Positions 1-64,000 of a stretch of 64,000 nt of DNA are shown one piece after another. The DNA comes from Kiloniella majae. Its GTDB lineage: Bacteria; Pseudomonadota; Alphaproteobacteria; Kiloniellales; Kiloniellaceae. The notes beneath the pieces were generated by a model. It saw nothing but the letters and a program-made list of their open reading frames with translations. It was not told where the DNA came from and ran no database searches. A program made the translations under genes and the position numbers. The stretch is taken from contig NZ_MTSZ01000005.1 in the NCBI RefSeq assembly GCF_002118315.1, forward strand, positions 1 through 64,000. The letters are read 5' to 3'. Position 1 is the first letter of the stretch, and every line of letters starts with the position of its first letter.

Positions 1-90
1 GACTACGCTTTACTCGCTCTTTCTTTGAAGGTCCCATCATAAGTCTCCAATATGTAAACTTATTTCAGGACGCGACAATTTAAACGAGAG

Positions 91-117
91 AAAGGCCTGC
101 ACATCCGCAGGCCTTTT
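91..117. terminator. Bidirectional-looking terminator hairpin
   Basis: A 10-bp perfect stem (AAAGGCCTGC at 91-100, complement at 107-116) encloses a 6-nt loop and is followed on the plus strand by a T-rich run. It lies just past the stop of the minus-strand agmatinase gene and could also end a plus-strand gene outside the window. The opposite side is T/C-rich, so it may work both ways. Confidence 0.75.
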
Positions 118-139
118 CTTTTATAACTGTATAATTGTT

Positions 140-958
140 CTAATCACTCAACAGCTTTGCCGATACTTCTTTAGTCAGTTTGGCTGCGACCATTGCGGTC
201 ATTCCAACTAAATCCCGATGAGGGTTGAGTTCGACAATATCAGCCCCGATCAGGTTAGCATCAAGTCGGTGCAATGTATTAATCAGATCCCGTACGGACA
301 TCCCGCCGGGTTCATGATGCGAAACACCCGGTGCATAGGCCGGATCAAGCACATCCAGATCAATAGATAAATAAAGCGGACCATCAAACTGCAACGCAAT
401 ATCTCGATGCCAGTCTTTCATGGCAATAATCTCGACCCCAAACTTTTCAGCTTGTTCTTGTTGATGTTTATTCAAAGTTCGAATACCCACCTGCACGAGA
501 CGTTTCACCCGTCCAGTTTCCATAGCCCGGGCAAAAGGACAGGCATGACTGTCTCTGTTCCCCTGCATCTCATCATAGAGATCGGAATGGGCATCAAAGT
601 GTAAAATGTTAAGATCAGGATAGCGTTTGCTATGTGCCCTTATCAGAGGACCAGATACTGAATGATCGCCGCCAATACTCAGAAGTCTTGCCCCTGTGGC
701 AATAATCTCTTCTGCGTGCTTTTCGATACATGCAATGGCTGTAGAGGTATCTTCAAATTGTAAATCACCAAGATCTTTGAGACGAGTATCGTTTCCTAAA
801 TCATGACCATTTTCACTGGTAAGATTTGCGGCACCACAATGTAAAGCTTCACGCATTCTTTGCGGCCCCATCGCAGGACCAGTCATAAAAGATGAATTGT
901 GATCAATCGGTAACCCCAGCAAAGCCAGATCACCCTGTTTAATGTCGTAAAGATCCAT
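140..958 (-). CDS. Agmatinase/arginase-family ureohydrolase
   Basis: Binuclear manganese hydrolase of 272 residues, the usual family length. The family cleaves the guanidino group of agmatine, arginine or related acids to urea plus an amine. The metal-site motifs are intact: GGDHS (His99), DAHSD (Asp122, His124, Asp126) and SIDLDVLDP (Asp200, Asp202). The substrate loop reads APGVSHHEPGG rather than the APGTGTP form of many bacterial agmatinases. From memory it resembles the plant-arginase/agmatinase clade, so the substrate (agmatine, guanidinobutyrate or arginine) is open. No decarboxylase or polyamine gene is adjacent, and a hairpin terminator follows directly. Confident on family, not on substrate. 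Confidence 0.9.
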   Translation of the reverse strand: MDLYDIKQGDLALLGLPIDHNSSFMTGPAMGPQRMREALHCGAANLTSENGHDLGNDTRLKDLGDLQFEDTSTAIACIEKHAEEIIATGARLLSIGGDHSVSGPLIRAHSKRYPDLNILHFDAHSDLYDEMQGNRDSHACPFARAMETGRVKRLVQVGIRTLNKHQQEQAEKFGVEIIAMKDWHRDIALQFDGPLYLSIDLDVLDPAYAPGVSHHEPGGMSVRDLINTLHRLDANLIGADIVELNPHRDLVGMTAMVAAKLTKEVSAKLLSD

Positions 959-1111
959 TACCGGCCTCTAAAACTGAATACAGTACTGTCGTTGTTTTGA
1001 GATCAGCTTATGCTGTTAAAGAACCAGGTCAAGCCTAGAACAACAATCAAAAAGCACCTAGGAAACACTGCTGAAATACCGGTAAAACATTTGGGAGATA
1101 CCGTTGATATA

Positions 1112-1429
1112 TCAATCTCGCTCGTCAAAAGGGTCACGAACGAGGGTTTCTCTATATTTGAAATAACAAAAAACCGTTGTACTTAGTCCGGCCCCCAACA
1201 CCCAAGGGTTTTGAATAAAATACCCCGTCATAATCAACCCCAAAGCCAGAAGAGCAAGAACACATACAGGAGCGTCCGCGCGTTCTCCGCACAAGCCTGT
1301 CCAGAACTTACGTTGCTGTAGCAAAATAGTATTGAGGTTACCTGTAATAATTGATGTGCCGAGAAAAAATAAAAAAACGAACCCAATAATACCCGCAACC
1401 GTAAACGCCTGTTTAAACAAATCTGACAT
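1112..1429 (-). CDS. Small membrane protein of unknown function
   Basis: A 105-residue protein with three likely membrane segments (about 9-31, 55-72 and 74-91) and a charged C-terminal tail rich in Arg, Asp and Glu. It is preceded by an AGGAG-type ribosome site (AAGGAGATATGA upstream of the ATG at 1429). I do not recognise a family. It lies 133 bp downstream of the NicO transporter on the same strand and may be the last gene of that operon, but nothing else connects it to metal transport. Confidence 0.6.
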   Translation of the reverse strand: MSDLFKQAFTVAGIIGFVFLFFLGTSIITGNLNTILLQQRKFWTGLCGERADAPVCVLALLALGLIMTGYFIQNPWVLGAGLSTTVFCYFKYRETLVRDPFDERD

Positions 1430-1562
1430 TCATATCTCCTTGGACGCATTTCCTTGGAAAAACTTATTGTCTTCAATTAAACCTTACGAAAGCTACAGTT
1501 TACCTCAAAACGATCAATTTACGAAATTCGGCATGAAAACTGGCGATCAATAAACTCTGTTT

Positions 1563-2555
1563 TTAGGCAAAGGGATGTTTGGGCGTCATCATCGTATCCG
1601 CCAAAAGTAATAAACCAATAATCGCAATTACGATCCCGCCAAGCAAAGAAACATAGCGTCCGAAATAACCGACATGCACGCCCATTTCATCCATGATCTT
1701 CATCAACGGGAAACGTATCCCCCGCGCACCAATCGCCAAAAGAGAAACCGTAATACCTGTCCCAAAAGACATCGCAAGCACGGCCGCCAATCCCCCAGCC
1801 CAATGTCCAAGAACAAATGCGAGGATAAGAACAAGTAAAGCGCCCGTGCATGGCCTGATACCAACGGCGAGAATGATAGCAATTAAATCACGTCTTCTAT
1901 GAGGGGTGCCATCAGCTTTTGCATGCTGATGAGCATGGTCCGAAACATGCTGCCCACAGCAAGAATGATGATGTTCTTGAACTTCACCATGATCATGGTC
2001 ACAACAATCATGAGAATTCCCTCTTATTCCGCGCCAAATAAGAACTAACCCGACAATGGCAACAGCACCGTAACTTAGTGGCTCCATAACATCTTCAATG
2101 GCAAGTGATGTACTTCGAACACTTGTTTCCAAAAGAAAATAACAGGTTCCAACAATTAAAATGGCGGTAAATCCCTGAACGAAGGAAGATGCCATCGACA
2201 ATAAAATTGCGGGCAAAATCTTGGTATCAGTTGTTAGTGTATAGCTGGCGATAACAGCTTTCCCATGTCCTGGACCAAGAGCATGGAAAACCCCGTACAA
2301 GAAACAAATCCAGATTAGATAAAGAACCGAATCAAACCCGATACCATCTCCAAGCCCTCTGACTCCTTGGCCTAATAAATCCGAGAAGTTTCTTTGCTGT
2401 TGCCTGATCTCGCTCAGGGCAAAATCAATAATAGATTGATCTTCCACTGAAAAAACACTGAGTAATCCGGCAATTCCGGCAAAAAAAAGTACAACGAGGG
2501 CAACACCCAATACCGCACTTGATGATCGTCTGTTCTGGTTAGAAATTTTTAACAT
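1563..2555 (-). CDS. NicO/RcnA-type divalent metal transporter (probably zinc)
   Basis: A 330-residue integral membrane protein of the NicO/COG2215 family, usually annotated as a nickel/cobalt transporter. It shows the family motif HALGPGHGK (91-99), a second motif GIRPCTGALL after the central loop, and about six membrane segments. The cytoplasmic or periplasmic loop at about 181-220 is packed with His, Asp and Cys (for example HDCCDHDH and EHHHSCC), as expected for a metal-sequestering segment. It overlaps the upstream DUF1007 gene by 7 bp, so the two are translationally coupled. A Zur-box-like operator upstream of the pair argues that the physiological metal is zinc rather than nickel. The direction of transport cannot be told from sequence. 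Confidence 0.85.
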   Translation of the reverse strand: MLKISNQNRRSSSAVLGVALVVLFFAGIAGLLSVFSVEDQSIIDFALSEIRQQQRNFSDLLGQGVRGLGDGIGFDSVLYLIWICFLYGVFHALGPGHGKAVIASYTLTTDTKILPAILLSMASSFVQGFTAILIVGTCYFLLETSVRSTSLAIEDVMEPLSYGAVAIVGLVLIWRGIRGNSHDCCDHDHGEVQEHHHSCCGQHVSDHAHQHAKADGTPHRRRDLIAIILAVGIRPCTGALLVLILAFVLGHWAGGLAAVLAMSFGTGITVSLLAIGARGIRFPLMKIMDEMGVHVGYFGRYVSLLGGIVIAIIGLLLLADTMMTPKHPFA

Positions 2556-3238
2556 CTTACTTCGACCGTCTTAGCAAATATTGATCCCAAGTCAGGGTTT
2601 TCGGCGACCTCTTCATCACTAAATACCAGATCCGAAAGACTTGTTGTATTCTCTGTATAGTCATCAGGGTGTGTAACGCTATGAGTACAACTACTCAAAG
2701 AGGACGGTAGGTAAGATACTGTTTTATCATCAATAAAATCGATCGCAATAAAATAGGACGGATCATACATTTGGACCCGGACAGCAGTCCCTGCCTTAAT
2801 CGGCTCTTCAAGCTCAAGTTTGAATCTCAACAGAAGGCGATCATTCAAGACGGTACCGTCTGTTATAATTTCTTTTTTGTATCGTAGAGCAAATGCGTCT
2901 TCTCTTTTAACCTTTAGAAAATAATCCCATTCCTGAAGGTTTCCAACGGCTTCTTTGGCAAAGGTTAGCAATTCAGGTTTCTCAACCTTGCCACTCTGAT
3001 CCTGATCCAGATCTGGCAATAAAGAAGCTGTGTAGAGATCGTCAAAAATCCATACCGGTTCCAGAGCAGAGATTTCGCCATCATCATTTCGGTGGATAAT
3101 AAGCGCAGCATCAACCCAAACATGAGGATGAGATTGCGCGTAGGCAGGATACAATAAAACAAGTAGTAGGAGTGTACGGTATCCCCATTTACAGCCCTGC
3201 TTTATCCAACTCATATCCATTAGTTTGCAAGAAATCAC
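2549..3238 (-). CDS. DUF1007 periplasmic protein with EF-hand-like loop
   Basis: A 229-residue exported protein of the DUF1007 family (COG3683, 'ABC-type uncharacterised transport, periplasmic'). A hydrophobic signal segment (about 20-34) ends at a probable AQS cleavage site, followed at once by HPHVW, the His-rich start typical of the family. Residues 78-89 (DQDQSGKVEKPE) fit an EF-hand loop exactly (DxDxSGxVxxxE), suggesting calcium or another divalent ion. The GTG start at 3238 has AGGTTAGA just upstream; ATG codons inside are less well placed. DUF1007 proteins habitually pair with NicO transporters, as here, and probably hand over or sense the metal. The operon has a Zur-like operator. 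Confidence 0.8.
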   Translation of the reverse strand: MISCKLMDMSWIKQGCKWGYRTLLLLVLLYPAYAQSHPHVWVDAALIIHRNDDGEISALEPVWIFDDLYTASLLPDLDQDQSGKVEKPELLTFAKEAVGNLQEWDYFLKVKREDAFALRYKKEIITDGTVLNDRLLLRFKLELEEPIKAGTAVRVQMYDPSYFIAIDFIDDKTVSYLPSSLSSCTHSVTHPDDYTENTTSLSDLVFSDEEVAENPDLGSIFAKTVEVRC

Positions 3239-3304
3239 TCTAACCTGTTCCTTTAAAGATAACTGTTGCTTTTTAAATCACATAAAATTATGACCGCAAA
3301 ACGG

Positions 3305-3327
3305 CATTAGTTATATTATAACATTTC
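3305..3327 (-). promoter_or_regulatory. Zur-box-like operator
   Basis: Sequence 3310-3327 reads GTTATATTATAACATTTC, identical to the right 18 positions of the remembered proteobacterial Zur consensus (GAAATGTTATAnTATAACATTTC). The core GTTATA-T-TATAAC is a perfect 6-bp palindrome at 3310-3322; the far left arm is degenerate. It sits about 70-90 bp upstream of the DUF1007 start on the minus strand. The consensus is recalled, not searched. Expected effect: repression when zinc is replete. Confidence 0.6.
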
Positions 3328-3389
3328 AAAAACACAAGTTACCTGATTCAAGAATACATGTTATCGGAAATGATAAAGTATTCGCGCCC

Positions 3390-4532
3390 TTATTCCATTG
3401 CTTTGGCACGCATTTCAAGCGCTGCGAGTTCGGATGCTTTTGCATAGTTATTTGCTTCTTTTCTATAGGCCACAAAACTATCAAAGATCTCTTTTGCCAA
3501 GGAGCTTGTTTCACTAATTTCGCTCAGCGTCTCTTCTGATGCCTTATAAAGTGCCTTCATCACATCATCCGGGAAGCGTCGTAACTCAACTCCCTCTTTT
3601 GCCAAAAGTGGTTCAAAAGACTTCACATTGCCATAGGTAAAGTCTGCATAGCTTTCATTGGCTGATGCCATAACAGCGCGCTTAACAATCTCTTTCAAAT
3701 CATCAGGCAAAGCATCATAGGCGGCTTTATTCACTGTTGCTTCCAATGCAGGGCCAATTTCATGAAATGCCGGCATGTAATAGTAATTAGCAACTTTATA
3801 GAGCCCGAATGCAATATCGTTCCAAGGGCCGACCCATTCTGCCGCATCAACAGTTCCAGATTTCATGGCCGCAAAAATCTCACCAGGTGGCATCAAGACA
3901 ACATTCACACCCAGCTTCCGCATGGCTTCACCACCAAGCCCTGCAATACGCATCTTAATGCCTTGCAAATCTTCCAGACTGTTAATTTCTTTTCGGAACC
4001 ACCCTCCGGCTTGCGGTCCTGAAGATCCGGCATAAAAGGGTAAAACCCCAAAGGGTTCATAAGCCTTCTGCCATAGATCTTGCCCACCTCCGAAGTAAAG
4101 CCATCCGGTATACTCGGCAACACTCAGACCAAAAGGGACGCCCGTGAAGAAATGAAAGGCCTTGTCTTTCCCCTGCCAGTAATAAGGCGTTGCATGCCCC
4201 ATCTGGGCGACACCATTTGATACGGCATCAAAAACTTCAAAAGGAGGGACCAACTCTCCACCAGCAAAAACATCAACCCGCAAGCGACCACCGGACATTG
4301 TCGTAATCATCTCGGCTAAACGTTGGGCATTCATCCCTACGCCGGGTGAATTCCGTGGCCAACTCATCGCCATTTTCCAGGTAATCGTATCTTGAGCCTG
4401 AACAATTGCAGGGGCAGCAAGTGTCGCTGCGCCAGCCGTGACCAAAGTCCCAAGGGCTTGTCTTCGTCCTAAGACCTTAGCTTCCTGATCTTTATTTGTA
4501 CGGATCCCTGTCGTTATCTTTTTGTCGGTCAT
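3390..4532 (-). CDS. TRAP transporter DctP-family substrate-binding protein
   Basis: A 380-residue periplasmic binding protein with a twin-arginine-type signal (RRQALGTLVTAGAATL about residues 23-38, then APAIVQAQ). It resembles the TakP group, which binds alpha-keto acids or related carboxylates; typical conserved pieces are MSWPRNSPGVGMNAQRLAE, MPPGEIFAAMKSGTVDAAEW and the specificity arginine region KMRIAGLGGEA. The start at 4532 is preferred over an in-frame ATG at 4544 because that upstream codon lies within the GGGGGCC that would serve as ribosome site. No DctQ/DctM membrane subunits are adjacent, so it is an orphan in this window and must borrow a permease encoded elsewhere. The ligand is unknown. 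Confidence 0.88.
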   Translation of the reverse strand: MTDKKITTGIRTNKDQEAKVLGRRQALGTLVTAGAATLAAPAIVQAQDTITWKMAMSWPRNSPGVGMNAQRLAEMITTMSGGRLRVDVFAGGELVPPFEVFDAVSNGVAQMGHATPYYWQGKDKAFHFFTGVPFGLSVAEYTGWLYFGGGQDLWQKAYEPFGVLPFYAGSSGPQAGGWFRKEINSLEDLQGIKMRIAGLGGEAMRKLGVNVVLMPPGEIFAAMKSGTVDAAEWVGPWNDIAFGLYKVANYYYMPAFHEIGPALEATVNKAAYDALPDDLKEIVKRAVMASANESYADFTYGNVKSFEPLLAKEGVELRRFPDDVMKALYKASEETLSEISETSSLAKEIFDSFVAYRKEANNYAKASELAALEMRAKAME

Positions 4533-4647
4533 AGTGGCCCCCATAATTTATGTGAAAAACCACTTTACCTTCTCCCCTATAAGACGCAATGCCCGAGAAG
4601 ATCATCGCACAAAAATAACTTCGCCCCAGCTCAGGAATGCAGACGTT

Positions 4648-5880
4648 TTAAACCGAAGATGAAACTGAGGACTGTTCTGGTTCCAGAAAAAGAATTGTAA
4701 AGGTTGCAATAACAAGCATCCCTGTTGATGCCAGTAAACAAGCCTCAAGTCCGGCATACTGAAAGATCAGCCCGGAAAGCAGCGTTCCGACAAGACGACC
4801 TATCGCATTGGCCATGTAATAAAATCCAACATTCAGCGCAACTTTGTCTGAATCAGAACAGGCAACAATCAGATAAGAATGCAGAGAAGAATTAACGGCA
4901 AAGACAAAGCCGAAAACGAGCAAGCCAACCAGAAGAAAAGCGCCAGAAAAAGATAAATCCCGCCACAGGACGGCAGCAATCACGGCAGGTAACAGAGCTA
5001 ACACAGCCCCCCAGAACCGCGCAGCCACGATCCCGGAACGAGGGTCTTTTACTTTTTTGGTAAGTTTTGGCACCAGCGCCTGAACAATACCATAGCCAAT
5101 GACCCAAAGTGCCATGAAGGCCCCGACTTCATCAAACGACCAGCCAAGAGTAGAATAGAGGAAAACTGGCAATCCAACCACAAACCACACGTCTCTCGCT
5201 GCAAAGAGGAAAATTCTCGCAAAGGACAAAATATTTATGGCCCTGGACTTTGAAAAGAGCTCCTTGGTACGGATTTTCTGTTTTGCCTTTCCCAGGTCAA
5301 CCTTAACCACCAGCGACGTAGCCCCGAGAACAATGACTAACCCCAAAGCCATTAAAAGTAGAGAATTTTCAAACCCGACCCATTCCAATAAAACGCCACC
5401 AAGTAAAAAGCCAAGACCTTTGAGAGCGTTTTTAGAGCCAGTTAAAATAGCGACCCATCGGAACAAAGTCCCTTTGTCTTCCCCATCATCTTTCGCCACA
5501 AGTTTAACAGCAGATTTAGAGCTCATCTTCGTCAGATCTTTGGCGACACCTGACAAAGCCTGTGCCCCCATGACATAGATAATCGAAAAGTCGATCGACC
5601 AATCGGCGCATAATTGAGAGAGTAATCCCAGAGCCACAATTTGGGTGATCAGACCTAAAAATAGCGTCAGCCGAAGGCCAAACCGCGCCGCAATCCAGCC
5701 CCCAACAAAGTTGGTTACAATCCCCATCGCCTCGTAAAGCAAAAACAGATAAGCCAAATCAAGTGGAGTAAACCCAAGACGATGGAAGTGCAGTAACACC
5801 AGCATGCGCAGGGCACCATCTGTCAGGGTAAACCCCCAATAGGCAGCTGTTACAGCACCATAACTCCGTAAATCAGACAT
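4648..5880 (-). CDS. arsJ: ArsJ, organoarsenical (1-arseno-3-phosphoglycerate) efflux MFS permease
   Basis: A 410-residue, about 12-helix major facilitator protein. The N-terminal pattern YWGFTLTDGALRMLVLLHFH and the segment ALSGVAKDLTKMSSKSAVKL are what I remember of ArsJ. In the known system a dedicated GAPDH converts glyceraldehyde 3-phosphate plus arsenate to 1-arseno-3-phosphoglycerate, which ArsJ exports; the product then breaks down outside to arsenate. The gene lies 69 bp downstream of the GAPDH gene on the same strand, exactly the expected pair, so the two together confer arsenate resistance. No arsR, arsC or acr3 is in the window. Function is inferred from family plus context. Confidence 0.9.
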   Translation of the reverse strand: MSDLRSYGAVTAAYWGFTLTDGALRMLVLLHFHRLGFTPLDLAYLFLLYEAMGIVTNFVGGWIAARFGLRLTLFLGLITQIVALGLLSQLCADWSIDFSIIYVMGAQALSGVAKDLTKMSSKSAVKLVAKDDGEDKGTLFRWVAILTGSKNALKGLGFLLGGVLLEWVGFENSLLLMALGLVIVLGATSLVVKVDLGKAKQKIRTKELFSKSRAINILSFARIFLFAARDVWFVVGLPVFLYSTLGWSFDEVGAFMALWVIGYGIVQALVPKLTKKVKDPRSGIVAARFWGAVLALLPAVIAAVLWRDLSFSGAFLLVGLLVFGFVFAVNSSLHSYLIVACSDSDKVALNVGFYYMANAIGRLVGTLLSGLIFQYAGLEACLLASTGMLVIATFTILFLEPEQSSVSSSV

Positions 5881-5949
5881 TGAATTTACCCGTCACATCA
5901 AATCCCATCAATTCAGGCCTATGGCAGACCTAGTTCCTGATCACTTGCC

Positions 5950-6963
5950 TCAATGAAGATCACGGCTGATCATAGACAATAAATCTGCCATGCGATTCAC
6001 ATATCCCCATTCATTATCATACCAGGCATAAATCTTGAGATGACGCTTATCCACTACCATCGTGCTGGGGCCATCAATGATTACAGAGCGAGGATCATTG
6101 ACAAAGTCAGTAGAGACAAGGGGTCGGCTTTCAAACCCGAGAATATCCTTTAACTCACCATCTGCTGCTAGCTGAAAAAGTTGATTAACCTCTTCCGCTG
6201 TTGTATCCCGCGCCAGCTCAAAGACACAATCGGTCAGAGAAGCATTTAACAGGGGGACCCTTACTGCGTGACCGTTTAATTTCCCTTTTAATTCCGGGTA
6301 GATCATCGTAATCGCAGTTGCAGAGCCCGTCGTCGTCGGGATCAAAGAATTAAGTCCGGATCGGGCTCGGCGTAAATCCTTGTGCGGCGCATCAACCATG
6401 ACCTGTGTATTGGTAACATCGTGAATGGTTGTAATGGATCCACGTTCAATACCCAAAGCTTCATGGATTACCTTAATAACAGGGGCAATACAGTTCGTTG
6501 TACAGGATGCAGCGGTTAAGATGTCATCCTTGGCGGGGTCATAAAGCGTTTCATTAACACCATAGACTAAATTAGGTACCCCTTCGGACTTTACCGGGGC
6601 AGCCACCAGAACTTTTTTCACCCCTTCATCAAGATAGGGTGTCAGAACATCTGTGCTTTTAAATTTACCCGAACATTCAAGCACCACATCAACGCCACGA
6701 TCAGCCCAACCGACATGAGAAATGTTTTTTTCTTCAGAAAAACTCACCGCCTGCCCTTCGATGATGATGTTATCCCCCTCGACATTGATGGCTTTATCCC
6801 AATGGCCGTGGACAGTATCAAATTCCAACAGGTGCGCCGCGCACTCTACGCCACCGCTGATTTCATTGATATGGACAATGTCGATATCTTCTATGTCCCA
6901 CGCAGCCCGCAGTACAAGTTTCCCCATACGGCCAAAGCCATTGATACCTACACGTACTGCCAC
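5950..6963 (-). CDS. ArsJ-associated glyceraldehyde-3-phosphate dehydrogenase
   Basis: Type I phosphorylating GAPDH of 337 residues. The Rossmann motif [11 protein letters not shown] opens the protein and the catalytic thiol lies in AASCTTNC (Cys154). A GTG start at 6963 is chosen because it follows GGAAGG by 7 nt and gives the standard N-terminus ([14 protein letters not shown]); the in-frame ATG at 7002 would add 13 unrelated residues. Directly followed by arsJ, so it most likely supplies 1-arseno-3-phosphoglycerate for export rather than serving glycolysis. A palindromic candidate operator lies 45-64 nt upstream of the start. Glycolytic function cannot be excluded from sequence alone, but the pairing is diagnostic. 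Confidence 0.9.
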
Positions 6964-7007
6964 TGTTTTGATCCTTCCAGGCTGAAGATAAATCGCGTAC
7001 AAACATT

Positions 7008-7027
7008 ATTTCGAAAATATTCGAAAT
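7008..7027. promoter_or_regulatory. Palindromic candidate operator of the gapdh-arsJ operon
   Basis: ATTTCGAAAATATTCGAAAT: two perfect 8-bp inverted arms around a 4-nt centre, flanked on both sides by ACATTAT-like direct repeats. The AT-rich, TTCGAA-containing dyad resembles operators of ArsR/SmtB-family repressors. It lies in the only promoter region of the arsenic operon. The binding protein is not in the window, so the assignment to ArsR is inference. Confidence 0.5.
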
Positions 7028-7127
7028 ACATTATAAAGCAAATGAATTTTTCATGACGTTTCACATTAAAAAACAAGCGCAAAAGGAAACGTCAAAAATC
7101 ATTAAATCTAGATATAAATTATTGAAA

Positions 7128-7859
7128 TTAGAACCCGCAGGATTCTCTATCGACAATAATCCATGCTTTTTGAGTTAAGCTATTGTAGCAACCGTTATTC
7201 CAGATGCCACGTATTTCACCTCTGTCAGGATAGGACATTGTCCCTTGTCCATTCGGAACGTCGTTAGTCCATTCTCCTGAATATTTTTTCTTTTTCTTAG
7301 TCCATGTATAAGTTCCTTGTCCGTGAGCCTGTCCATTATACCAGTCGCCAGTGTAGGTGTTTCCATTCTGATAGGTTATCGTGCCATGACCTTGCTGTAC
7401 CCCATTAACCCAGTTACCGTCATAAGTCCAAAGCCCAACTATACCAAGAATACCTTCTCCATGGCTTTTCCCCTTCTTTAAAAATCCCCCATAAATTATA
7501 TTTAATGGCTTCTTTTGTTTATACCAAACCGCGACACCACTTCCTGCTGCATAGCCATTTGAGCAAGAACCATCCCAAGATATAGATACATTGTCGATGG
7601 GGATATTATTCCATATTTTACAGTTCTGTTGATTGGTTTCCACCCAATGGCCTTTTCGATATGAAGCCATGAAACTGACGTTTACCAGAAGGTTTGCCTT
7701 ACCAATTGTTGACAAGGAGATCGTTTGATCACTCATCCTATGAACGACAGTACCAGATGCAAATTTAAACGATAAATTTTCATGAGCAGATAAAGCTAAA
7801 TGCGGAAACATTATCAAGGCCATATATAAAGTCATAAAGCTTCCAATAAGCTGATTCAT
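7128..7859 (-). CDS. Exported MORN-repeat protein
   Basis: A 243-residue protein with an N-terminal signal peptide (hydrophobic 8-24, probable cleavage after LALSA). The N-terminal half (about 25-115) is unrecognised; the C-terminal half holds about four MORN repeats (pattern YxGxWxxGxxxGxG, seen in YDGNWVNGVQQGHG, YTGDWYNGQAHGQG and YSGEWTNDVPNGQG), each about 23 residues. MORN repeats form an elongated beta-structure that in other proteins touches lipids or partner proteins. Codon use and base composition are more AT-rich than the neighbours, hinting at recent acquisition. Isolated, with no operon partner; function unknown. Confidence 0.75.
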   Translation of the reverse strand: MNQLIGSFMTLYMALIMFPHLALSAHENLSFKFASGTVVHRMSDQTISLSTIGKANLLVNVSFMASYRKGHWVETNQQNCKIWNNIPIDNVSISWDGSCSNGYAAGSGVAVWYKQKKPLNIIYGGFLKKGKSHGEGILGIVGLWTYDGNWVNGVQQGHGTITYQNGNTYTGDWYNGQAHGQGTYTWTKKKKKYSGEWTNDVPNGQGTMSYPDRGEIRGIWNNGCYNSLTQKAWIIVDRESCGF

Positions 7860-8093
7860 ACGCGTGGATATTTAGAGCATTTTAATTCATAACGATTATA
7901 TGAATGCCCTATGAAAACTAAAAAAACTGTTAAACCGAACTGCGGTTATACGGCACCAATCAACCTCCATTAGCAGAACAAAAGCACCATAAACAAAACT
8001 TGTTGGTGTCTCTTGCTGGCTTCTGACATCATCACCGTAATGAGCTTAGAAAAATAAGCCACAAGTACGTCAGCAAATATCCGGAAACCTAAT

Positions 8094-10172
8094 ATGCCTT
8101 CTCTCAATACTCTTAATGCCCGGTACGATATCCTTTTTGAGCCGATTAAAATCGGCCCCGTTACAATGAAGAACAGGTTTTATCAGGTACCCCATTGTAA
8201 TGGATTAGGCTACGCCCGCCCGCAAAGCCTTGCCGCAATGCGTGGCATCAAAGCAGAGGGTGGCTGGGGGGCCGTCTGCACAGAAGAGGTGGAAATTCAT
8301 CCCTCTTCCGAAATTTCCCCCTATATTGAAGGACGGCTCTGGGATAAATCTGATATTCCGGCTCACCGACTCATGACATCCGCTGTCCACGCGCATGGTG
8401 CAATTGCGGGTATAGAGCTTGTTCACAATGGGTTTCATGCCCCCAACAGAACATCGCGACTGGCCCCAATGGCTCCGTCTCCTATGCCCGTCGATGCCTA
8501 TGACCCTGTACATGCACGTGCGATGGATTTAACTGACATCAAGAACTTTCGAAAATGGTATCGTCAGGCAGCCCTGAATGCGCGCGAGGCAGGCTACGAC
8601 ATTGTCTATGTCTATGCCGGTCACTGTATGACAACCCTTATGCATTTTATGCTGGAGCGCTTTAATCACCGAAATGATCACTACGGTGGTTCTCTTAAAA
8701 ATCGTGTCCGCCTGACCCGTGAAGTTATCTCTGAGGTAAAAGAGGCCGTTGGTGATGATTGTGCCATAGCCTTTCGTTTTGCCGTTGATGAACTTATGGG
8801 CAAACACGGCATGACCTCGGAAGGCGAAGCACAAGAAGTCGTTGGACTTCTGGCCGAGCTGCCGGACCTTTGGGATGTGAACATCAGTGGTTGGTCACAT
8901 GATTCGTCAACCGCGCGTTTCGAACCGATCGAAGGCTATCAGGAGAAATATACATCTTTTGTAAAGTCTCTGACGACAAAACCCGTTGTTGGCGTGGGGA
9001 GGTTCACTTCACCAGATGCCATGGTTTCTCAAATCAAACGCGGTGTCCTTGACCTCATCGGGGCTGCACGACCCTCAATCGCCGATCCTTTCTTACCAAA
9101 CAAAATAGCCCAGGGGCGTATAGATGAAATACGCGAATGCATAGGGTGCAATATCTGTGTTAGCGGCGACAACCTCAGTGTCCCTATTCGCTGCACTCAA
9201 AATCCAACTATGGGCGAGGAATGGCGCCGCAAGTGGCATCCGGAAAAAATCGCACCCAGGGCATCAGACAGCTCTGTACTTGTTGTTGGTGCGGGTCCAT
9301 CAGGGCTTGAAGCAGCCTTGCAACTCGCCAACAGAGGTTATCAGGTCACCTTGGCAGAGGCAGGAAAAGATCTTGGTGGGCGAGCAACAAAAGAAAGCCA
9401 ACTCCCCGGCCTATCAAGCTATGCCCGTGTCCGTGACTATCGTGTCAATCTTCTCTCTCAAATGGCGAATGTAGAAATTTACAAAGATAGTTCGCTTGAT
9501 CTAAACGCCATATTAGATTTTGGCTTCCCTCATGTCTTGCTTGCTACGGGCTCTCATTGGCGCCGTGATGGCACTGGTCGATATCATCAGTACCCCATTC
9601 CGGGGCTAGACACCATGTCGAGCTTTACCCCCGATGATATAATGAATGGAGAAACCCCCACAGGACACATTGTCATATTTGATGATGATCACTATTACAT
9701 GGGCGGCGTGCTCGCCGAAAAACTTATCAACGCCGGAAACAAGGTAACCTTGGTTACACCCGCGGCAAAGGTATCGGCATGGAGTGAATACACGCTTGAA
9801 CAAGAAAAAATACAGGCAAAACTTATCAATCTTGGCGTGGAGCTTATCACAAATCAGGCCATATCACATGTGACTGAGAACAAGATTGAGCTATCCTGTA
9901 CCTACACAGGAAAAACCAAAAGCATCCAAGGTGATAGCTTATTACTAGTAACCGCTAGGCATACCAATGACACTTTGTTCCATCAGCTGGAAAGCGATCC
10001 TGACAGGTTAAACCAAGCAGGAATCAAAACCTTGGAAGTCATTGGAGATGCCTATTCCCCGGGTTCTTTGGCATCCGCAGTTTACTACGGCCATCTAGCC
10101 GCAAGATGCCTGGAGGGCGAAAGCTGGGACGCGGCTCTATTTGAGGGGGAAAGACCGGGCTTGATTTCCTAA
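8094..10172 (+). CDS. Trimethylamine/histamine dehydrogenase-like iron-sulfur flavoprotein
   Basis: A 692-residue enzyme aligning along its whole length with trimethylamine dehydrogenase. An FMN barrel (about 12-340) is followed by a 4Fe-4S cluster (Cys349, Cys352, Cys355, Cys367) and ADP/FAD-binding Rossmann domains (VVGAGPSGLEAA near 395). Cys35 in NRFYQVPHC matches the cysteine that carries 6-S-cysteinyl FMN; Tyr174, His177, Trp267 and Asp270 match catalytic residues. The aromatic cage is changed: the position of TMADH Tyr60 is Glu65 and that of Trp355 is Asp359. Histamine dehydrogenase has Gln and Asp there. The substrate is therefore likely an amine with an additional positive charge (histamine, a diamine or a guanidino-amine), oxidised to aldehyde plus ammonia. 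The electron acceptor (ETF) is not encoded nearby. Confidence 0.85.
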   Translation: MPSLNTLNARYDILFEPIKIGPVTMKNRFYQVPHCNGLGYARPQSLAAMRGIKAEGGWGAVCTEEVEIHPSSEISPYIEGRLWDKSDIPAHRLMTSAVHAHGAIAGIELVHNGFHAPNRTSRLAPMAPSPMPVDAYDPVHARAMDLTDIKNFRKWYRQAALNAREAGYDIVYVYAGHCMTTLMHFMLERFNHRNDHYGGSLKNRVRLTREVISEVKEAVGDDCAIAFRFAVDELMGKHGMTSEGEAQEVVGLLAELPDLWDVNISGWSHDSSTARFEPIEGYQEKYTSFVKSLTTKPVVGVGRFTSPDAMVSQIKRGVLDLIGAARPSIADPFLPNKIAQGRIDEIRECIGCNICVSGDNLSVPIRCTQNPTMGEEWRRKWHPEKIAPRASDSSVLVVGAGPSGLEAALQLANRGYQVTLAEAGKDLGGRATKESQLPGLSSYARVRDYRVNLLSQMANVEIYKDSSLDLNAILDFGFPHVLLATGSHWRRDGTGRYHQYPIPGLDTMSSFTPDDIMNGETPTGHIVIFDDDHYYMGGVLAEKLINAGNKVTLVTPAAKVSAWSEYTLEQEKIQAKLINLGVELITNQAISHVTENKIELSCTYTGKTKSIQGDSLLLVTARHTNDTLFHQLESDPDRLNQAGIKTLEVIGDAYSPGSLASAVYYGHLAARCLEGESWDAALFEGERPGLIS

Positions 10173-10181
10173 CATCAAGCC
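10158..10181. terminator. Stem-loop between convergent genes
   Basis: GGCTTGAT at 10158-10165 and ATCAAGCC at 10174-10181 form an 8-bp stem spanning the stop codon of the flavoprotein gene and abutting the end of the convergent ACT gene. There is no T-run on either side, so it is at best a weak or Rho-assisted terminator. Confidence 0.35.
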
Positions 10182-10508
10182 TCAAGCACACATCCGCATA
10201 TCAGAATGGCCAGGGCTATCGCCTGACACGTCCATTGATTTAACAGTGTAACGTACGGAATTCACTGTAAAAATCTCGTTGATTTTGCCCGCAAGGATAT
10301 AAGCACGTTGCTGTGACAGTTTCTCAACGGTAACGGCAATAGCTTGTGTACCGTCCGGATTGCTATCAGCTTTCACATTGCATGGTGTCGCCCCAATCAA
10401 GGCAAAGTATTCTAATACCCGCAACAATGTATTGGGTTCGCTCATTGCAATGATATCAAACTCGACCCGCATATTTTTACTTGTGTTTTCTGATGTTGTT
10501 TTTGGCAC
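10182..10508 (-). CDS. Stand-alone ACT-domain-like protein
   Basis: A 108-residue protein. Residues about 14-92 have the beta-alpha-beta-beta-alpha-beta layout of an ACT domain and resemble the small acetolactate synthase subunit (IlvM/IlvN): a first strand (VEFDIIAM), a turn with SEPNTLLRVLEYFALIGATP, and a second half ending NEIFTVNSVRYTV. ACT domains bind amino acids and regulate enzymes allosterically. No catalytic domain is fused and no ilv gene is near. It converges on the amine dehydrogenase gene and diverges from the Lrp gene, so it may sense an amino acid linked to that patch. Assignment by fold pattern only. Confidence 0.55.
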   Translation of the reverse strand: MPKTTSENTSKNMRVEFDIIAMSEPNTLLRVLEYFALIGATPCNVKADSNPDGTQAIAVTVEKLSQQRAYILAGKINEIFTVNSVRYTVKSMDVSGDSPGHSDMRMCA

Positions 10509-10679
10509 AGAAATTCATCCCGCTTACGATCACTCATTTATTCACTTAAGGCTAAGACCGCTATCTTTGCCCTGATACAACCACTATCACAGAAGGAAGC
10601 AGGTATTTCTTCCCCAATGCCCCTTGGAAGTGTTATTATTCGAAACAATATCTCTATAAATTAAATATCATCAGGAAAA

Positions 10680-11177
10680 ATGACCACAAAATTAGATAAT
10701 CTCGACATTCGTATCCTTGAACAGTTACAAAAAGACGTAACCATTCCAGTAACCGAGCTTGCCGAAAAATTAGGATCATCAAAATCAGTTTGCTGGCGCC
10801 GCATTCAGCGTTTACTTGACGAAGGCGTGATCAAGGACCGCGTCGCCATCATAGATCAGAAAAAAATTGGTCTCGGCGTAACCGTTTTTGCCCAAGTCAA
10901 AATGCACCATCACGTAAAGGACGCCTTGCCAGATTTTGTAAAGGCGGTACAAAAATTTCCACAGGTTATTGAATGTCATACCCTGATGGGCAGCGTTGAT
11001 TTCTTGCTAAAGATCATCGTTAAGGATATTGAGGATTATGAGCGCTTCTTTTGGCAAGACCTATCGCAAATCGAAGGCGTTCAGGAAATCAGTTCTTCAA
11101 CAGCCCTGACCCGTTTTGTCGATACCACCAGCCTTCCTCTTGATCATCTTTATCTTGAGGGTAACCAAGCCGACTGA
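10680..11177 (+). CDS. Lrp/AsnC-family transcriptional regulator
   Basis: A 165-residue regulator with an N-terminal winged helix-turn-helix (residues about 6-55; LDNLDIRILEQLQKD, then VTELAEKLGSSKSVCWRRIQRL) and a C-terminal RAM/ligand domain (about 70-150; VIECHTLMGSVDFLLKIIVKD). Such proteins usually bind an amino acid and control a nearby transporter or catabolic gene. The next gene, 60 bp downstream on the same strand, is an EamA permease, a common Lrp-exporter arrangement. The divergent gene is the ACT-domain protein, with a 171-bp shared intergenic region. Confidence 0.9.
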   Translation: MTTKLDNLDIRILEQLQKDVTIPVTELAEKLGSSKSVCWRRIQRLLDEGVIKDRVAIIDQKKIGLGVTVFAQVKMHHHVKDALPDFVKAVQKFPQVIECHTLMGSVDFLLKIIVKDIEDYERFFWQDLSQIEGVQEISSSTALTRFVDTTSLPLDHLYLEGNQAD

Positions 11178-11237
11178 GCCTATCCGCATTCCAGAGTAAT
11201 TACCGGACAAGTGCCAGCATCGCGATGAAAGTACAGC

Positions 11238-12131
11238 ATGAGCAAAGCGATAACCCCATCTGGTGGAGACCAGCCCGTTGGACTGATAGATTACAGCGTG
11301 CTGGCGATGATTTTTATTCTTTGGGCATTGAACTACATCGCGATCAAAGTCAGCGTAAACGATTTTCCTGTTTGGACCGCCTTGGGTATCCGCTTCAGCA
11401 TCATCGTCGCTCTCTTGGTACCCTTTGTTAAATTTCCCAAGGGACAATTCCGCTCATTATTGCTAATCAGTGCTGCACTTGTCCCTGGTCATTTCGGATT
11501 ACTCTTTTGGTCGATCCAGAATACAGCCAGTGTCGGAGCAATCTCTGTAATCATACAACTCGGTCCCGCCTTCTCAGTATTACTCGCATGGATTTTCTTC
11601 AAAGATACGCCCGGCATCAAACGCATTAGCGGCTTGACCATTGGCTTCATGGGCATCGTCTTCCTGTTTTATGAACCAACTTTCTTCGACACTCTTGATG
11701 CCCTAATTGCCGGAGTTGGGTCTGCATTTTTTATGGGCACATACATGGTTTTGGTTCGCGGGAAAAATCAGATCTCGCCGCTTGCGATTATTTGCTGGTC
11801 TTCTGCCCTGGGTATCCCTTTCTCCTTTGGCATGGCTCTCACTTTGGAAGCACCAATCCCGGAGACACTACAAAATGCAAGTACTGAAAGTTGGTTGGGC
11901 ATTGCCTATGCAGCAATAGCGTCAAGTATCATCGCTCATGGTTCCTGGGCATGGATGTTACGGCGTCAACCGATCTCTTTTCTCGCCCCCTTAACACTGA
12001 TAGTCCCTGTGCTGGCTGTCTTCGCAACAGTAACTGTGTTTGACGAACCCCTAACTTTGCATATGGTTATTGCCGGGCTGATTGTACTTGCTGGTATAGG
12101 GCTGATCACCATCTCCAAAGCTTATAAATAA
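11238..12131 (+). CDS. EamA/DMT-family transporter
   Basis: A 297-residue membrane protein with ten predicted helices arranged as two EamA repeats (about 18-145 and 160-290). Family members such as RhtA, YdcZ and PecM-like proteins export amino acids or other small metabolites. Features include the opening LAMIFILWALNYIAIKVSV and the second-repeat IAYAAIASSIIAHGSWAWML. It lies 60 bp behind an Lrp regulator, which suggests amino-acid-responsive export. The substrate cannot be read from sequence. Confidence 0.85.
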   Translation: MSKAITPSGGDQPVGLIDYSVLAMIFILWALNYIAIKVSVNDFPVWTALGIRFSIIVALLVPFVKFPKGQFRSLLLISAALVPGHFGLLFWSIQNTASVGAISVIIQLGPAFSVLLAWIFFKDTPGIKRISGLTIGFMGIVFLFYEPTFFDTLDALIAGVGSAFFMGTYMVLVRGKNQISPLAIICWSSALGIPFSFGMALTLEAPIPETLQNASTESWLGIAYAAIASSIIAHGSWAWMLRRQPISFLAPLTLIVPVLAVFATVTVFDEPLTLHMVIAGLIVLAGIGLITISKAYK

Positions 12132-12146
12132 GCAACAAATATGCCC

Positions 12147-13058
12147 CTAATAAGTAGCCATATCTTCGAGCAACCAGGATGTAAATGCCCTAATATGTGG
12201 CACCTCCTTATGTTCTTGCCGACAGACAATTCCCCATCCACCAGGGGCCTTTGCAACATGGTCAACGGGCTGCATCAAACGCCCCGCTTTTAGATCATTG
12301 TCCGCAAAGGGACCATTAACCATAGCCACCCCTTCCCCATCCAGCGCCATTTCCAAGGCTATTGCCACGGTATCAACCGCGATTGAGTTACGGGATACTT
12401 CCGCAAATATTCCAAGAGACTGGAACCATTCTTCCCAATGATCATCTGCTGTATAGACCTTTAGGAGGGGTAAGTTCAGCAACTCTTCGGCGGAAATTTT
12501 ACTCCCCTTTTCTTTAACAAGATCAGGGCTACAGACAGGAATAAGCTCTGCACCAAACAAAGGGATCCAATGCAGATGCTTTGCGACAGGGACCGGGCTA
12601 TAGATAATCCCTACATCTTCATTTATTTCATCAAACGTTCCATCAAGAATACTGGATGTTATCTGAACATCCAGATCCGGGTGTGCCATCCGAAATCGAG
12701 ACATCCGCCTCGCCAGCCAGCGAATAGATAGGGTCACAAAGGCCTGAACGCGTAACTTTTGAGCTTGCCCGCTACACCGAAGAGCTTCCGAAGAATAAAT
12801 CAGCTGTTCAAGAATACTTCTCACCACAAGGTAAAATTGCTGCCCTTCGGTTGTTAGCTTTACACCACGCCCATCTCGTTGAAATAATTCAACATTTAAA
12901 TCTTCCTCCAGAACTTTAATCTGATGACTGATTGCTGTATGCGTCAGATTTAATTCACCCGCAGCGCCCCTGAAACTCAAAAGCCTCGCAGCAGCTTCAA
13001 AGCCTTTTAAAGCTTTTAAAGGGGGCAGTTTTTTTAAGTCAATCTGTCCAGTCATCAC
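12147..13058 (-). CDS. LysR-family transcriptional regulator (GcvA type)
   Basis: A 303-residue LysR regulator. The N-terminal helix-turn-helix reads LPPLKALKGFEAAARLLSFRGAAGELNLTHTAISHQIKVLE in residues about 11-51, close to the GcvA/AmpR subgroup, followed by a periplasmic-binding-protein-like effector domain (about 95-300). It is divergent from the enolase-superfamily gene with 171 bp between starts; that region holds a dyad with LysR-like geometry. It most likely activates the enolase / hydroxyacid dehydrogenase / aldehyde dehydrogenase run in response to its substrate. Stops face the EamA gene 15 bp away. Confidence 0.88.
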   Translation of the reverse strand: MMTGQIDLKKLPPLKALKGFEAAARLLSFRGAAGELNLTHTAISHQIKVLEEDLNVELFQRDGRGVKLTTEGQQFYLVVRSILEQLIYSSEALRCSGQAQKLRVQAFVTLSIRWLARRMSRFRMAHPDLDVQITSSILDGTFDEINEDVGIIYSPVPVAKHLHWIPLFGAELIPVCSPDLVKEKGSKISAEELLNLPLLKVYTADDHWEEWFQSLGIFAEVSRNSIAVDTVAIALEMALDGEGVAMVNGPFADNDLKAGRLMQPVDHVAKAPGGWGIVCRQEHKEVPHIRAFTSWLLEDMATY

Positions 13059-13105
13059 GACCTCATTACAAAACCAATCAGATAGTAGTCACACAGCACA
13101 TAAAT

Positions 13106-13130
13106 AATTGGAATATTTTTTAAACCAATT
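13106..13130. promoter_or_regulatory. Candidate LysR operator
   Basis: AATTGG and CCAATT form inverted 6-bp arms separated by 13 AT-rich bases, within the shared region between the LysR gene and the enolase-family gene. The right arm extends into a second palindrome, CCAATTGG (13125-13132). The dyad includes a T-N11-A arrangement as usual for LysR sites. Pattern-based only. Confidence 0.4.
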
Positions 13131-13229
13131 GGAGTAAAAACATCAATTGCGATTTTTTTTTGATAGGCCCATTGTTGATCAAACAAGAACGATAAAAGTC
13201 ATCAATCAGCAAAGTTCATTGAGGCCAAA

Positions 13230-14414
13230 ATGAAAATTACCGAGTTAAAAACATTTGTTGTCGGCAATCCTCCTCCTCATTTTGGTGGCAAGTACTGGAT
13301 TTTTACAAAGCTCACAACTGACTCCGGTATTGAAGGGATCGGCGAAGTTTATTCCGTCCCCTTCCACCCCAGAGTTGTCGAGGCCATGATTGATGACATG
13401 TTCTCTCGACATGTCGAAGGTATGGACCCTTTTAAAATCGAAACACTCTGGCGTCGGGTTTACTCCGGCGGTTTCACACAGAGAACTGATATTTCGACAA
13501 TGGGTATTCTAAGTGGCCTAGAAACAGCTCTTTGGGATATTATTGGTAAAGCTCTGAACAAACCTGTGTATGAGCTTCTGGGCGGACAGGTCCATGAAAA
13601 GCTGAGATCCTACACCTATCTCTATCCACAAGACGGAGATACAACAGACGTTTACATGGATGCTGATCTGGCGGCTGAACGTGCGGCGGATTATGCAAAA
13701 CAGGGTTTTACGGCTGTTAAATTTGATCCTGCAGGGCCTTATACTGCATTTGATCCTCGGCAGCTTTCTTTGGAAGAGTTGGACCGCTCGGAAGAATTCG
13801 CTCGGAAAATTCGTGAAGCAGTTGGAAATAAATGTGATCTCCTGTTTGGCACCCATGGCCAAATGACCGCTGCCGGGGCAATCCGATTGGCAAAACGTTT
13901 AGAGCCTTATGACCCATTATGGTTTGAAGAGCCGACGCCACCAGATAATCAGGAAGAAATGGCCAAGGTAGCACGAGGCACATCTATTCCTGTTGCAACA
14001 GGAGAGCGTCTGGCAACAAAATATGAATTCCAACGCGTACTACAAAGCGGTGCTGCTTCTATCCTTCAGTTTGCGCTGGGACGAGTTGGTGGCATTCTTG
14101 AAGCCAAGAAAATTTCAGCCATGGCAGAAGCAAGCTATGCACAAATAGCCCCACATCTCTACTGTGGCCCTATTGAAGGCGCTGCGAATGTGCAGATCGG
14201 TGCCTGTAGTCCGAATTTCCTTATTCAGGAAAGCATCCAACAGTGGCAGGGCTTTCATTCTGAAATTTTGAAAAAGCCCATGGTTTGGGAAGACGGCTAT
14301 ATTATCCCGTCCAAAGAACCCGGGATCGGTGTCGAGTTAAACGAACAGGTAGCTGAGGCTAATCCCTATACCGGGAAGGCCTTGCATCTAGACATGCATC
14401 CAGACCCTGTCTGA
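13230..14414 (+). CDS. Enolase-superfamily (mandelate racemase/muconate lactonizing-like) sugar-acid dehydratase
   Basis: A 394-residue protein with an N-terminal capping domain (about 1-125) and a TIM barrel. Active-site landmarks are visible: VKFDP (Lys164, Asp166), FGTHGQ (His209), WFEEP (Glu233/Glu234), TGERL (Glu259) and APHLYCGP (His309). The layout is that of the galactonate/mannonate dehydratase branch, which removes water from sugar acids. Oddly, the usual first metal-binding Asp before the histidine appears to be Gly207 in an ungapped comparison. It leads a likely operon with a beta-hydroxyacid dehydrogenase and an aldehyde dehydrogenase, under divergent LysR control. The substrate is unknown; a racemase or lactonizing role is possible. 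Confidence 0.8.
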   Translation: MKITELKTFVVGNPPPHFGGKYWIFTKLTTDSGIEGIGEVYSVPFHPRVVEAMIDDMFSRHVEGMDPFKIETLWRRVYSGGFTQRTDISTMGILSGLETALWDIIGKALNKPVYELLGGQVHEKLRSYTYLYPQDGDTTDVYMDADLAAERAADYAKQGFTAVKFDPAGPYTAFDPRQLSLEELDRSEEFARKIREAVGNKCDLLFGTHGQMTAAGAIRLAKRLEPYDPLWFEEPTPPDNQEEMAKVARGTSIPVATGERLATKYEFQRVLQSGAASILQFALGRVGGILEAKKISAMAEASYAQIAPHLYCGPIEGAANVQIGACSPNFLIQESIQQWQGFHSEILKKPMVWEDGYIIPSKEPGIGVELNEQVAEANPYTGKALHLDMHPDPV

Positions 14415-14497
14415 GCTCAAAGCCTAGATTAAAAAAACTTAACAAAATAAGCATCAGCCCTAACTTTTGGAGGCTGAGCATTAAGGGAGCGCGCATA

Positions 14498-15421
14498 ATG
14501 AAAATTGGTTTTATCGGCTTGGGAAGCCTTGGTGAGCCACTGGCAATGAATCTTGTCACAGCAGGTTGTGACGTCACAATAACGGATCTCAACAAAGAAA
14601 CAGCTCGTCGCTTACTCGAGGCTGGCGCCAAATGGTCCGATAATGTCGCCGGAACCTGTAGGGATGCCGAGATCGTTATTACTGCCCTTCCATCCCCGGC
14701 AGCATCAAGAGCTGTGGTCGAAGGTGATGATGGCGTCTTCGACAATCTCTCATCCGGGGCTACCTGGATAGAAATGAGCACCACAGATTTTGAAGACCTG
14801 CAACGCCTGACTGATCTGGCAAAAACAAAGGGCATTGATGCTCTGGAATGTCCTGTAACGGGTGGAGTCCACAGAGCACATTCTGGTTTGATTACAATTT
14901 TGGTCGGCGGCGAGGAAACCATTTACGAAAAAGTCAAACCTGTGCTGAAAATCATGGGTGGCGAAATCCTCTACATGGGTCCAACAGGTCATGCGACAGT
15001 CGTGAAAGTCGTGACCAACATGCTTGCTTTCATCAATCTTGTGGCCGCGAGTGAAGGTATGATGCTCGCCCGCAAATATGGTGTCGATATGGATGCCATC
15101 TGGAAAGGTATTCGCCACAGTTCTGGCAATTCTTTTGCCCATGAAACTGAATCAAAGCTCATCCTTAGTGGTAGCTACAACGTCAACTTCCCTATTGATC
15201 TGGTTTTAAAGGATCTGGGTCTTGCTCAGGGTATCGCTGATAAAACAGGCGTTCCACTGGAACTCGGGAGCGTTACCCAGCAAATCTACCGTCGGGCAAA
15301 GGGACTTTTTGGGGGCGATGCTCAGTCACCAGAAGTTGCCAGAATGATTGAACAGGCGTGTGGCATAGAGATGCGTGCAGAGGGTTATCCTGTCGAGTTG
15401 ACCGAAGAAAATGCCGGGTAA
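14498..15421 (+). CDS. 3-hydroxyisobutyrate dehydrogenase-family NAD(P)-dependent beta-hydroxyacid dehydrogenase
   Basis: A 307-residue two-domain dehydrogenase. The N-terminal Rossmann motif GFIGLGSLGEPLA (4-16), the substrate loop DALECPVTGGVHRA (114-127) and the catalytic Lys170 in GHATVVKVVTNML are all present. Family members oxidise 3-hydroxyisobutyrate, tartronate semialdehyde, 6-phosphogluconate or related acids. A strong ribosome site (AAGGGAGCG) precedes the ATG. It lies 83 bp after the enolase-family gene and 70 bp before the aldehyde dehydrogenase, so the three probably form one catabolic pathway whose substrate I cannot name. Confidence 0.85.
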   Translation: MKIGFIGLGSLGEPLAMNLVTAGCDVTITDLNKETARRLLEAGAKWSDNVAGTCRDAEIVITALPSPAASRAVVEGDDGVFDNLSSGATWIEMSTTDFEDLQRLTDLAKTKGIDALECPVTGGVHRAHSGLITILVGGEETIYEKVKPVLKIMGGEILYMGPTGHATVVKVVTNMLAFINLVAASEGMMLARKYGVDMDAIWKGIRHSSGNSFAHETESKLILSGSYNVNFPIDLVLKDLGLAQGIADKTGVPLELGSVTQQIYRRAKGLFGGDAQSPEVARMIEQACGIEMRAEGYPVELTEENAG

Positions 15422-15491
15422 TCTCCCAGATAATCTTCCCCGATAATCCCACTGGCTAGCCCTACGAGATAATTGATAGGTTGATGATCAG

Positions 15492-17006
15492 ATGACTTTA
15501 GATGATTTAAAGCTTCTAACCAAAGAAGATTGGATAAACAAAGCCACTGCCTTAAAACTTGAAACGCGTCTGTTCATCGACGGAGATTATTGCACTTCCC
15601 ATAAAGGTGAAGAGCTGGAAACAATCAATCCTGCGAATGATACGCTCCTCGCCCGAATGTCCGCCGGCACAGAAGAAGATATTGATCTCGCGGTCGCCTC
15701 AGCAAAAAAAGCGTGGGATGATGGACGGTGGCGACACATGCCGCCGCGCCATCGGATGGATATCCTCTCTCGCTTTGCTGATTTGATAGAAAAAAATGCC
15801 GGAGAACTGGCCTTACTGGAAAGCATGGACATGGGTAAACCCATATCTGATGTCCTCAACATTGATCTCCCACAGGTTATTCTCACCTTTAAATATTTCG
15901 CAGAATGCATTGATAAAATAGAAGGCTCAGTCACAAATACAGTTCACGAGGCTCTGCATTATATTCAACACGAACCGCTGGGCATTGTTGGGGCAATATC
16001 CCCCTGGAACTACCCCCTTCTGATGGCAACATGGAAAGTAGCACCCGCTTTGGCAGCAGGTAACTGTGTGGTGCTCAAACCCGCAGAACAGGCCCCGTTG
16101 AGTTGCCTTCGTCTAGCCGAATTTTTTGTGCAAGCTGGTGGACCCTCGGGTGTCTTTAACGTTGTTAATGGCCTTGGTCCCGTTGCAGGTAAAGCCCTTG
16201 CGCTCCATAATGATGTTGCAAAGATCACCTTTACCGGATCAACCACCGTCGGCAAGTTGATGCAAGCTTATTCCGGGCAGTCAAATCTGAAACGGGTTTC
16301 TCTGGAATGTGGCGGGAAAAGCCCTCAGATATTCATGCCTGATTTAAAAGATATGAATAAGGCAGTCGATTGTGCTCTTATGGGTATTTTTGATAACACC
16401 GGACAAGTCTGTAATGCCGGATCAAGACTACTCGTACACGAAACAATCCGGGATGAGTTTGAGGCCGTATTCATTCAACGCAGCAAAGAAGCATATCAAC
16501 CCGGTGATCCCTTAGATCCCAAAACAACCATGGGCCCTATGGTTAGTAAAAATCAGCGCCAGAGTGTCCTTGATAAAATAAATCATGGTATAGCCGAAGG
16601 GGCAAAGGCGACCCTTGGCGGAGCAGTCCCAGATGCTTACCCAACAGGCGCCTATATTGCCCCGACACTCCTTAGTAATGTCACCTCAAATATGAGCCCA
16701 GCCAGAGATGAAATTTTTGGGCCCGTTGCGTCACTTATCACCTTCAAAGATGAAACCGAAGCGATCCAAATCGCCAATGACAGTATCTATGGTCTCGCCG
16801 CCAGCGTCTGGACACAAGATGTCACGGCAGCCAATCGTATGGTGAAATCATTGGAAGCGGGTGTGGTTTGGGTCAACTGCTTTGGGGATGGCGATATGAC
16901 ACAGCCTTTTGGCGGTTATAAACAGTCTGGAAATGCAAGAGACAAGTGTTTCGCCAGCTTGATGAGCTATACTCAAAGTAAATCAACCTGGTTTGATTTG
17001 AGTTAA
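15492..17006 (+). CDS. PuuC-like aminoaldehyde/aldehyde dehydrogenase
   Basis: A 504-residue NAD(P)-dependent aldehyde dehydrogenase with catalytic Cys307 (GQVCNAG) and Glu272 (LECGGKSP). It matches remembered E. coli PuuC (gamma-glutamyl-gamma-aminobutyraldehyde dehydrogenase) from the start (the LETRLFIDGDY region) to the end (GDMTQPFGGYKQSGNARDK), which suggests an omega-amino-aldehyde or similar substrate. It may complete the enolase/hydroxyacid dehydrogenase pathway, or oxidise the aldehyde formed by the amine dehydrogenase at 8-10 kb. Its last four bases overlap the end of the convergent flavin-reductase gene. Confidence 0.88.
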   Translation: MTLDDLKLLTKEDWINKATALKLETRLFIDGDYCTSHKGEELETINPANDTLLARMSAGTEEDIDLAVASAKKAWDDGRWRHMPPRHRMDILSRFADLIEKNAGELALLESMDMGKPISDVLNIDLPQVILTFKYFAECIDKIEGSVTNTVHEALHYIQHEPLGIVGAISPWNYPLLMATWKVAPALAAGNCVVLKPAEQAPLSCLRLAEFFVQAGGPSGVFNVVNGLGPVAGKALALHNDVAKITFTGSTTVGKLMQAYSGQSNLKRVSLECGGKSPQIFMPDLKDMNKAVDCALMGIFDNTGQVCNAGSRLLVHETIRDEFEAVFIQRSKEAYQPGDPLDPKTTMGPMVSKNQRQSVLDKINHGIAEGAKATLGGAVPDAYPTGAYIAPTLLSNVTSNMSPARDEIFGPVASLITFKDETEAIQIANDSIYGLAASVWTQDVTAANRMVKSLEAGVVWVNCFGDGDMTQPFGGYKQSGNARDKCFASLMSYTQSKSTWFDLS

Positions 17007-17470
17007 AAAATACCAGCTTCCAGCCCAGCTGCCATCAACATACCAAGTTCTTCACACTGGTCTTCAAAATCGGGCTTATAATCACCTCGGCAGATCAAGG
17101 CGTCTTCCTGCACAGGATTCCAGCGTAAGCCCGTTATAATCGTTTCAACAGCTCGTTTGGTACCGGTTCCGTCATGTCCGGCTCTGATATAAATACCATA
17201 GGGCAATCCCTGCTTAACCTCTAAACAAGGATAATAGATACGATCAAAGAAATCCTTGAGAGCACCACTCATATAGCCCAAATTTTCTGTCGTTCCCAAT
17301 ATAATACCATCTGCCAACAAGACATCTTCTGCATCCGCCTCAAAAGGCGTTCGCACCACCACATCTATTCCCGTGATGTCGGGACTCTTCGCACCCTTTA
17401 TCACCGCATTACGCAGAACCATAGTATTCGGTGAAGGAATATGTGCGACAATCAGAAGACTTTTATTCAT
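17003..17470 (-). CDS. Flavodoxin-like NAD(P)H-dependent FMN reductase
   Basis: A 155-residue flavodoxin-fold protein. The phosphate-binding turn is HIPSPNTMVLRNAV (residues 9-22) and the flavin-contact segment is GTTENLGYMSGALKDFFDR. The family reduces FMN or quinones or carries electrons. It is convergent with the aldehyde dehydrogenase (4-bp overlap of ends) and divergent from the SDR gene 104 bp away. No specific partner can be named. Confidence 0.78.
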   Translation of the reverse strand: MNKSLLIVAHIPSPNTMVLRNAVIKGAKSPDITGIDVVVRTPFEADAEDVLLADGIILGTTENLGYMSGALKDFFDRIYYPCLEVKQGLPYGIYIRAGHDGTGTKRAVETIITGLRWNPVQEDALICRGDYKPDFEDQCEELGMLMAAGLEAGIF

Positions 17471-17573
17471 AAAGCAAAATCTTAAAAGGGATGACTACAC
17501 TTATTGTTCTAAGAACAGTAGGATAACATTAATTACCTCATTTTCAGATTAAATTTCGAAAGCTCACATAAAT

Positions 17574-18287
17574 ATGTCCCAGCAAAGTACATCTCACGAG
17601 AATAAAGTCGTCTTAATTACAGGTGCGACCAGCGGTATTGGCCTAGCAACAGTCGAAAAACTCAAAGATGTTGGTTACCGTCCCGTTTTAACCGGACGCA
17701 ATCCTGACAAAGTCAAATCTTGTGCCGAAAAATTAAACATACCCGGCTATCAACTGAATGTTGCAAGCGAAGAAGATTGCACACGGATCATTGAAGCCGT
17801 AGAGCAAGACATCGGGCCAATCTGGGGGCTGGTTAACAACGCAGGTATTTGGCTGGAAGGTTCTTTTGAAGACTATAGCGCTGCTGATATCCGCACTGTT
17901 ATGGAGACCAACACTCTTGGTACTATGTTCATGACACACGCAATATTACCCAACATGCTAAGTCGAAAAGCAGGCGCAATTATCAATGTTGTTTCCACAG
18001 GTGCTCTCTATTGTCGTAAATCAATTTCCGTCTATGCCGGAAGCAAATGGGCCATAAGAGGCTTTACGGGCTGTATGGAAGTTGAATGCGCACCGAAAGG
18101 TGTTCGTGTAATGGGGTTTTATCCGGGAAAAGTTGATACCAATATGTATTCAACTGCCGGGATAGACAGGGATTTGGAAGTTGCAATGACACCCGGCGAC
18201 GCAGCCAGCATGATCGAACGCATGCTCACAGACGAAAAAATTCTGTGGGGACACATATCTGGCCGCAGCATTAATGACTATCAATAA
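17574..18287 (+). CDS. Short-chain dehydrogenase/reductase (classical SDR)
   Basis: A 237-residue SDR with the complete classical set: cofactor motif TGATSGIG (about 16-23), NNAG (about 86-89), catalytic Ser in VVSTGAL, and YAGSK (the YxxxK pair at about 152-156). Such enzymes oxidise or reduce hydroxyl/keto groups with NAD(P). The gene stands alone between a divergent flavin reductase and a bidirectional terminator. Its substrate cannot be told; the C-terminal region resembles general SDRs annotated as 3-oxoacyl reductases, which is a fold-level label only. Confidence 0.85.
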   Translation: MSQQSTSHENKVVLITGATSGIGLATVEKLKDVGYRPVLTGRNPDKVKSCAEKLNIPGYQLNVASEEDCTRIIEAVEQDIGPIWGLVNNAGIWLEGSFEDYSAADIRTVMETNTLGTMFMTHAILPNMLSRKAGAIINVVSTGALYCRKSISVYAGSKWAIRGFTGCMEVECAPKGVRVMGFYPGKVDTNMYSTAGIDRDLEVAMTPGDAASMIERMLTDEKILWGHISGRSINDYQ

Positions 18288-18310
18288 ATTCAATATTTTC
18301 CACTACTATA

Positions 18311-18341
18311 AAAGGCCTCGAAACCATTTTCGAGGCCTTTT
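18311..18341. terminator. Bidirectional terminator
   Basis: AAAGGCCTCG at 18311-18320 pairs with CGAGGCCTTT at 18331-18340 around a 10-nt loop; T-runs lie on both sides of the stem when read on each strand. It separates the plus-strand SDR gene from the minus-strand phosphonate transporter operon, whose last gene ends at 18366. Confidence 0.85.
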
Positions 18342-18365
18342 GTTCATGTCATCGATTAAGACCGA

Positions 18366-19184
18366 TTAGATAATCGCTGCACGCACCTTCGCGGAAACCA
18401 TTTCACTGAGAATCACAGCAGCAAAAATAACCAACAGAATTAAGGAGACCTGCGGCCACGCCAGAACATTAAGAGAGGATTGCATCTGCAAACCAATTCC
18501 CCCGGCCCCGACCAACCCCAGTACCGTTGATTCACGGATATTGATATCCCAACGGAAAACGGAAATACCTGCAAAGGATGGCATAATCTGTGGCACAATC
18601 GCATAGGCCATAACCTGCCACCGGCTCGCCCCAGTTGCGGTTATTGCTTCAACCTGTTTTTCGTCAATCTCTTCGATTGCTTCGTACAACAGCTTGGCGC
18701 AAAACCCAATGGATCGTAGAGCAATGGCAATGGTTCCAGCAAAAATACCGGGGCCAATAATCGCCACCAACAACAAAGCCCAGATTAATGAATTGATTGA
18801 ACGCGAAGATACGATGATTAATAGAGCTGGCGCCCGACACAACTTTTGATGCGGAGTCGTGTTCCGTGCGGCCATAAAGGCCACAGGTACCGCAATAATC
18901 AACGACAGAACAGTCCCAATCGTTGCAATATTAATTGTATCCCAAAGCGGTTTCCATAACTCGTTGATATAGGACCACTTGGGAGGCATTGCCCGTCCAC
19001 CGATATCACCAGCAATACGCGGGGCATCCAGAACAAAGAACCAGGTTGTGGCTTCTGAAATTGTTTGCCAGCAATACATAATTACAGCAACCGTAACAAA
19101 ATACACAAACCACCGTGTTAACTGGGCATTTCGATCACGAACAGCCCAGATTTTCTGACCATTTTTGTTGATAGATACAGCCAT
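18366..19184 (-). CDS. phnE: Phosphonate-type ABC transporter permease (PhnE, second copy)
   Basis: A 272-residue inner-membrane permease of the PhnE family with about six helices. The coupling-loop (EAA) region reads EAITATGASRWQVMAYAIVPQIMPSF, and the following [19 protein letters not shown] is typical of PhnE. It shares its first base with the end of the preceding permease gene, so translation is coupled. Together with the other permease, ATPase and binding protein it forms an importer for phosphonate, phosphite or a related phosphorus compound. No C-P lyase or phosphonatase is nearby, so the ligand is unassigned. Confidence 0.9.
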   Translation of the reverse strand: MAVSINKNGQKIWAVRDRNAQLTRWFVYFVTVAVIMYCWQTISEATTWFFVLDAPRIAGDIGGRAMPPKWSYINELWKPLWDTINIATIGTVLSLIIAVPVAFMAARNTTPHQKLCRAPALLIIVSSRSINSLIWALLLVAIIGPGIFAGTIAIALRSIGFCAKLLYEAIEEIDEKQVEAITATGASRWQVMAYAIVPQIMPSFAGISVFRWDINIRESTVLGLVGAGGIGLQMQSSLNVLAWPQVSLILLVIFAAVILSEMVSAKVRAAII

Positions 19185-19990
19185 TATTGTAACCTCGCCC
19201 GAATAACGCCCGAGAGATATTCAAGGAACATAACAATCACAATAATCATAATGATGATGGCCGCCGCCGTATCAAATTCGTAACGATCAAACGCCGTGTT
19301 CAAGGTCGCACCAATCCCCCCGGCACCCACAAGACCCAGAATGGCAGATTCACGAAAGTTGATATCCAGCCTGTACATAGACAACCCGATCAACCGCGGC
19401 ATGACCTGTGGCTGAATGCCATAGGTAACCCACTGCCACCAGCTAGCTCCTGTCGCTTTAATCGCTTCCGCCTGTGACCTATCCGTATCTTCGATATCTT
19501 CCGCAAGCAATTTTGCAAGAAAGCCAATTGTTGCAAAAGACAACGTTACAAAGCCTGCAAAAGGTCCAAAACCAAAGATTGCGACCAAAAGAATCGCGAC
19601 AATGATTTCATGCAATGCACGAGAAATCGCAATAACCCCACGACAGACGAGATAAACAGGTAAAGGCGCGATATTCCGTGCTGCACCAAGGCCGATAGGA
19701 ATGGAAATCAGAATACCGCAAGCTGTCGAGGTTATCGTCATGATCGCAGATTCAGCCATGCCATCAATTATATCTGACTTTCTACTTAAAAAATCCGGCT
19801 TCGAAAAAGCAAGAATGAATTGCCAGCCACGGTCCAGTCCTTCGTAGACACGTGCCCAATTTACATCAAACGAGCCAAATGCCAACACGAGATAGATCAA
19901 GCACCCGGAAATCAATCCCCACCGCATCAGGGGATTTTTGATCATCGGGGGTTTTCGCCATTTGCGCGAAGCAGTCATAGAAGCGTTCAT
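19184..19990 (-). CDS. phnE: Phosphonate-type ABC transporter permease (PhnE, first copy)
   Basis: A 268-residue PhnE-family permease, paralogous to the next gene. The EAA loop is [25 protein letters not shown] followed by [19 protein letters not shown]. An N-terminal cytoplasmic stretch rich in Arg/Lys precedes the first helix at about 25-43. It overlaps the ATPase gene by 4 bp (ATGA), a classical coupled arrangement. A heterodimer of the two PhnE proteins is the likely channel. Confidence 0.9.
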
Positions 19991-20787
19991 GCAACAGCCC
20001 CCTGTTCTGCCTCATCATCCTCATCTATCGCTTCGATGGTTGCTTCCCAGTCTTCTTCACCGTAAATTTCGGTCAAAATATCGGGCTTAAGTTGATCAGG
20101 AGGACCATCATAAACGACTTCGCCAAAGCGTAGGCCAATAACCCGTTGAACAAACATCTGTGCCAAGGCGACATCGTGAATATTGATAATTGCAGCAAGA
20201 TTACGTTCTGCACAGAGTTCACAAATCAGCCGCATGATCTGACGTGATGTTTTTGGATCAAGAGAAGCTGTCGGCTCATCCACGAGCAATAACTCAGGGT
20301 CTTGGATCAATGCGCGGGCGATACCAACACGCTGTCGCTGACCACCAGACAGCTCATCAGCACGTTTATCCGCCATGTGATCCAGCCCAACCCGTTCTAA
20401 TAAACGGAATGCTTCATCAACATCGCTCTGGGGGTATTTACGTAAAAAAGAACGCCAGAAACCGACATACCCCAAACGCCCGGAAAGAACATTTTCCATC
20501 ACGGTCAATCGCTCAACCAGCGCATACTCCTGGAAAATCATTCCCATACGCCGTCTTGCTTGACGCAATGCGCCGGAACCGAGTTTTGTCAGCTCTTTAC
20601 CATTGAGGATAACACTACCCGATGTTGGTTCTACCAAACGGTTTATACAGCGGATCAAAGTACTTTTCCCCGCACCGGATGGTCCGATTAACGCAACAAC
20701 CTGTCCCTTGGGAATCTCAAGTTCCACGCTCTTGAGAGCCATATCACCCGTTGCATACTGCTTGGTAAGTTTATTCAGGTGTAACAT
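19987..20787 (-). CDS. phnC: Phosphonate-type ABC transporter ATP-binding protein
   Basis: A 266-residue ABC ATPase. Walker A is GPSGAGKST (about 34-42), the signature is [15 protein letters not shown], Walker B is [12 protein letters not shown], and the switch histidine follows in IINIHD. The C-terminal tail is unusually acidic ([16 protein letters not shown]). PhnC-type proteins drive import with two PhnE subunits. A stem-loop lies between this gene and phnD upstream, probably letting the binding protein be made in excess. Confidence 0.92.
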
Positions 20788-20815
20788 GCTATTTGCCTGT
20801 CATATCAATAACACA

Positions 20816-20838
20816 CCCGACACCTTGGAGGTGTCGGG
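20816..20838 (-). promoter_or_regulatory. Intercistronic stem-loop between phnD and phnC
   Basis: CCCGACACC (20816-20824) and GGTGTCGGG (20830-20838) form a perfect 9-bp GC-rich stem with a 5-nt loop between the stop of phnD (20867) and the start of phnC (20787). On the transcribed strand the T-run lies before, not after, the hairpin, so it is not a standard terminator. A 3' stabiliser of the phnD message or partial attenuator is more likely. Confidence 0.55.
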
Positions 20839-20866
20839 CTGTTGTAAAAAAATTCAAATATTCTTG

Positions 20867-21844
20867 TTACTTACAGGCGTAAGAAACATTGTTAGCCGCA
20901 TCAATTTTGCGAATAACATCCCAGAATTTTTTGTAGGTCATTGGTATGAACTGGCTTTCTTTGGATTTCTTAAACTCTTTTTCCAAAGATGACCCTGCCC
21001 ATTCAAAACTAAAGAACGCATCTTTAATTTTGTCCTGCAGTTCCGGCTTCAGATTATAAGCCACCCCAAAGCCTGTTGTCGGGAATGTCTGTGATTTGTA
21101 AATCGTTTTAACCTGATCTTCCTTAATCACATCCCGTGAGATCATACGAAACTTCACTGAGTTTGCGATCGAAGCTGCGATATAATCTTTATTAGCAACA
21201 CCAAGAATAGAGTTATCGTGTTTTCCAGAGAAGGTCGCTTCAAAGTCGCGATCTTTTTCCATATCAAAGTCAGCTTTCAGGATGGCTGATGGCGCCTTAA
21301 ACCCAGAATTTGATGTGGGTGATGTAAAGGCCAAAGCTTTGCCCTTCAAATCCTGAACTTTTTCAACACCGCTGCCCGGGTATGTAATGATTTCCATTTC
21401 ATAGCCAAAGCTGCCGTCTTCTCGTGCCATAATAGTAAAAGGACTGAAACCGGCACAGTTCACTGCAAGAGGGTTAGATCCAGTGTTAAAGCCCGCGATA
21501 TGAAGGCGTCCCGACCGCATCGCTTCGATCTGGGCAGCATTGGATTGGACAGGGAAGAAAACAACGTCTTTCCCGGTTTTTTCTTCCAGATAGTCAAGAA
21601 AATCAGACCATGCCTCTTTATAAACGGCAGGATCTTCGACAGGTGTATAAGCAAAAATCAATGTGTCCGGATCAAGTTGTTTCGCTGGATCTGTCGGTGT
21701 GTCGGCAATCATGTCGCCGTCAACATCACAGAAACGCGTATCCAGATCTCCACGTGCACAGTCTTGAGCTGTCGCAGTTGATACGTTCACAGAAAGACAG
21801 GCTAGCACACTGGCGCAGCCAAAAAGAATGTCCCGAAGTTTCAT
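20867..21844 (-). CDS. phnD: Phosphonate-type ABC transporter substrate-binding protein
   Basis: A 325-residue exported binding protein of the PhnD family. The start at 21844 follows a strong AAGGGAGGT site; an in-frame ATG 51 bp further up lacks one. The signal peptide spans about 1-26 (DILFGCASVLACLSVNVSTATA). The family core is clear: TLIFAYTPVEDPAVYKEAW, PVQSNAAQIEAMRSGRLHIAGFNTG and ALAFTSPTSNSGFKAP, the latter being the phosphonate-binding serine/threonine loop. An insert with four Cys/Asp-rich residues follows the signal (CARGDLDTRFCDVDGDMIAD). Periplasmic partner of PhnC and the two PhnE proteins. Confidence 0.92.
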   Translation of the reverse strand: MKLRDILFGCASVLACLSVNVSTATAQDCARGDLDTRFCDVDGDMIADTPTDPAKQLDPDTLIFAYTPVEDPAVYKEAWSDFLDYLEEKTGKDVVFFPVQSNAAQIEAMRSGRLHIAGFNTGSNPLAVNCAGFSPFTIMAREDGSFGYEMEIITYPGSGVEKVQDLKGKALAFTSPTSNSGFKAPSAILKADFDMEKDRDFEATFSGKHDNSILGVANKDYIAASIANSVKFRMISRDVIKEDQVKTIYKSQTFPTTGFGVAYNLKPELQDKIKDAFFSFEWAGSSLEKEFKKSKESQFIPMTYKKFWDVIRKIDAANNVSYACK

Positions 21845-21895
21845 CAATACCTCCCTTAGTATTGTATCGCCCATTGGTCTATTTCGTAAGAACAT

Positions 21896-22666
21896 GCTCT
21901 ACATCGGAACACGCTCTTATGAGGTGACATAATTGAAGATGAGTTTATTTTTTGTTTTTCCTCACCCAATAGTTTCAATTGAAGCACAATATACTTTCAT
22001 TTGAAACATGGTTTTCACAAAAATTATAAATCTCTGTTGAATTAAAGGGTAAGTCCTATGAAAAATTCACTTAAGCTGAAACAGTACTAATCAGTGGACA
22101 AGAAATCATCAGATAACGATGCGTGACCATCACAAGAGATGCTTGCAGCATGAGAGTTTTAAATTCCTGTTGCACCAAGTACGCCCACACCAACAACACA
22201 ACCATAAGCTTCTTGATCTACTTTTTAAGACTAAATGCCAAAAATTATTCAAGAGATAGATTCTTGTTAAAAATGATGTTTACAAAAGAGTTTCGCATCT
22301 TACTTTTATATTTTCCTACTAGCCTAGATATTCTTTAAATCTCTAAAAATTGTATTTTTTTCACGAGCTTTATTTTATAAATAGCCTCCTATTTATTTAT
22401 TTTTTCTCTTAAAAAACAAATAAATAAAGAACGAAACAAAAATAAATTTTCACGCCCAAAACATTACCTCTACATTTTATGCATATGTTCTAAAGCACCC
22501 TATGAGCGTTACGAAAATGAAACGTCCCTTTCAACGCCACAAACACGCTTAATGGCTTATTAAGGAATCCAGACCACACTCATAGAATGCATTTTGTACG
22601 GGTATGCATATTTTCATCAGTACGGTTTGAAATTGTTTCCTTAACTTCAAGGGGTATTTCAGCACT
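21896..22666. other. AT-rich intergenic region before the chemotaxis operon
   Basis: About 770 bp with no convincing gene. It holds two tandem palindromes near the phnD end, an imperfect AT-only hairpin at about 22393-22430 (TTTATTTA-type arms), and presumably the promoter of the chemotaxis operon close to 22600. A 71-codon open frame at 22123-22338 has no ribosome site and an unlikely composition. I see no sigma-28 type flagellar promoter. Confidence 0.6.
21974..22006. promoter_or_regulatory. Tandem palindromes upstream of phnD
   Basis: TTCAATTGAA (21974-21983) and TTTCATTTGAAA (21995-22006) share the TTTCA-NN-TGAA plan. Their centres are 22 bp apart, two helical turns, on the same face of the DNA. 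They lie about 130-160 bp upstream of the phnD start and are the best operator candidate for that operon. The binding protein is unknown; they do not match the Pho box as I know it. Confidence 0.4.
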
Positions 22667-22963
22667 ATGAAATTGGAAGTATCCGACCAAACGGCGACAA
22701 TCGAATTAGCGCCTAGTTTGGATATATTTGTTGCAGAAGAGTTGCTCGCTTTATTTGTTGATGCCGACAATAGAAGCCTCGACCTGAACATTAATGCCGG
22801 AGGTGTGGAAAAAGCCTCCACCGCATGCCTACAGATTATTCATTCCGCTGCAGTCAGCTGCATAGAAGCAGATCGTACTTTTCAGATCGCAGAGGCTTCT
22901 GATGCTTTGGTTACAGCTTTTAAAGATCTGGGCCTTTATTCAAAAATCACCATGCGGAGCTAG
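22667..22963 (+). CDS. STAS-domain protein at head of chemotaxis operon
   Basis: A 98-residue single STAS domain (anti-sigma-factor-antagonist fold). Instead of the usual DSSGL phosphorylation loop it has EKASTACLQIIHSA (residues about 49-62), which keeps a Ser/Thr pair at the right place. It lies 6 bp before cheY and so belongs to the chemotaxis operon. In such clusters STAS proteins are thought to receive or relay signals by serine phosphorylation; together with the second STAS, the PP2C phosphatase and the RsbW-like kinase at 37-39.6 kb it suggests a partner-switching branch. Confidence 0.8.
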   Translation: MKLEVSDQTATIELAPSLDIFVAEELLALFVDADNRSLDLNINAGGVEKASTACLQIIHSAAVSCIEADRTFQIAEASDALVTAFKDLGLYSKITMRS

Positions 22964-22969
22964 AAAAAT

Positions 22970-23335
22970 ATGGGGTTAAAAGTTTTAACAGTAGATGATT
23001 CAAAAACGATGCGGGACATGGTCTCCTTCACACTCAAAGGTGCAGGACATAATGTCATTGAAGCCGCAGACGGTTGTGAAGCCCTTCGTGTTCTTGGCGG
23101 TGACCGTGTTGATCTGGTCATAACCGATGTAAACATGCCGAACATGGATGGCCTGACACTTTGCAAAGAAATACGATCTAACCCAACACACAGGCTGACA
23201 CCGATTTTGGTCCTGACAACAGAATCAGATGGTAACAAGAAAAACGAAGGCCGAAGTGTCGGCGCAACAGGCTGGATTGTGAAGCCATTTAACCCAGAGA
23301 AGTTGCTCCAGGTAGTCAATAAGGTTTGCCCATAA
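22970..23335 (+). CDS. cheY: CheY-like chemotaxis response regulator
   Basis: A 121-residue single receiver domain. The acidic pair is VDDSKTMR (Asp9, Asp10), the phosphorylated aspartate is Asp53 in ITDVNMPNMDG, the conserved Thr is in VLTTESDGNK and the Lys in WIVKPFNPEKL. No output domain, so it should act by binding the flagellar switch or by serving as a phosphate sink. Located between the STAS gene (6-bp gap) and cheA (117-bp gap), it is the direct target of that kinase. The DNMPNMDGLTL and KKNEGR regions resemble alphaproteobacterial CheY proteins. Confidence 0.93.
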   Translation: MGLKVLTVDDSKTMRDMVSFTLKGAGHNVIEAADGCEALRVLGGDRVDLVITDVNMPNMDGLTLCKEIRSNPTHRLTPILVLTTESDGNKKNEGRSVGATGWIVKPFNPEKLLQVVNKVCP

Positions 23336-23452
23336 AGCAAACCAACCAGGTGAGTTGCTCGCACCACTCACCCAAAGTCCTGAAATAGAGTTTGGTACAG
23401 GAAGCTGTCATTTAATCGCCGATCTACGATGTTGTCGTAAAAAGGGGGAAAA

Positions 23453-25723
23453 GTGAGTACCAATGATTTTGACCTTGATCAGTTCAAAGCAACTTATTTC
23501 GAAGAATGCGCTGAACTGCTTATAGATGCAGAAACAAGACTTGCTGACCTACAACACAGCCCTGAAAATGTTGACGCAGAGGATCTGAATGCGATCTTTC
23601 GTGTTGTTCATTCTGTAAAGGGCGGTGCTGGAGCTTTTAGCTTCGATCAACTCGTTGGTTTTGCGCACATATACGAAGCCCTTCTTGATAGAATGCGCCA
23701 AGGTGAAATCCAGATAACCGAAGATATCGTAACGCTTTTGCTTTCAGCCAATGATATTTTGACAAATCTCATCCAAGCGGCACAAAACGATATTACGGTA
23801 CCCGAAGAAGATTTTATTGATGTCAAAAACAAGCTGAACCTTCTCGCGTTTGATCAACCTGTTAACTCTTCAACTGAAGAAGGAGAGACAGAAACAACAA
23901 TATCCGAGGAGAAAAGCACAAAAAAATATATCATTTCGTTTAATCCCAAGCCCGAACTTTTACAACATGCAAACGAACCTCTTCTCCTTGTCCGAGAGAT
24001 GAAAGCCCTTGGGGAATTGACAACCATAGTTAACACTGATCGCTTACCCTCCATTCAAAAAATCATCTCAGATGAGGCATATTTTTCATGGGTTTTCGAA
24101 CTGGTTTCTGATTGCAGCCTTACAGACGTCGAAGAAGTGTTTGAATTTGTCACAGAAGATTGTGATCTGGACATAAAAATAGAAGACGAAACACAAAAGC
24201 CGGAAGACGTTTCATCTCAACCAACCTCAGCGCCCCCAATAGAAGACAACTCGACAAAAACACTGGAAACGACGAAGAAACAAGCTGTTGAAGCAATGCA
24301 GGCGCCAACAATTCCAACGCCAGCAACAGTAGGAAAACCAACTCCGACAGGTAATAGCCAAGCTTCTCAACGCGTATCTTCCATCCGGGTGGAGCTGGAT
24401 AGAGTGGACCGTCTGGTCAACATGGTTGGCGAACTCGTCATTACACAAGCAATGTTACGTCAACAGGTTGACAACCTGCCACCAGAGCTAGCCGCCTTCA
24501 TGGCCAAGGGCTTTGAAGATTTAGGGATGCACACAAGGGAAATCCAGGAATCTGTTATGGCTGTTCGTATGCAGCCCGTGAAGTCCGTCTTCGCGCGTAT
24601 CCCAAGATTAGTCCGAGAACTCGCTTCCAAACTAGGTAAAAAAGTCGAACTGGAAACGTCCGGGGAACATACCGAAGTTGATAAAACAGTTATTGAGCAG
24701 CTCTCTGATCCTTTAACCCATATGATCAGAAACTCTTTGGACCATGGGATTGAAGAAACGCCGGAAGACCGCAAAAAAGCAGGAAAACCAGAACTTGCGA
24801 CTGTCACGCTATCCGCTGAACATCGATCCGGACGAATTCATATTATTGTGACCGACGATGGCCGTGGTATCAACCGCGAACGGGTTAGGGCCAAGGCGAT
24901 AGAAAAGGGGATCATCAATGTTGATGAGAACCTTTCTGATGAGGCTATTGATGACCTTATATTCAGTCCCGGATTTTCAACCGCAGAAGAAGTAACCGAC
25001 GTTTCTGGCAGAGGTGTTGGTATGGATGTCGTGCGCCGAAACATCAGTAACCTCGGTGGACGTATCTCCGTACAGTCTACGCCAGGGAAAGGCACCAAAT
25101 TCATCATGTCTCTTCCCCTCACCCTTGCGGTATTGGACGGTATGGTCGTCGCTATCGGGAAAGAGAAGTTCATTATTTCGCTCACCGCAATCATTGAAAG
25201 TCTGCGTCCTGCCAAGACAGAGCTCCACAACCTTTCAAATGGAGCAGAGGTTGTCTCTTTACGCGGTGAATATATACGCCTGGTCAGGCTACACCGACTA
25301 TTCAACATTCCCGGCGCGCAAAAAGATCCAAGTCAGGCACTAGTCGTTGTTGTTGAAATAGAAGGCGGGAAACAAGTTGGCATTTTGGTCGATGAACTGC
25401 TGGGCCAACAACAAGTTGTTATCAAAAGCCTGGAAGAAAACTACGACCCTGTTGACGGAATATCAGCCGCAACAATCCTTGGAAACGGCATGGTTGCTCT
25501 CATTCTAGATGTGGACGGTCTGGATGCTATGGCAAGACAAGCAAGTCACAAGCAAAACACTGATGATGAGATAGATAATCAACCCGACTTATTAACCACA
25601 GATACCGACGAAGAAAAATCAACAACAACAAATCAACTGGCGAATTCTCGACCTGAAGATCAAGAGGCACTTACCAACAAAGCCACTGAAGAGAAAACGC
25701 AAAGATACGAAGTAATGGAGTAA
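23453..25723 (+). CDS. cheA: Chemotaxis histidine kinase CheA
   Basis: A 756-residue soluble kinase. The HPt domain has His53 in VVHSVKGGAGAF; a variable P2-like region (about 170-300) ends in a Pro/Thr-rich linker. The dimerisation helices start near 306 (SSIRVELDRVDRLVNMVGEL). The ATPase domain shows the N-box DPLTHMIRNSLDHGIE (about 419-434), G1 TDDGRGI and G2 SGRGVGMDVV. A CheW-like domain (about 560-690) closes the protein, followed by an acidic Gln/Thr-rich tail. The start is GTG at 23453 after a GGGGG ribosome site. Autophosphorylates at His53 under receptor control and passes phosphate to CheY and CheB. Confidence 0.95.
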   Translation: MSTNDFDLDQFKATYFEECAELLIDAETRLADLQHSPENVDAEDLNAIFRVVHSVKGGAGAFSFDQLVGFAHIYEALLDRMRQGEIQITEDIVTLLLSANDILTNLIQAAQNDITVPEEDFIDVKNKLNLLAFDQPVNSSTEEGETETTISEEKSTKKYIISFNPKPELLQHANEPLLLVREMKALGELTTIVNTDRLPSIQKIISDEAYFSWVFELVSDCSLTDVEEVFEFVTEDCDLDIKIEDETQKPEDVSSQPTSAPPIEDNSTKTLETTKKQAVEAMQAPTIPTPATVGKPTPTGNSQASQRVSSIRVELDRVDRLVNMVGELVITQAMLRQQVDNLPPELAAFMAKGFEDLGMHTREIQESVMAVRMQPVKSVFARIPRLVRELASKLGKKVELETSGEHTEVDKTVIEQLSDPLTHMIRNSLDHGIEETPEDRKKAGKPELATVTLSAEHRSGRIHIIVTDDGRGINRERVRAKAIEKGIINVDENLSDEAIDDLIFSPGFSTAEEVTDVSGRGVGMDVVRRNISNLGGRISVQSTPGKGTKFIMSLPLTLAVLDGMVVAIGKEKFIISLTAIIESLRPAKTELHNLSNGAEVVSLRGEYIRLVRLHRLFNIPGAQKDPSQALVVVVEIEGGKQVGILVDELLGQQQVVIKSLEENYDPVDGISAATILGNGMVALILDVDGLDAMARQASHKQNTDDEIDNQPDLLTTDTDEEKSTTTNQLANSRPEDQEALTNKATEEKTQRYEVME

Positions 25724-25729
25724 ACGCTG

Positions 25730-26308
25730 ATGGAAAGTAATAGCCTCGTAGCACAGGAAAACATGGGCGTACCTGCACAGGACGGGCAAAACTCACATAA
25801 CCAAAGCATGGATGGAACCAACACCACCGCAGTTGAAAATGCCGGACAGCAACAGTTCATCACCTTTACAGTGGGTGATCAGGAATACGGCGTAGATATT
25901 ATGTCCGTGCGCGAAATTAAGGGGTGGGTTGAAACAACTCTTTTACCCAATACACCTGAATATATGCGCGGTGTCCTAAACCTTCGCGGTGTTATCGTTC
26001 CGATATTTGACCTTCGATGCCGCTTTGGACTTGGTAAAACAGACGCCACAAATCTGCATGTCATTGTCATCATCGCCGTTAAAAACCGGATGGTTGGTAT
26101 TCTGGTAGATACCGTTTCAGACATTCTCACCGTATCAAATTCTGACATCCGGGACGTCCCCAAAATGGAAACCCTGATCGAAGAAGAATATCTGTCCGGT
26201 CTGGTTACGATCGAAGATCGAATGGTCGCCCTTCTCAATCAGGAACGTCTCTTCGACACCAAGGTGATCGAAAACGGAATTGCTATAGGCAAAATAGACG
26301 AGACATAA
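25730..26308 (+). CDS. cheW: Chemotaxis coupling protein CheW
   Basis: A 192-residue coupling protein: a polar Gln/Asn-rich N-terminal extension of about 40 residues, then a CheW domain (about 42-185). Family landmarks are FITFTVGDQEYGVDIMSVREIKGW, NLRGVIVPIFDLRCRFG and VGILVDTVSDIL. It links the receptors to CheA in the membrane-proximal array. It follows cheA by 6 bp. The N-terminal extension is longer than in enteric CheW. Confidence 0.95.
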   Translation: MESNSLVAQENMGVPAQDGQNSHNQSMDGTNTTAVENAGQQQFITFTVGDQEYGVDIMSVREIKGWVETTLLPNTPEYMRGVLNLRGVIVPIFDLRCRFGLGKTDATNLHVIVIIAVKNRMVGILVDTVSDILTVSNSDIRDVPKMETLIEEEYLSGLVTIEDRMVALLNQERLFDTKVIENGIAIGKIDET

Positions 26309-26534
26309 CGCAAGAAAACCTAGGACTCTAACCGTTTTATTTTGCAAAAAAACACAACCAAAGAAGGATAAATTCAAAAATCACTAAACTTTTAATCAAA
26401 TAATTTATTAAAACCTGGCTCATTCGAATTCATCAAAAGCCTTATTAACAAATGATGTGTTCATCGCGAAAGAAACAGAAAAAAGCCACGCAAATAAAGC
26501 CAAGTAAATAAAGAATGTAAGGACGGAGATAACG

Positions 26535-29500
26535 ATGGTTACCTTTTTAAACAACTTACCAGTGAAGTTTAAATTTGGGATAGCACTACTAGCACCTGTG
26601 CTTGGCCTGCTGTTTTACTCCACCTACACTTTACTGGAAAAAAATACGACCGTGCAATCCATGGAAAAGATTCTATATATCGCAGAATCTACACCGGATT
26701 TAGGGGCCTATATCCACAATTTACAGACAGAACGCGGAACATCTGCAAGCTATATCGGCTCTAACGGATCCAATACAATCAAGTCTCAACTTGAAGAAAG
26801 TCACCGGCTTACCAACGCATCACAAGAAACTCTGGACACGCAGCTCGCAAATCTCTTTGCACATTCCAGTACTGAACGCTTTACAAACAAGCTCAAAAAT
26901 GTGCAATCGGCCCTGCGCGATCTCGAAAAATATCGCTCCGCTGTCATAGACTTAAAATTATCAGCAGAGGAAATGGCCGCCTACTATTCCAGCACCATCA
27001 CCAGCATAATTGAACTCATCGCCGAAATGCCACACCAAAGCAAAGATGGCGGTATATCAAATGAAATTACAGCCTTAATTGCTTTGCTCCAGGCAAAAGA
27101 ATATGCGGGGGTAGAGCGTGCAATAGGGACTGCTGGCTTTGCTTTGGGATCCTTTGACACCAGTAAATACAAACAAATCTCAAGCTTGATCAGTAAACAA
27201 CAGAGCTATTTCTGGATTTATCAGCATTATGCGTCTGCGAAACAGGTTTCCCAGTTTAGTGACCTGCTATCAAGCCCAGTAATGACAAAGCTTTCAGAAA
27301 TGCGTGATGTTATTGCAAACTATCCTGATACCTTAGATCTCAAAGGTATCAGCGGACAGGATTTCTTTGAGACAACATCTTCGCGCATAAACGCCCTAAG
27401 AGACATCGAAATTAAAGCCGAGCAATCACTTATCGAAGATATCACGCACGTACGAGATGATGCCTACAATATTGAGCTTACATTTTTAATAAGCACAATC
27501 TTATTACTGATCATCGCAATCGGCCTCGGCAGTTTGATTGTCATAGGCCTTAGCAGATCACTCTCTCAACTTGTTACGATGGTTATTGATAAAAATGCGG
27601 ATGTCGAAATAAATCCTGAACGCACAGATGAAATTGGTATTTTGGGCAATGCTTTACTCGCCTTCACCAAAGAAGCAGAAATAAGCGCCCAGATAGCAAC
27701 CGAGAATTTGCGTATCAAGTCTGCGCTGGATAATTGTCAGGCGAATGTGATGGTTGCGGATGTTGACCTGAACATCATCTATATGAACGACACCATGGTC
27801 GAGATGATGCGCGTGGCTGAAAGCGACATCAAAAAAGATCTGCCAAATCTGGATACCGATAAACTGCTCGGTACCAATATTGACACTTTCCACAAATCAC
27901 CTGCCCATCAGCGGAGCCTGCTCGCGAGCCTTAAAGAACCCTATAGTGCAACTATCGAAGTTGGCGGCAGAACCTTTAACCTCATAGCTTCCCCCATTAA
28001 CGATGAAAATGAGGAGCGTTTGGGTACTGTAGTCGAATGGGATGACGTAACTGTCCAGCTTGCTGAACAGCAGGAAGCAGATCGCATCGCCCAGGAAAAT
28101 GCCCGCGTCAAAGTTGCCCTTGATAGCTGCACAGCCAATGTCATGGTTGCCAATAATGACTTTGACATCATCTATATGAACGAGGCTGTCCTCAATATGA
28201 TGCGCGAAGGGGAAGCCGATATCCGCAAGGATTTGACCGGCTTTGACAGTAACAAACTTCTGGGTGGCAGTATTGACCGCTTCCATAAAAACCCCGCCCA
28301 TCAGCGCACCATGCTCGAAGCCCTAACCACCACATACCAAGGTCGGATTAATGTGGGGGGGAGAACCTTTGATCTCATTGCCAATCCAATTACCAATGAC
28401 CAAGGAGAACGCCTGGGAACCGTGGTCGAGTGGGCCGACGTAACTTCAGAACTTGCCATTGAGGCCGAGGTTGATCAGATGGTTCAGGCCATCTCTACAG
28501 GGGACTTCACAAAATCACTGGCGGCCGAAGGTAAAGAAGGCTTTATGCTGGCCCTGACCAACGCCCTCAACTCCCTCAACAAGAATGTCAGCGATGTGGT
28601 TGATGACGTGGCAACAGCCTTGTCATCCCTCTCACGCGGGGATCTTACCCACGAAATCACCACCGATTACACTGGCATGTATGAAACCCTCAAACAGGAT
28701 GTGAACCAGACATCAAAACGACTGTCTGAAACTGTCGGGGAAATCATCACCACCACCGATGAAATAGGCTCTGCTTCTACGGAAATATCCTCTGGTTCCA
28801 TGGATCTGTCCCAAAGAACAGAGGCACAGGCATCCAGTCTGCAACAAACCGCGGCCTCTATGGAGGAAATGTCCACCACAGTGAAACAGAATGCGGACAG
28901 TGCTCAACAGGCAAACCAGATGGCCTTGAACGCAACAGAGACTGCCGAACGGGGCGGAGAAGTTGTACAGGAAGCTGTTGTTGCTGTGACAGGTATTGAG
29001 CAGGCATCACAGAAGGTGTCCGATATTATCGGGGTCATAGATGAAATCGCTTTCCAGACCAATCTTTTGGCCCTCAATGCTGCGGTTGAAGCGGCAAGGG
29101 CTGGAGAAGCAGGCAAAGGCTTTGCTGTGGTTGCTGCCGAAGTACGAACACTGGCACAGCGTTCAGGTGAAGCAGCCAAAGATATCAAAACCCTGATCAT
29201 GGAAGCCAACGATCAGGTCAAGGAAGGCGTTACACTGGTTCGCTCAACCGGTGACACCTTGTCCGAAATTGTTGATTCATCCAAACGCGTTGCTGACATC
29301 ATTTCCGAGATTGCTGCCTCTAGTCGGGAACAGGCATCAGGCGTTGAGGAAATCAATGCGGCGGTCACAGCAATGGATGAGATGACCCAGCAGAATGCAG
29401 CGCTGGTGGAAGAAAGCTCTGCTGCGGCCCGCACCCTGGAAGAACAGGCTGAAGGACTATCCGAAATGATCGGGTTCTTCAAAACCAACGACACAGGACG

Positions 29501-29654
29501 CGCCAGTCGTCCCCAAAGACCAAAGGAAGTCAAACAGGCTTCGCCGACGACAACGCCAAAGCCTCAGACATCACCAAAGAAGGTTACAGCGTTAAAACCC
29601 ACAACCGCGACAGCCGTTGCCATCGAAGATGATGACGACTGGTCTGAATTTTAA
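26535..29654 (+). CDS. Large chemoreceptor with NIT sensor, HAMP, two PAS domains and CheR-docking tail
   Basis: A 1,039-residue methyl-accepting protein. Order: TM1 (about 13-32); periplasmic helical NIT domain with the motif [12 protein letters not shown] (62-73), the family linked to nitrate/nitrite sensing; TM2 (about 314-337); HAMP; PAS1 (about 393-515) and PAS2 (about 524-640), clearly repeats of each other (each has NVMVA...DxNIIYMN and FHKxPAHQR); two HAMP-like helical repeats (about 645-735); and an MCP signalling domain (about 740-990) with the hairpin tip [21 protein letters not shown] split by one residue. The C-terminus DWSEF fits the xWxxF docking site for CheR/CheB. From the first PAS onward it is almost the same as the next receptor. 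Confidence 0.92.
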
Positions 29655-29694
29655 ACCCAGTATTTTGACCCCGGAATTCTAAAACAAGGAAATT
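27711..29694 (+). repeat. Copy 1 of a 1,984-bp direct repeat (receptor cytoplasmic half)
   Basis: Bases 27711-29694 match 31090-33073 without a gap at an offset of 3,379 bp. The repeat begins in the first PAS codons and runs 40 bp past the stop codon. Differences are scattered and mostly synonymous in the PAS part; by reading, 28851-29560 is base-for-base identical to its partner. The match stops abruptly at both ends. Confidence 0.9.
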
Positions 29695-29763
29695 AAGTAA
29701 GAGAACAAAGGGCAAAAAACACCTCTTTACTTAAGAGAACTCGCTGTAAAACGGAGACACAAA

Positions 29764-32700
29764 ATGCACAGAATATTTAGCAAGCTATCGTTAAAGATTG
29801 CACACAAACTGCCCATCTTGTTTGTTCTGATAGCAATGATCTCTGTGATATCAGTTGGTGCCTTTAGCATAAACAGCACATCTGACACTCTTGTTGTGCA
29901 AAAGAAGCAAACACTGCGGGCTCTCGCGGAAGCGCGTAACTCCGCGTTAAATCAGTATCTTGAATCGATAAGAGAAGATATTGTTATCACGGCAGCGAAC
30001 AGTAATATTCAGGACGCCCTGTCCGGCTTTACAGACGGCTTTATCGCTGAAAAACGCCTGAACAGTGATCCGGTACAGTCCCTTCAAAGTGTTTACATCA
30101 ACGAACAAGGCCTCACATCAACAAGCTCTTTTGGTAATAAGGAAGCATTGGGCCAGAAACATCTTTTTAATGGTCCCTCACTTGTTGAAGGCACTTATCA
30201 TACACAGCACCAGCGCTTCCACCCTTGGTTTCGCCAAATGCTCGAAGGACGCGATTATTACGATATATTCCTGATCGATCCAGAAGGTAATGTTGTTTAC
30301 ACTGTTTTCAAAGAGCTTGATTATGCAACAAACCTGCTTGATGGAAAGTATAATCAAACAGGCCTAGCTCAAGCTTTCAAGGCAACATTATCAAGCAAAA
30401 AAGAAGGCAATATAAGCTTCATCGATTTTGCCCCCTATGCACCAAGTAACGGTGCACCAGCTAGTTTTATCGCAACACCGGTCATTTCCAGAACAGGTTT
30501 TCAAGGCGTTCTGGTTTTCCAGATGCCAATTAATCGGATCAACCAAGTCCTGCAATTAAGCGCAGGTATGGGGAAAACCGGCGAAACCTATCTCGTCGGC
30601 AGTGACTATCTTATGAGAAGCGATTCACGTTTCTCAGAAGAATCAACAATTCTGAAAACAGAAGTAAAAACAGACACTGTACTAAAGGCTTTGGAAGGGG
30701 AAAGCGGCATTGAAATCACACCGGATTATCGTGGCATTCCCGTTCTTTCTGCTTACCAGCCCTTTGAATTTCAAGATACGCGCTGGGCTTTGATCGCCGA
30801 AATTGATGAACAGGAAATGCTGGCTCCTGCACGGGAGGAAAGACTTTTTATATTGATGATTAGCGCCATCGTGCTGGTTGTCGTCGCTCTGTTAGGATGG
30901 GTATTTGCCCGCTCTATTGTGCGCCCCTTGCAAAGATCTACAGCAGAAATGCTACGGCTTGCAAAAGGTGATAAATCTTTCGAAATCTCAGGATTAAACC
31001 GCCGTGATGAAATCGGAGACATCGCATCGACATTACAGACATTTAAAGACAATGCGACTAAGCAAGATCAGATGGTTTCTGAAAATCTTCGTATCAAGTC
31101 TGCGCTGGATAATTGTCAGGCGAATGTGATGGTTGCGGATGTTGACCTGAACATCATCTATATGAACGACACCATGGTCGAAATGATGCGCGTGGCTGAA
31201 AGCGACATAAAAAGAGATCTGCCAAACCTCGATACCGATAAACTACTCGGTACCAACATCGACACATTTCACAAATCACCTGCCCATCAACGCGGCCTAC
31301 TCACAAACCTCAAAGAACCCTATAGCGCAACTATCGAAGTTGGCGGCAGAACCTTTAACCTCATCGCTTCTCCCATTAACGATGAAAATGAGGAGCGTTT
31401 GGGTACTGTAGTTGAGTGGGATGACGTAACGGTCCAGCTTGCTGAACAGCAGGAAGCGGATCGCATCGCCCAGGAAAATGCCCGTGTCAAAGTCGCCCTC
31501 GATAGCTGCACAGCCAATGTCATGGTTGCCAACAATGACTTTGACATCATCTACATGAACGAGGCTGTTCTCAATATGATGCGCGAAGGAGAAGCCGATA
31601 TCCGCAAGGACCTGACCGGCTTTGACAGTAACAAACTTCTCGGCGGCAGTATTGACCGCTTCCATAAAAATCCCACCCATCAACGCACCATGCTCGAAGC
31701 TCTGACCACTACATATCAAGGTCGGATTAATGTGGGGGGCAGAGCCTTTGATCTCATTGCCAATCCAATTACCAATGATCAAGGAGAACGCCTGGGAACC
31801 GTGGTCGAGTGGGCGGACGTAACTTCAGAACTTGCTATTGAGGCCGAGGTTGATCAGATGGTTCAGGCCATCTCTACAGGGGACTTCACAAAATCACTGT
31901 CCGCAGAAGGTAAAGTAGGTTTTATGCTGGCCCTGACCAACGCCCTCAACTCCCTCAACAAGAATGTCAGCGATGTGGTTGATGACGTGGCAACAGCCTT
32001 GTCATCCCTCTCACGCGGGGATCTTACCCATGAAATCACCACCGATTACACTGGCATGTATGAAACCCTAAAACAGGATGTGAACCAGACATCAAAACGA
32101 CTGTCTGAAACTGTCGGGGAAATCATCACCACCACCGATGAAATCGGAGCGGCCTCTACGGAAATATCCTCTGGCTCTATGGATCTGTCCCAAAGAACAG
32201 AGGCACAGGCATCCAGCTTGCAACAAACAGCGGCCTCTATGGAGGAAATGTCCACCACAGTGAAACAGAATGCGGACAGTGCTCAACAGGCAAACCAGAT
32301 GGCCTTGAACGCAACAGAGACTGCCGAACGGGGCGGAGAAGTTGTACAGGAAGCTGTTGTTGCTGTGACAGGTATTGAGCAGGCATCACAGAAGGTGTCC
32401 GATATTATCGGGGTCATAGATGAAATCGCTTTCCAGACCAATCTTTTGGCCCTCAATGCTGCGGTTGAAGCGGCAAGGGCTGGAGAAGCAGGCAAAGGCT
32501 TTGCTGTGGTTGCTGCCGAAGTACGAACACTGGCACAGCGTTCAGGTGAAGCAGCCAAAGATATCAAAACCCTGATCATGGAAGCCAACGATCAGGTCAA
32601 GGAAGGCGTTACACTGGTTCGCTCAACCGGTGACACCTTGTCCGAAATTGTTGATTCATCCAAACGCGTTGCTGACATCATTTCCGAGATTGCTGCCTCT

Positions 32701-33033
32701 AGTCGGGAACAGGCATCAGGCGTTGAGGAAATCAATGCGGCGGTCACAGCAATGGATGAGATGACCCAGCAGAATGCAGCGCTGGTGGAAGAAAGCTCTG
32801 CTGCGGCCCGCACCCTGGAAGAACAGGCTGAAGGACTATCCGAAATGATCGGGTTCTTCAAAACCAACGACACAGGACGCGCCAGTCGTCCCCAAAGACC
32901 AAAGGAAGTCAAACAGGCTTCGCCGACGACAACGCCAAAACCTCAGACATCACCAAAAAGGGTCACAGCATTGAAACCCACAACCGCGACAGCCGTTGCC
33001 ATCGAAGATGATGACGACTGGTCTGAATTCTAA
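29764..33033 (+). CDS. Large chemoreceptor with Cache sensor, HAMP, two PAS domains and CheR-docking tail
   Basis: A 1,089-residue receptor. TM1 about 16-36; a periplasmic double-Cache-like region about 40-355 (landmarks [41 protein letters not shown] and [16 protein letters not shown]); TM2 about 361-383; HAMP about 384-436; PAS1 from 443, PAS2 from about 574; HAMP-like repeats; MCP signalling domain; and the same C-terminal DWSEF docking motif. Cache domains usually bind small metabolites such as amino acids or carboxylates. The cytoplasmic half is shared with the upstream receptor, so both should feed one CheA/CheW array with different periplasmic inputs and the same internal PAS input. 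Confidence 0.92.
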
Positions 33034-33073
33034 ACACAGTATTTTGACCCCGGAATTCTAAAACAAGGAAATT
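31090..33073 (+). repeat. Copy 2 of a 1,984-bp direct repeat (receptor cytoplasmic half)
   Basis: Partner of 27711-29694. It includes 40 bp of non-coding DNA after the stop codon that is nearly the same in both places (ending ACAAGGAAATT), so the duplication unit covered the gene's 3' flank. 1,395 bp of unique DNA (start and Cache sensor of this gene) separates the copies. Confidence 0.9.
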
Positions 33074-33118
33074 GAATATGGGATCCCTCACCTTGCACAG
33101 GACAAAAGAGTAGAACCA

Positions 33119-34030
33119 ATGACATCCTCAGCACTCGCGTCATCAGAAACAAAAAAATCTGTTTCCTCTCACCCTGGGGCAACGGGCGAGGACCAAGAGC
33201 GCGAGTTTCCATTTTCTGATCAACAGTTCAAAGCCTTGACAAAAATGGTCTATGACAGAACTGGTATCGTTCTGAAAGATAATAAGAAAAACATGGTTTA
33301 CGGACGTCTTGCCAGACGATTGCGCAAGCTAAAAATGTATTCTTTTAAAGAATATTTGAGCTATCTCGACAGTCCCGATGGTACTAGCGAAACAGGCATG
33401 TTGATAAATGCAATAACAACAAACCTGACAAAATTCTTTAGAGAGTCACATCATTTCAAACACCTTTTCACTGCTTGCGAAGAAATCGTCGAAGCACAAA
33501 CAGCCCGGGGTGAAAACCGCCGATTACGCCTTTGGTCAGCGGGATGCTCATCTGGCGAAGAACCTTATTCCATCGCAATTATCATGAGCGAACTTTTAAA
33601 GAGAACACCATCCATAGATATAAAAATCCTGGCCACAGATCTTGATACTGGCATGCTACAAACTGGTATGTCCGGGATCTATAACAAAAAATCTGCCGAA
33701 GCTATGCCAGACAAATTCAAGAAAAAATATACACAAGAGATATCTGAAACCCAGATTAAAATGAGTTCAGAGTTACGGAACCTGATCACCTTCAAGCAGC
33801 TCAATTTACTGGAACAATGGCCAATGAAGGGGCCTTTCGACATTATTTTTTGCCGAAATGTCATGATCTACTTTGACCAGCCAACAAAGGTATCTCTTGG
33901 TAAACGCTATGCCGAATTACTCCGGCCAGATAGCTGGCTTTACATTGGCCACTCAGAAAGCTTGCCGGATGAAACCAATCTCAAACTCATCGGGAAAACC
34001 ATTTACCAGCGTCAGGATCGGAGAGGGTAA
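33119..34030 (+). CDS. cheR: Chemotaxis protein methyltransferase CheR
   Basis: A 303-residue S-adenosylmethionine-dependent glutamate methyltransferase. An N-terminal helical domain (about 30-100; FKALTKMVYDRTGIVLKD) precedes the methyltransferase domain with SAM motif LRLWSAGCSSGEEPYSIAI, the ILATDLDTGML acidic loop and FDIIFCRNVMIYFD. The Ser/Thr-rich first 30 residues are family-variable. CheR methylates receptor glutamates for adaptation and should dock on the DWSEF tails of both large receptors encoded upstream. The CheD gene follows directly (ATG 2 nt after the CheR stop). Confidence 0.95.
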   Translation: MTSSALASSETKKSVSSHPGATGEDQEREFPFSDQQFKALTKMVYDRTGIVLKDNKKNMVYGRLARRLRKLKMYSFKEYLSYLDSPDGTSETGMLINAITTNLTKFFRESHHFKHLFTACEEIVEAQTARGENRRLRLWSAGCSSGEEPYSIAIIMSELLKRTPSIDIKILATDLDTGMLQTGMSGIYNKKSAEAMPDKFKKKYTQEISETQIKMSSELRNLITFKQLNLLEQWPMKGPFDIIFCRNVMIYFDQPTKVSLGKRYAELLRPDSWLYIGHSESLPDETNLKLIGKTIYQRQDRRG

Positions 34031-34031
34031 A

Positions 34032-34709
34032 ATGTTACATATGACAGACATAAACAAAGCGTCCCCGTCCCAAAAAGTACCTGATCATTTTTATTCCGAT
34101 GACACGGACCTGCGTCATCCACACGAAGGAGAACCCAAAAGGTTTTTTGACCCCAAGTTCAAACATTATGCCGTAAAAATAATGCCTGGGACACATTACG
34201 TAACTTCCAGACACGATGAAATGCTGGTTACCACACTGGGATCATGTGTCAGCGCCTGTATCCGCGATACAGCACTCGGTGTCGGCGGAATGAATCATTT
34301 CATGCTGCCAGAAAGCGACACGGGTAAGTGGGGCGGCAGTAGCGCAGCAATGCGGTATGGCAACCATGCCATGGAAACTTTGCTGAACGATATACTGGCT
34401 ATGGGCGGCGCAAAAAATCGGATGGAAATCAAGCTCTTTGGCGGTGGACACGTTCTGAATTCATCCAATCTTGTTGGTGAGAAAAACGTACAGTTTGTCG
34501 AACGTTATCTAAAAAACGAACACCTGGCTCCCTCATCACAACATTTAGGTGGAACCCAGGCACGGAAGATTATTTTTTTCCCAAAAACCGGTGTCGTAAA
34601 GATGAAGCTCCTGCCCCATGCATTTGATGAAGAAGTGGTGATGAGCGAGAGAAAGCTTAGCACCAACCTTAATCATCAAGAGATTGAAGGTAGCGTTGAA
34701 CTCTTTTGA
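34032..34709 (+). CDS. cheD: Chemoreceptor glutamine deamidase CheD
   Basis: A 225-residue CheD. The start at 34032 lies right after the cheR stop with GAGAGGG just before; longer frames would run inside cheR. The thiol-protease-like active site is intact: Cys in TTLGSCVSACI and His in GGMNHFMLPES; a Thr follows in the RKIIFFPKTGVVKMKLLP strand. CheD deamidates receptor glutamines and can bind CheC/CheY-type partners. An N-terminal extension of about 50 residues and a C-terminal tail ending EGSVELF are extra to the core; the last residues resemble the end of the CheZ-like protein two genes on. Confidence 0.93.
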   Translation: MLHMTDINKASPSQKVPDHFYSDDTDLRHPHEGEPKRFFDPKFKHYAVKIMPGTHYVTSRHDEMLVTTLGSCVSACIRDTALGVGGMNHFMLPESDTGKWGGSSAAMRYGNHAMETLLNDILAMGGAKNRMEIKLFGGGHVLNSSNLVGEKNVQFVERYLKNEHLAPSSQHLGGTQARKIIFFPKTGVVKMKLLPHAFDEEVVMSERKLSTNLNHQEIEGSVELF

Positions 34710-34722
34710 ATAGGAATTTATT

Positions 34723-35790
34723 TTGACCCCAGTAAAAGTTCTTGTTGTTGATGATTCAGCTCTTATGCGAGAGCTTCTGACAGCCCTTCTATCCCAAGAT
34801 CCGACAATTGAAGTTGTTGGATCGGCGACGGATCCATATCAAGCGCGTCAGATGATCAAGCAGCTATTACCTGATGTCATTACCCTTGATATCGAAATGC
34901 CCAGAATGGATGGCTTATCATTCCTCGAAAAGATAATGACACTAAGACCCATGCCCGTGGTTATGGTGTCTTCCTTGACACAACAAGGGGCAGAAGCAAC
35001 GCTCAATGCTCTTGAGCTGGGTGCCGTAGATTTCTTTCCAAAACCTAAGCTGGATATGAAGCGTGGCATTGAACAGCGCGCCGATGAGCTTATTCACAAG
35101 GTCAAGACTGCAGCACTGGCAAAGGTAAAAACGCTTGAGCGTGAACCAGAGGCACAACTCGCCTTAAATCCTCTTTCAAACATCAAGTTTTCAACGACTG
35201 AAAAAGTTATTGTCATCGGTGCCTCAACCGGTGGTGTCGAAGCTTTACGTGTCGTTATTAAAAATTTGCCCGCCAATAGTCCTGCTGTACTTGTAACACA
35301 ACACATGCCCGAGAAATTTACAAAAACATTTGCCGAACGCCTCAATAAAATTTCTGCCGTTTCCGTCAGCGAGGCAAAACACGGGGAAAGAGTCCTCCCT
35401 GGACACGTCTATATTGCCCCAGGTGGAAAACACCTGAAGTTACACCGATCAGGTGCAAACTATCTCTGTCAATTGACTGACGAAGAGGCTGTATCCGGCC
35501 ACAAACCATCAGTCGATGTCTTGTTCCGCTCTACCTGCGAAGCCGCCGGAAAGAATGCTATAGGCGTTATCCTAACTGGCATGGGGAAAGATGGCGCTGC
35601 TGGCATGTTGGAACTACAAAAAGTCGGGGCGAAAACCTTCGGTCAAGATGAGGCTTCGTGCGTTGTCTATGGAATGCCCAAAGCAGCATATGAAATTGGA
35701 GCCATTGAGCATCAAGTTCCCTTGAAGAAAATGGCCGAAGTAATGTTGAGTGCTTGTGGTGCCGCGAAGGACCGGCATATCCGCGTCTAA
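34723..35790 (+). CDS. cheB: Chemotaxis methylesterase/deamidase CheB
   Basis: A 355-residue CheB. The receiver (1-120) has Asp10/Asp11 and phospho-acceptor Asp56 in ITLDIEMPRMDG. The esterase domain carries the catalytic Ser in GASTGGVEAL, His in TQHMPEKFT and Asp in GMGKDGAAGML. Translation starts at a TTG (34723) preceded by TAGGAA. CheA phosphorylates the receiver, which opens the esterase so that it removes receptor methyl groups, balancing CheR. It follows cheD by 13 bp. Confidence 0.95.
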   Translation: MTPVKVLVVDDSALMRELLTALLSQDPTIEVVGSATDPYQARQMIKQLLPDVITLDIEMPRMDGLSFLEKIMTLRPMPVVMVSSLTQQGAEATLNALELGAVDFFPKPKLDMKRGIEQRADELIHKVKTAALAKVKTLEREPEAQLALNPLSNIKFSTTEKVIVIGASTGGVEALRVVIKNLPANSPAVLVTQHMPEKFTKTFAERLNKISAVSVSEAKHGERVLPGHVYIAPGGKHLKLHRSGANYLCQLTDEEAVSGHKPSVDVLFRSTCEAAGKNAIGVILTGMGKDGAAGMLELQKVGAKTFGQDEASCVVYGMPKAAYEIGAIEHQVPLKKMAEVMLSACGAAKDRHIRV

Positions 35791-35851
35791 GCACCACGAA
35801 ACGCACACACGAGAACGTGGGGGATACGCCTCACATAGTAAGGAGAAACGA

Positions 35852-37060
35852 ATGGCTATGGTTGCACAACCCGAAATTTACGCTCCTACCGAGGACGCCG
35901 CCGCGAATAAAACAGAGGATACTTCAGAACAGGACACGCCATCTGTTCAGGACGACACCACTGATCATAGCCTGCCCGTCATTCCCGGAAGCCCGCCGAT
36001 TGGCAGTAATAAAGGCATGCATGACTTACTGACTTTATGGGTCGGCCTATCTGACGTACAGAAAAGAACCTTTAAAGCACTAACAAAAGAGGTCGAAGTC
36101 GCAGGCCAACTCGTTGAGACTTCAACTGAAGAGCTCTCAAAAAACTTTCAGGAACTTGCTAATTTCTCTCGCAAACAGGCCGAAGATCTTAAATCAATTA
36201 TAGAATCAGCCAGCACAGTAACTGTCGATGATAAAGAAATTACCCTAACGGACATCTTACACGTTATGGAAGGGTCTATTAACACCGTAGTTGAGCAGAT
36301 ATTACACGTATCCAAACACGGGATGTCCATGGCTTATGCGATGGAAGATCTCTTGGGTAATGTCGAAAAAGTACAAGCAAGAGTGACTGATATTGAAACC
36401 GTCACCAAACAGACAAATCTGCTGGCCCTTAACGCGAAGATTGAAGCCATGCGGGCTGGCGAAGCTGGCGCCGGGTTTTCAGTTGTTGCTGATGGCGTGC
36501 GAGAACTTTCAAGTTCCATTAACGATCTTTCAGGCCAGATCAGGCAAGAGATTTCTGATGTGTCCAGATCTTTAGCAGACAGTCAGGGAAACCTGAAAGA
36601 AGTTACCTCTGTCGACATGACAGAAAATATCATGGCCAAGGAACGTATCGAAAAAATCATGACCTGCCTCATCAATCGTAACGATTCCTTTAGTAAAACT
36701 ATAGAACACTCAGCAAGTAACTCGGACAATATGACTCGCCAGGTATCTGAAATGATCACAGGTATTCAATTCCAGGATAGAACCAGTCAACGTCTTGGCA
36801 ATATTCTCGACGCCTTGAAAGTATTGTCCGAAGCCGGGGAGGAAATGAAAGCCAAAACGGAAGAACAGGTAGGTGAACAGATAACACCTGAACTTGATAG
36901 GGAATGGCTTAATCAGCTGATCAACGGCTTCCATCTCGGCGAAATGCGCGAGCGTTTTATCATGCACGCTCTCTATGATGACGATATCTCTGTTGATGAC
37001 GAACCAGCCGACGCTCAAAGCCAAGTGGAAGATGACGAAGATGATATAGAACTGTTTTAA
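35852..37060 (+). CDS. Soluble receptor-like protein with CheZ-like phosphatase motif
   Basis: A 402-residue protein with no membrane segment. The start at 35852 follows AAGGAG; an upstream frame overlapping cheB is rejected. Order: acidic Pro/Thr-rich tail (1-55); a helical stretch (about 60-180); a chemoreceptor hairpin ([20 protein letters not shown] at 186-205, then GAGFSVVADGVRELS); a second helical stretch with GIQFQDRTSQRL (304-315); and a very acidic end, DDEDDIELF. The DxxxQ pair (Asp309, Gln313) matches the catalytic Asp143/Gln147 spacing of CheZ (FQDLTGQ), and the acidic tail ending ELF resembles the CheY-binding peptide of alphaproteobacterial CheZ. No other cheZ lies in this operon. 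Likely a CheY-P phosphatase built on a receptor-like bundle; it could instead be a plain soluble receptor. Confidence 0.75.
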   Translation: MAMVAQPEIYAPTEDAAANKTEDTSEQDTPSVQDDTTDHSLPVIPGSPPIGSNKGMHDLLTLWVGLSDVQKRTFKALTKEVEVAGQLVETSTEELSKNFQELANFSRKQAEDLKSIIESASTVTVDDKEITLTDILHVMEGSINTVVEQILHVSKHGMSMAYAMEDLLGNVEKVQARVTDIETVTKQTNLLALNAKIEAMRAGEAGAGFSVVADGVRELSSSINDLSGQIRQEISDVSRSLADSQGNLKEVTSVDMTENIMAKERIEKIMTCLINRNDSFSKTIEHSASNSDNMTRQVSEMITGIQFQDRTSQRLGNILDALKVLSEAGEEMKAKTEEQVGEQITPELDREWLNQLINGFHLGEMRERFIMHALYDDDISVDDEPADAQSQVEDDEDDIELF

Positions 37061-37103
37061 TCACTTATCGTGTAATTATCTTATTTGGGAAGGACACCGC
37101 TAA

Positions 37104-37412
37104 ATGGACTACTCGTTTAAGCCAGACGGAACCGTACTGAAATGTGTTATGACAGGTGAATTCACCTTCACGGATCATCCCACATTTCGCAACATGATCG
37201 ACGATGCAGTAAAAACAGGCACCCGCTCAATACAGCTAGATTTGCAAGATGTAGAATATATTGATTCAGCAGGTTTGGGTATGTTTCTGGTCGCTAATGA
37301 AAGGGCTGGCGAAGAGGGTTGGAAATTTTCAATAAGCAACCCAAGGGAAAAGGTTCAAAAAATGTTCACGCTGGCAAAGCTGGAAACCATTGTAACGATT
37401 ACAAATGCATAA
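37104..37412 (+). CDS. RsbV-like STAS anti-sigma-factor-antagonist protein
   Basis: A 102-residue STAS protein with a canonical phosphorylation loop, VEYIDSAGLGMFLVANE, in which the serine of DSAGL (about residue 58) is the predicted kinase target. The layout matches SpoIIAA/RsbV. It precedes the PP2C phosphatase gene by 62 bp, and an RsbW-like kinase gene stands just beyond on the other strand. The unphosphorylated form would bind the kinase and free its target. Confidence 0.88.
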   Translation: MDYSFKPDGTVLKCVMTGEFTFTDHPTFRNMIDDAVKTGTRSIQLDLQDVEYIDSAGLGMFLVANERAGEEGWKFSISNPREKVQKMFTLAKLETIVTITNA

Positions 37413-37474
37413 GAGACCGCACCGAAATAAGCCAGACAATAAACTCACCCTAAACAGATATTAGTCCAAGCTGA

Positions 37475-38665
37475 ATGCCCAATAGCTCAAACGACATTGC
37501 TTTTGACGTCATCGCAAATCGACAAATTCTGGTTGTCGATGATGTCAAACTATTGCGTGATCTTATTACTAGTATTTTACGTCAGGCCGGGTTCACCAAT
37601 ATTGAACACGCAGAAAATGGTCAGGAAGCCATGCTCAAGGTTACGGCCAACCCTCCGGATATTATTATTCTCGATCTCATGATGCCAATTATGGATGGTA
37701 TGGAGGTATGCCGTCTGGTTCGAGAAATTGAGGACACCGCAGCCATTCCCATTATCGTTCAAACAGCCATGCACGATAATGAAGAACGTTTGAAAGCCTT
37801 TGCTGCAGGGGCTAGTGATTTGGTCACAAAACCTGTCAACGCACTCGAACTTGTGATCAGGACAAAGCTGCACCTCAAGAATCTTATTTTAACCGAAAAT
37901 CGAGAAAAATACCGAGCCCGAGTGGCCGACGAACTGGCGACAGCAAAAGACGTACAACAAAACATTTTACCATCCCCACAAAATCTACGGGAAATACGTG
38001 CACAAACGGGCCTCAATATTTCCTCTGTTTGCCAGCCTTCATCAGAACTTGGGGGTGATTTTTGGGGGGCTAACGTTCTAGAAAATAGTTCCATCGGCTT
38101 CTATGTCACTGACTTCTCAGGACACGGTGTTGTCTCAGCCCTGAATACCATTCGATTACACACACTTCTTTTCAATGTGGGTGAAGCATGGCAAAAGCCC
38201 GATCAGCTACTCTCCGATATTAATCAAAACCTTTGTGACATGCTGCCCACCGGACAGTACGCAACCATGATTATCGGATTGATCTCACCAGAAGATAACA
38301 CGTTAAGCTACGCAGGTGCTGCTGCGCCTCCCCCAATTTATGGTATTTGGGAAAAACCCGAAGAATTTACCTACCTTGATACAACAGGATTACCCCTTGG
38401 CGTGAGCAAAGTCGCAACTTACGACTTGCAAACGGTTCCCTTTACAGAAAACCATTTTCTCTTTTCCTTTAGTGACGCTTTGATCGAAACCAAGTTGAAT
38501 GATGGTACGTTTTTGGAAGGAGAAGAATTAATAAATCTTGTGAAAAATCTTACCAGAAGCAAAGCAAACTCTCAGCTATTGGATCAACTGATTGCTTCTT
38601 TTTTTGAAAATGGTGGCAATGACTTAAGAGATGATTTGACGGCTATTTGCTTTGACTATTTATAA
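37475..38665 (+). CDS. Receiver-PP2C (SpoIIE/RsbU-type) serine phosphatase
   Basis: A 396-residue response regulator. The N-terminal receiver (about 15-135) has Asp22/Asp23, phospho-acceptor Asp67 in ILDLMMPIMDG, and Lys in LVTKPVNALEL. A helical linker (about 140-175; EKYRARVADELATAKDVQQNILP split into DELATAKDVQQNILP) leads into the PP2C/SpoIIE domain with metal-binding motifs SSELGGDFWG, VTDFSGHGVVSAL and RDDLTAICF. It should dephosphorylate an RsbV-type STAS protein when its receiver is phosphorylated, plausibly by CheA. Last gene of the plus-strand chemotaxis operon. Confidence 0.92.
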   Translation: MPNSSNDIAFDVIANRQILVVDDVKLLRDLITSILRQAGFTNIEHAENGQEAMLKVTANPPDIIILDLMMPIMDGMEVCRLVREIEDTAAIPIIVQTAMHDNEERLKAFAAGASDLVTKPVNALELVIRTKLHLKNLILTENREKYRARVADELATAKDVQQNILPSPQNLREIRAQTGLNISSVCQPSSELGGDFWGANVLENSSIGFYVTDFSGHGVVSALNTIRLHTLLFNVGEAWQKPDQLLSDINQNLCDMLPTGQYATMIIGLISPEDNTLSYAGAAAPPPIYGIWEKPEEFTYLDTTGLPLGVSKVATYDLQTVPFTENHFLFSFSDALIETKLNDGTFLEGEELINLVKNLTRSKANSQLLDQLIASFFENGGNDLRDDLTAICFDYL

Positions 38666-38712
38666 CGTTACTGACTTAAGATATTTGGTTTTCAATAGAG
38701 GATTTTCCCAAG

Positions 38713-39612
38713 TTAGAGAGCAATCCTAGCCGTAACCCTGTTACCTTTGTCATTATAATTGAGTTCCGTAAAAGCCATCATTTTTGCAAGCGCAATCCCT
38801 CTGCCATGATTTGAACGGATCCTTTCGTCATCGATCGTCAGGTATTTTTTCCAGTTAAATCCTTTGCCCTCATCTTCAATGACAAAGACGATTTCATTCT
38901 CGTTTCGTGTATAACTGACCTTTACGACCCTTTTGTTATAAGGTTCCATCTTGAGACGATTTTGAATTTCATCATAAAGACGGCTGGTTTCAAGTAATTC
39001 TGTTTTTAAATTATAGCCAATCTCAAGATTTCCATGCTCAACGGCATTGTGCAATAACTCGTTCAAGCCAATCACAATGCCATCAGCCCCCGGACAAGCT
39101 AAACTCAACATCGTTGTTAAATTGCGAGCCTGATCCACCGTTTTGAATTCAAATGTTCCCGATGTAATCAAACCAATTGCCGAACTGCGGGTTTCTATTT
39201 CAGTCAACAAGCTTCGCACGTGATTAAATTGATTAATTGCCGCACAGGTTACAGAATATAAAATATCTGTATCACAGGGCTTTTTAATTGTGTGAAACCA
39301 GTTGTGAACAACTAATTCCAAAGGTGATTTACGGCTATCAATCTCGGTCATCACAACCGCAGGAATTTGTTGTGGTAACTTTTTAGACGCTCCCATCACA
39401 AGTGATGATTCGGACAAGAGGTGACGATCATAATCATCCGATATCAGAATTAAACCGACAGGATCTTTTTTCAAACTGTTGTCCAAAAGAATAGTGTCGG
39501 GCTCTAAAGAACAGACGACATCATAATTTTTTTCGATCAAAAAATTTAAAATCTCATTCCGGGCAAGCTCATCCGGCTCTATCAAGAGTATGCGCGGCTC
39601 TTTAGAATTCAT
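38713..39612 (-). CDS. Receiver-like protein with RsbW-type serine kinase domain
   Basis: A 299-residue protein. Residues 1-130 look like a receiver fold (RILLIEPDELARNEILNFLIEKN in two pieces; a strand GLILISDDYD at the phosphorylation site) but lack the usual clear Asp-Asp pocket. The C-terminal half is an RsbW/SpoIIAB-type GHKL ATPase: N-box GLNELLHNAVEHGNLEIGYN, G1 VIEDEGKGFNW, G2 NHGRGIALAKMMA. RsbW proteins phosphorylate RsbV-type STAS proteins and sequester a sigma factor or other partner. The gene is convergent with the PP2C phosphatase gene (47 bp between stops), so phosphatase, STAS substrate and kinase are all present. No sigma factor is nearby. Confidence 0.82.
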   Translation of the reverse strand: MNSKEPRILLIEPDELARNEILNFLIEKNYDVVCSLEPDTILLDNSLKKDPVGLILISDDYDRHLLSESSLVMGASKKLPQQIPAVVMTEIDSRKSPLELVVHNWFHTIKKPCDTDILYSVTCAAINQFNHVRSLLTEIETRSSAIGLITSGTFEFKTVDQARNLTTMLSLACPGADGIVIGLNELLHNAVEHGNLEIGYNLKTELLETSRLYDEIQNRLKMEPYNKRVVKVSYTRNENEIVFVIEDEGKGFNWKKYLTIDDERIRSNHGRGIALAKMMAFTELNYNDKGNRVTARIAL

Positions 39613-39822
39613 TAATTCCCCCTGATCCCTGTATGATCATCGGCAATATAGAAAATACTGTCCTTTAGTTTACTCACGAGAATATAAACAAAGGATAAAG
39701 AGCCAACTACCTATAGGTGTTTTTCACATCAAAAACAAAACTAAATCTGTGAAATCAATTTACCAATACTCCTCGGAATATATTTAGAGATATCAAAGAA
39801 ATAAAAGGAAAACAAACAGGTC

Positions 39823-39863
39823 TCTCAAATGACTTCCTCAGGTAAAAGGTATGTCATTTGAGA
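39823..39863 (-). terminator. Terminator downstream of betC
   Basis: TCTCAAATGAC at 39823-39833 and GTCATTTGAGA at 39853-39863 form an 11-bp stem with a 19-nt loop. Read on the minus strand it follows the betC stop and precedes a T-rich stretch (CCTGTTTGTTTTCCTTTT). Long loop, but position and T-run fit. Confidence 0.55.
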
Positions 39864-39881
39864 AACGAGTCCGAACTCTAA

Positions 39882-41405
39882 TTATTCGCCACGTGGAAAG
39901 CGGGCCCCCTCTTCAAGAATGTTCAAATCCATATGGTTCCGCATGTAGCGCTCTGATGCTTTTTGCAAGGGCTGGAAGTCCCATGGGAAATACCCGCCAT
40001 TTCGCAAAGCTTTGTAGACAACCCAGCGACGTGCCTGGCTTTCACGTACCTGCGCATCAAACAAAGCCATGTCCCATCTTTTCCTGACTTTCGCCATAAA
40101 CGCTTGGACCAAATCAACATAACCATCATCTTCAGCCAAGTTATTTAATTCATGAGGGTCAGCGGCAAGATCAAAGAGTTGCGGCGGATCCAGTTCACAA
40201 TGTGTGAATTTATATTGTCCTTCGCGAATAGAAACCAGCGGTGCATAAGAACCTTCTGCTGCATATTCCATATAAACCGGACTTGTGCGCTCCCCCCCCT
40301 TCATCAGCGGGATTAGGCTCTCACCGTCTGTCCAGGGTTCAACCTGGCTCAAATCAACACCGGCAAGATCAGCAAGAGTCGGAACCACATCAAGGTTTGA
40401 AACAGGCGTATTGACCAGACCCGTTTCGCCCTTTGGAACTGAAATCATCAAGGGAACACGCGCCGACCCTTCAAAGAAGTTCATCTTAAACCAGAGCCCG
40501 CGCTCACCCAGCATATCACCATGATCAGAACAGAAAACAATAATGGTGTCATCGCGCATCCGACAACGATCAAGAATACTAACGAATTCACCAACCTTCT
40601 GATCAAGGTAGGAAATGTTTGCGAAGTATGCCTGGCGTGATCGTCTCACATTCTCTGGCGTGATATCGAAATTTTCATAGTCATTTGCAAGGTATATACG
40701 TTGAGAATGCGGATCCTGATCATCATACTGTATTTGCTTAACCGTCGGTTCCAGATGCTCACAATCGTTATAAAGATCCCAAAACTCGCGACGGGCAACG
40801 TAGGGATCATGTGGATGCGTAAAACTAACCGTTAGGCACCAAGGGCGCTTTTCTTCACCTTGTTCACGGGCAAGTTGATAAAGCTTTTGCTGGGCATGAA
40901 AAGCAACTTCATCATCATATTCCATCTGGTTACTGATTTCAGCAACTCCGGCCTCGGTGACCGAGCCAAGATTATGATACCACCAGTCAATGCGCTCGCC
41001 GGGTTTTCTGTAGTCAGGCGTCCATCCAAAATCAGCCGGATAGATATCGGTCGTCAGACGATCTTCAAAACCATGAAGCTGATCTGGTCCAACGAAATGC
41101 ATCTTCCCACTCAGGCAGGTATAGTACCCTGCCCGCCGCAGATGATGCGCATAGGTCGGAATGTCTGATGCATACTCGGCGGCATTATCATAGACTCTCG
41201 TCCTCGAAGGTAATTGCCCTGCCATAAATGATGCACGCCCCGGCGCGCAAAGAGGGCTTGCGGTATAGTTATTTTGAAAGCGCACAGATTTTTCTGCCAA
41301 GGCCTTAAGATGCGGCGCATGTAGAAAATCGGCTGGTCCATCCGGGAATAATGTTCCATTTAACTGATCAACCATGATGATCAAAATGTTTGGTTGTGCA
41401 CTCAT
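39882..41405 (-). CDS. betC: Choline-sulfatase
   Basis: A 507-residue sulfatase that hydrolyses choline-O-sulfate to choline and sulfate. Cys53 in PLCAPGRAS is the CxPxR residue converted to formylglycine; Asp13 in IMVDQLNG and FCSDHGDMLGE give metal ligands. The C-terminal KALRNGGYFPWDFQPLQKASERYMRNH (in two overlapping pieces) is typical of BetC. The divergent LysR gene is the usual regulator of choline-sulfate use. Choline would then feed glycine betaine synthesis, though betA/betB are not in the window. Length equals known BetC. Confidence 0.95.
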   Translation of the reverse strand: MSAQPNILIIMVDQLNGTLFPDGPADFLHAPHLKALAEKSVRFQNNYTASPLCAPGRASFMAGQLPSRTRVYDNAAEYASDIPTYAHHLRRAGYYTCLSGKMHFVGPDQLHGFEDRLTTDIYPADFGWTPDYRKPGERIDWWYHNLGSVTEAGVAEISNQMEYDDEVAFHAQQKLYQLAREQGEEKRPWCLTVSFTHPHDPYVARREFWDLYNDCEHLEPTVKQIQYDDQDPHSQRIYLANDYENFDITPENVRRSRQAYFANISYLDQKVGEFVSILDRCRMRDDTIIVFCSDHGDMLGERGLWFKMNFFEGSARVPLMISVPKGETGLVNTPVSNLDVVPTLADLAGVDLSQVEPWTDGESLIPLMKGGERTSPVYMEYAAEGSYAPLVSIREGQYKFTHCELDPPQLFDLAADPHELNNLAEDDGYVDLVQAFMAKVRKRWDMALFDAQVRESQARRWVVYKALRNGGYFPWDFQPLQKASERYMRNHMDLNILEEGARFPRGE

Positions 41406-41432
41406 TACCGAGATCCTCTATCAAAAAAATGA

Positions 41433-41460
41433 TCAATCGCGATATCGATAATTCGATTGA
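41433..41460. promoter_or_regulatory. Candidate operator between betC and its LysR regulator
   Basis: TCAATCG (41433-41439) and CGATTGA (41454-41460) are perfect inverted 7-bp arms separated by 14 bp, with a further palindrome CGATATCG (41440-41447) at the left. The site lies 28-55 bp upstream of the betC start in the 128-bp divergent region, a plausible position for LysR-type control. Confidence 0.5.
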
Positions 41461-41533
41461 CCACAAGACATAACAAAAATTACGATCAAAATTATATGTT
41501 AAATGAATTCTAGCTTGTAGATTGAGATTCCAT

Positions 41534-42445
41534 ATGGCTGCCATAAATAATTTAGATAACAAAGTTCACACGCACATTGCTGAACTCCACGCTTTTGATG
41601 CCGCAAGCAGGCTGGGCAGCCTAACAAAAGCAGCTGAGCACCTAAACATAACACAGCCTGCCCTTAGTCAAAAAATCAAACGCCTGGAAACCTTTGTGGG
41701 GGAACCCCTCTTTTTAAGGCAAAACCGTGGTGTGAAACTAACGCCGACAGGCAAAGCACTCTTCGAAGCAACACATACAAACTTCCAATCTTTCCGCGAT
41801 ATTTTCGATAATATCCAAAGCAGAAAATCAACAAAACAGGTTCGCATCAGTACCGATTTTGCCTTTGCCGGGCACTGGTTAGTCCCCCGTTTAGCAGGTC
41901 TGAGAAGCGATTTACACGGCCTCGACATTCAGGTTTTCACATCCCAAACACCCGACAATCCATTAGATTTTCAAAGCGACCTGATTATCTCACTTAAACA
42001 ATCACCCACTCCAGACACACGACATCATGTTCTTTTTGAAGAAGAAGTTTTTGCAATCTGCAGCCCTAAATTTCTGGCCGATCACGGCCCGTTCCAAAGT
42101 GCCACAGACATCGGGAATAATCCTTTACTTGATTTAACAGCTTCTCCGGATGCCGGATGGCACAACTGGGATAGCTGGCTAAAACAACAAGGAGTAACAA
42201 AATCACAACAATCAACAGCGATCGGTCTAAGTAACTACAGCCTGGTCTTACAGGCTGCCATCAAAAATCAGGGCCTTGCTCTTGGCTGGAAAGGCCTTAT
42301 TGAAGAGCAGTTAGAACAGAAAGAGCTTGTAATAGCCTGGCCGCAATCAGTACGAAGTGACAGATCTTATTGCCTCCAGCTTAGAGAAGATGCGTCCCCA
42401 CACGTCAAAAAGGTTTACAGCTGGATAAAAGAAAACTCTGCCTGA
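41534..42445 (+). CDS. LysR-family regulator of choline-sulfate utilisation
   Basis: A 303-residue LysR protein. The HTH is in residues about 12-60 (LHAFDAASRLGSLTKAAEHL, then NITQPALSQKIKRLE), followed by an effector domain (about 90-295). The ATG at 41534 is chosen; a TTG four codons earlier is a possible alternative and no strong ribosome site decides. Divergent from betC with a palindromic operator candidate in between. Its regulatory target is inferred from that position and the known habit of choline-sulfate gene clusters. Confidence 0.85.
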   Translation: MAAINNLDNKVHTHIAELHAFDAASRLGSLTKAAEHLNITQPALSQKIKRLETFVGEPLFLRQNRGVKLTPTGKALFEATHTNFQSFRDIFDNIQSRKSTKQVRISTDFAFAGHWLVPRLAGLRSDLHGLDIQVFTSQTPDNPLDFQSDLIISLKQSPTPDTRHHVLFEEEVFAICSPKFLADHGPFQSATDIGNNPLLDLTASPDAGWHNWDSWLKQQGVTKSQQSTAIGLSNYSLVLQAAIKNQGLALGWKGLIEEQLEQKELVIAWPQSVRSDRSYCLQLREDASPHVKKVYSWIKENSA

Positions 42446-42537
42446 TACGAGTAAATTGCCAAGAACACCTATACTTGCCCCACCTTATAAGAACTCTTAT
42501 ATGAAGGGGTATAGATTTATACCTTTTTGAGAGTTCC

Positions 42538-43758
42538 ATGCCATTTGCACGCCCCACAACCCCTCTTAGTTCAGGGGAATTCATAGCACTCATGGCTTTT
42601 TTAATGTCATTAGTTGCACTATCCATTGATGCAGTTATGCCAGCTTTGCCATTGTTAGGACAGGAGCTCGCCGTCACAAACCCCAACGACGTGCAATTGG
42701 TAATCGGCATCATATTTTTTGGACTGGCGACAGGGCAGATTTTCTTTGGCCCCTGGTCAGATAGCATTGGCCGAAAGCCAGTTATCTATTGCGGCTTAAC
42801 AATCTTCATCATTGGCTCAATCATTTCTGCAACAGCCAGTGACTTTAACATTATGCTACTTGGGCGTTTACTTCAGGGTGTCGGGGCTTCCGGCCCGCGA
42901 ACTATTTCAGTTGCCCTTGTTAGGGATCAATTCGAAGGCCGTGCCATGGCACGGATCATGTCATTTATTATGGCTGTCTTTATTATTGTGCCAACGATTG
43001 CACCCGCACTGGGGCTCTCAATCATGATGTTCTTTGATTGGCAGGCGATCTTTTACAGCTTCTTCCTACTTGCCAGCATTGTTCTCTTCTGGTTTGCCTG
43101 CAGACAGCCGGAAACCCTTGCAAAAGAAAACCGTGTTTCCCTGACATTTGAACATTTCTGGAATGGATTAAAAACAATCCTCACGAATAAACAGGCTTTG
43201 GCCTATACCCTCGCTGCCGGAATTATTTTTGGAGCCTTTATAGGCTACCTAACCAGTGCCCAACAGATCTTTCAGGATATATACGGCATCACAGATCTTT
43301 TCCCGCTCTATTTTGCGATCCTGTCTCTGTCTATCGGTGCGGCTTCACTGACCAACGCAAACCTTGTAATGAAATTTGGCATGAGGAAATTGTCAAAAAT
43401 TGCCCTGATCATCATGACAGTTCTAGCGATCCTGTTTTTGATCCCGGCAACTATGGCTTCAGGTCAACCACAGCTTTGGTCATTTATGATCTATATGATG
43501 CTCAGTTTCTTTTGTATTGGTATCCTGTTCGGCAACTTCAATACGCTCGCCATGGAACCACTTGGCAAGCTTGCGGGCCTTGGTTCAGCCGTTGTCGGGT
43601 CCCTCACAACGTATATCTGCATGGCGATCGGCATTGCCATTGGACAAAACTACGACACCACGGTTTTACCCCTGGTTTATTCCTTTGCTATCCTCGGCCT
43701 GATCTCGTTGGGCATCATGCTCTGGGTCGAAAAACAGCCCGAAACACAACTTACATAA
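42538..43758 (+). CDS. Bcr/CflA-family MFS drug efflux transporter
   Basis: A 406-residue, 12-helix major facilitator. The first helix region LSIDAVMPALPLLGQEL and the loop-2/3 motif GPWSDSIGRKPVIYCGL, followed by LLGRLLQGVGASGPRTISVALVRD, are typical of the Bcr/CflA subfamily (bicyclomycin, chloramphenicol and similar exporters). It is 92 bp behind the LysR gene, on the same strand, and ends before a strong terminator. Whether it exports a drug or a metabolite such as a choline derivative is not shown. Confidence 0.88.
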   Translation: MPFARPTTPLSSGEFIALMAFLMSLVALSIDAVMPALPLLGQELAVTNPNDVQLVIGIIFFGLATGQIFFGPWSDSIGRKPVIYCGLTIFIIGSIISATASDFNIMLLGRLLQGVGASGPRTISVALVRDQFEGRAMARIMSFIMAVFIIVPTIAPALGLSIMMFFDWQAIFYSFFLLASIVLFWFACRQPETLAKENRVSLTFEHFWNGLKTILTNKQALAYTLAAGIIFGAFIGYLTSAQQIFQDIYGITDLFPLYFAILSLSIGAASLTNANLVMKFGMRKLSKIALIIMTVLAILFLIPATMASGQPQLWSFMIYMMLSFFCIGILFGNFNTLAMEPLGKLAGLGSAVVGSLTTYICMAIGIAIGQNYDTTVLPLVYSFAILGLISLGIMLWVEKQPETQLT

Positions 43759-43775
43759 CAATCGATTTAAAAGAT

Positions 43776-43808
43776 AAAGCAGCGCACAAAGATTTTGTGC
43801 GCTGCTTT
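43776..43808. terminator. Strong bidirectional terminator
   Basis: A perfect 15-bp stem: AAAGCAGCGCACAAA at 43776-43790 and its complement at 43794-43808, with a 3-nt loop. The stem ends in T-runs on both strands. It separates the MFS gene from the convergent DoxX gene. Confidence 0.88.
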
Positions 43809-43830
43809 ATGAGGTCTTAGTCAGGCTTGC

Positions 43831-44232
43831 TTAATCTGGCTTAATAGCGAAGCGTCCACTGCCTGTGAAAAGAAGTGCCAAGGCTGTAATCAAGAAGAAG
43901 CCTTGAAGTTCCAATTGCCAGCCCCCTTGATTATTCAAAAGTAACAATTGGTGGCTATGAACCAACACCAGCGCGAAAATCATATTCACCGCAACCAGCA
44001 AAGACCCAAGCCTTGAATAAAAACCCGCGATAATCAGAAGCGGTGCGATCACTTCACCAGCGAACACCCCATAAGCCATAAATTCAGGCAGCCCCATAGA
44101 GGTTAACTTACCGCCAATAAACTGAATTGAACCCGGATTACCCAACTTGTGGATACCGTGCAAGATCATCATACCGCCAAGACCAAGGCGCAGAAGAAAT
44201 AACCCTAATGACGAATTATGAAAAATGCCCAT
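43831..44232 (-). CDS. DoxX-family membrane protein
   Basis: A 133-residue protein with four membrane helices and the DoxX pattern: LLRLGLGGMMILHGIHKLGNPG, LPEFMAYGVFAGEVIAPLLIIAGFYSRLG in two parts, and a final ELQGFFLITALALLFTGSGRFAI stretch. Family roles vary (quinone/thiosulfate oxidoreductase subunits, stress membrane complexes); none is supported here. Single-gene unit between two terminators. Confidence 0.85.
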   Translation of the reverse strand: MGIFHNSSLGLFLLRLGLGGMMILHGIHKLGNPGSIQFIGGKLTSMGLPEFMAYGVFAGEVIAPLLIIAGFYSRLGSLLVAVNMIFALVLVHSHQLLLLNNQGGWQLELQGFFLITALALLFTGSGRFAIKPD

Positions 44233-44435
44233 CTATCTATCCCCCTAGCGTTTTCACGCTGTTAGAGCATTTTTTATCTAAAGAAAAAGTGCCCTATTTA
44301 TCAGTTGTTCCGTCTTGCCAGGCTCTTTGATTTGTTCCCATCAAAAAGAAAAGGCTTTCGGTTATGATGACACAACAAAAAAAGAAGGTCCATCTTTTCA
44401 ATGGCTTCTGGAAATTTCACAGCCAACGAATACAA

Positions 44436-44469
44436 AACAGGCCCAGCCATTTTCATGACTGGGCCTGTT
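44436..44469 (-). terminator. Terminator of the TAXI-TRAP/usp operon
   Basis: AACAGGCCCAG (44436-44446) and CTGGGCCTGTT (44459-44469) form an 11-bp stem with a 12-nt loop. Read on the minus strand, it follows the usp stop by 31 nt and is followed by TTTTGTATT. Confidence 0.8.
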
Positions 44470-44499
44470 CATCTACTACTTAGCGAGACTTAGCCATCG

Positions 44500-44928
44500 T
44501 TAATCACGGACCACCAAAACAGAGCATTTAGCATGACGAACAACCCGCGCAGCGTTTGGCCCCAACAGATAATCTTCCATCCGCGGACGATGTGCCCCCA
44601 TGATAATTACATCAGAACTTATCTCTTCGGAAATGCGCAGAATTTCTTCATAAGCATTTCCGTGTCCAATAATGTGCTGGACCTTGATATCATCAGGAAT
44701 ATTGTCATCGACAAACTTGTGCAACGCTTTGTTTGCTCCTTCCATCATCTGTTCTTCATGATCCTTGGGGAAAAAAGAGCTCACAATGCTGCTACCAAAA
44801 TTGGGAACAACCGTCATGATATGAAGTGTTGATCCAAAAGCTTTGGCATATTCAACACTGGTCGGAAGTGCCTTACCCCAGCTATCTTTTTGATCAAGAT
44901 CGACTGCCAATAGAATATGTTTAAACAT
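44500..44928 (-). CDS. Universal stress protein (UspA family) in a TRAP operon
   Basis: A 142-residue Usp-fold protein (opening HILLAVDLDQKDSWGKAL). The ATP-binding signature is altered: GAHRPRMEDYLLGPNA has the first and last glycines but lacks the second glycine and the Ser/Thr of the G-2x-G-9x-G-S/T pattern. It is 12 bp downstream of the fused TRAP permease. This arrangement recalls TeaD of the Halomonas ectoine transporter TeaABC, a small regulator of transport activity; here the transporter is of the TAXI type, so only the regulatory idea carries over. Confidence 0.88.
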   Translation of the reverse strand: MFKHILLAVDLDQKDSWGKALPTSVEYAKAFGSTLHIMTVVPNFGSSIVSSFFPKDHEEQMMEGANKALHKFVDDNIPDDIKVQHIIGHGNAYEEILRISEEISSDVIIMGAHRPRMEDYLLGPNAARVVRHAKCSVLVVRD

Positions 44929-44940
44929 TATTTTTCTCCA

Positions 44941-47760
44941 CTAAGCAGTTGCGGTTTGAGCAAGAAGATCACGACGACGACGCTGAAGCATGATGATTAA
45001 GCCCAACAGCAATAAGGCTGGAATAAAGAACAGCTGTTTTGCAGGACGATCAACAGGCGCTCCAACAGATGTAATCACCTGATCGAAATCAAAGCCTGCT
45101 TTTTCAGCCTGACTATCAAAGGTCGTGCCATCTACGATGTAACTACCATCCTGTTCAAGAATCTCAAGTCCGTACCCTTCAAGACGCTCTTGGCCTGTTT
45201 CTTCATCACCAACAGTTAAAACCATGGTCAAAGTCACGGGCTCACCAACATCATCAACTCCATCAACAATAATACGCATTTTATCGCCAACAGTAGCTTC
45301 TCCCAGGGCCTGAACAAGCCCTGCACCACCACGTTCTTCATAAGGCGGATACACATAATCCATCCAGAATCCTGGACGGAAAAGTGTGAAGGCAATCAGA
45401 ATAAGAGCCGCAGATTCCCAAAGCTTAGATTTCGCGAGGAAAAACCCTTGAGAGCCTGCAGTAAAAATTAACATTGCTGCCGTCGCCACAATGAAAATAA
45501 AGACTCCCTCCAAAGGAGAAACATCAATTAACAGAAGATCGGTATTAAAGATGAAAAGGAACGGTAATAGCGCCGTACGAAGAGAATAGAAAAATGCAAC
45601 AAATCCTGTACGAATAGGATCACCGCCGGAAATTGCAGCTGCCGCAAACGAGGCTAACCCGACCGGAGGCGTCACATCTGCCATAATCCCGAAGTAAAAC
45701 ACAAACATATGAACTGCGATAAGCGGAACAATCAGTCCATTTTGCTGTCCTAAAGCTACAATTACCGGGGCCAATAGAGAAGACACCACAATATAGTTAG
45801 CTGTAGTTGGCAATCCCATACCCAGAATCAAGCTGAGAATAGCAGTCCAAAACAGTATCAACATGATATGACCGAGTGATAAAAACTCGACCAATGCAGC
45901 CAATTTGCCGCCGACACCTGTTTGGTCAACAGCACCAACAATAATACCCGCCGCAGCAGTGGCGATGCCAATACCAATCATGTTCCGGCCACCAGCAATC
46001 ATGCCTTCAACCAACTCGTTCAAACCACGTTTAATGGTTCCTGTTTTCGCTTCTTTTCTGAAGAATGCAAAAAGATAGCGTTGAGTGAACAGGATGAAGA
46101 GCATCAAGACAGTAGCATAATAAGCCGACAAGGATGGAGAAGCTCGCTCTACCATCAAGAACCAGATCAAAACCACGACAGGTAAAAGAAAGTGCAGCCC
46201 AGATTTAACAGTTGGTCCGACTTCTGGTAACTTCGAAACTGGTTGGTTGGGATCATCAACCTCTAGATCGGGATAAGACGAACTATAGCGAGCAAGGAAG
46301 ACATATACCACGAGAATCCCTGCCGCGATTATCCACCAGGAAAGCTCTTTTCCGGCAACATCTTGAACAACGTCAACTAGATAGAACAAGCCAAAGGAAC
46401 CAATAACCATGTTCCCAAGAATAATTGCTCCTGTTGAGATCGTTTTGGCATAAACAGCATTACTTGAACTACCCTTAAGGACTTTTACGATCACAAACTG
46501 TGCGATCACAATTGCCAACACAGCGCCAAGACGTGCCGTTGTAGTTTCTAGCACCTGATAGGCATCTGAAACGTAAGCAAGTCCCCCAGCCATTACCATG
46601 ATGGCTGAAAGTGTAATTGCCCATGAAAGCAAAACGTCTTTAGTAGATTTTCGATCACCAGATCGCGCCAAGCCCTGCATGTTCAATTTCTGAGCTTCGA
46701 GATGTACGATGTACACAAGGGCAATATAAGAAATTATTGCAGGTAAGAAGGCATGTTTGACGACATCAAAATATGGAATGTTTACATATTCCACCATCAA
46801 GAAAGCAGCAGCCCCCATAACAGGCGGCATAATCTGTCCATTTACAGAAGATGCAACTTCGACCGCCCCTGATTTTTCCGCATTAAAACCAACGCGCTTC
46901 ATCATAGGAATAGTGAACGTACCAGTGGTCACAACGTTAGCGATTGAAGAGCCGGAAATAAGACCCGTCATACCAGAAGCAACAACCGCAGCTTTTGCTG
47001 GTCCGCCGCTGAAGTGCCCCATCAAAGAAAAAGCTACCTTGATGAAATAGTTACCCGCACCCGCGCGATCAAGTAAAGCGCCGAACAGCACGAAGAGGAA
47101 TACGAGATCCGTCGACACGCCCAAAGCAATACCAAAAACACCGTCGGTTGAAGTCCACTGTTTATCAACAGTACCGCCAAAGGAAGACCCTTTCCAGGCG
47201 ATCAAATCAGGCGCGAATGGCCCCAAAAATGTATAGCCGAGAAAAACCATTGCGACGACCATAAGAGGAGGCCCTAAAGCCCGACGTGTTGCTTCTAATA
47301 AAAGAATCATCCCAATGACAGATACAACAATATCTATCTCGTTAGGATTACCGGCACGATTGGACAGTTGATTTCCAAATAAGATATCGCCCAAAGCACT
47401 GTCAGCTATATAGGGATACAGCGCACAAATAGCGCCAACGATTGCTAACCCCCAATCCAGAATAGGAATACTGCGGCGCGGAGATTTTGAAAAAGCCGGG
47501 TAAGCTAAAAATGCCAGAAAAACTGCAAATCCAAGGTGGATTGTTCGCGCTTCCTTACTCGGGAAGACACCCCAGCCAATATTATAAGATATAGGAGAGG
47601 CAATCCAAACTTGGAAAATAGACCAAACCAATGCTGTAACGGCCATTAATATAACAATATTACGACTTGACGGAACTCTTCCGCCTGTATCTGTAGAAGC
47701 GACGAGATCTTGTAATTCTTCGTCACTCATTTGTACATTTTCAGTATTTTCTGATGCCAT
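44941..47760 (-). CDS. Fused TRAP transporter permease (4TM plus 12TM), TAXI type
   Basis: A 939-residue membrane protein joining the small (DctQ-like) and large (DctM-like) TRAP subunits, the form paired with TAXI binding proteins. About the first 160 residues hold four to five helices; the DctM part follows (landmarks GGPAKAAVVASGMTGLISGSS and GAVDQTGVGGKLA, GLPTTANYIVVSSLLAPV). The last about 170 residues form an extra domain with two helices and a soluble, acidic part (like DUF3394). It drives sodium- or proton-coupled import of an unknown, probably carboxylate or amino-acid, ligand. The binding-protein gene lies 191 bp upstream with a terminator-like hairpin between. Confidence 0.92.
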   Translation of the reverse strand: MASENTENVQMSDEELQDLVASTDTGGRVPSSRNIVILMAVTALVWSIFQVWIASPISYNIGWGVFPSKEARTIHLGFAVFLAFLAYPAFSKSPRRSIPILDWGLAIVGAICALYPYIADSALGDILFGNQLSNRAGNPNEIDIVVSVIGMILLLEATRRALGPPLMVVAMVFLGYTFLGPFAPDLIAWKGSSFGGTVDKQWTSTDGVFGIALGVSTDLVFLFVLFGALLDRAGAGNYFIKVAFSLMGHFSGGPAKAAVVASGMTGLISGSSIANVVTTGTFTIPMMKRVGFNAEKSGAVEVASSVNGQIMPPVMGAAAFLMVEYVNIPYFDVVKHAFLPAIISYIALVYIVHLEAQKLNMQGLARSGDRKSTKDVLLSWAITLSAIMVMAGGLAYVSDAYQVLETTTARLGAVLAIVIAQFVIVKVLKGSSSNAVYAKTISTGAIILGNMVIGSFGLFYLVDVVQDVAGKELSWWIIAAGILVVYVFLARYSSSYPDLEVDDPNQPVSKLPEVGPTVKSGLHFLLPVVVLIWFLMVERASPSLSAYYATVLMLFILFTQRYLFAFFRKEAKTGTIKRGLNELVEGMIAGGRNMIGIGIATAAAGIIVGAVDQTGVGGKLAALVEFLSLGHIMLILFWTAILSLILGMGLPTTANYIVVSSLLAPVIVALGQQNGLIVPLIAVHMFVFYFGIMADVTPPVGLASFAAAAISGGDPIRTGFVAFFYSLRTALLPFLFIFNTDLLLIDVSPLEGVFIFIVATAAMLIFTAGSQGFFLAKSKLWESAALILIAFTLFRPGFWMDYVYPPYEERGGAGLVQALGEATVGDKMRIIVDGVDDVGEPVTLTMVLTVGDEETGQERLEGYGLEILEQDGSYIVDGTTFDSQAEKAGFDFDQVITSVGAPVDRPAKQLFFIPALLLLGLIIMLQRRRRDLLAQTATA

Positions 47761-47905
47761 TCCCCATATCCCTGTTTTCTGCGCCAGAGGGCTGAATACA
47801 CATTACCTAAAGTTATTTATTTAAGTATTTTTCACTTGATGGTGCTATCGAAATTAATTTAGCAGCTTTGAATTTTTAAAGGCATGTGTTTTAAAATTAG
47901 AAAAA

Positions 47906-47933
47906 GGGCAGGAAAGCTAATGCTTTCCCGCCC
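47906..47933 (-). terminator. Attenuator-type hairpin between TAXI binding protein and permease
   Basis: A 12-bp stem with one mismatch (47906-47917 against 47922-47933, loop TAAT). On the minus strand it is followed by TTTTTCTAATTTT. It lies 19 bp past the binding-protein stop and 145 bp before the permease start. Partial termination here would make the binding protein in excess of the permease. Confidence 0.7.
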
Positions 47934-47951
47934 TAAATTCCATGCGACTGA

Positions 47952-48917
47952 TTACATCCAGCCGCGCTCTTTATAATAGCGAATTGCGCCATCATGTAGA
48001 GGAGCAGACAGATTATTGATAATCATGTCTTCTTCTTTAAGGTTAGCGAATGCAGGATGCATTTTCTTGAAGCGCTTGAAGTTATCAAACACAGCTTTAA
48101 CCATCTGATAAATGGTTTCTTCATCCGCTGCAGTAGAACTGATAAACGTTGCGCCAACACCAAATGTTGTTACGTCACGGTCAGTACCATTGTAAGTACC
48201 ACCTTTGATAGACGCCATTGCATAATAATCGTTATCAGTTGCAAGTTTTTTCGCTTCTGCGTTATCAACATCAATCAAAACTGAATCACAAGAAGTTGTC
48301 GCTTCTTTGATTGTTCCGCTTGGGTGGCCAACAGTGAACACAATCGCATCAACTTTGCCATCACAAAGGGCTGCAGCCTGCTCGGAAGATTTCAATTCGG
48401 AAGCGAGAGAAAAATCACTCATTTCCCAACCCATCTTGGCCATGAGAACTTCCATCGTTCCGCGGGCACCAGATCCTGGATCACCAACGTTTACTTTTTT
48501 ACCCTTCAGATCATCAAAGGTTTTGATCCCTGAATCTGAACGAGCAACCACTGTAAATGGCTCTGGGTGAACAGAGAAAACAGCACGCATTTCTGGATAA
48601 GCACCATCAGGGAACTTTTCAGGAGCAGTGCCATTATAGCCATGATATTGCCAATCAGATTGAGCAACACCCATATCAATATCGCCAGCGCGCAAGCTAT
48701 TGATGTTAGTAACAGAGCCACCCGTTTTATGAGTACAATTGATTTCGTGATCTTTGGTACCTTTGTTCACCAAACGGCAGATTGCACCACCAACTTGGTA
48801 ATATACGCCTGTCTGACCACCTGTACCGATCACAACGTGATTTGTGTCAGCATAAGCAGAAGATGCCATCAATGCCGCACCAGCAATCGCTGTCATTGCC
48901 ATTTTTTTTACAAACAT
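47952..48917 (-). CDS. TAXI-family TRAP transporter solute-binding protein
   Basis: A 321-residue exported binding protein. The signal peptide is about 1-23 (ending MASSAYA). TAXI hallmarks: VVIGTGGQTGVYYQVGGAICR at the mature N-terminus, NINSLRAGDIDMGVAQSDWQY, and KKVNVGDPGSGARGTME. Start ATG at 48917 follows AAGGAGTAGGC. It binds a substrate in the periplasm and delivers it to the fused permease encoded downstream. The ligand is not predictable; glutamate-like ligands are known in the family. Confidence 0.92.
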   Translation of the reverse strand: MFVKKMAMTAIAGAALMASSAYADTNHVVIGTGGQTGVYYQVGGAICRLVNKGTKDHEINCTHKTGGSVTNINSLRAGDIDMGVAQSDWQYHGYNGTAPEKFPDGAYPEMRAVFSVHPEPFTVVARSDSGIKTFDDLKGKKVNVGDPGSGARGTMEVLMAKMGWEMSDFSLASELKSSEQAAALCDGKVDAIVFTVGHPSGTIKEATTSCDSVLIDVDNAEAKKLATDNDYYAMASIKGGTYNGTDRDVTTFGVGATFISSTAADEETIYQMVKAVFDNFKRFKKMHPAFANLKEEDMIINNLSAPLHDGAIRYYKERGWM

Positions 48918-49461
48918 GCCTACTCCTTGGTTTCATGCTTTTTAAATAACTCTAAGTATCTTGCAGAATATCAACTTTTTCAGCTGTTTTATCCCACAGT
49001 CATATTCATGTGCCGAACCACAATCGAATACTATTAGCCATCAAATTCATGACGGCTAAATTTCCAAACCATTAAGAATCCCTTATGAACGAGGTTCCAA
49101 TGGTAACCACGATGCAAAAGCACCGTAGAATTCTTTTGTCCTGACAGGTAAATTTTTGTTTTTGGCAGTAGCCCCTGAACAAAGCCTGTTCAGAACACTA
49201 CGAAAAAGTATCTTGGATCCGTTAGTACCTTTTCGAATCTACTTTCGTTTCATGTGGTTAGCTTACGTCAAAGCCAACACTAAAGAAATAGCCAATTCAT
49301 ATTTTTCCCTGTCTGATGAACTACTTTGCGAGTTCTTATACCTTACATGGTTGCGTATGTAATATTTACAGTCAACAGATAACATTTGTTCTTTTTTTGA
49401 GCTTCACGTTCACAAGCCGCAAAAAACCTTGGTTTACACACATCTTTGGGAATGAAGCCTC
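48918..49461. other. Intergenic region with promoter of the TAXI operon
   Basis: About 540 bp without a convincing gene. It includes the ribosome site of the TAXI gene and an inverted repeat at 49034-49059. A 68-codon open frame at 49156-49362 has no ribosome site and an unnatural residue mix. The right end is the 3' flank of the RpiR gene; no clear terminator is seen for it. Confidence 0.55.
49034..49059. promoter_or_regulatory. Inverted repeat upstream of the TAXI operon
   Basis: TTAGCCATCA (49034-49043) and TGACGGCTAA (49050-49059) pair over 10 bp with one mismatch around 6 bases. It lies 117-142 bp upstream of the TAXI gene start. An operator is the simplest reading; no T-run suggests termination. 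Confidence 0.35.
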
Positions 49462-50355
49462 TCAAGACTTCCAGAAGACATTTGTCTCTTTACGGTATTC
49501 GTTAAAATTCTGGATTCTTTGCTTTGTATCCGGCGCACCTTTTTCAACCAAAGTTGTCATAAGCCACTCTGCTAACGCAAAAAAGCCAACAAAACTGTCA
49601 AACCCGACAAAGTCTTTATAGTTCCGAGGCGTGGTGATCGGTGAGATCAAGGTTACATCCGGCTTGAGTGGAAGAGAATTCGCTGTGCTATCAGACATCA
49701 GGATCAACTTAGCCCCCCTGGATTTGGCAATTTTGCATGCTTCAATCGTTTCTCTTGAAAAGGGAGAAATCGAAACCGCGAGCACCACATCCTCGGCCTC
49801 AACAGTCAGGATTTCATCCACAGGCGAATTCGCATGCCCCGGTGTCACAATTAGATTAGGCAACGCCATCCGACCAACGTAATAGAGGTAATGTATTAAC
49901 GTGTAAGGCGCGCGCGTTCCCATCAAATATACGCTTCTTGCGCTCAGGATCATTTCAGCGGCCTGCTCTATATCCTCGGCCTCATTATGCCTCAGAGCTT
50001 CTGTAACATTACCAATTACACTGGTAACAGTATCCGCTCGTACGCGTTCGATCCCGCCACGATCATAAAGCTCATTCACCCACTGTGTCGTATTTGAATT
50101 TGATGCGCTAGCTGTTAAGGCGGCCCTGAATGGCTCCCTTAATTGATTGTAACTCTCAAAACCCAGCTTTTGCGCCAAACGAACCAAGGTATTGGTACTT
50201 ACACTGGTAGCTTCAGCACAATCCCTGATAGATTTCATTCCAAACTCCGCAGGATTATCGATGATAAACATAGCAACCCGGCGTAAGCTACGAGGATAAG
50301 CGTTCAATTCTTTCGTCAAGCGCTCAACAATACGGGCTTTATCTACCAGACTCAT
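49462..50355 (-). CDS. RpiR/MurR-family transcriptional regulator
   Basis: A 297-residue regulator: N-terminal RpiR helix-turn-helix (about 10-85; SLRRVAMFIIDNPAEFGMKSIRD, then ATSVSTNTLVRLAQKLGF split) and a C-terminal SIS sugar-isomerase-like ligand domain (about 125-260; SVYLMGTRAPYTLIHYLYYVGR, VLAVSISPFSRETIEACK). The start at 50355 follows AGAGGATAAA; an in-frame codon 33 bp further up has no such site. Divergent from the aminotransferase/BKACE operon with a palindrome between, so it probably controls that operon. Confidence 0.88.
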   Translation of the reverse strand: MSLVDKARIVERLTKELNAYPRSLRRVAMFIIDNPAEFGMKSIRDCAEATSVSTNTLVRLAQKLGFESYNQLREPFRAALTASASNSNTTQWVNELYDRGGIERVRADTVTSVIGNVTEALRHNEAEDIEQAAEMILSARSVYLMGTRAPYTLIHYLYYVGRMALPNLIVTPGHANSPVDEILTVEAEDVVLAVSISPFSRETIEACKIAKSRGAKLILMSDSTANSLPLKPDVTLISPITTPRNYKDFVGFDSFVGFFALAEWLMTTLVEKGAPDTKQRIQNFNEYRKETNVFWKS

Positions 50356-50381
50356 TTTATCCTCTATCAACACACCAAAAT

Positions 50382-50395
50382 ATAACAAATGTTAT
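50382..50395. promoter_or_regulatory. Candidate RpiR operator
   Basis: ATAACAAATGTTAT: perfect 6-bp inverted arms with a 2-nt centre, in the divergent region between rpiR and the aminotransferase gene. A TTGACA (50409-50414), a possible -35 element for the rightward operon, lies close by; no clear -10 was found at standard spacing. Confidence 0.4.
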
Positions 50396-50500
50396 TATAT
50401 CTCACTTATTGACACAAACGATATTTTAGCGAACTCTATTTGTCATACCTTGCATTTGGCAAAGGTTTCGCTTTGTCCTTGAGCTTCCGGAGAAATAAAC

Positions 50501-51835
50501 ATGGGGCACGTATTTCCACGCCACACCAAAGCCAACCTGCCTACGGCGGTTGCAGGCGAAGGCTGTTACGTCATAGATCAAAACGGCAAACGTTACTTTG
50601 ATGGGTCTGGCGGCGCAGCCGTATCGTGCCTTGGCCACTCTGATCAAGCAGTTCAGGAAGCCATAAAAAAACAAACGGACCAACTGGCTTTTGCTCATTC
50701 CGGTTTTTTCACAACAGAACCGGCAGAAAAGCTTGCCGACCTTCTTATTGCAAATGCGCCAGAAGGGCTGGATCGTGTCTATTATGTTTCCGGTGGCTCA
50801 GAAGCCGTAGAGGCCGCGCTAAAACTGGCTCGCCAGTACCATCTGGAACAAGGAGACAATGATAGATCCCATGTCATTGCCCGCTGGCAAAGTTATCACG
50901 GCAATACCATTGGCGCGCTTTCCGCAGGCGGCAATAAATGGCGACGCGAACCCTTCATGCCAATGCTTGTTCCTATGTCACACATTGACCCCTGTTACCC
51001 CTACCGCGACCAGCAAGAAGGGGAAAGCAACGAGGCCTATGGGTTACGTGCCGCAAATCGATTAGAGGCAGAGATCCTCAAAGTTGGACCAGACAAAGTT
51101 TCAGCCTTTATCTGTGAGCCAGTTGTCGGGGCAACAATGGGCGCGGTTTCCGCAGCCCCCGGATACTTAAAACGCATACGCGAAATCTGCGACCAATACG
51201 GTGTGCTGCTGATCCTCGACGAAGTCATGTGTGGCATGGGGCGCACAGGCACTCTCTTTGCCTGTGAACACGACGGCGTAACCCCGGATATTCTCTGTAT
51301 CGCAAAGGGACTTGGCGCAGGATATCAACCCATCGGTGCCATGTTGTGTACCGGGAATGTCTATAGCGCCATAGAAAACGGGTCCGGATTCTTCCAGCAC
51401 GGTCATACCTACCAAGGCCACCCCACGGCCTGCGCCGCGGGATATGCTGTTATCTCAACAATGTTAGAGCGCAACCTTCTCGACAAAGTTAATGAACGCT
51501 CTGAGCAGCTTATGCAGGCTCTAACAGATAAACTCGGGCAACACCCCTTTGTTGGTGAGATCAGAGGCCGCGGTCTTTTCATTGCACTTGAACTCGTGCG
51601 AGACAGAGAAACAAAAACGCCCTTTGATCCAAGCCTCGCCGTTCATGCGAAGATCAAAAAGGCGGCCTTTGAAAACGGCCTGATCTGTTACCCCATGCCA
51701 GGGACCATTGACGGTAAAAATGGCGACCACGTTCTACTGGCACCGCCGTTTATTATTGAAGACGAACATATTGAAGAAATTGTCGAGAAGCTGGCTACCA
51801 GTTTTTCATCTGTCTTTGATTCACTAGAAAGTTAA
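50501..51835 (+). CDS. Class III PLP-dependent aminotransferase
   Basis: A 444-residue fold-type I aminotransferase. The PLP lysine is Lys269 in DILCIAKGLGAGYQP; the preceding Asp is in LLILDEVMCGMGRTG, and YYVSGGSEAVEAALKLAR holds the phosphate loop. Class III enzymes act on omega-amino groups (GABA, beta-alanine, diamines, amino-ketones). The ATG follows CGGAG by 9 nt. The gene ends 4 bp before a BKACE gene, so the two should act in sequence: transamination to a beta-keto acid followed by its cleavage. Controlled presumably by the divergent RpiR protein. Confidence 0.9.
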   Translation: MGHVFPRHTKANLPTAVAGEGCYVIDQNGKRYFDGSGGAAVSCLGHSDQAVQEAIKKQTDQLAFAHSGFFTTEPAEKLADLLIANAPEGLDRVYYVSGGSEAVEAALKLARQYHLEQGDNDRSHVIARWQSYHGNTIGALSAGGNKWRREPFMPMLVPMSHIDPCYPYRDQQEGESNEAYGLRAANRLEAEILKVGPDKVSAFICEPVVGATMGAVSAAPGYLKRIREICDQYGVLLILDEVMCGMGRTGTLFACEHDGVTPDILCIAKGLGAGYQPIGAMLCTGNVYSAIENGSGFFQHGHTYQGHPTACAAGYAVISTMLERNLLDKVNERSEQLMQALTDKLGQHPFVGEIRGRGLFIALELVRDRETKTPFDPSLAVHAKIKKAAFENGLICYPMPGTIDGKNGDHVLLAPPFIIEDEHIEEIVEKLATSFSSVFDSLES

Positions 51836-51839
51836 GACG

Positions 51840-52667
51840 ATGTCACCAACCATCCTGATGGCGGCCCCGAATGGTGCTAGAAAAACCAGATCAGATCATC
51901 CGAACCTGCCTGTAACAGTTCCCCAAATCATAGACGAGGCTATTGCCTGCCAAAAAGCAGGCGCAGCGATGGCCCACCTACATGTCAGAGACCAGGATCA
52001 ACAACATGTTCTTGATGCCGGCCTTTACACAGAAGTTCTCTCAGGCATTAAAGAGTCCATCGGCAGTGATTTATTGGTTCAGATAACAACAGAAGCCGTC
52101 GGACGATTTAGCCCCCAAGAACAGGCCAACTGCGTCAAGAGCGTCAAGCCCGAAGCTGTCAGTGTTGCTTTGAAAGAAATGATGCCCGCCGGTGACGAAG
52201 CATACGGATCTGAATTCTACCACTGGGCCCAGGAGACCTCGGTTCATGTTCAACATATCCTTTACGATGTGAAAGATTTCAACCGCTTTTTGCACCTTTC
52301 TAAAAAGGGCTTAATACCCGCCGCACAACCGTCTCTTCTTTTTGTTCTGGGTCGCTATGCTTCAGATAACCTGGGCAAAGTTGAAGAACTCGCACCTTTT
52401 CTGAAAATAAAACAAGATCCAGAGACCCTTAATTTGGGACCTTGGTTCGTCTGTGCCTTTGGCCATGACGAAGCCCGATGCGCGTCCGAAGCCATCGCAC
52501 AAGGCGGGCACGCGCGCGTTGGTTTTGAAAATAATTCCCACCTAAAGTCTGGTAAAGAAGCAATCTCGACGGCAGAGATAATCGCACAGACTCGCGAGGA
52601 TGTACTAGCCATGGGCAAGACAATAGCGACAGCACAGGAAGCCCGAAAACTACTAGGCATTACCTAA
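51840..52667 (+). CDS. Beta-keto acid cleavage enzyme (BKACE, DUF849)
   Basis: A 275-residue TIM-barrel enzyme of the BKACE family. It shows the metal motif AHLHVRD (HxHxR) at about 45-51, VQITTEAVGRFSPQEQ, and GHARVGFENN near the end. The family condenses a beta-keto acid with acetyl-CoA to give acetoacetate plus a new acyl-CoA; Kce (3-keto-5-aminohexanoate cleavage) is the founding member. The substrate of this one would be the keto product of the aminotransferase before it. A hairpin follows the stop. Confidence 0.9.
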   Translation: MSPTILMAAPNGARKTRSDHPNLPVTVPQIIDEAIACQKAGAAMAHLHVRDQDQQHVLDAGLYTEVLSGIKESIGSDLLVQITTEAVGRFSPQEQANCVKSVKPEAVSVALKEMMPAGDEAYGSEFYHWAQETSVHVQHILYDVKDFNRFLHLSKKGLIPAAQPSLLFVLGRYASDNLGKVEELAPFLKIKQDPETLNLGPWFVCAFGHDEARCASEAIAQGGHARVGFENNSHLKSGKEAISTAEIIAQTREDVLAMGKTIATAQEARKLLGIT

Positions 52668-52673
52668 AGGAAA

Positions 52674-52718
52674 TACGCCAACTATTCGGAATAAAAATAT
52701 ATCCGGATAGTTGGCGTA
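52674..52718. terminator. Hairpin between convergent operons
   Basis: Two 17-nt arms (52674-52690 and 52702-52718) pair with a single mismatch around an 11-nt AT loop. It lies between the BKACE stop and the doeD stop. The T-run after it is short, but length and position fit a shared terminator. Confidence 0.65.
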
Positions 52719-52730
52719 CAATTTCAATCT

Positions 52731-54113
52731 TTAAAGAACTTTTTCTGCCACAGAAGAAATGGCATCTCTGGCCGCTTCAATGATAATATCGGCCTCTTCC
52801 CGTGTCATGCAAAGCGGCGGGGCAAAACCGAGAATATCACCTTGCGGCATCGCACGACCAATAACCTTACTCCGTTCCAATAAAGCAGTGGCAATTTGTG
52901 GCCCAATCTTGTCGGCTGCATCAAAGAAAGTGCGATCATCACGATCTTTGACAAATTCAATAGCCGAGAGAATACCTTCCCCTCTGACATCACCAACAAT
53001 CGAAATATCAGACAGAGCACTTTTTAGACCTTCGTTAAAATAGGCCCCCATTTCGCGTGCATTACTGATCAGATTCATTTCATCAATCAGCTTTAGATTA
53101 GCGACACCCGCAGCAGCCCCAATCGGATGCGCCGAATAGGTCCAGCCATGGCCAATCGGTCCCAGCTTATCGGTCCCGTCTTCGAGCACTTTCCAGACCT
53201 TTTCGGATACAATTGATCCGGATAAAGGCGCATAGGCTGATGTTAAGCCTTTTGCGATCGTAATAATATCCGGCTCGATATCATAGTGGTCAGACCCAAA
53301 CATTGATCCCAGGCGACCAAAGCCTGTTACAACCTCATCAGCGATCAATAGAATATCGTGTTTTTTCAACACGGCCTGAATAGCCTTCCAATACCCCGCA
53401 GGGGGCGGCACGATACCACCCGTCCCAAGAACAGGCTCACCAATAAAGGCCGCTATTGTGTCGGCACCTTCCCGCGCAATCAGTTCTTCCAGACTATCGA
53501 CACATTGCTGCACAAACTCAGCTTCTGTCTGGTCCAGTTTTTCACGCCGGAAATAATAGGGCGCATCAGTGTGAATAACTTGCGATAACGGCAGATCAAA
53601 CTTGTTATGGAACAGCTCAAGTCCCGTTAGAGAGCCAGTCATAAGACCAGAACCGTGATACCCCCGCCATCTTGAAATGATCTTCTTTTTCTTAGGGCGG
53701 TCCAACACATTATTATAGTACCAGACCAACTTGATATTGGTCTCATTCGCGTCTGAACCTGACAGACCAAAATATACTTTGGACATGTTCGCAGGCGCTC
53801 TGTCCAAAATCATTTTAGCAAGCGTAATCGATGCTTCAGTCCCATGTCCAACATAAGAATGATAATAGGCAAGCTCTTTGGCCTGCGCCGCAATTGCATC
53901 CGCAACTTCCTGTCGACCATAGCCAATGTTCACACAGTAAAGTCCGGCAAAGGCGTCCAGAGTTTTGTTGCCATCGCGATCCTCAATATAGAGACCTTCT
54001 CCACCGGCAATTACCCGGTTTTGCAAATCTCCACGAGCGAACTGGGCTAAATGTGTTGAAGGATGAAAAAAATTATCCCGATCCCACTCGGCTAATTGAT
54101 CATTTCTAAGCAT
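52731..54113 (-). CDS. doeD: Aminotransferase of ectoine degradation (DoeD type)
   Basis: A 460-residue class III aminotransferase. The PLP lysine is Lys288 in IITIAKGLTSAYAPLSG; the N-terminus LRNDQLAEWDRDNFFHPSTHL is typical of the putrescine/taurine/diaminobutyrate branch. It would convert L-2,4-diaminobutyrate to aspartate semialdehyde. The start at 54113 follows AAGGAAAGTAAC; an in-frame upstream start would translate a stretch of three 15-bp tandem repeats and is rejected. It is the last gene of a minus-strand operon with doeC, doeX, a deacetylase and doeA. The gene name rests on operon order plus family. Confidence 0.85.
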   Translation of the reverse strand: MLRNDQLAEWDRDNFFHPSTHLAQFARGDLQNRVIAGGEGLYIEDRDGNKTLDAFAGLYCVNIGYGRQEVADAIAAQAKELAYYHSYVGHGTEASITLAKMILDRAPANMSKVYFGLSGSDANETNIKLVWYYNNVLDRPKKKKIISRWRGYHGSGLMTGSLTGLELFHNKFDLPLSQVIHTDAPYYFRREKLDQTEAEFVQQCVDSLEELIAREGADTIAAFIGEPVLGTGGIVPPPAGYWKAIQAVLKKHDILLIADEVVTGFGRLGSMFGSDHYDIEPDIITIAKGLTSAYAPLSGSIVSEKVWKVLEDGTDKLGPIGHGWTYSAHPIGAAAGVANLKLIDEMNLISNAREMGAYFNEGLKSALSDISIVGDVRGEGILSAIEFVKDRDDRTFFDAADKIGPQIATALLERSKVIGRAMPQGDILGFAPPLCMTREEADIIIEAARDAISSVAEKVL

Positions 54114-54121
54114 GTTACTTT

Positions 54122-54166
54122 CCTTAAATATTCTGGCCTTAAGTATTCTGGCCTTAACCATTTTGG
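54122..54166. repeat. Three tandem 15-bp repeats in the doeD leader
   Basis: CCTTAAATATTCTGG, CCTTAAGTATTCTGG and CCTTAACCATTTTGG follow without gaps at 54122-54136, 54137-54151 and 54152-54166. They lie directly upstream of the doeD ribosome site. The unit is five codons long, so changes in copy number would keep any reading frame. Confidence 0.8.
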
Positions 54167-54210
54167 AAACATTTTGGTCTGTTGATTTCAGCCGTAAATG
54201 TTCTATGTCT

Positions 54211-55722
54211 TTAAGCGTAATTGCGACAAACGTATTTAATTTCCGTAAAGGCTTCCAAGCCCTGACGCGCGCCTTCGCGCCCCAAACCTGATTGCTTCAT
54301 TCCGCCAAAAGGAATAGGTGCTCCCGTTACCTTTGTCCGATTAATGGCAACCATGCCGTATTGTAGATCACGGCTTGCCCGGTAAATTTTCTTGGGATCC
54401 CGGCTATGAACATAAGCAACCAATCCATAGTCAGATTCATTTGCCCGGGCGATTATGTCTTCACCAGCTTCAAAGGCAGTCAAACAGGCAACAGGACCAA
54501 AAGTCTCCTCGCGATTGATCAGCGCATCGGCGGGAACTTCCCCCAGGACAGTTGGCTGATAAAACAAGACCCCAAGAGCATCACGTTTTCCGCCACATAG
54601 AAGTTTTGCCCCCCTGGCCAAAGCATCGGCGACATGCGCCTCTTGCTTCAAAACAGCGTTCTCGTTCATAAGCGGCCCGATATCCGGGTCATCCAGCCCT
54701 CGACCAAGGCTTAGCTCCTGAACTTTCCCAATAAATTTTTTAGAGAATTCTTGATAGACGCTCTGTTCAATAAAAATTCTATTCGCAGCCAGACAGTCCT
54801 GTCCCGACGTCGCGAACTTGGCTGATATTGCCGATGAAACCGCATGATCGATATCTGCATCCCCATACACAATAAACGGGGCATGCCCACCGAGTTCCAG
54901 TACCAGTTGTTTGATAGAAGGCGCCGACTGCTGATAAATCAAGCGCCCAACTTCTGTTGACCCGGTGAAGGAAACCACCTGTACCCGCTCATCAGATGTC
55001 CATTCCGGGACAACTTCCCCAGGCTCACCAGTCACGACATTAAAAACCCCAGCTGGAATGCCAGCACGCTCTGCAAGTTCAGCCAAAGCTGTCGCAGAAA
55101 AAGGTGTCTCCTTTGACGGATGGATAACGCAACTGCAGCCCGCCGCCAATGCCGCAGCAGCTTTACGGGTAATCATCGCGCAAGGAAAATTCCACGGTGT
55201 GATCAGTGCCGCAACACCGGCTGGCTCTCGCCAGACTTCAACTTCTCCACCCGCCATATGAGACGTTACGTTCTCAATATTAGGACGCTTTGCTTCCTCT
55301 GCATAGAATTCAATAAAGTCAGCAGCATAGTCAATTTCACCCCGAGATTCGGATATTGGCTTCCCCTGCTCAACAGTCATGATCAGCGCAAGGTCTTCCC
55401 GGTTTTCGTGCAATAGCTCAAACCAACGACGTAGAATAGCTGATCGATCCTGAGGCAACAGAGAAGCCCACTTTCGAAAAGCTTTCTGTGCAGCATCAAC
55501 GGCACTATTACTCTCTGTTGCGCTCATTCTCGGTACGGTACCAATCACGTCCTGATTAGCTGGATCGTGCACGGGAATGCTCTCGCCCGATAAGGTATCT
55601 GACCACTGACCATCAATATAGCTGAACTGTTTGAATAACCGCGGATCACTTAAGGAGGCAAGAGATACTGATCTCTTCTTCTCATCTATCGTTTCTGTAT
55701 CCTGCTGCGCTCGTTTACTCAT
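54211..55722 (-). CDS. doeC: Aldehyde dehydrogenase of ectoine degradation (DoeC type)
   Basis: A 503-residue aldehyde dehydrogenase with catalytic Cys310 (GQDCLAANR) and Glu276 (LELGGHAPF). By sequence it belongs near succinate-semialdehyde dehydrogenases; in the ectoine pathway the enzyme oxidises aspartate semialdehyde to aspartate. It sits between the doeX and doeD genes in the same order as in known clusters, 131 bp after doeX and 97 bp before doeD. An N-terminal extension of about 30 polar residues precedes the usual start. Confidence 0.85.
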   Translation of the reverse strand: MSKRAQQDTETIDEKKRSVSLASLSDPRLFKQFSYIDGQWSDTLSGESIPVHDPANQDVIGTVPRMSATESNSAVDAAQKAFRKWASLLPQDRSAILRRWFELLHENREDLALIMTVEQGKPISESRGEIDYAADFIEFYAEEAKRPNIENVTSHMAGGEVEVWREPAGVAALITPWNFPCAMITRKAAAALAAGCSCVIHPSKETPFSATALAELAERAGIPAGVFNVVTGEPGEVVPEWTSDERVQVVSFTGSTEVGRLIYQQSAPSIKQLVLELGGHAPFIVYGDADIDHAVSSAISAKFATSGQDCLAANRIFIEQSVYQEFSKKFIGKVQELSLGRGLDDPDIGPLMNENAVLKQEAHVADALARGAKLLCGGKRDALGVLFYQPTVLGEVPADALINREETFGPVACLTAFEAGEDIIARANESDYGLVAYVHSRDPKKIYRASRDLQYGMVAINRTKVTGAPIPFGGMKQSGLGREGARQGLEAFTEIKYVCRNYA

Positions 55723-55853
55723 CCTGAGATCACCCGTTTGACTGCGTTAATATCACAGCCTCATCATGTCGGATCTCAAAGAAAAAGTGCGTCTAAAGAA
55801 AAGACAAAAAGAAGAAGAGCTTTCGCCTAGAGCACCGAAATCAGATGTTTCGT

Positions 55854-56360
55854 CTACTCACTCGATGATTTCTCTTGAATCAGTAAATCAATTGGCAAGG
55901 CATTTTTCTGTTTTACAGGCTTTGTCACCACGTAGGTAAAGTAGCGTTTCAAACCAACCTTCGCTGCCAACAAATGATCAACAAAACGCTGGTACCCATC
56001 AACATCCTTGACCACAATTTTAAGAATATAATCAAGCCCACCACCAACGGCCCAGCATTCCTGTATTTCCGGATAGTCTTGAACGGCTTGTTCAAACCGC
56101 TCAAAATCTTCCGTCTGATGGCTACCCAGCTCTGCTTCCATAAACACAAACGATAGTGGTGCAAAAACCTTTACCGATAAGCGTGCTTCGTAAGATTCAA
56201 TGACACCAGCCTTTTCCAATCGCTGAAGTCGTCCCCAACAAGGCGTTGGAGATAAATTAACACGCTCTGCAAGAGCCGCCTTCGTGATACGCCCTTCGGT
56301 CTGTAGTATCTTCAGAATTGCAATATCGCGATCATCAAGACGAAGGCCAGCAGCGAACAT
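55854..56360 (-). CDS. doeX: Lrp/AsnC-family regulator of ectoine degradation (DoeX type)
   Basis: A 168-residue Lrp-type regulator: HTH about 10-55 (LDDRDIAILKILQTEGR, then ITKAALAERVNLSPTPCWGRLQRLEKAG) and a RAM domain with WAVGGGLDYILKIVVKDVDGYQRF. It lies in the middle of the ectoine catabolic operon, as DoeX/AsnC does in known clusters, 40 bp after the deacetylase gene. From memory DoeX responds to a pathway intermediate such as N-acetyl-diaminobutyrate, and the same ligand is likely here. Confidence 0.88.
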   Translation of the reverse strand: MFAAGLRLDDRDIAILKILQTEGRITKAALAERVNLSPTPCWGRLQRLEKAGVIESYEARLSVKVFAPLSFVFMEAELGSHQTEDFERFEQAVQDYPEIQECWAVGGGLDYILKIVVKDVDGYQRFVDHLLAAKVGLKRYFTYVVTKPVKQKNALPIDLLIQEKSSSE

Positions 56361-56400
56361 TCGTAACCCTTACTTTCTCAAACGGTAAAATTGGTTTCTC

Positions 56401-57564
56401 TTATTGAGACTGGTGTTTCGCCAGATCATGCAAGAAAGAGAGGCAGCGCTCAAGCTCTGAAATTTCAATAAATTCATCAGGCTTGTGTGCCTGATCAATT
56501 GATCCCGGCCCAAAAACAACTGTGGACAGCCCGACACGCTCAAAATAGCCCGCATCTGTACCAAAGGAAACAACGCCACGGGTATTACTACCAGTCAGTT
56601 TTCTGATCAGGGTAACTGCCGGGGAAGCATCACCGGCATCCAGACTTGGAACATCTGCATCAAGAACTGTCACGATATTGGCTTCGGGCGCGACACGTCG
56701 CATCTCAGGAAGCAACACGTTATTTGAAAAATCTAGAATTTCCTGAAAAATAGCCTGTCCGTCATCCCCCGGAATTGGTCTGATTTCCCAAATCATATCA
56801 CAACTGCCGGCGGTGATATTACTTGCAGCACCTCCTTCTATCCGCCCGATATTACAGGTCGTATAAGGCGGATCATAAGGAGAATCAGTTTTAGGTTCAG
56901 CCGCCAACCGGGCACCAACCTCCAAAACCTTTCCGATAAAACGAGACGCAAATTCAATCGCGTTCACCCCTTTACCCGGTTGAGAAGAATGCACTTCAAA
57001 CCCGGTAAAACGAGTTGTAATTTCCATCCCGGCCTTATGTCCTGTAACAAGTCCCATATTTGTGGGTTCACCGACAATTACCACATCAGGTTTGAAGTTT
57101 TTGGAAACAATATCATCCGCCAAAACAGGTGCACCAAATCCACCAATTTCTTCGTCATAACAAAAAGAAACATGGATTGGGCGTTTAAGTTTTGAACGTT
57201 GGAATTCTGGAACCATCGCCAGTGAACAGGCAAGAAACCCCTTCATATCAACAGCCCCACGCCCATACAGTCGATTATTTCGTTCTGTGAGAACAAAGGG
57301 ATCTGTCGTCCATGCTTGCCCTTTCACTGGCACGACATCCGTATGACCGTTCAGGGCAACGCCTCCTTCAACAGCCGGGCCTATCGTGGCATAGAGATTG
57401 GCTTTCTTCTTTGTCTCATCATAAGACAGGGATGACGAGACGCCGTGGTTTTTCAGGTACTCTTCGATATAGGCAATCATATCAAGATTGGATTTCCCTG
57501 ACAGACTTGGAAAAGAAACCAGTTTCCCCAATATCTCTTTGGTCGAAGCAAGCAAGTCCGTCAT
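56401..57564 (-). CDS. M20-family (ArgE-like) deacetylase in the DoeB position
   Basis: A 387-residue zinc amidohydrolase of the acetylornithine deacetylase family. Metal and catalytic motifs are intact: LNGHTDVVPV, YGRGAVDMKGF, CYDEEIGGFG and the late His in QAHKPDEF. It overlaps doeA by 4 bp (ATGA), so both are coupled. By position it should remove the acetyl group from N-alpha-acetyl-L-2,4-diaminobutyrate, the product of DoeA. In Halomonas that step is done by DoeB of the AstE/aspartoacylase family, so this looks like a non-orthologous enzyme. An arginine-biosynthetic ArgE role is possible but the operon argues against it. Confidence 0.85.
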   Translation of the reverse strand: MTDLLASTKEILGKLVSFPSLSGKSNLDMIAYIEEYLKNHGVSSSLSYDETKKKANLYATIGPAVEGGVALNGHTDVVPVKGQAWTTDPFVLTERNNRLYGRGAVDMKGFLACSLAMVPEFQRSKLKRPIHVSFCYDEEIGGFGAPVLADDIVSKNFKPDVVIVGEPTNMGLVTGHKAGMEITTRFTGFEVHSSQPGKGVNAIEFASRFIGKVLEVGARLAAEPKTDSPYDPPYTTCNIGRIEGGAASNITAGSCDMIWEIRPIPGDDGQAIFQEILDFSNNVLLPEMRRVAPEANIVTVLDADVPSLDAGDASPAVTLIRKLTGSNTRGVVSFGTDAGYFERVGLSTVVFGPGSIDQAHKPDEFIEISELERCLSFLHDLAKHQSQ

Positions 57565-58769
57565 GAAATCACAACCAATTCGCGCGGCACAGAAGATAAC
57601 AGTTCCGGTCCGTTGGCACCGATTGCTAGGCTTTCCGTAATCTCAAGGCCCCAATCATCCAGCCAAAGTCCGGTCATGAAGTGAAACGTCATTCCCTCTT
57701 TCATAACAGTTTTATCCCCCTTACGAAGGCTCATTGTATGCTCTCCCCAATCAGGTGGATAGGAAAGCCCGATGGAATAGCCTGTACGGCTGTCTTTAAT
57801 AATCCCATGTTTTTCCAAAACATCGAAGAAAGCAATCGCGATATCTTCGCAGTAGTTACCAGCTTTGGCTTTTTCCAGGCCCGCCTCCATCCCTTCGAGA
57901 ACGGCTTTTTCACTATCTAGAAACTTTTGATCCGGGGCTCCTAGAAAGACCGTTCGCGATAACGGACAATGATAGCGCTTATACACACCAGCGATTTCAA
58001 AGAAAGTTCCTTCGCCCGTCTGCATGGGTTTATCATTCCATGTCAGATGTGATGCCGATGCATCAGCACCAGAAGGCAGAAGCGGAACAATGGCCGGATA
58101 ATCCCCGCCATATTCCGGAACACCACGCAACCCTGCATCATAGATTTCGGCAACCAGTTCGTGCTTTCGTAATCCCGGCCGGATTGTTTCTCTGATACGC
58201 TGATGCATCACCTCTATAATCTTCCCGGCTTTACGCATATACGATAGCTCTTGTGCCGATTTCACAGATCGTTGCCAATGAACAAGGTTTTTACAGTCCT
58301 TAAAATTGGCATTTGGGAGATTACTGACCAAAGACGCATAGGCCGCCGCCGTGAAATAGTAGTTGTCCATTTCAACACCGATCGAATGACTGCCAAGCCC
58401 CTTGCTTTCCAATATTTTGGACAGGTAATCCATGGGATGACGATCATCTGATTGAACATAATGATCCGGATATTCAATGATGTTTTCATGGGACAGGTAG
58501 GTTGTACGCTTTGCCCCGTTGGCATCAATTCCCCGACCAAACCAGATCGGTTCGCCCTCAAGCGTAACAATGACACATTGGTGCACATAAAAAGACCAGC
58601 CATCATATCCGCTCAACCAAGCCATATTCGCAGGATCGGTGATAAGCAAACTGTCCAAGCCGGCCTTTTGCATCGCATGACGGGTTTTAAACAAACGCTC
58701 CGCGTATTCTGCGCGGGTAAAGTTCAACTCTACTGTACCGGGGGAAATCACCATCTCAACACCTGTCAT
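57561..58769 (-). CDS. doeA: Ectoine hydrolase DoeA
   Basis: A 402-residue M24/creatinase-fold enzyme. It matches remembered DoeA/EutD closely (DPANMAWLSGYDGWSFYVHQ, then WFGRGIDANGAKRTTYLSHEN; GVEMDNYYFTAAAYASL; LSYPPDWGEHTMSLRKGD). It opens the ectoine ring to N-acetyl-diaminobutyrate. As in DoeA the metal-ligand set of true M24 peptidases is incomplete. A second in-frame ATG at 58754, five codons in, has the better ribosome site (AGGTGTTGAG) and may be the true start. First gene of the operon doeA, deacetylase, doeX, doeC, doeD. Confidence 0.93.
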   Translation of the reverse strand: MTGVEMVISPGTVELNFTRAEYAERLFKTRHAMQKAGLDSLLITDPANMAWLSGYDGWSFYVHQCVIVTLEGEPIWFGRGIDANGAKRTTYLSHENIIEYPDHYVQSDDRHPMDYLSKILESKGLGSHSIGVEMDNYYFTAAAYASLVSNLPNANFKDCKNLVHWQRSVKSAQELSYMRKAGKIIEVMHQRIRETIRPGLRKHELVAEIYDAGLRGVPEYGGDYPAIVPLLPSGADASASHLTWNDKPMQTGEGTFFEIAGVYKRYHCPLSRTVFLGAPDQKFLDSEKAVLEGMEAGLEKAKAGNYCEDIAIAFFDVLEKHGIIKDSRTGYSIGLSYPPDWGEHTMSLRKGDKTVMKEGMTFHFMTGLWLDDWGLEITESLAIGANGPELLSSVPRELVVIS

Positions 58770-58970
58770 AAAAAGAGGATAGCAACTGAAACAAATTCCT
58801 CGAAGTCTTCATCAGAAGTTTTCGCAGAAAGGTCTCGGGAGAATTTTTCAAAAATATTTCTGTAACATAGTCGCACATCACGCCAAGATATTTCATCTAA
58901 AGAGAAGCTCAAAAAAAGAAAAGTCTTCGCAGGATCTATCCGAAATAAATTAATTCTAACACCTTCCACT

Positions 58971-59936
58971 TTAGACAGTTAAAACCACCTTCCCCACAGT
59001 GTCCCTGTTTTGCAAAGCACGCATAGCATCTGGTAACTGTGCAAGCGTAAATCGTGTATCAACAACGGGATTCAAAAGCCCCTCTTTCAGCATGACAAAC
59101 ATCTTATCCATCATGTCGCTTATCAGCTCCGCATCATGATCATGGTGCCAATAGACACCTTTGGCAGACGCCCTTTTGAGCATAAGGCGATTGGCCGGAA
59201 TTTCAGTAATAGTTCCTGACGCAAAGCCCACAATAAGAATGACGCCGTTACGGGCAAGACATCGCAAGCTTTGTAAGCCTATATCACCACCGACGGGATC
59301 ATAAATAACATCAGCGCCAGCCCCATTTGTAGCATCCTTGACCAGCTCAACCCAATTTTGATCACGATAGTTGATACAAACATCAGCTCCATGCTCTCTG
59401 GCGAGATCCAGTTTCTGTTTGCTGCTTGCCGTCGCAATAACCCGCGCGCCGATCGCCTTTGCAATTTCCACGGCCGCCAGACCAACGCCGCCCGCCGCCG
59501 CATGTACCAATACAGTTTGATCAGACCGCAATTGAGTACTGTCAAAGAAGGCAACCATAGAGGTCGTATAGGTAACGGGTAACGCCGCAGCCAGTTTAAA
59601 GGAGATATTATCGGGAATAGAAAATACCGTTCCACAGGAAACCAGTGCTTGTTCCGCAAACCCGCCCCAAGGAATTTTACTGGCAACCCGGTCACCAACT
59701 TTCCATTGGCTCTTCTCAGGTGCAGAAAGAACTGTCCCCGCAATTTCCTGTCCTGGCGTAAAAGGTCTCGGTGGACGAACCTGATACTTGTCTTCCGACA
59801 TCAAAAGATCCGAAAAGTTGAGTGCCGCTGCCTTAACGTCAACAACAAGATGTTGATCGTCAGACGAGCTTAAATCCAGATCAACAAACTCAAGACCATC
59901 CACACCAAGCTCTTTTGATGAACGCCACCCCTGCAT
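58971..59936 (-). CDS. Quinone-oxidoreductase-like medium-chain dehydrogenase
   Basis: A 321-residue zinc-free MDR protein (NADPH:quinone oxidoreductase/QorA group). The substrate domain shows NFSDLLMSEDKYQVRPPRPF and PGQEIAGTVL; the nucleotide motif is VHAAAGGVGLAAVEIAKAIGA, and the last helix ends GKVVLTV. The start at 59936 follows GGAGCGAG; a frame 42 bp longer lacks this. It precedes doeA by about 200 bp on the same strand but is not a known part of ectoine pathways. A role with acyl or enoyl thioesters is also possible in this group. Confidence 0.85.
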   Translation of the reverse strand: MQGWRSSKELGVDGLEFVDLDLSSSDDQHLVVDVKAAALNFSDLLMSEDKYQVRPPRPFTPGQEIAGTVLSAPEKSQWKVGDRVASKIPWGGFAEQALVSCGTVFSIPDNISFKLAAALPVTYTTSMVAFFDSTQLRSDQTVLVHAAAGGVGLAAVEIAKAIGARVIATASSKQKLDLAREHGADVCINYRDQNWVELVKDATNGAGADVIYDPVGGDIGLQSLRCLARNGVILIVGFASGTITEIPANRLMLKRASAKGVYWHHDHDAELISDMMDKMFVMLKEGLLNPVVDTRFTLAQLPDAMRALQNRDTVGKVVLTV

Positions 59937-60200
59937 TTCACTCGCTCCAAAGATAACTTCTCCCCAAGAGACCAACACAAGACAAATAGAGTTGAAGGGG
60001 AACAGACTTCCAAGATTTAGGATTTATTTTCTATGTTGTCCGAATGACTATTCAAAAGATACTAAAAAAATCACCAATGCCGCTCTCTACACTCTTCAGT
60101 TCCAACGTGAAATCCCACCTACATATTAGTCAGCATTAACCTTCAATTATATTTATTGAATTATCTTCAATCATAGATAGGTAAAACCTCAAGGATTAAT

Positions 60201-61796
60201 ATGGCTGTCGGTTTCTCTGAAGCACCTGAAAAACAAACTTCTATTCGTTATTTTTCCGCATTTCTTTCCCCTCTATGCAGGAAGATTACCTTCTTAATTT
60301 TCCTATCCGTTGTTATCATAGAGATCATTATTTTATTCTTTTCTTATCAGAATCAGGAACAAAAACTTCTCGCATCCCTAGAACACACAGGGCACATAGC
60401 TGTCACATCTGCTTTTTCAAGTGAACATCATTTACACGGTGTCAAAGACGTAACAGACCCTAGCAGTATCTTTGGATTAGATGATATTATCGGGGTAACT
60501 GTTTTTGAAAATGATCAAAAGATCCTTTCCGCAGGACAAAACCCTGTAGTTCCTGAATCTCATGTTGGAAAAAACGCTGTCTTTCAGCAACCATCTCAAG
60601 ATGGTGCTTCTTATAATTTCGGCTGGAACGTCGCCGAAGGGCACCACGGGTCAAGAACCGTCTATATCCGTATGAGCACACAAGCCATAAACACAGAATT
60701 AAATAACTTTGTACTAAGAGTATCCGGTCTGGTTTTGTTCATTTCGCTCTTTGTCACAGTGATCACAATGTCGCTTTTATGGGTATTCGTCCTCCGCCCT
60801 ATTTTAAACCTGCAAAACATGTGTAGTGATCCTTATAATCAAAGCGGTCTGGAAAACCTCAACCAAAAACAGCTTTTACGAAGCGATGAAATGGGGGACC
60901 TTTTCCGCGCGTTTAAGTCTATGACGCAAGAAATACAACAAGCAGCCCTCGCCTCGCAAAACGCACAAAATACCCTTGAAAACCAAGTTACAGAACGAAC
61001 CTCTGAGCTAGAGAAACTTAATCAAAAGCTGAGCCAACAAATCGTAACAACACAACAATCCGAAGAGCGCTTTAAAAAGGCTAATAACGTAAAGTCCGAA
61101 TTTTTGGCGTCCATGAGCCACGAACTGAGAACGCCCCTAAATTCCATACTCGGATTCAGTCAATTATTGGAAGACGACAAGAATGTTCTAAATGATGAAC
61201 AGAAACTCTGCATTGCAAACATCTCCAAAGCAGGCAGCCACTTGCTGGAACTAATAAATCAGATACTTGATCTCTCAAAAATTGAAGCGGGGTCTGCCAC
61301 TTTCAAACCGGAACATTTTTATCCGCGTGAGGTTTTCAAAGAATGCCTGGAGATGTTCCGGGACAAAGCAACCGAACGTTCAATAACAATGCGCGGCGTT
61401 CAAGAATCAGACAAAGGCATTTATTTGGATCGATTCAGGTTCAAACAAATCGTAATAAACTTTCGTTCCAATGCCATAAAGTATGCTCCTGAAGATAGTG
61501 ATATCGTTTTTGGCTGTCAGGATCTTCCCGAAAATCAAATCTATATCTATGTCACAGACTCTGGCTCCGGCATTCCCGAAGATATGACTTCCGAGTTATT
61601 TACTCCTTTTGAAAGGCTTCATCACAAAGGGTCTGAAATTGAAGGCACCGGTATCGGCTTGGCTATTTCGAAAAAGCTGGCCGAAGAAATGGGTGGTGCC
61701 ATTGGGTATCATAATAAAACGGGGAATAGTTCAACATTTTGGCTAGAATTTCCAACAGCATTACCACCTTCAGATATTGAAGAAGTATCCGCTTAA
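60201..61796 (+). CDS. Membrane sensor histidine kinase (HAMP, HisKA, HATPase)
   Basis: A 531-residue sensor kinase: TM1 about 28-49; a periplasmic sensor of about 120 residues; TM2 about 171-198; HAMP; a coiled coil (about 255-295); HisKA with His307 in SMSHELRTPLNSILGFSQ; and a GHKL ATPase with N-box QIVINFRSNAIKYAPE, G1 VTDSGSGIPEDM and G2 GTGIGLAISKKLAEE. The N-box has FR where LL is usual, a small change that keeps the key Asn. The next gene, 60 bp on, is a receiver-kinase hybrid and is the likely partner. Confidence 0.92.
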   Translation: MAVGFSEAPEKQTSIRYFSAFLSPLCRKITFLIFLSVVIIEIIILFFSYQNQEQKLLASLEHTGHIAVTSAFSSEHHLHGVKDVTDPSSIFGLDDIIGVTVFENDQKILSAGQNPVVPESHVGKNAVFQQPSQDGASYNFGWNVAEGHHGSRTVYIRMSTQAINTELNNFVLRVSGLVLFISLFVTVITMSLLWVFVLRPILNLQNMCSDPYNQSGLENLNQKQLLRSDEMGDLFRAFKSMTQEIQQAALASQNAQNTLENQVTERTSELEKLNQKLSQQIVTTQQSEERFKKANNVKSEFLASMSHELRTPLNSILGFSQLLEDDKNVLNDEQKLCIANISKAGSHLLELINQILDLSKIEAGSATFKPEHFYPREVFKECLEMFRDKATERSITMRGVQESDKGIYLDRFRFKQIVINFRSNAIKYAPEDSDIVFGCQDLPENQIYIYVTDSGSGIPEDMTSELFTPFERLHHKGSEIEGTGIGLAISKKLAEEMGGAIGYHNKTGNSSTFWLEFPTALPPSDIEEVSA

Positions 61797-61856
61797 TACG
61801 ATGATAGAATGTACCTTAGAAATAACCATGACGATTTTCAAAGCAGGGATACAGGA

Positions 61857-63059
61857 ATGACGTTAATTCCAGAGGCCTTAAACAAAGGTCGTTTTGCTGC
61901 AAAAATTCTTATCGTTGATGATCAACTGGCAAACATTCAATTATTGGAAATGATCCTTAAAAAGGAAGGTTACCTTGACATAACAAGCCTGACGGACTCA
62001 CGACTGGTCGTAGATCATCACAGAGAACATGATTTTGATCTGATATTGCTTGATGTCAGAATGCCCTACATGGATGGCTTTGAAGTAATTCAACATCTAT
62101 CATCACAAATAAAAGATGACTATCTCCCCGTTCTTATCTTCACAGCTCAGCAAGAAGAAGAGACCAGATTCAAAGCTTATGAACTTGGGGCAAGGGACTG
62201 TATTGTAAAACCGTTCGATCGCAAGGAAGCTCTACACCGAATACGTAATACTCTCGAAGTCCGATTGCTCCACAAACAAATAAAAGAACAAAATGCGCAG
62301 CTTGAACTACGTGTAGAAAAAAGAACACAAGAGCTCATGCATTCCAGGGATGCTGCAGAAGCAGCAAATAAAGCTAAGACAGCATTCCTTGCAAACATGA
62401 GTCATGAACTAAGAACACCGCTTAACGGCATTATTGGTTTCTCTGAAATAATGGAATCTCAACTTTTTGGCGATCTTGGAAGTGAACGCTATCTGGAATA
62501 TGCAGGTGACATAAAAAAAGCGGGACAACATTTATTGGGTGTGATTGGAAATGTGCTCGACATTTCCCGCATAGAAAGTGGCAACTACAATCACCATTTT
62601 GCTACGGTCAATATTAAAGACGTTATTTTTTCCTGTATTTCTATGCTCAAGCATCGTGCAGAAAAGGAAAAAATTGTACTTGATGTGAAGTTATCACAAA
62701 CAGCAACAACAATTATTGCCGATGAAATGTTACTCAAACAAACCATTCTTAACCTGCTATCGAACAGTGTAAAATACACACCAACCAATGGACAGATATT
62801 CGTTACGTCCGAACAGAATTTAGACAACACAATAATTCAGATATCTGACACAGGCAAAGGCATATCTGAAGAAAATATGAGCAAGGTTCTCGAACCATTT
62901 GGGCAGGCACGAGAAAATGCCGAAATTGCTCATGAAGGCGTTGGCTTAGGACTTTTCCTCGCGAAATCCTACACAGAATTACAAGGTGGAAAACTAACTC
63001 TGCAGAGTGAATTAGGCGCAGGAACAACTGTTAGCTTAACGTTTCCCACACCTCAATAA
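61857..63059 (+). CDS. Hybrid response regulator/histidine kinase (REC-HisKA-HATPase)
   Basis: A 400-residue soluble protein: receiver (about 15-135) with Asp66 in ILLDVRMPYMDG and Lys in CIVKPFDRKEAL; a coiled-coil linker (about 145-175); HisKA with His183 in MSHELRTPLNGIIGFSE; and an ATPase domain with N-box QTILNLLSNSVKYTPTNG, G1 ISDTGKGISEENM and G2 GVGLGLFLAKS. The ATG at 61857 follows AGGGATACAGGA; an earlier ATG at 61809 has no good site. It probably receives phosphate from the preceding kinase and continues a phosphorelay. No DNA-binding output is encoded beside it. Confidence 0.9.
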   Translation: MTLIPEALNKGRFAAKILIVDDQLANIQLLEMILKKEGYLDITSLTDSRLVVDHHREHDFDLILLDVRMPYMDGFEVIQHLSSQIKDDYLPVLIFTAQQEEETRFKAYELGARDCIVKPFDRKEALHRIRNTLEVRLLHKQIKEQNAQLELRVEKRTQELMHSRDAAEAANKAKTAFLANMSHELRTPLNGIIGFSEIMESQLFGDLGSERYLEYAGDIKKAGQHLLGVIGNVLDISRIESGNYNHHFATVNIKDVIFSCISMLKHRAEKEKIVLDVKLSQTATTIIADEMLLKQTILNLLSNSVKYTPTNGQIFVTSEQNLDNTIIQISDTGKGISEENMSKVLEPFGQARENAEIAHEGVGLGLFLAKSYTELQGGKLTLQSELGAGTTVSLTFPTPQ

Positions 63060-63088
63060 TTGACGATGAAATCAACGAAACTCGAAAG

Positions 63089-63895
63089 TTAAAATAGTTC
63101 CGATATTTCACTCGCAAAGACTTTCAGTTGCCGTCCCATTACATCCCGCCCCTTCTCATCCAATCTGTTCATGGGAAAAGCAATTGCCAAACTACCGACA
63201 GGTTCGCCATTGGGACTGGTAAAGGCAGCGGCAATGCCCGCAGCACCTTCGTAGGTTTCCTCGCTTGAAACGGCATAACCCTGCGAACGGATTATCGCAA
63301 TATCTTCTCTAAGTCTCTTTTTCTGTATTAACGTTTGAGGCGTAAAAGACACAAGCTCTTGCTTGAGATAACGATCAACAAATTGATCAGGCAGCTTCGC
63401 TAATATTGCTCTTGGTGCAGCCCCTGCATGTAGCGGAAAACTTGCCCCTACTTCTTCAAAAACACGAAGTCCGCCCCGCCGACTTTCAATCTGGTCAACA
63501 CACACCGCGCTATTGGAGGCCTTATCAAATGCGGTCAAAACAATGGTCTCTGACGTAACCTTTGCCAGTTTCTCTAATACAGGTTGGCAGATCACACGAA
63601 TATCAAATCCTGCCTCCGCTCTTTGCCCCAGGCTAATTGCTGCCATCCCCAGGCTGTAGCGCCCGGTTTTGGGGATTTCGGCTAAATAGCCAGTTTCCAC
63701 CAAATACCGTACAAGCCTGCTCACGGTTGAGCGGCTCATCTCCGTTATTTCAATGATCTCGCTCTGCGACCAGTTAGCCTGATCCACCTGAAAGAGGTTC
63801 AAGAGCTCAAAAGCCTTGTGTAACAAGCCAACTCCGGCTTGAGACGGTGTTAAAGATGCAGCCTGAACAGCCTTAGATTGTTGCTTGACATTCAC
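63089..63895 (-). CDS. IclR-family transcriptional regulator
   Basis: A 268-residue regulator. The winged HTH lies at about 20-85 (LLHKAFELLNLFQVDQANWS, then EITEMSRSTVSRLVRYL), followed by the IclR effector domain (about 100-265; GFDIRVICQPVLEKLAKVTSET, HAGAAPRAILAKL, SSEETYEGAAGIAAAF). Such proteins control catabolic operons in response to acids or sugars. The regulated genes lie beyond the right end of the window. A 20-residue Gln/Ala-rich extension precedes the HTH. Confidence 0.9.
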   Translation of the reverse strand: MNVKQQSKAVQAASLTPSQAGVGLLHKAFELLNLFQVDQANWSQSEIIEITEMSRSTVSRLVRYLVETGYLAEIPKTGRYSLGMAAISLGQRAEAGFDIRVICQPVLEKLAKVTSETIVLTAFDKASNSAVCVDQIESRRGGLRVFEEVGASFPLHAGAAPRAILAKLPDQFVDRYLKQELVSFTPQTLIQKKRLREDIAIIRSQGYAVSSEETYEGAAGIAAAFTSPNGEPVGSLAIAFPMNRLDEKGRDVMGRQLKVFASEISELF

Positions 63896-63904
63896 AGAAA
63901 ATAA

Positions 63905-63941
63905 ATCCCACTATATAGCATATGATCTCATTATTTGGGAT
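63905..63941. promoter_or_regulatory. Weak inverted repeat upstream of the IclR gene
   Basis: ATCCCA (63905-63910) and TGGGAT (63936-63941) are inverted arms 25 bp apart, 10-46 bp upstream of the IclR start. The spacing is longer than in classic IclR sites, so this is only a weak operator candidate. Confidence 0.25.
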
Positions 63942-64000
63942 AATAACATTAAAACGATGCTTACTGCAAAGCTTTAGACAGAAACCAACCCTAAGAAATA

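Follow-up and report, generated by a model that had tools for sequence, protein, structure and literature searches.

A McpA-like gene in an F7-type chemosensory cluster of Kiloniella majae codes for a putative CheZ/CheT-type CheY-P phosphatase with an inserted chemoreceptor hairpin

How does a chemosensory system with its own CheY and no recognisable CheZ switch off its signal? The question is raised by a chemotaxis gene cluster in a 64,000-nucleotide stretch of Kiloniella majae DNA (contig NZ_MTSZ01000005.1, positions 1 to 64,000; from here on, the window). An initial annotation of this stretch had singled out a 402-residue protein, encoded behind cheB, as a soluble receptor-fold protein that could act as a CheY-P phosphatase. 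We examined this protein, its relatives, and their gene context computationally.

The cluster runs in the order cheY, cheA, cheW, two receptors, cheR, cheD, cheB, McpA-like gene, STAS, and receiver-SpoIIE phosphatase (Table 1), and a HATPase_c_2 gene adjoins it on the opposite strand. By gene order alone, the gene for the 402-residue protein is the "mcpA-like chemoreceptor" of an F7-type stage-1 cluster. For such clusters, passages of Ortega et al. 2020 (PMC7184735) give the order STAS, cheY, cheA, two cheW, aer2-like, cheR, cheD, cheB, mcpA-like, STAS, and serine phosphatase. The cluster in the window shares the run cheR-cheD-cheB-mcpA-like-STAS-serine phosphatase with this order, but contains one cheW instead of two, two receptors instead of one aer2-like gene, and no STAS gene that we could see before cheY. 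Around relatives outside the class of K. majae, we found 12 clusters in the order X (McpA-like), cheY, (STAS), cheA, receptor, cheW, cheR, cheD, cheB or near it, which corresponds to stage 2 of F7. The two receptors of the window carry different sensor domains (NIT and dCache), and their PAS-HAMP-signaling halves are near-identical by eye; together with the shared C-terminus, this likeness suggests a recent duplication or conversion. Beside the chemosensory cluster, the STAS, receiver-SpoIIE, and HATPase_c_2 genes (window 37104-39612) suggest that the system has a partner-switching (anti-sigma) output.

Stage-1 and stage-2 F7 clusters are described in the same passages as containing cheY and lacking cheZ, with classical cheZ genes usually present elsewhere in the genome (PMC7184735). 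The contig of the window yielded no PF04344 (CheZ) match at E 1, in agreement with the earlier remark that the operon has no recognisable cheZ. CheZ was also not recognised in 62 loci searched by blastp with three CheZ queries, many of which are partial clusters, nor on either strand of 12 longer clusters. Within the 62 loci, cheY directly follows the McpA-like gene in 18, and STAS is its nearest downstream gene in 28. Elsewhere in the K. majae genome there are three PF04344 CheZ ORFs (L001, L002, and L003), one adjoining a cheY-like ORF. The initial annotation had named a separate classical CheZ, jointly with inactivity of the 402-residue protein, as grounds against its proposal; the CheZ part of this pair is a fact, and the three classical CheZ proteins may act on other CheY proteins of the genome.

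Table 1. Genes of the chemosensory cluster in the window and features of the McpA-like protein
Feature	Position	Strand	Basis
cheY; presumed substrate when phosphorylated	22970-23335	+	PF00072
cheA	23453-25723	+	Pfam
cheW	25730-26308	+	Pfam
Two large receptors, each with C-terminus DDDDWSEF	26535-33033 (26535-29654, 29764-33033)	+	Pfam
cheR	33119-34030	+	Pfam
cheD, C-terminus EGSVELF (ORF; true start later)	33873-34709	+	ORF
cheB	34723-35790	+	–
McpA-like gene, 402 aa	35852-37060	+	ORF, ATG start, Shine-Dalgarno AAGGAG upstream; PF00015; between cheB and STAS
Base helix 1, residues 53-121	36008-36214	+	AlphaFold2 model; retained in hairpin-less orthologues
Short beta hairpin, residues 122-131, where the receptor insert joins	36215-36244	+	AlphaFold2 model; junction of the hairpin-less L031/L022 orthologue near here
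Receptor (MCP) hairpin, residues 132-251, tip ~189-206	36245-36604	+	PF00015, AlphaFold2 model; missing in L031/L022, L033, L034, largely in L038
Base helix 2, residues 257-340, bears DxxxQ	36620-36871	+	AlphaFold2 model; CheZ and CheT-type proteins matched by profile
QFQDRTSQ, residues 306-313; D309/Q313 as CheZ-type catalytic pair (by motif)	36767-36790	+	D/Q invariant in 56/56 aligned rows, exposed helix side by periodicity
Conserved WL..L...LGEMRERF segment, residues 350-375	36899-36976	+	Alignment, AlphaFold2 model; counterpart in CheT-type proteins LsdlkxRL
C-terminal tail DDEDDIELF, residues 394-402	37031-37057	+	Sequence; tail type common to CheD and CheT-type proteins
STAS (anti-sigma antagonist type)	37104-37412	+	Pfam
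Receiver-SpoIIE serine phosphatase	37475-38665	+	–

Passages of PMC7184735 treat McpA-like receptors as receptors of unclear role with a conserved C-terminus that is "important yet unclear". The Kiloniella protein resembles Pseudomonas aeruginosa McpA/CttP (PA0180) and Vibrio cholerae VCA1088, as far as their published descriptions go, in gene position, receptor hairpin, a conserved C-terminus that is not a pentapeptide, and a cluster without cheZ. In passages of PMC7534058, VCA1088 is classed as 24H and P. aeruginosa McpA/CttP is presented as a trichloroethylene receptor for positive chemotaxis. In a literature search that covered mostly papers outside subscription journals, we found no paper ascribing a CheZ-type motif to McpA-like receptors and no activity data for any McpA-like protein.

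The Kiloniella protein itself matches PF00015 (MCPsignal) over residues 160-306 (E 8.7e-21) and no other Pfam domain above cut-off. The stretch GIQFQDRTSQRL, which contains D309 and Q313, lies just past the end of this match. The receptor hairpin, the D309/Q313 pair in FQDRTSQ, and the C-terminus DDEDDIELF, which had prompted the phosphatase proposal, are all present in the ORF. In the AlphaFold2 model (mean pLDDT 77) the two base helices flank the short beta hairpin and the receptor hairpin, while a hairpin-less orthologue is modeled as a single long helical hairpin (mean pLDDT 75); both monomer models are long helical hairpins. A membrane region is predicted for those McpA-like receptors that have been studied, whereas we saw none in the Kiloniella protein by inspection, and its residues 1-52 look hydrophilic; an Aeromonas relative (L025) has hydrophobic stretches at its N-terminus. 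The named near relatives belong to Kiloniella species. A plasmid search returned mainly receptors below 60-80% identity, and a phage search matched 44 records.

In E. coli CheZ, D143 and Q147 act on CheY-P: the aspartate positions CheY-P and the glutamine orients the attacking water. We compared the DxxxQ motif of the McpA-like protein with the corresponding region of ordinary receptors. A search of the K. majae genome found 34 other receptor places. In 29 of them we obtained an ORF whose tip could be recognised, and [FLMYV]QDxxxQ occurs in none of these 29. A DxxxQ does occur in one of these ORFs (L185) at the offset of the McpA-like motif (+120 from the tip), but it is unrelated and stands in another context. 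In an alignment of 56 relatives, from which plasmid rows L024 and L025 were omitted, D309 and Q313 are invariant, as are Q306, Q308, F402, and the tip residues N194, E198, A199, G206, and F209. Since many of these loci had been fetched with the pattern QFQDR[TA][SK]Q, cheB synteny provides a fairer test of conservation. Among 30 cheB loci including that of the window, 17 have an McpA-like gene directly after cheB, and the D and Q are kept in 17 of 17, with VQD in place of FQD in two. A profile that itself contains the motif matched a further set of 26 relatives, all with D and Q and four with altered neighbours (L102, L104, L105, and L109). Helical periodicity places D309 and Q313 at 110 and 162 degrees off the hydrophobic face, and positions 311 and 312 vary in the 56-row alignment. 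Invariance, periodicity, and these variable neighbours together indicate that an exposed D/Q pair is conserved.

Based on the cheB-synteny conservation, the absence from 29 receptors, and the invariance in the alignment, we reject a chance motif. We did find one counter-example, a receptor-type protein without the Q (FQDAIKD, L205 1102-2415) that ends in DTDIELF. In the same locus, cheB is followed on the minus strand (4457-5005) by the gene for a DxxxQ protein of 182 aa (VDRRRQ) that lacks the hairpin and ends in EDVLF, so that a split into a receptor form and a small DxxxQ protein is possible in this genome.

The C-terminal module of the protein (C-module) is related to CheZ. A profile built from 92 family members, in which motif and tail were required, was run against the 9115 ORFs of the collected loci and matched 32 of 32 CheZ proteins (14.7-36 bits, E 3.7e-9 to 0.015). 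Next in rank to the family members and their variants are CheZ, hairpin-less proteins encoded in che clusters, and proteins of the CheT type. Ordinary receptors, defined here by a recognised tip and no QDxxxQ, all rank below the 32 CheZ proteins; fragments cut at locus ends appear from E 0.15 and whole tip-bearing receptors from E 5.4. By hhalign, the C-module aligns with CheZ at 90% (87% with roles exchanged) with DxxxQ in register, but with receptor C-helices at 5% (1% with roles exchanged), and CheZ with receptor C-helices at 1%. Both profile and hhalign place D309 and Q313 in register with the catalytic pair of the CheZ C-helix. A relation to CheZ in this part of the protein had been anticipated from the sequence and is borne out by these comparisons, although the Pfam cut-off for CheZ is not reached: the 402-residue protein has no PF04344 match at E 0.1, and the hairpin-less orthologue L031 scores 12.9 bits against a gathering cut-off of 30.7. 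With scores below this cut-off, we do not assign the protein to the formal CheZ family (PF04344).

Several controls address how far this likeness reaches. No column shuffle that kept the motif attained the real hhalign score (0 of 40; maximum 1.8%, for CheZ). CheZ sequences shuffled outside the motif scored a median of 2.7 bits against 22.95 for the real ones, a value reached by 0.1% of the shuffles. Receptor helices with a grafted CheZ motif, taken at the best of 13 registers, scored higher (median 16.7, maximum 23.4 bits), a level exceeded by 13 of the 32 CheZ proteins and not by the other 19. When the nine motif residues were deleted from model and targets, CheZ matches became weak (best E 0.002, then 0.045 and 0.07), and a receptor (L041, 0.0075) and a receptor-region ORF (L186, 0.012) reached the same range. 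Shuffles, grafts, and motif deletion together show that the likeness to CheZ extends past the motif, though modestly. In the Protein Data Bank, a profile search with the C-module alone listed E. coli CheZ (1kmi) at E 2.9, which is not significant, and full-length profiles found receptors and coiled coils and no CheZ. Foldseek and VIA-align searches with the hairpin-less model returned generic coiled coils and receptors, with CheZ not listed, which says little for such shapes.

The McpA-like protein shares with CheZ the FQDxTxQR motif in register and similarity of the flanking helix, but differs by its receptor insert and by a tail that lacks the SQDDIDALF form. With ordinary cytoplasmic chemoreceptors (PF00015) it shares the hairpin and its tip, but its C-helix past the hairpin does not match theirs. 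Given the 0 of 29 receptor ORFs, the C-module ranking, and hhalign values of 1-5%, we reject the reading of FQDRTSQ as part of a generic receptor helix, the outcome that the initial annotation had named as contrary to its proposal.

Other small or rearranged proteins surfaced in these searches. A 593-aa protein encoded after cheB (L204 1226-3007) carries LQAGDLTRQRLE mid-chain and the tail GDVDFF and is perhaps a rearranged family member. A 182-aa protein (L113 1249-1797) with MQFQDMTSQ and the tail GDVELF lies between ORFs that appear motB-like and cheY-like by inspection, stays below the cut-offs of Pfam and NCBIfam, and is a possible unannotated CheY phosphatase candidate. Between cheY and cheD of another locus, a 195-aa ORF that runs antiparallel to the che genes (L199 minus strand, 3803-4390 of the reverse complement) contains LQSADRLTQ and the tail EDVTFF; with its weak C-module profile match (E 0.3), it may be another hairpin-less member.

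An experimentally studied protein enters the comparison through clusters of the type cheB-cheY-cheD, in which a small DxxxQ protein is encoded directly after cheD. This position fits the description of CheT in Agrobacterium fabrum in passages of a review (PMC12654446); here, the name CheT-type refers to position, size, and motif only. According to these passages, CheT of Sinorhizobium meliloti contains DXXXQ, has a CheZ-like predicted structure, acts as a phosphatase towards one of two CheY-P, and binds CheR. The CheT-type gene was found in 32 of 151 genomes of one family; a first query, specific to one lineage, had matched 3 of 289 and 2 of 60 genomes and no plasmid. Two loci with cheD (L240 and L162) showed no C-module match at first look, and the CheT-type gene of the L240 genome was found later (L268). 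Among 30 loci that we read, the first gene recognised upstream is cheD in 28; all 30 proteins contain QxxDxxxQ, and the protein ends in GD[LIVF][ED][LF]F in 20 and in [ED][LF]F plus up to four further residues in 27. By hhalign, the CheT-type set aligns with the McpA-like C-module at 91%, with DxxxQ, LsdlkxRL against LgEmRxRf, and the tails in register; none of 40 motif-keeping column shuffles came near (maximum 0.12%). The same set gave 0.1% against CheZ and 0.05% against receptors. Through this set the McpA-like protein is likened to CheT of S. meliloti and A. fabrum in DxxxQ, an LxxLKxRL-like segment, and a GDLELF-like tail. The differences are that CheT-type genes follow cheD, lack the receptor hairpin, and code for QxxDxxxQ, while the McpA-like gene follows cheB, includes the hairpin, and codes for FQDRxxQ.

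The receptor hairpin is repeatedly absent from orthologues. The gene after cheB codes for a protein wholly or largely without it in four cases: a Kiloniella relative (L022/L031), a Methylocystaceae MAG (L033), Terasakiella pusilla (L034), and Curvivirga aplysinae (L038). In these proteins the N-terminal helix is kept, as are the sequence FQDRTSQRL, the segment L.E.(R/K)ER, and the tail. The helix boundaries of the AlphaFold2 model around the inserts explain where these proteins are cut. On a CheB tree of 37 loci, three changes of hairpin state are needed, and well supported branches force all three; since L031 and L038 branch from within groups of relatives that have the hairpin, at least these two are losses. 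Because several lineages do without it, the receptor hairpin appears dispensable. The proposal of a CheZ-like module on a receptor-type coiled coil survives in part: the DxxxQ module shows a relation to CheZ and CheT-type proteins and none to the usual C-helix of receptors, and it is kept where the hairpin is missing. That the phosphatase would sit inside the array, as had also been suggested, is doubtful, both from hairpin-less forms without a receptor tip and from passages of PMC7184735 stating that F7 arrays do not require McpA-like receptors.

The tail invites a different interpretation from the one first given to it. All 84 motif-bearing ORFs end in Leu/Phe/Met-Phe, and the McpA-like C-terminus DIELF is conserved but is not of the tether form x-[HFYW]-x2-[HFYW]. 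The tails of McpA-like proteins and CheZ align by hhalign, and the initial annotation had taken DDEDDIELF for a CheZ-like CheY-docking end. However, the same end is found at most three residues from the C-terminus in 35 of 39 CheD-matching ORFs of the named loci. In 27 of the 30 CheT-type loci, after dropping L259 and L270 (without cheD) and L265 (without tail), the penultimate tail residue co-varies between CheD and the CheT-type protein (LL 14, FL 4, FF 8, FA 1); Fisher's test over 26 loci, with the FA pair omitted, gives p 0.0003, uncorrected for relatedness. Outside the class of K. majae, one cluster pairs SITFFDD in CheD with SISFF, and the other CheD proteins found there have no such tail. 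Being common to CheD and CheT-type proteins, the tail probably marks a shared partner rather than CheY docking as such. CheD ends of the type [IV]ELF/EFF that resemble those of the McpA-like or CheT-type neighbour, in the window and in L242-L271, together with the co-variation, make a common docking partner likely.

We estimate a probability of roughly two in three that the 402-residue protein is, as its sequence suggests, a CheZ/CheT-type CheY-P phosphatase with a chemoreceptor hairpin inserted. In such an enzyme, the two base helices would dimerise into a CheZ-like four-helix bundle, and CheY-P of the same cluster would dock on the side of this bundle. D309 would position CheY-P and Q313 would enter the active site to orient the attacking water, like D143 and Q147 in E. 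coli CheZ. By way of the inserted hairpin, CheA/CheW or other receptors may retain the enzyme or control its activity, and the tail DDIELF would dock the cluster partner also bound by CheD and CheT, which may be CheR, CheB, or CheY.

Part of this evidence would also suit a protein without enzymatic activity, whose patch of Q306, D309, R310, and Q313 and whose tail dock CheR, CheB, or STAS in an adaptation scaffold; its likeness to CheZ would then stem from shared ancestry with changed function. The tail shared with CheD, its co-varying penultimate residue, and the frequent STAS gene downstream (28 of 62 loci) are in line with such a role, as is the complex of CheT with CheR reported in passages of PMC12654446. 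According to the same passages, CheT remains an active phosphatase in that complex, and in the text of PMC7184735 the tail of P. aeruginosa McpA is described as binding none of four CheR proteins. Combined with catalytic positions that hold D and Q invariantly next to variable positions 311 and 312, these reports lead us to regard a mere adaptor as unlikely.

We think it very improbable that the protein binds CheY-P through its CheZ-like face and tail without catalysis and so acts as a buffer between F7 and flagellar signaling. Clustering of McpA with the F6 array is reported for P. aeruginosa (passages of PMC7184735 and PMC7534058), and the other CheZ proteins of the genome could provide catalysis, but binding alone would not need Q313 to be invariant in 56 of 56 rows or Q to be present in 30 of 30 CheT-type proteins. 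Lowest of all we place an ordinary soluble chemoreceptor in which FQDRTSQ is a mere part of its helix. The full PF00015 hairpin with its conserved tip residues and the description of P. aeruginosa McpA as a receptor (PMC7534058, in part) are what one would expect of such a protein; against it stand the three separate lineages that lack the hairpin and retain the C-module, the better match of the C-module to CheZ than to any receptor helix seen, and the dispensability of McpA for F7 arrays cited above.

The reading as a phosphatase brings together two published open points, namely, the role of McpA-like receptors and the way in which an F7 system that has its own CheY and no CheZ ends its signal; it would account for the shut-off of the messenger in a chemosensory system that is widespread and has no CheZ of its own. 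Tentatively, and with somewhat less than even confidence, we extend it to the family: McpA-like "receptors" throughout Pseudomonadota might be the missing CheY-P phosphatases of F7, each a single chain that combines a receptor, an anchor in the array, and an enzyme that ends the signal, with CheT as the receptor-less remainder and CheZ as a more distant relative. If true, the family would share one origin and have a function anchored in experiment. Enzyme and receptor tip would then lie on one coiled coil, the receptor part of which is missing in several lineages, and one conformational signal could set both kinase and phosphatase.
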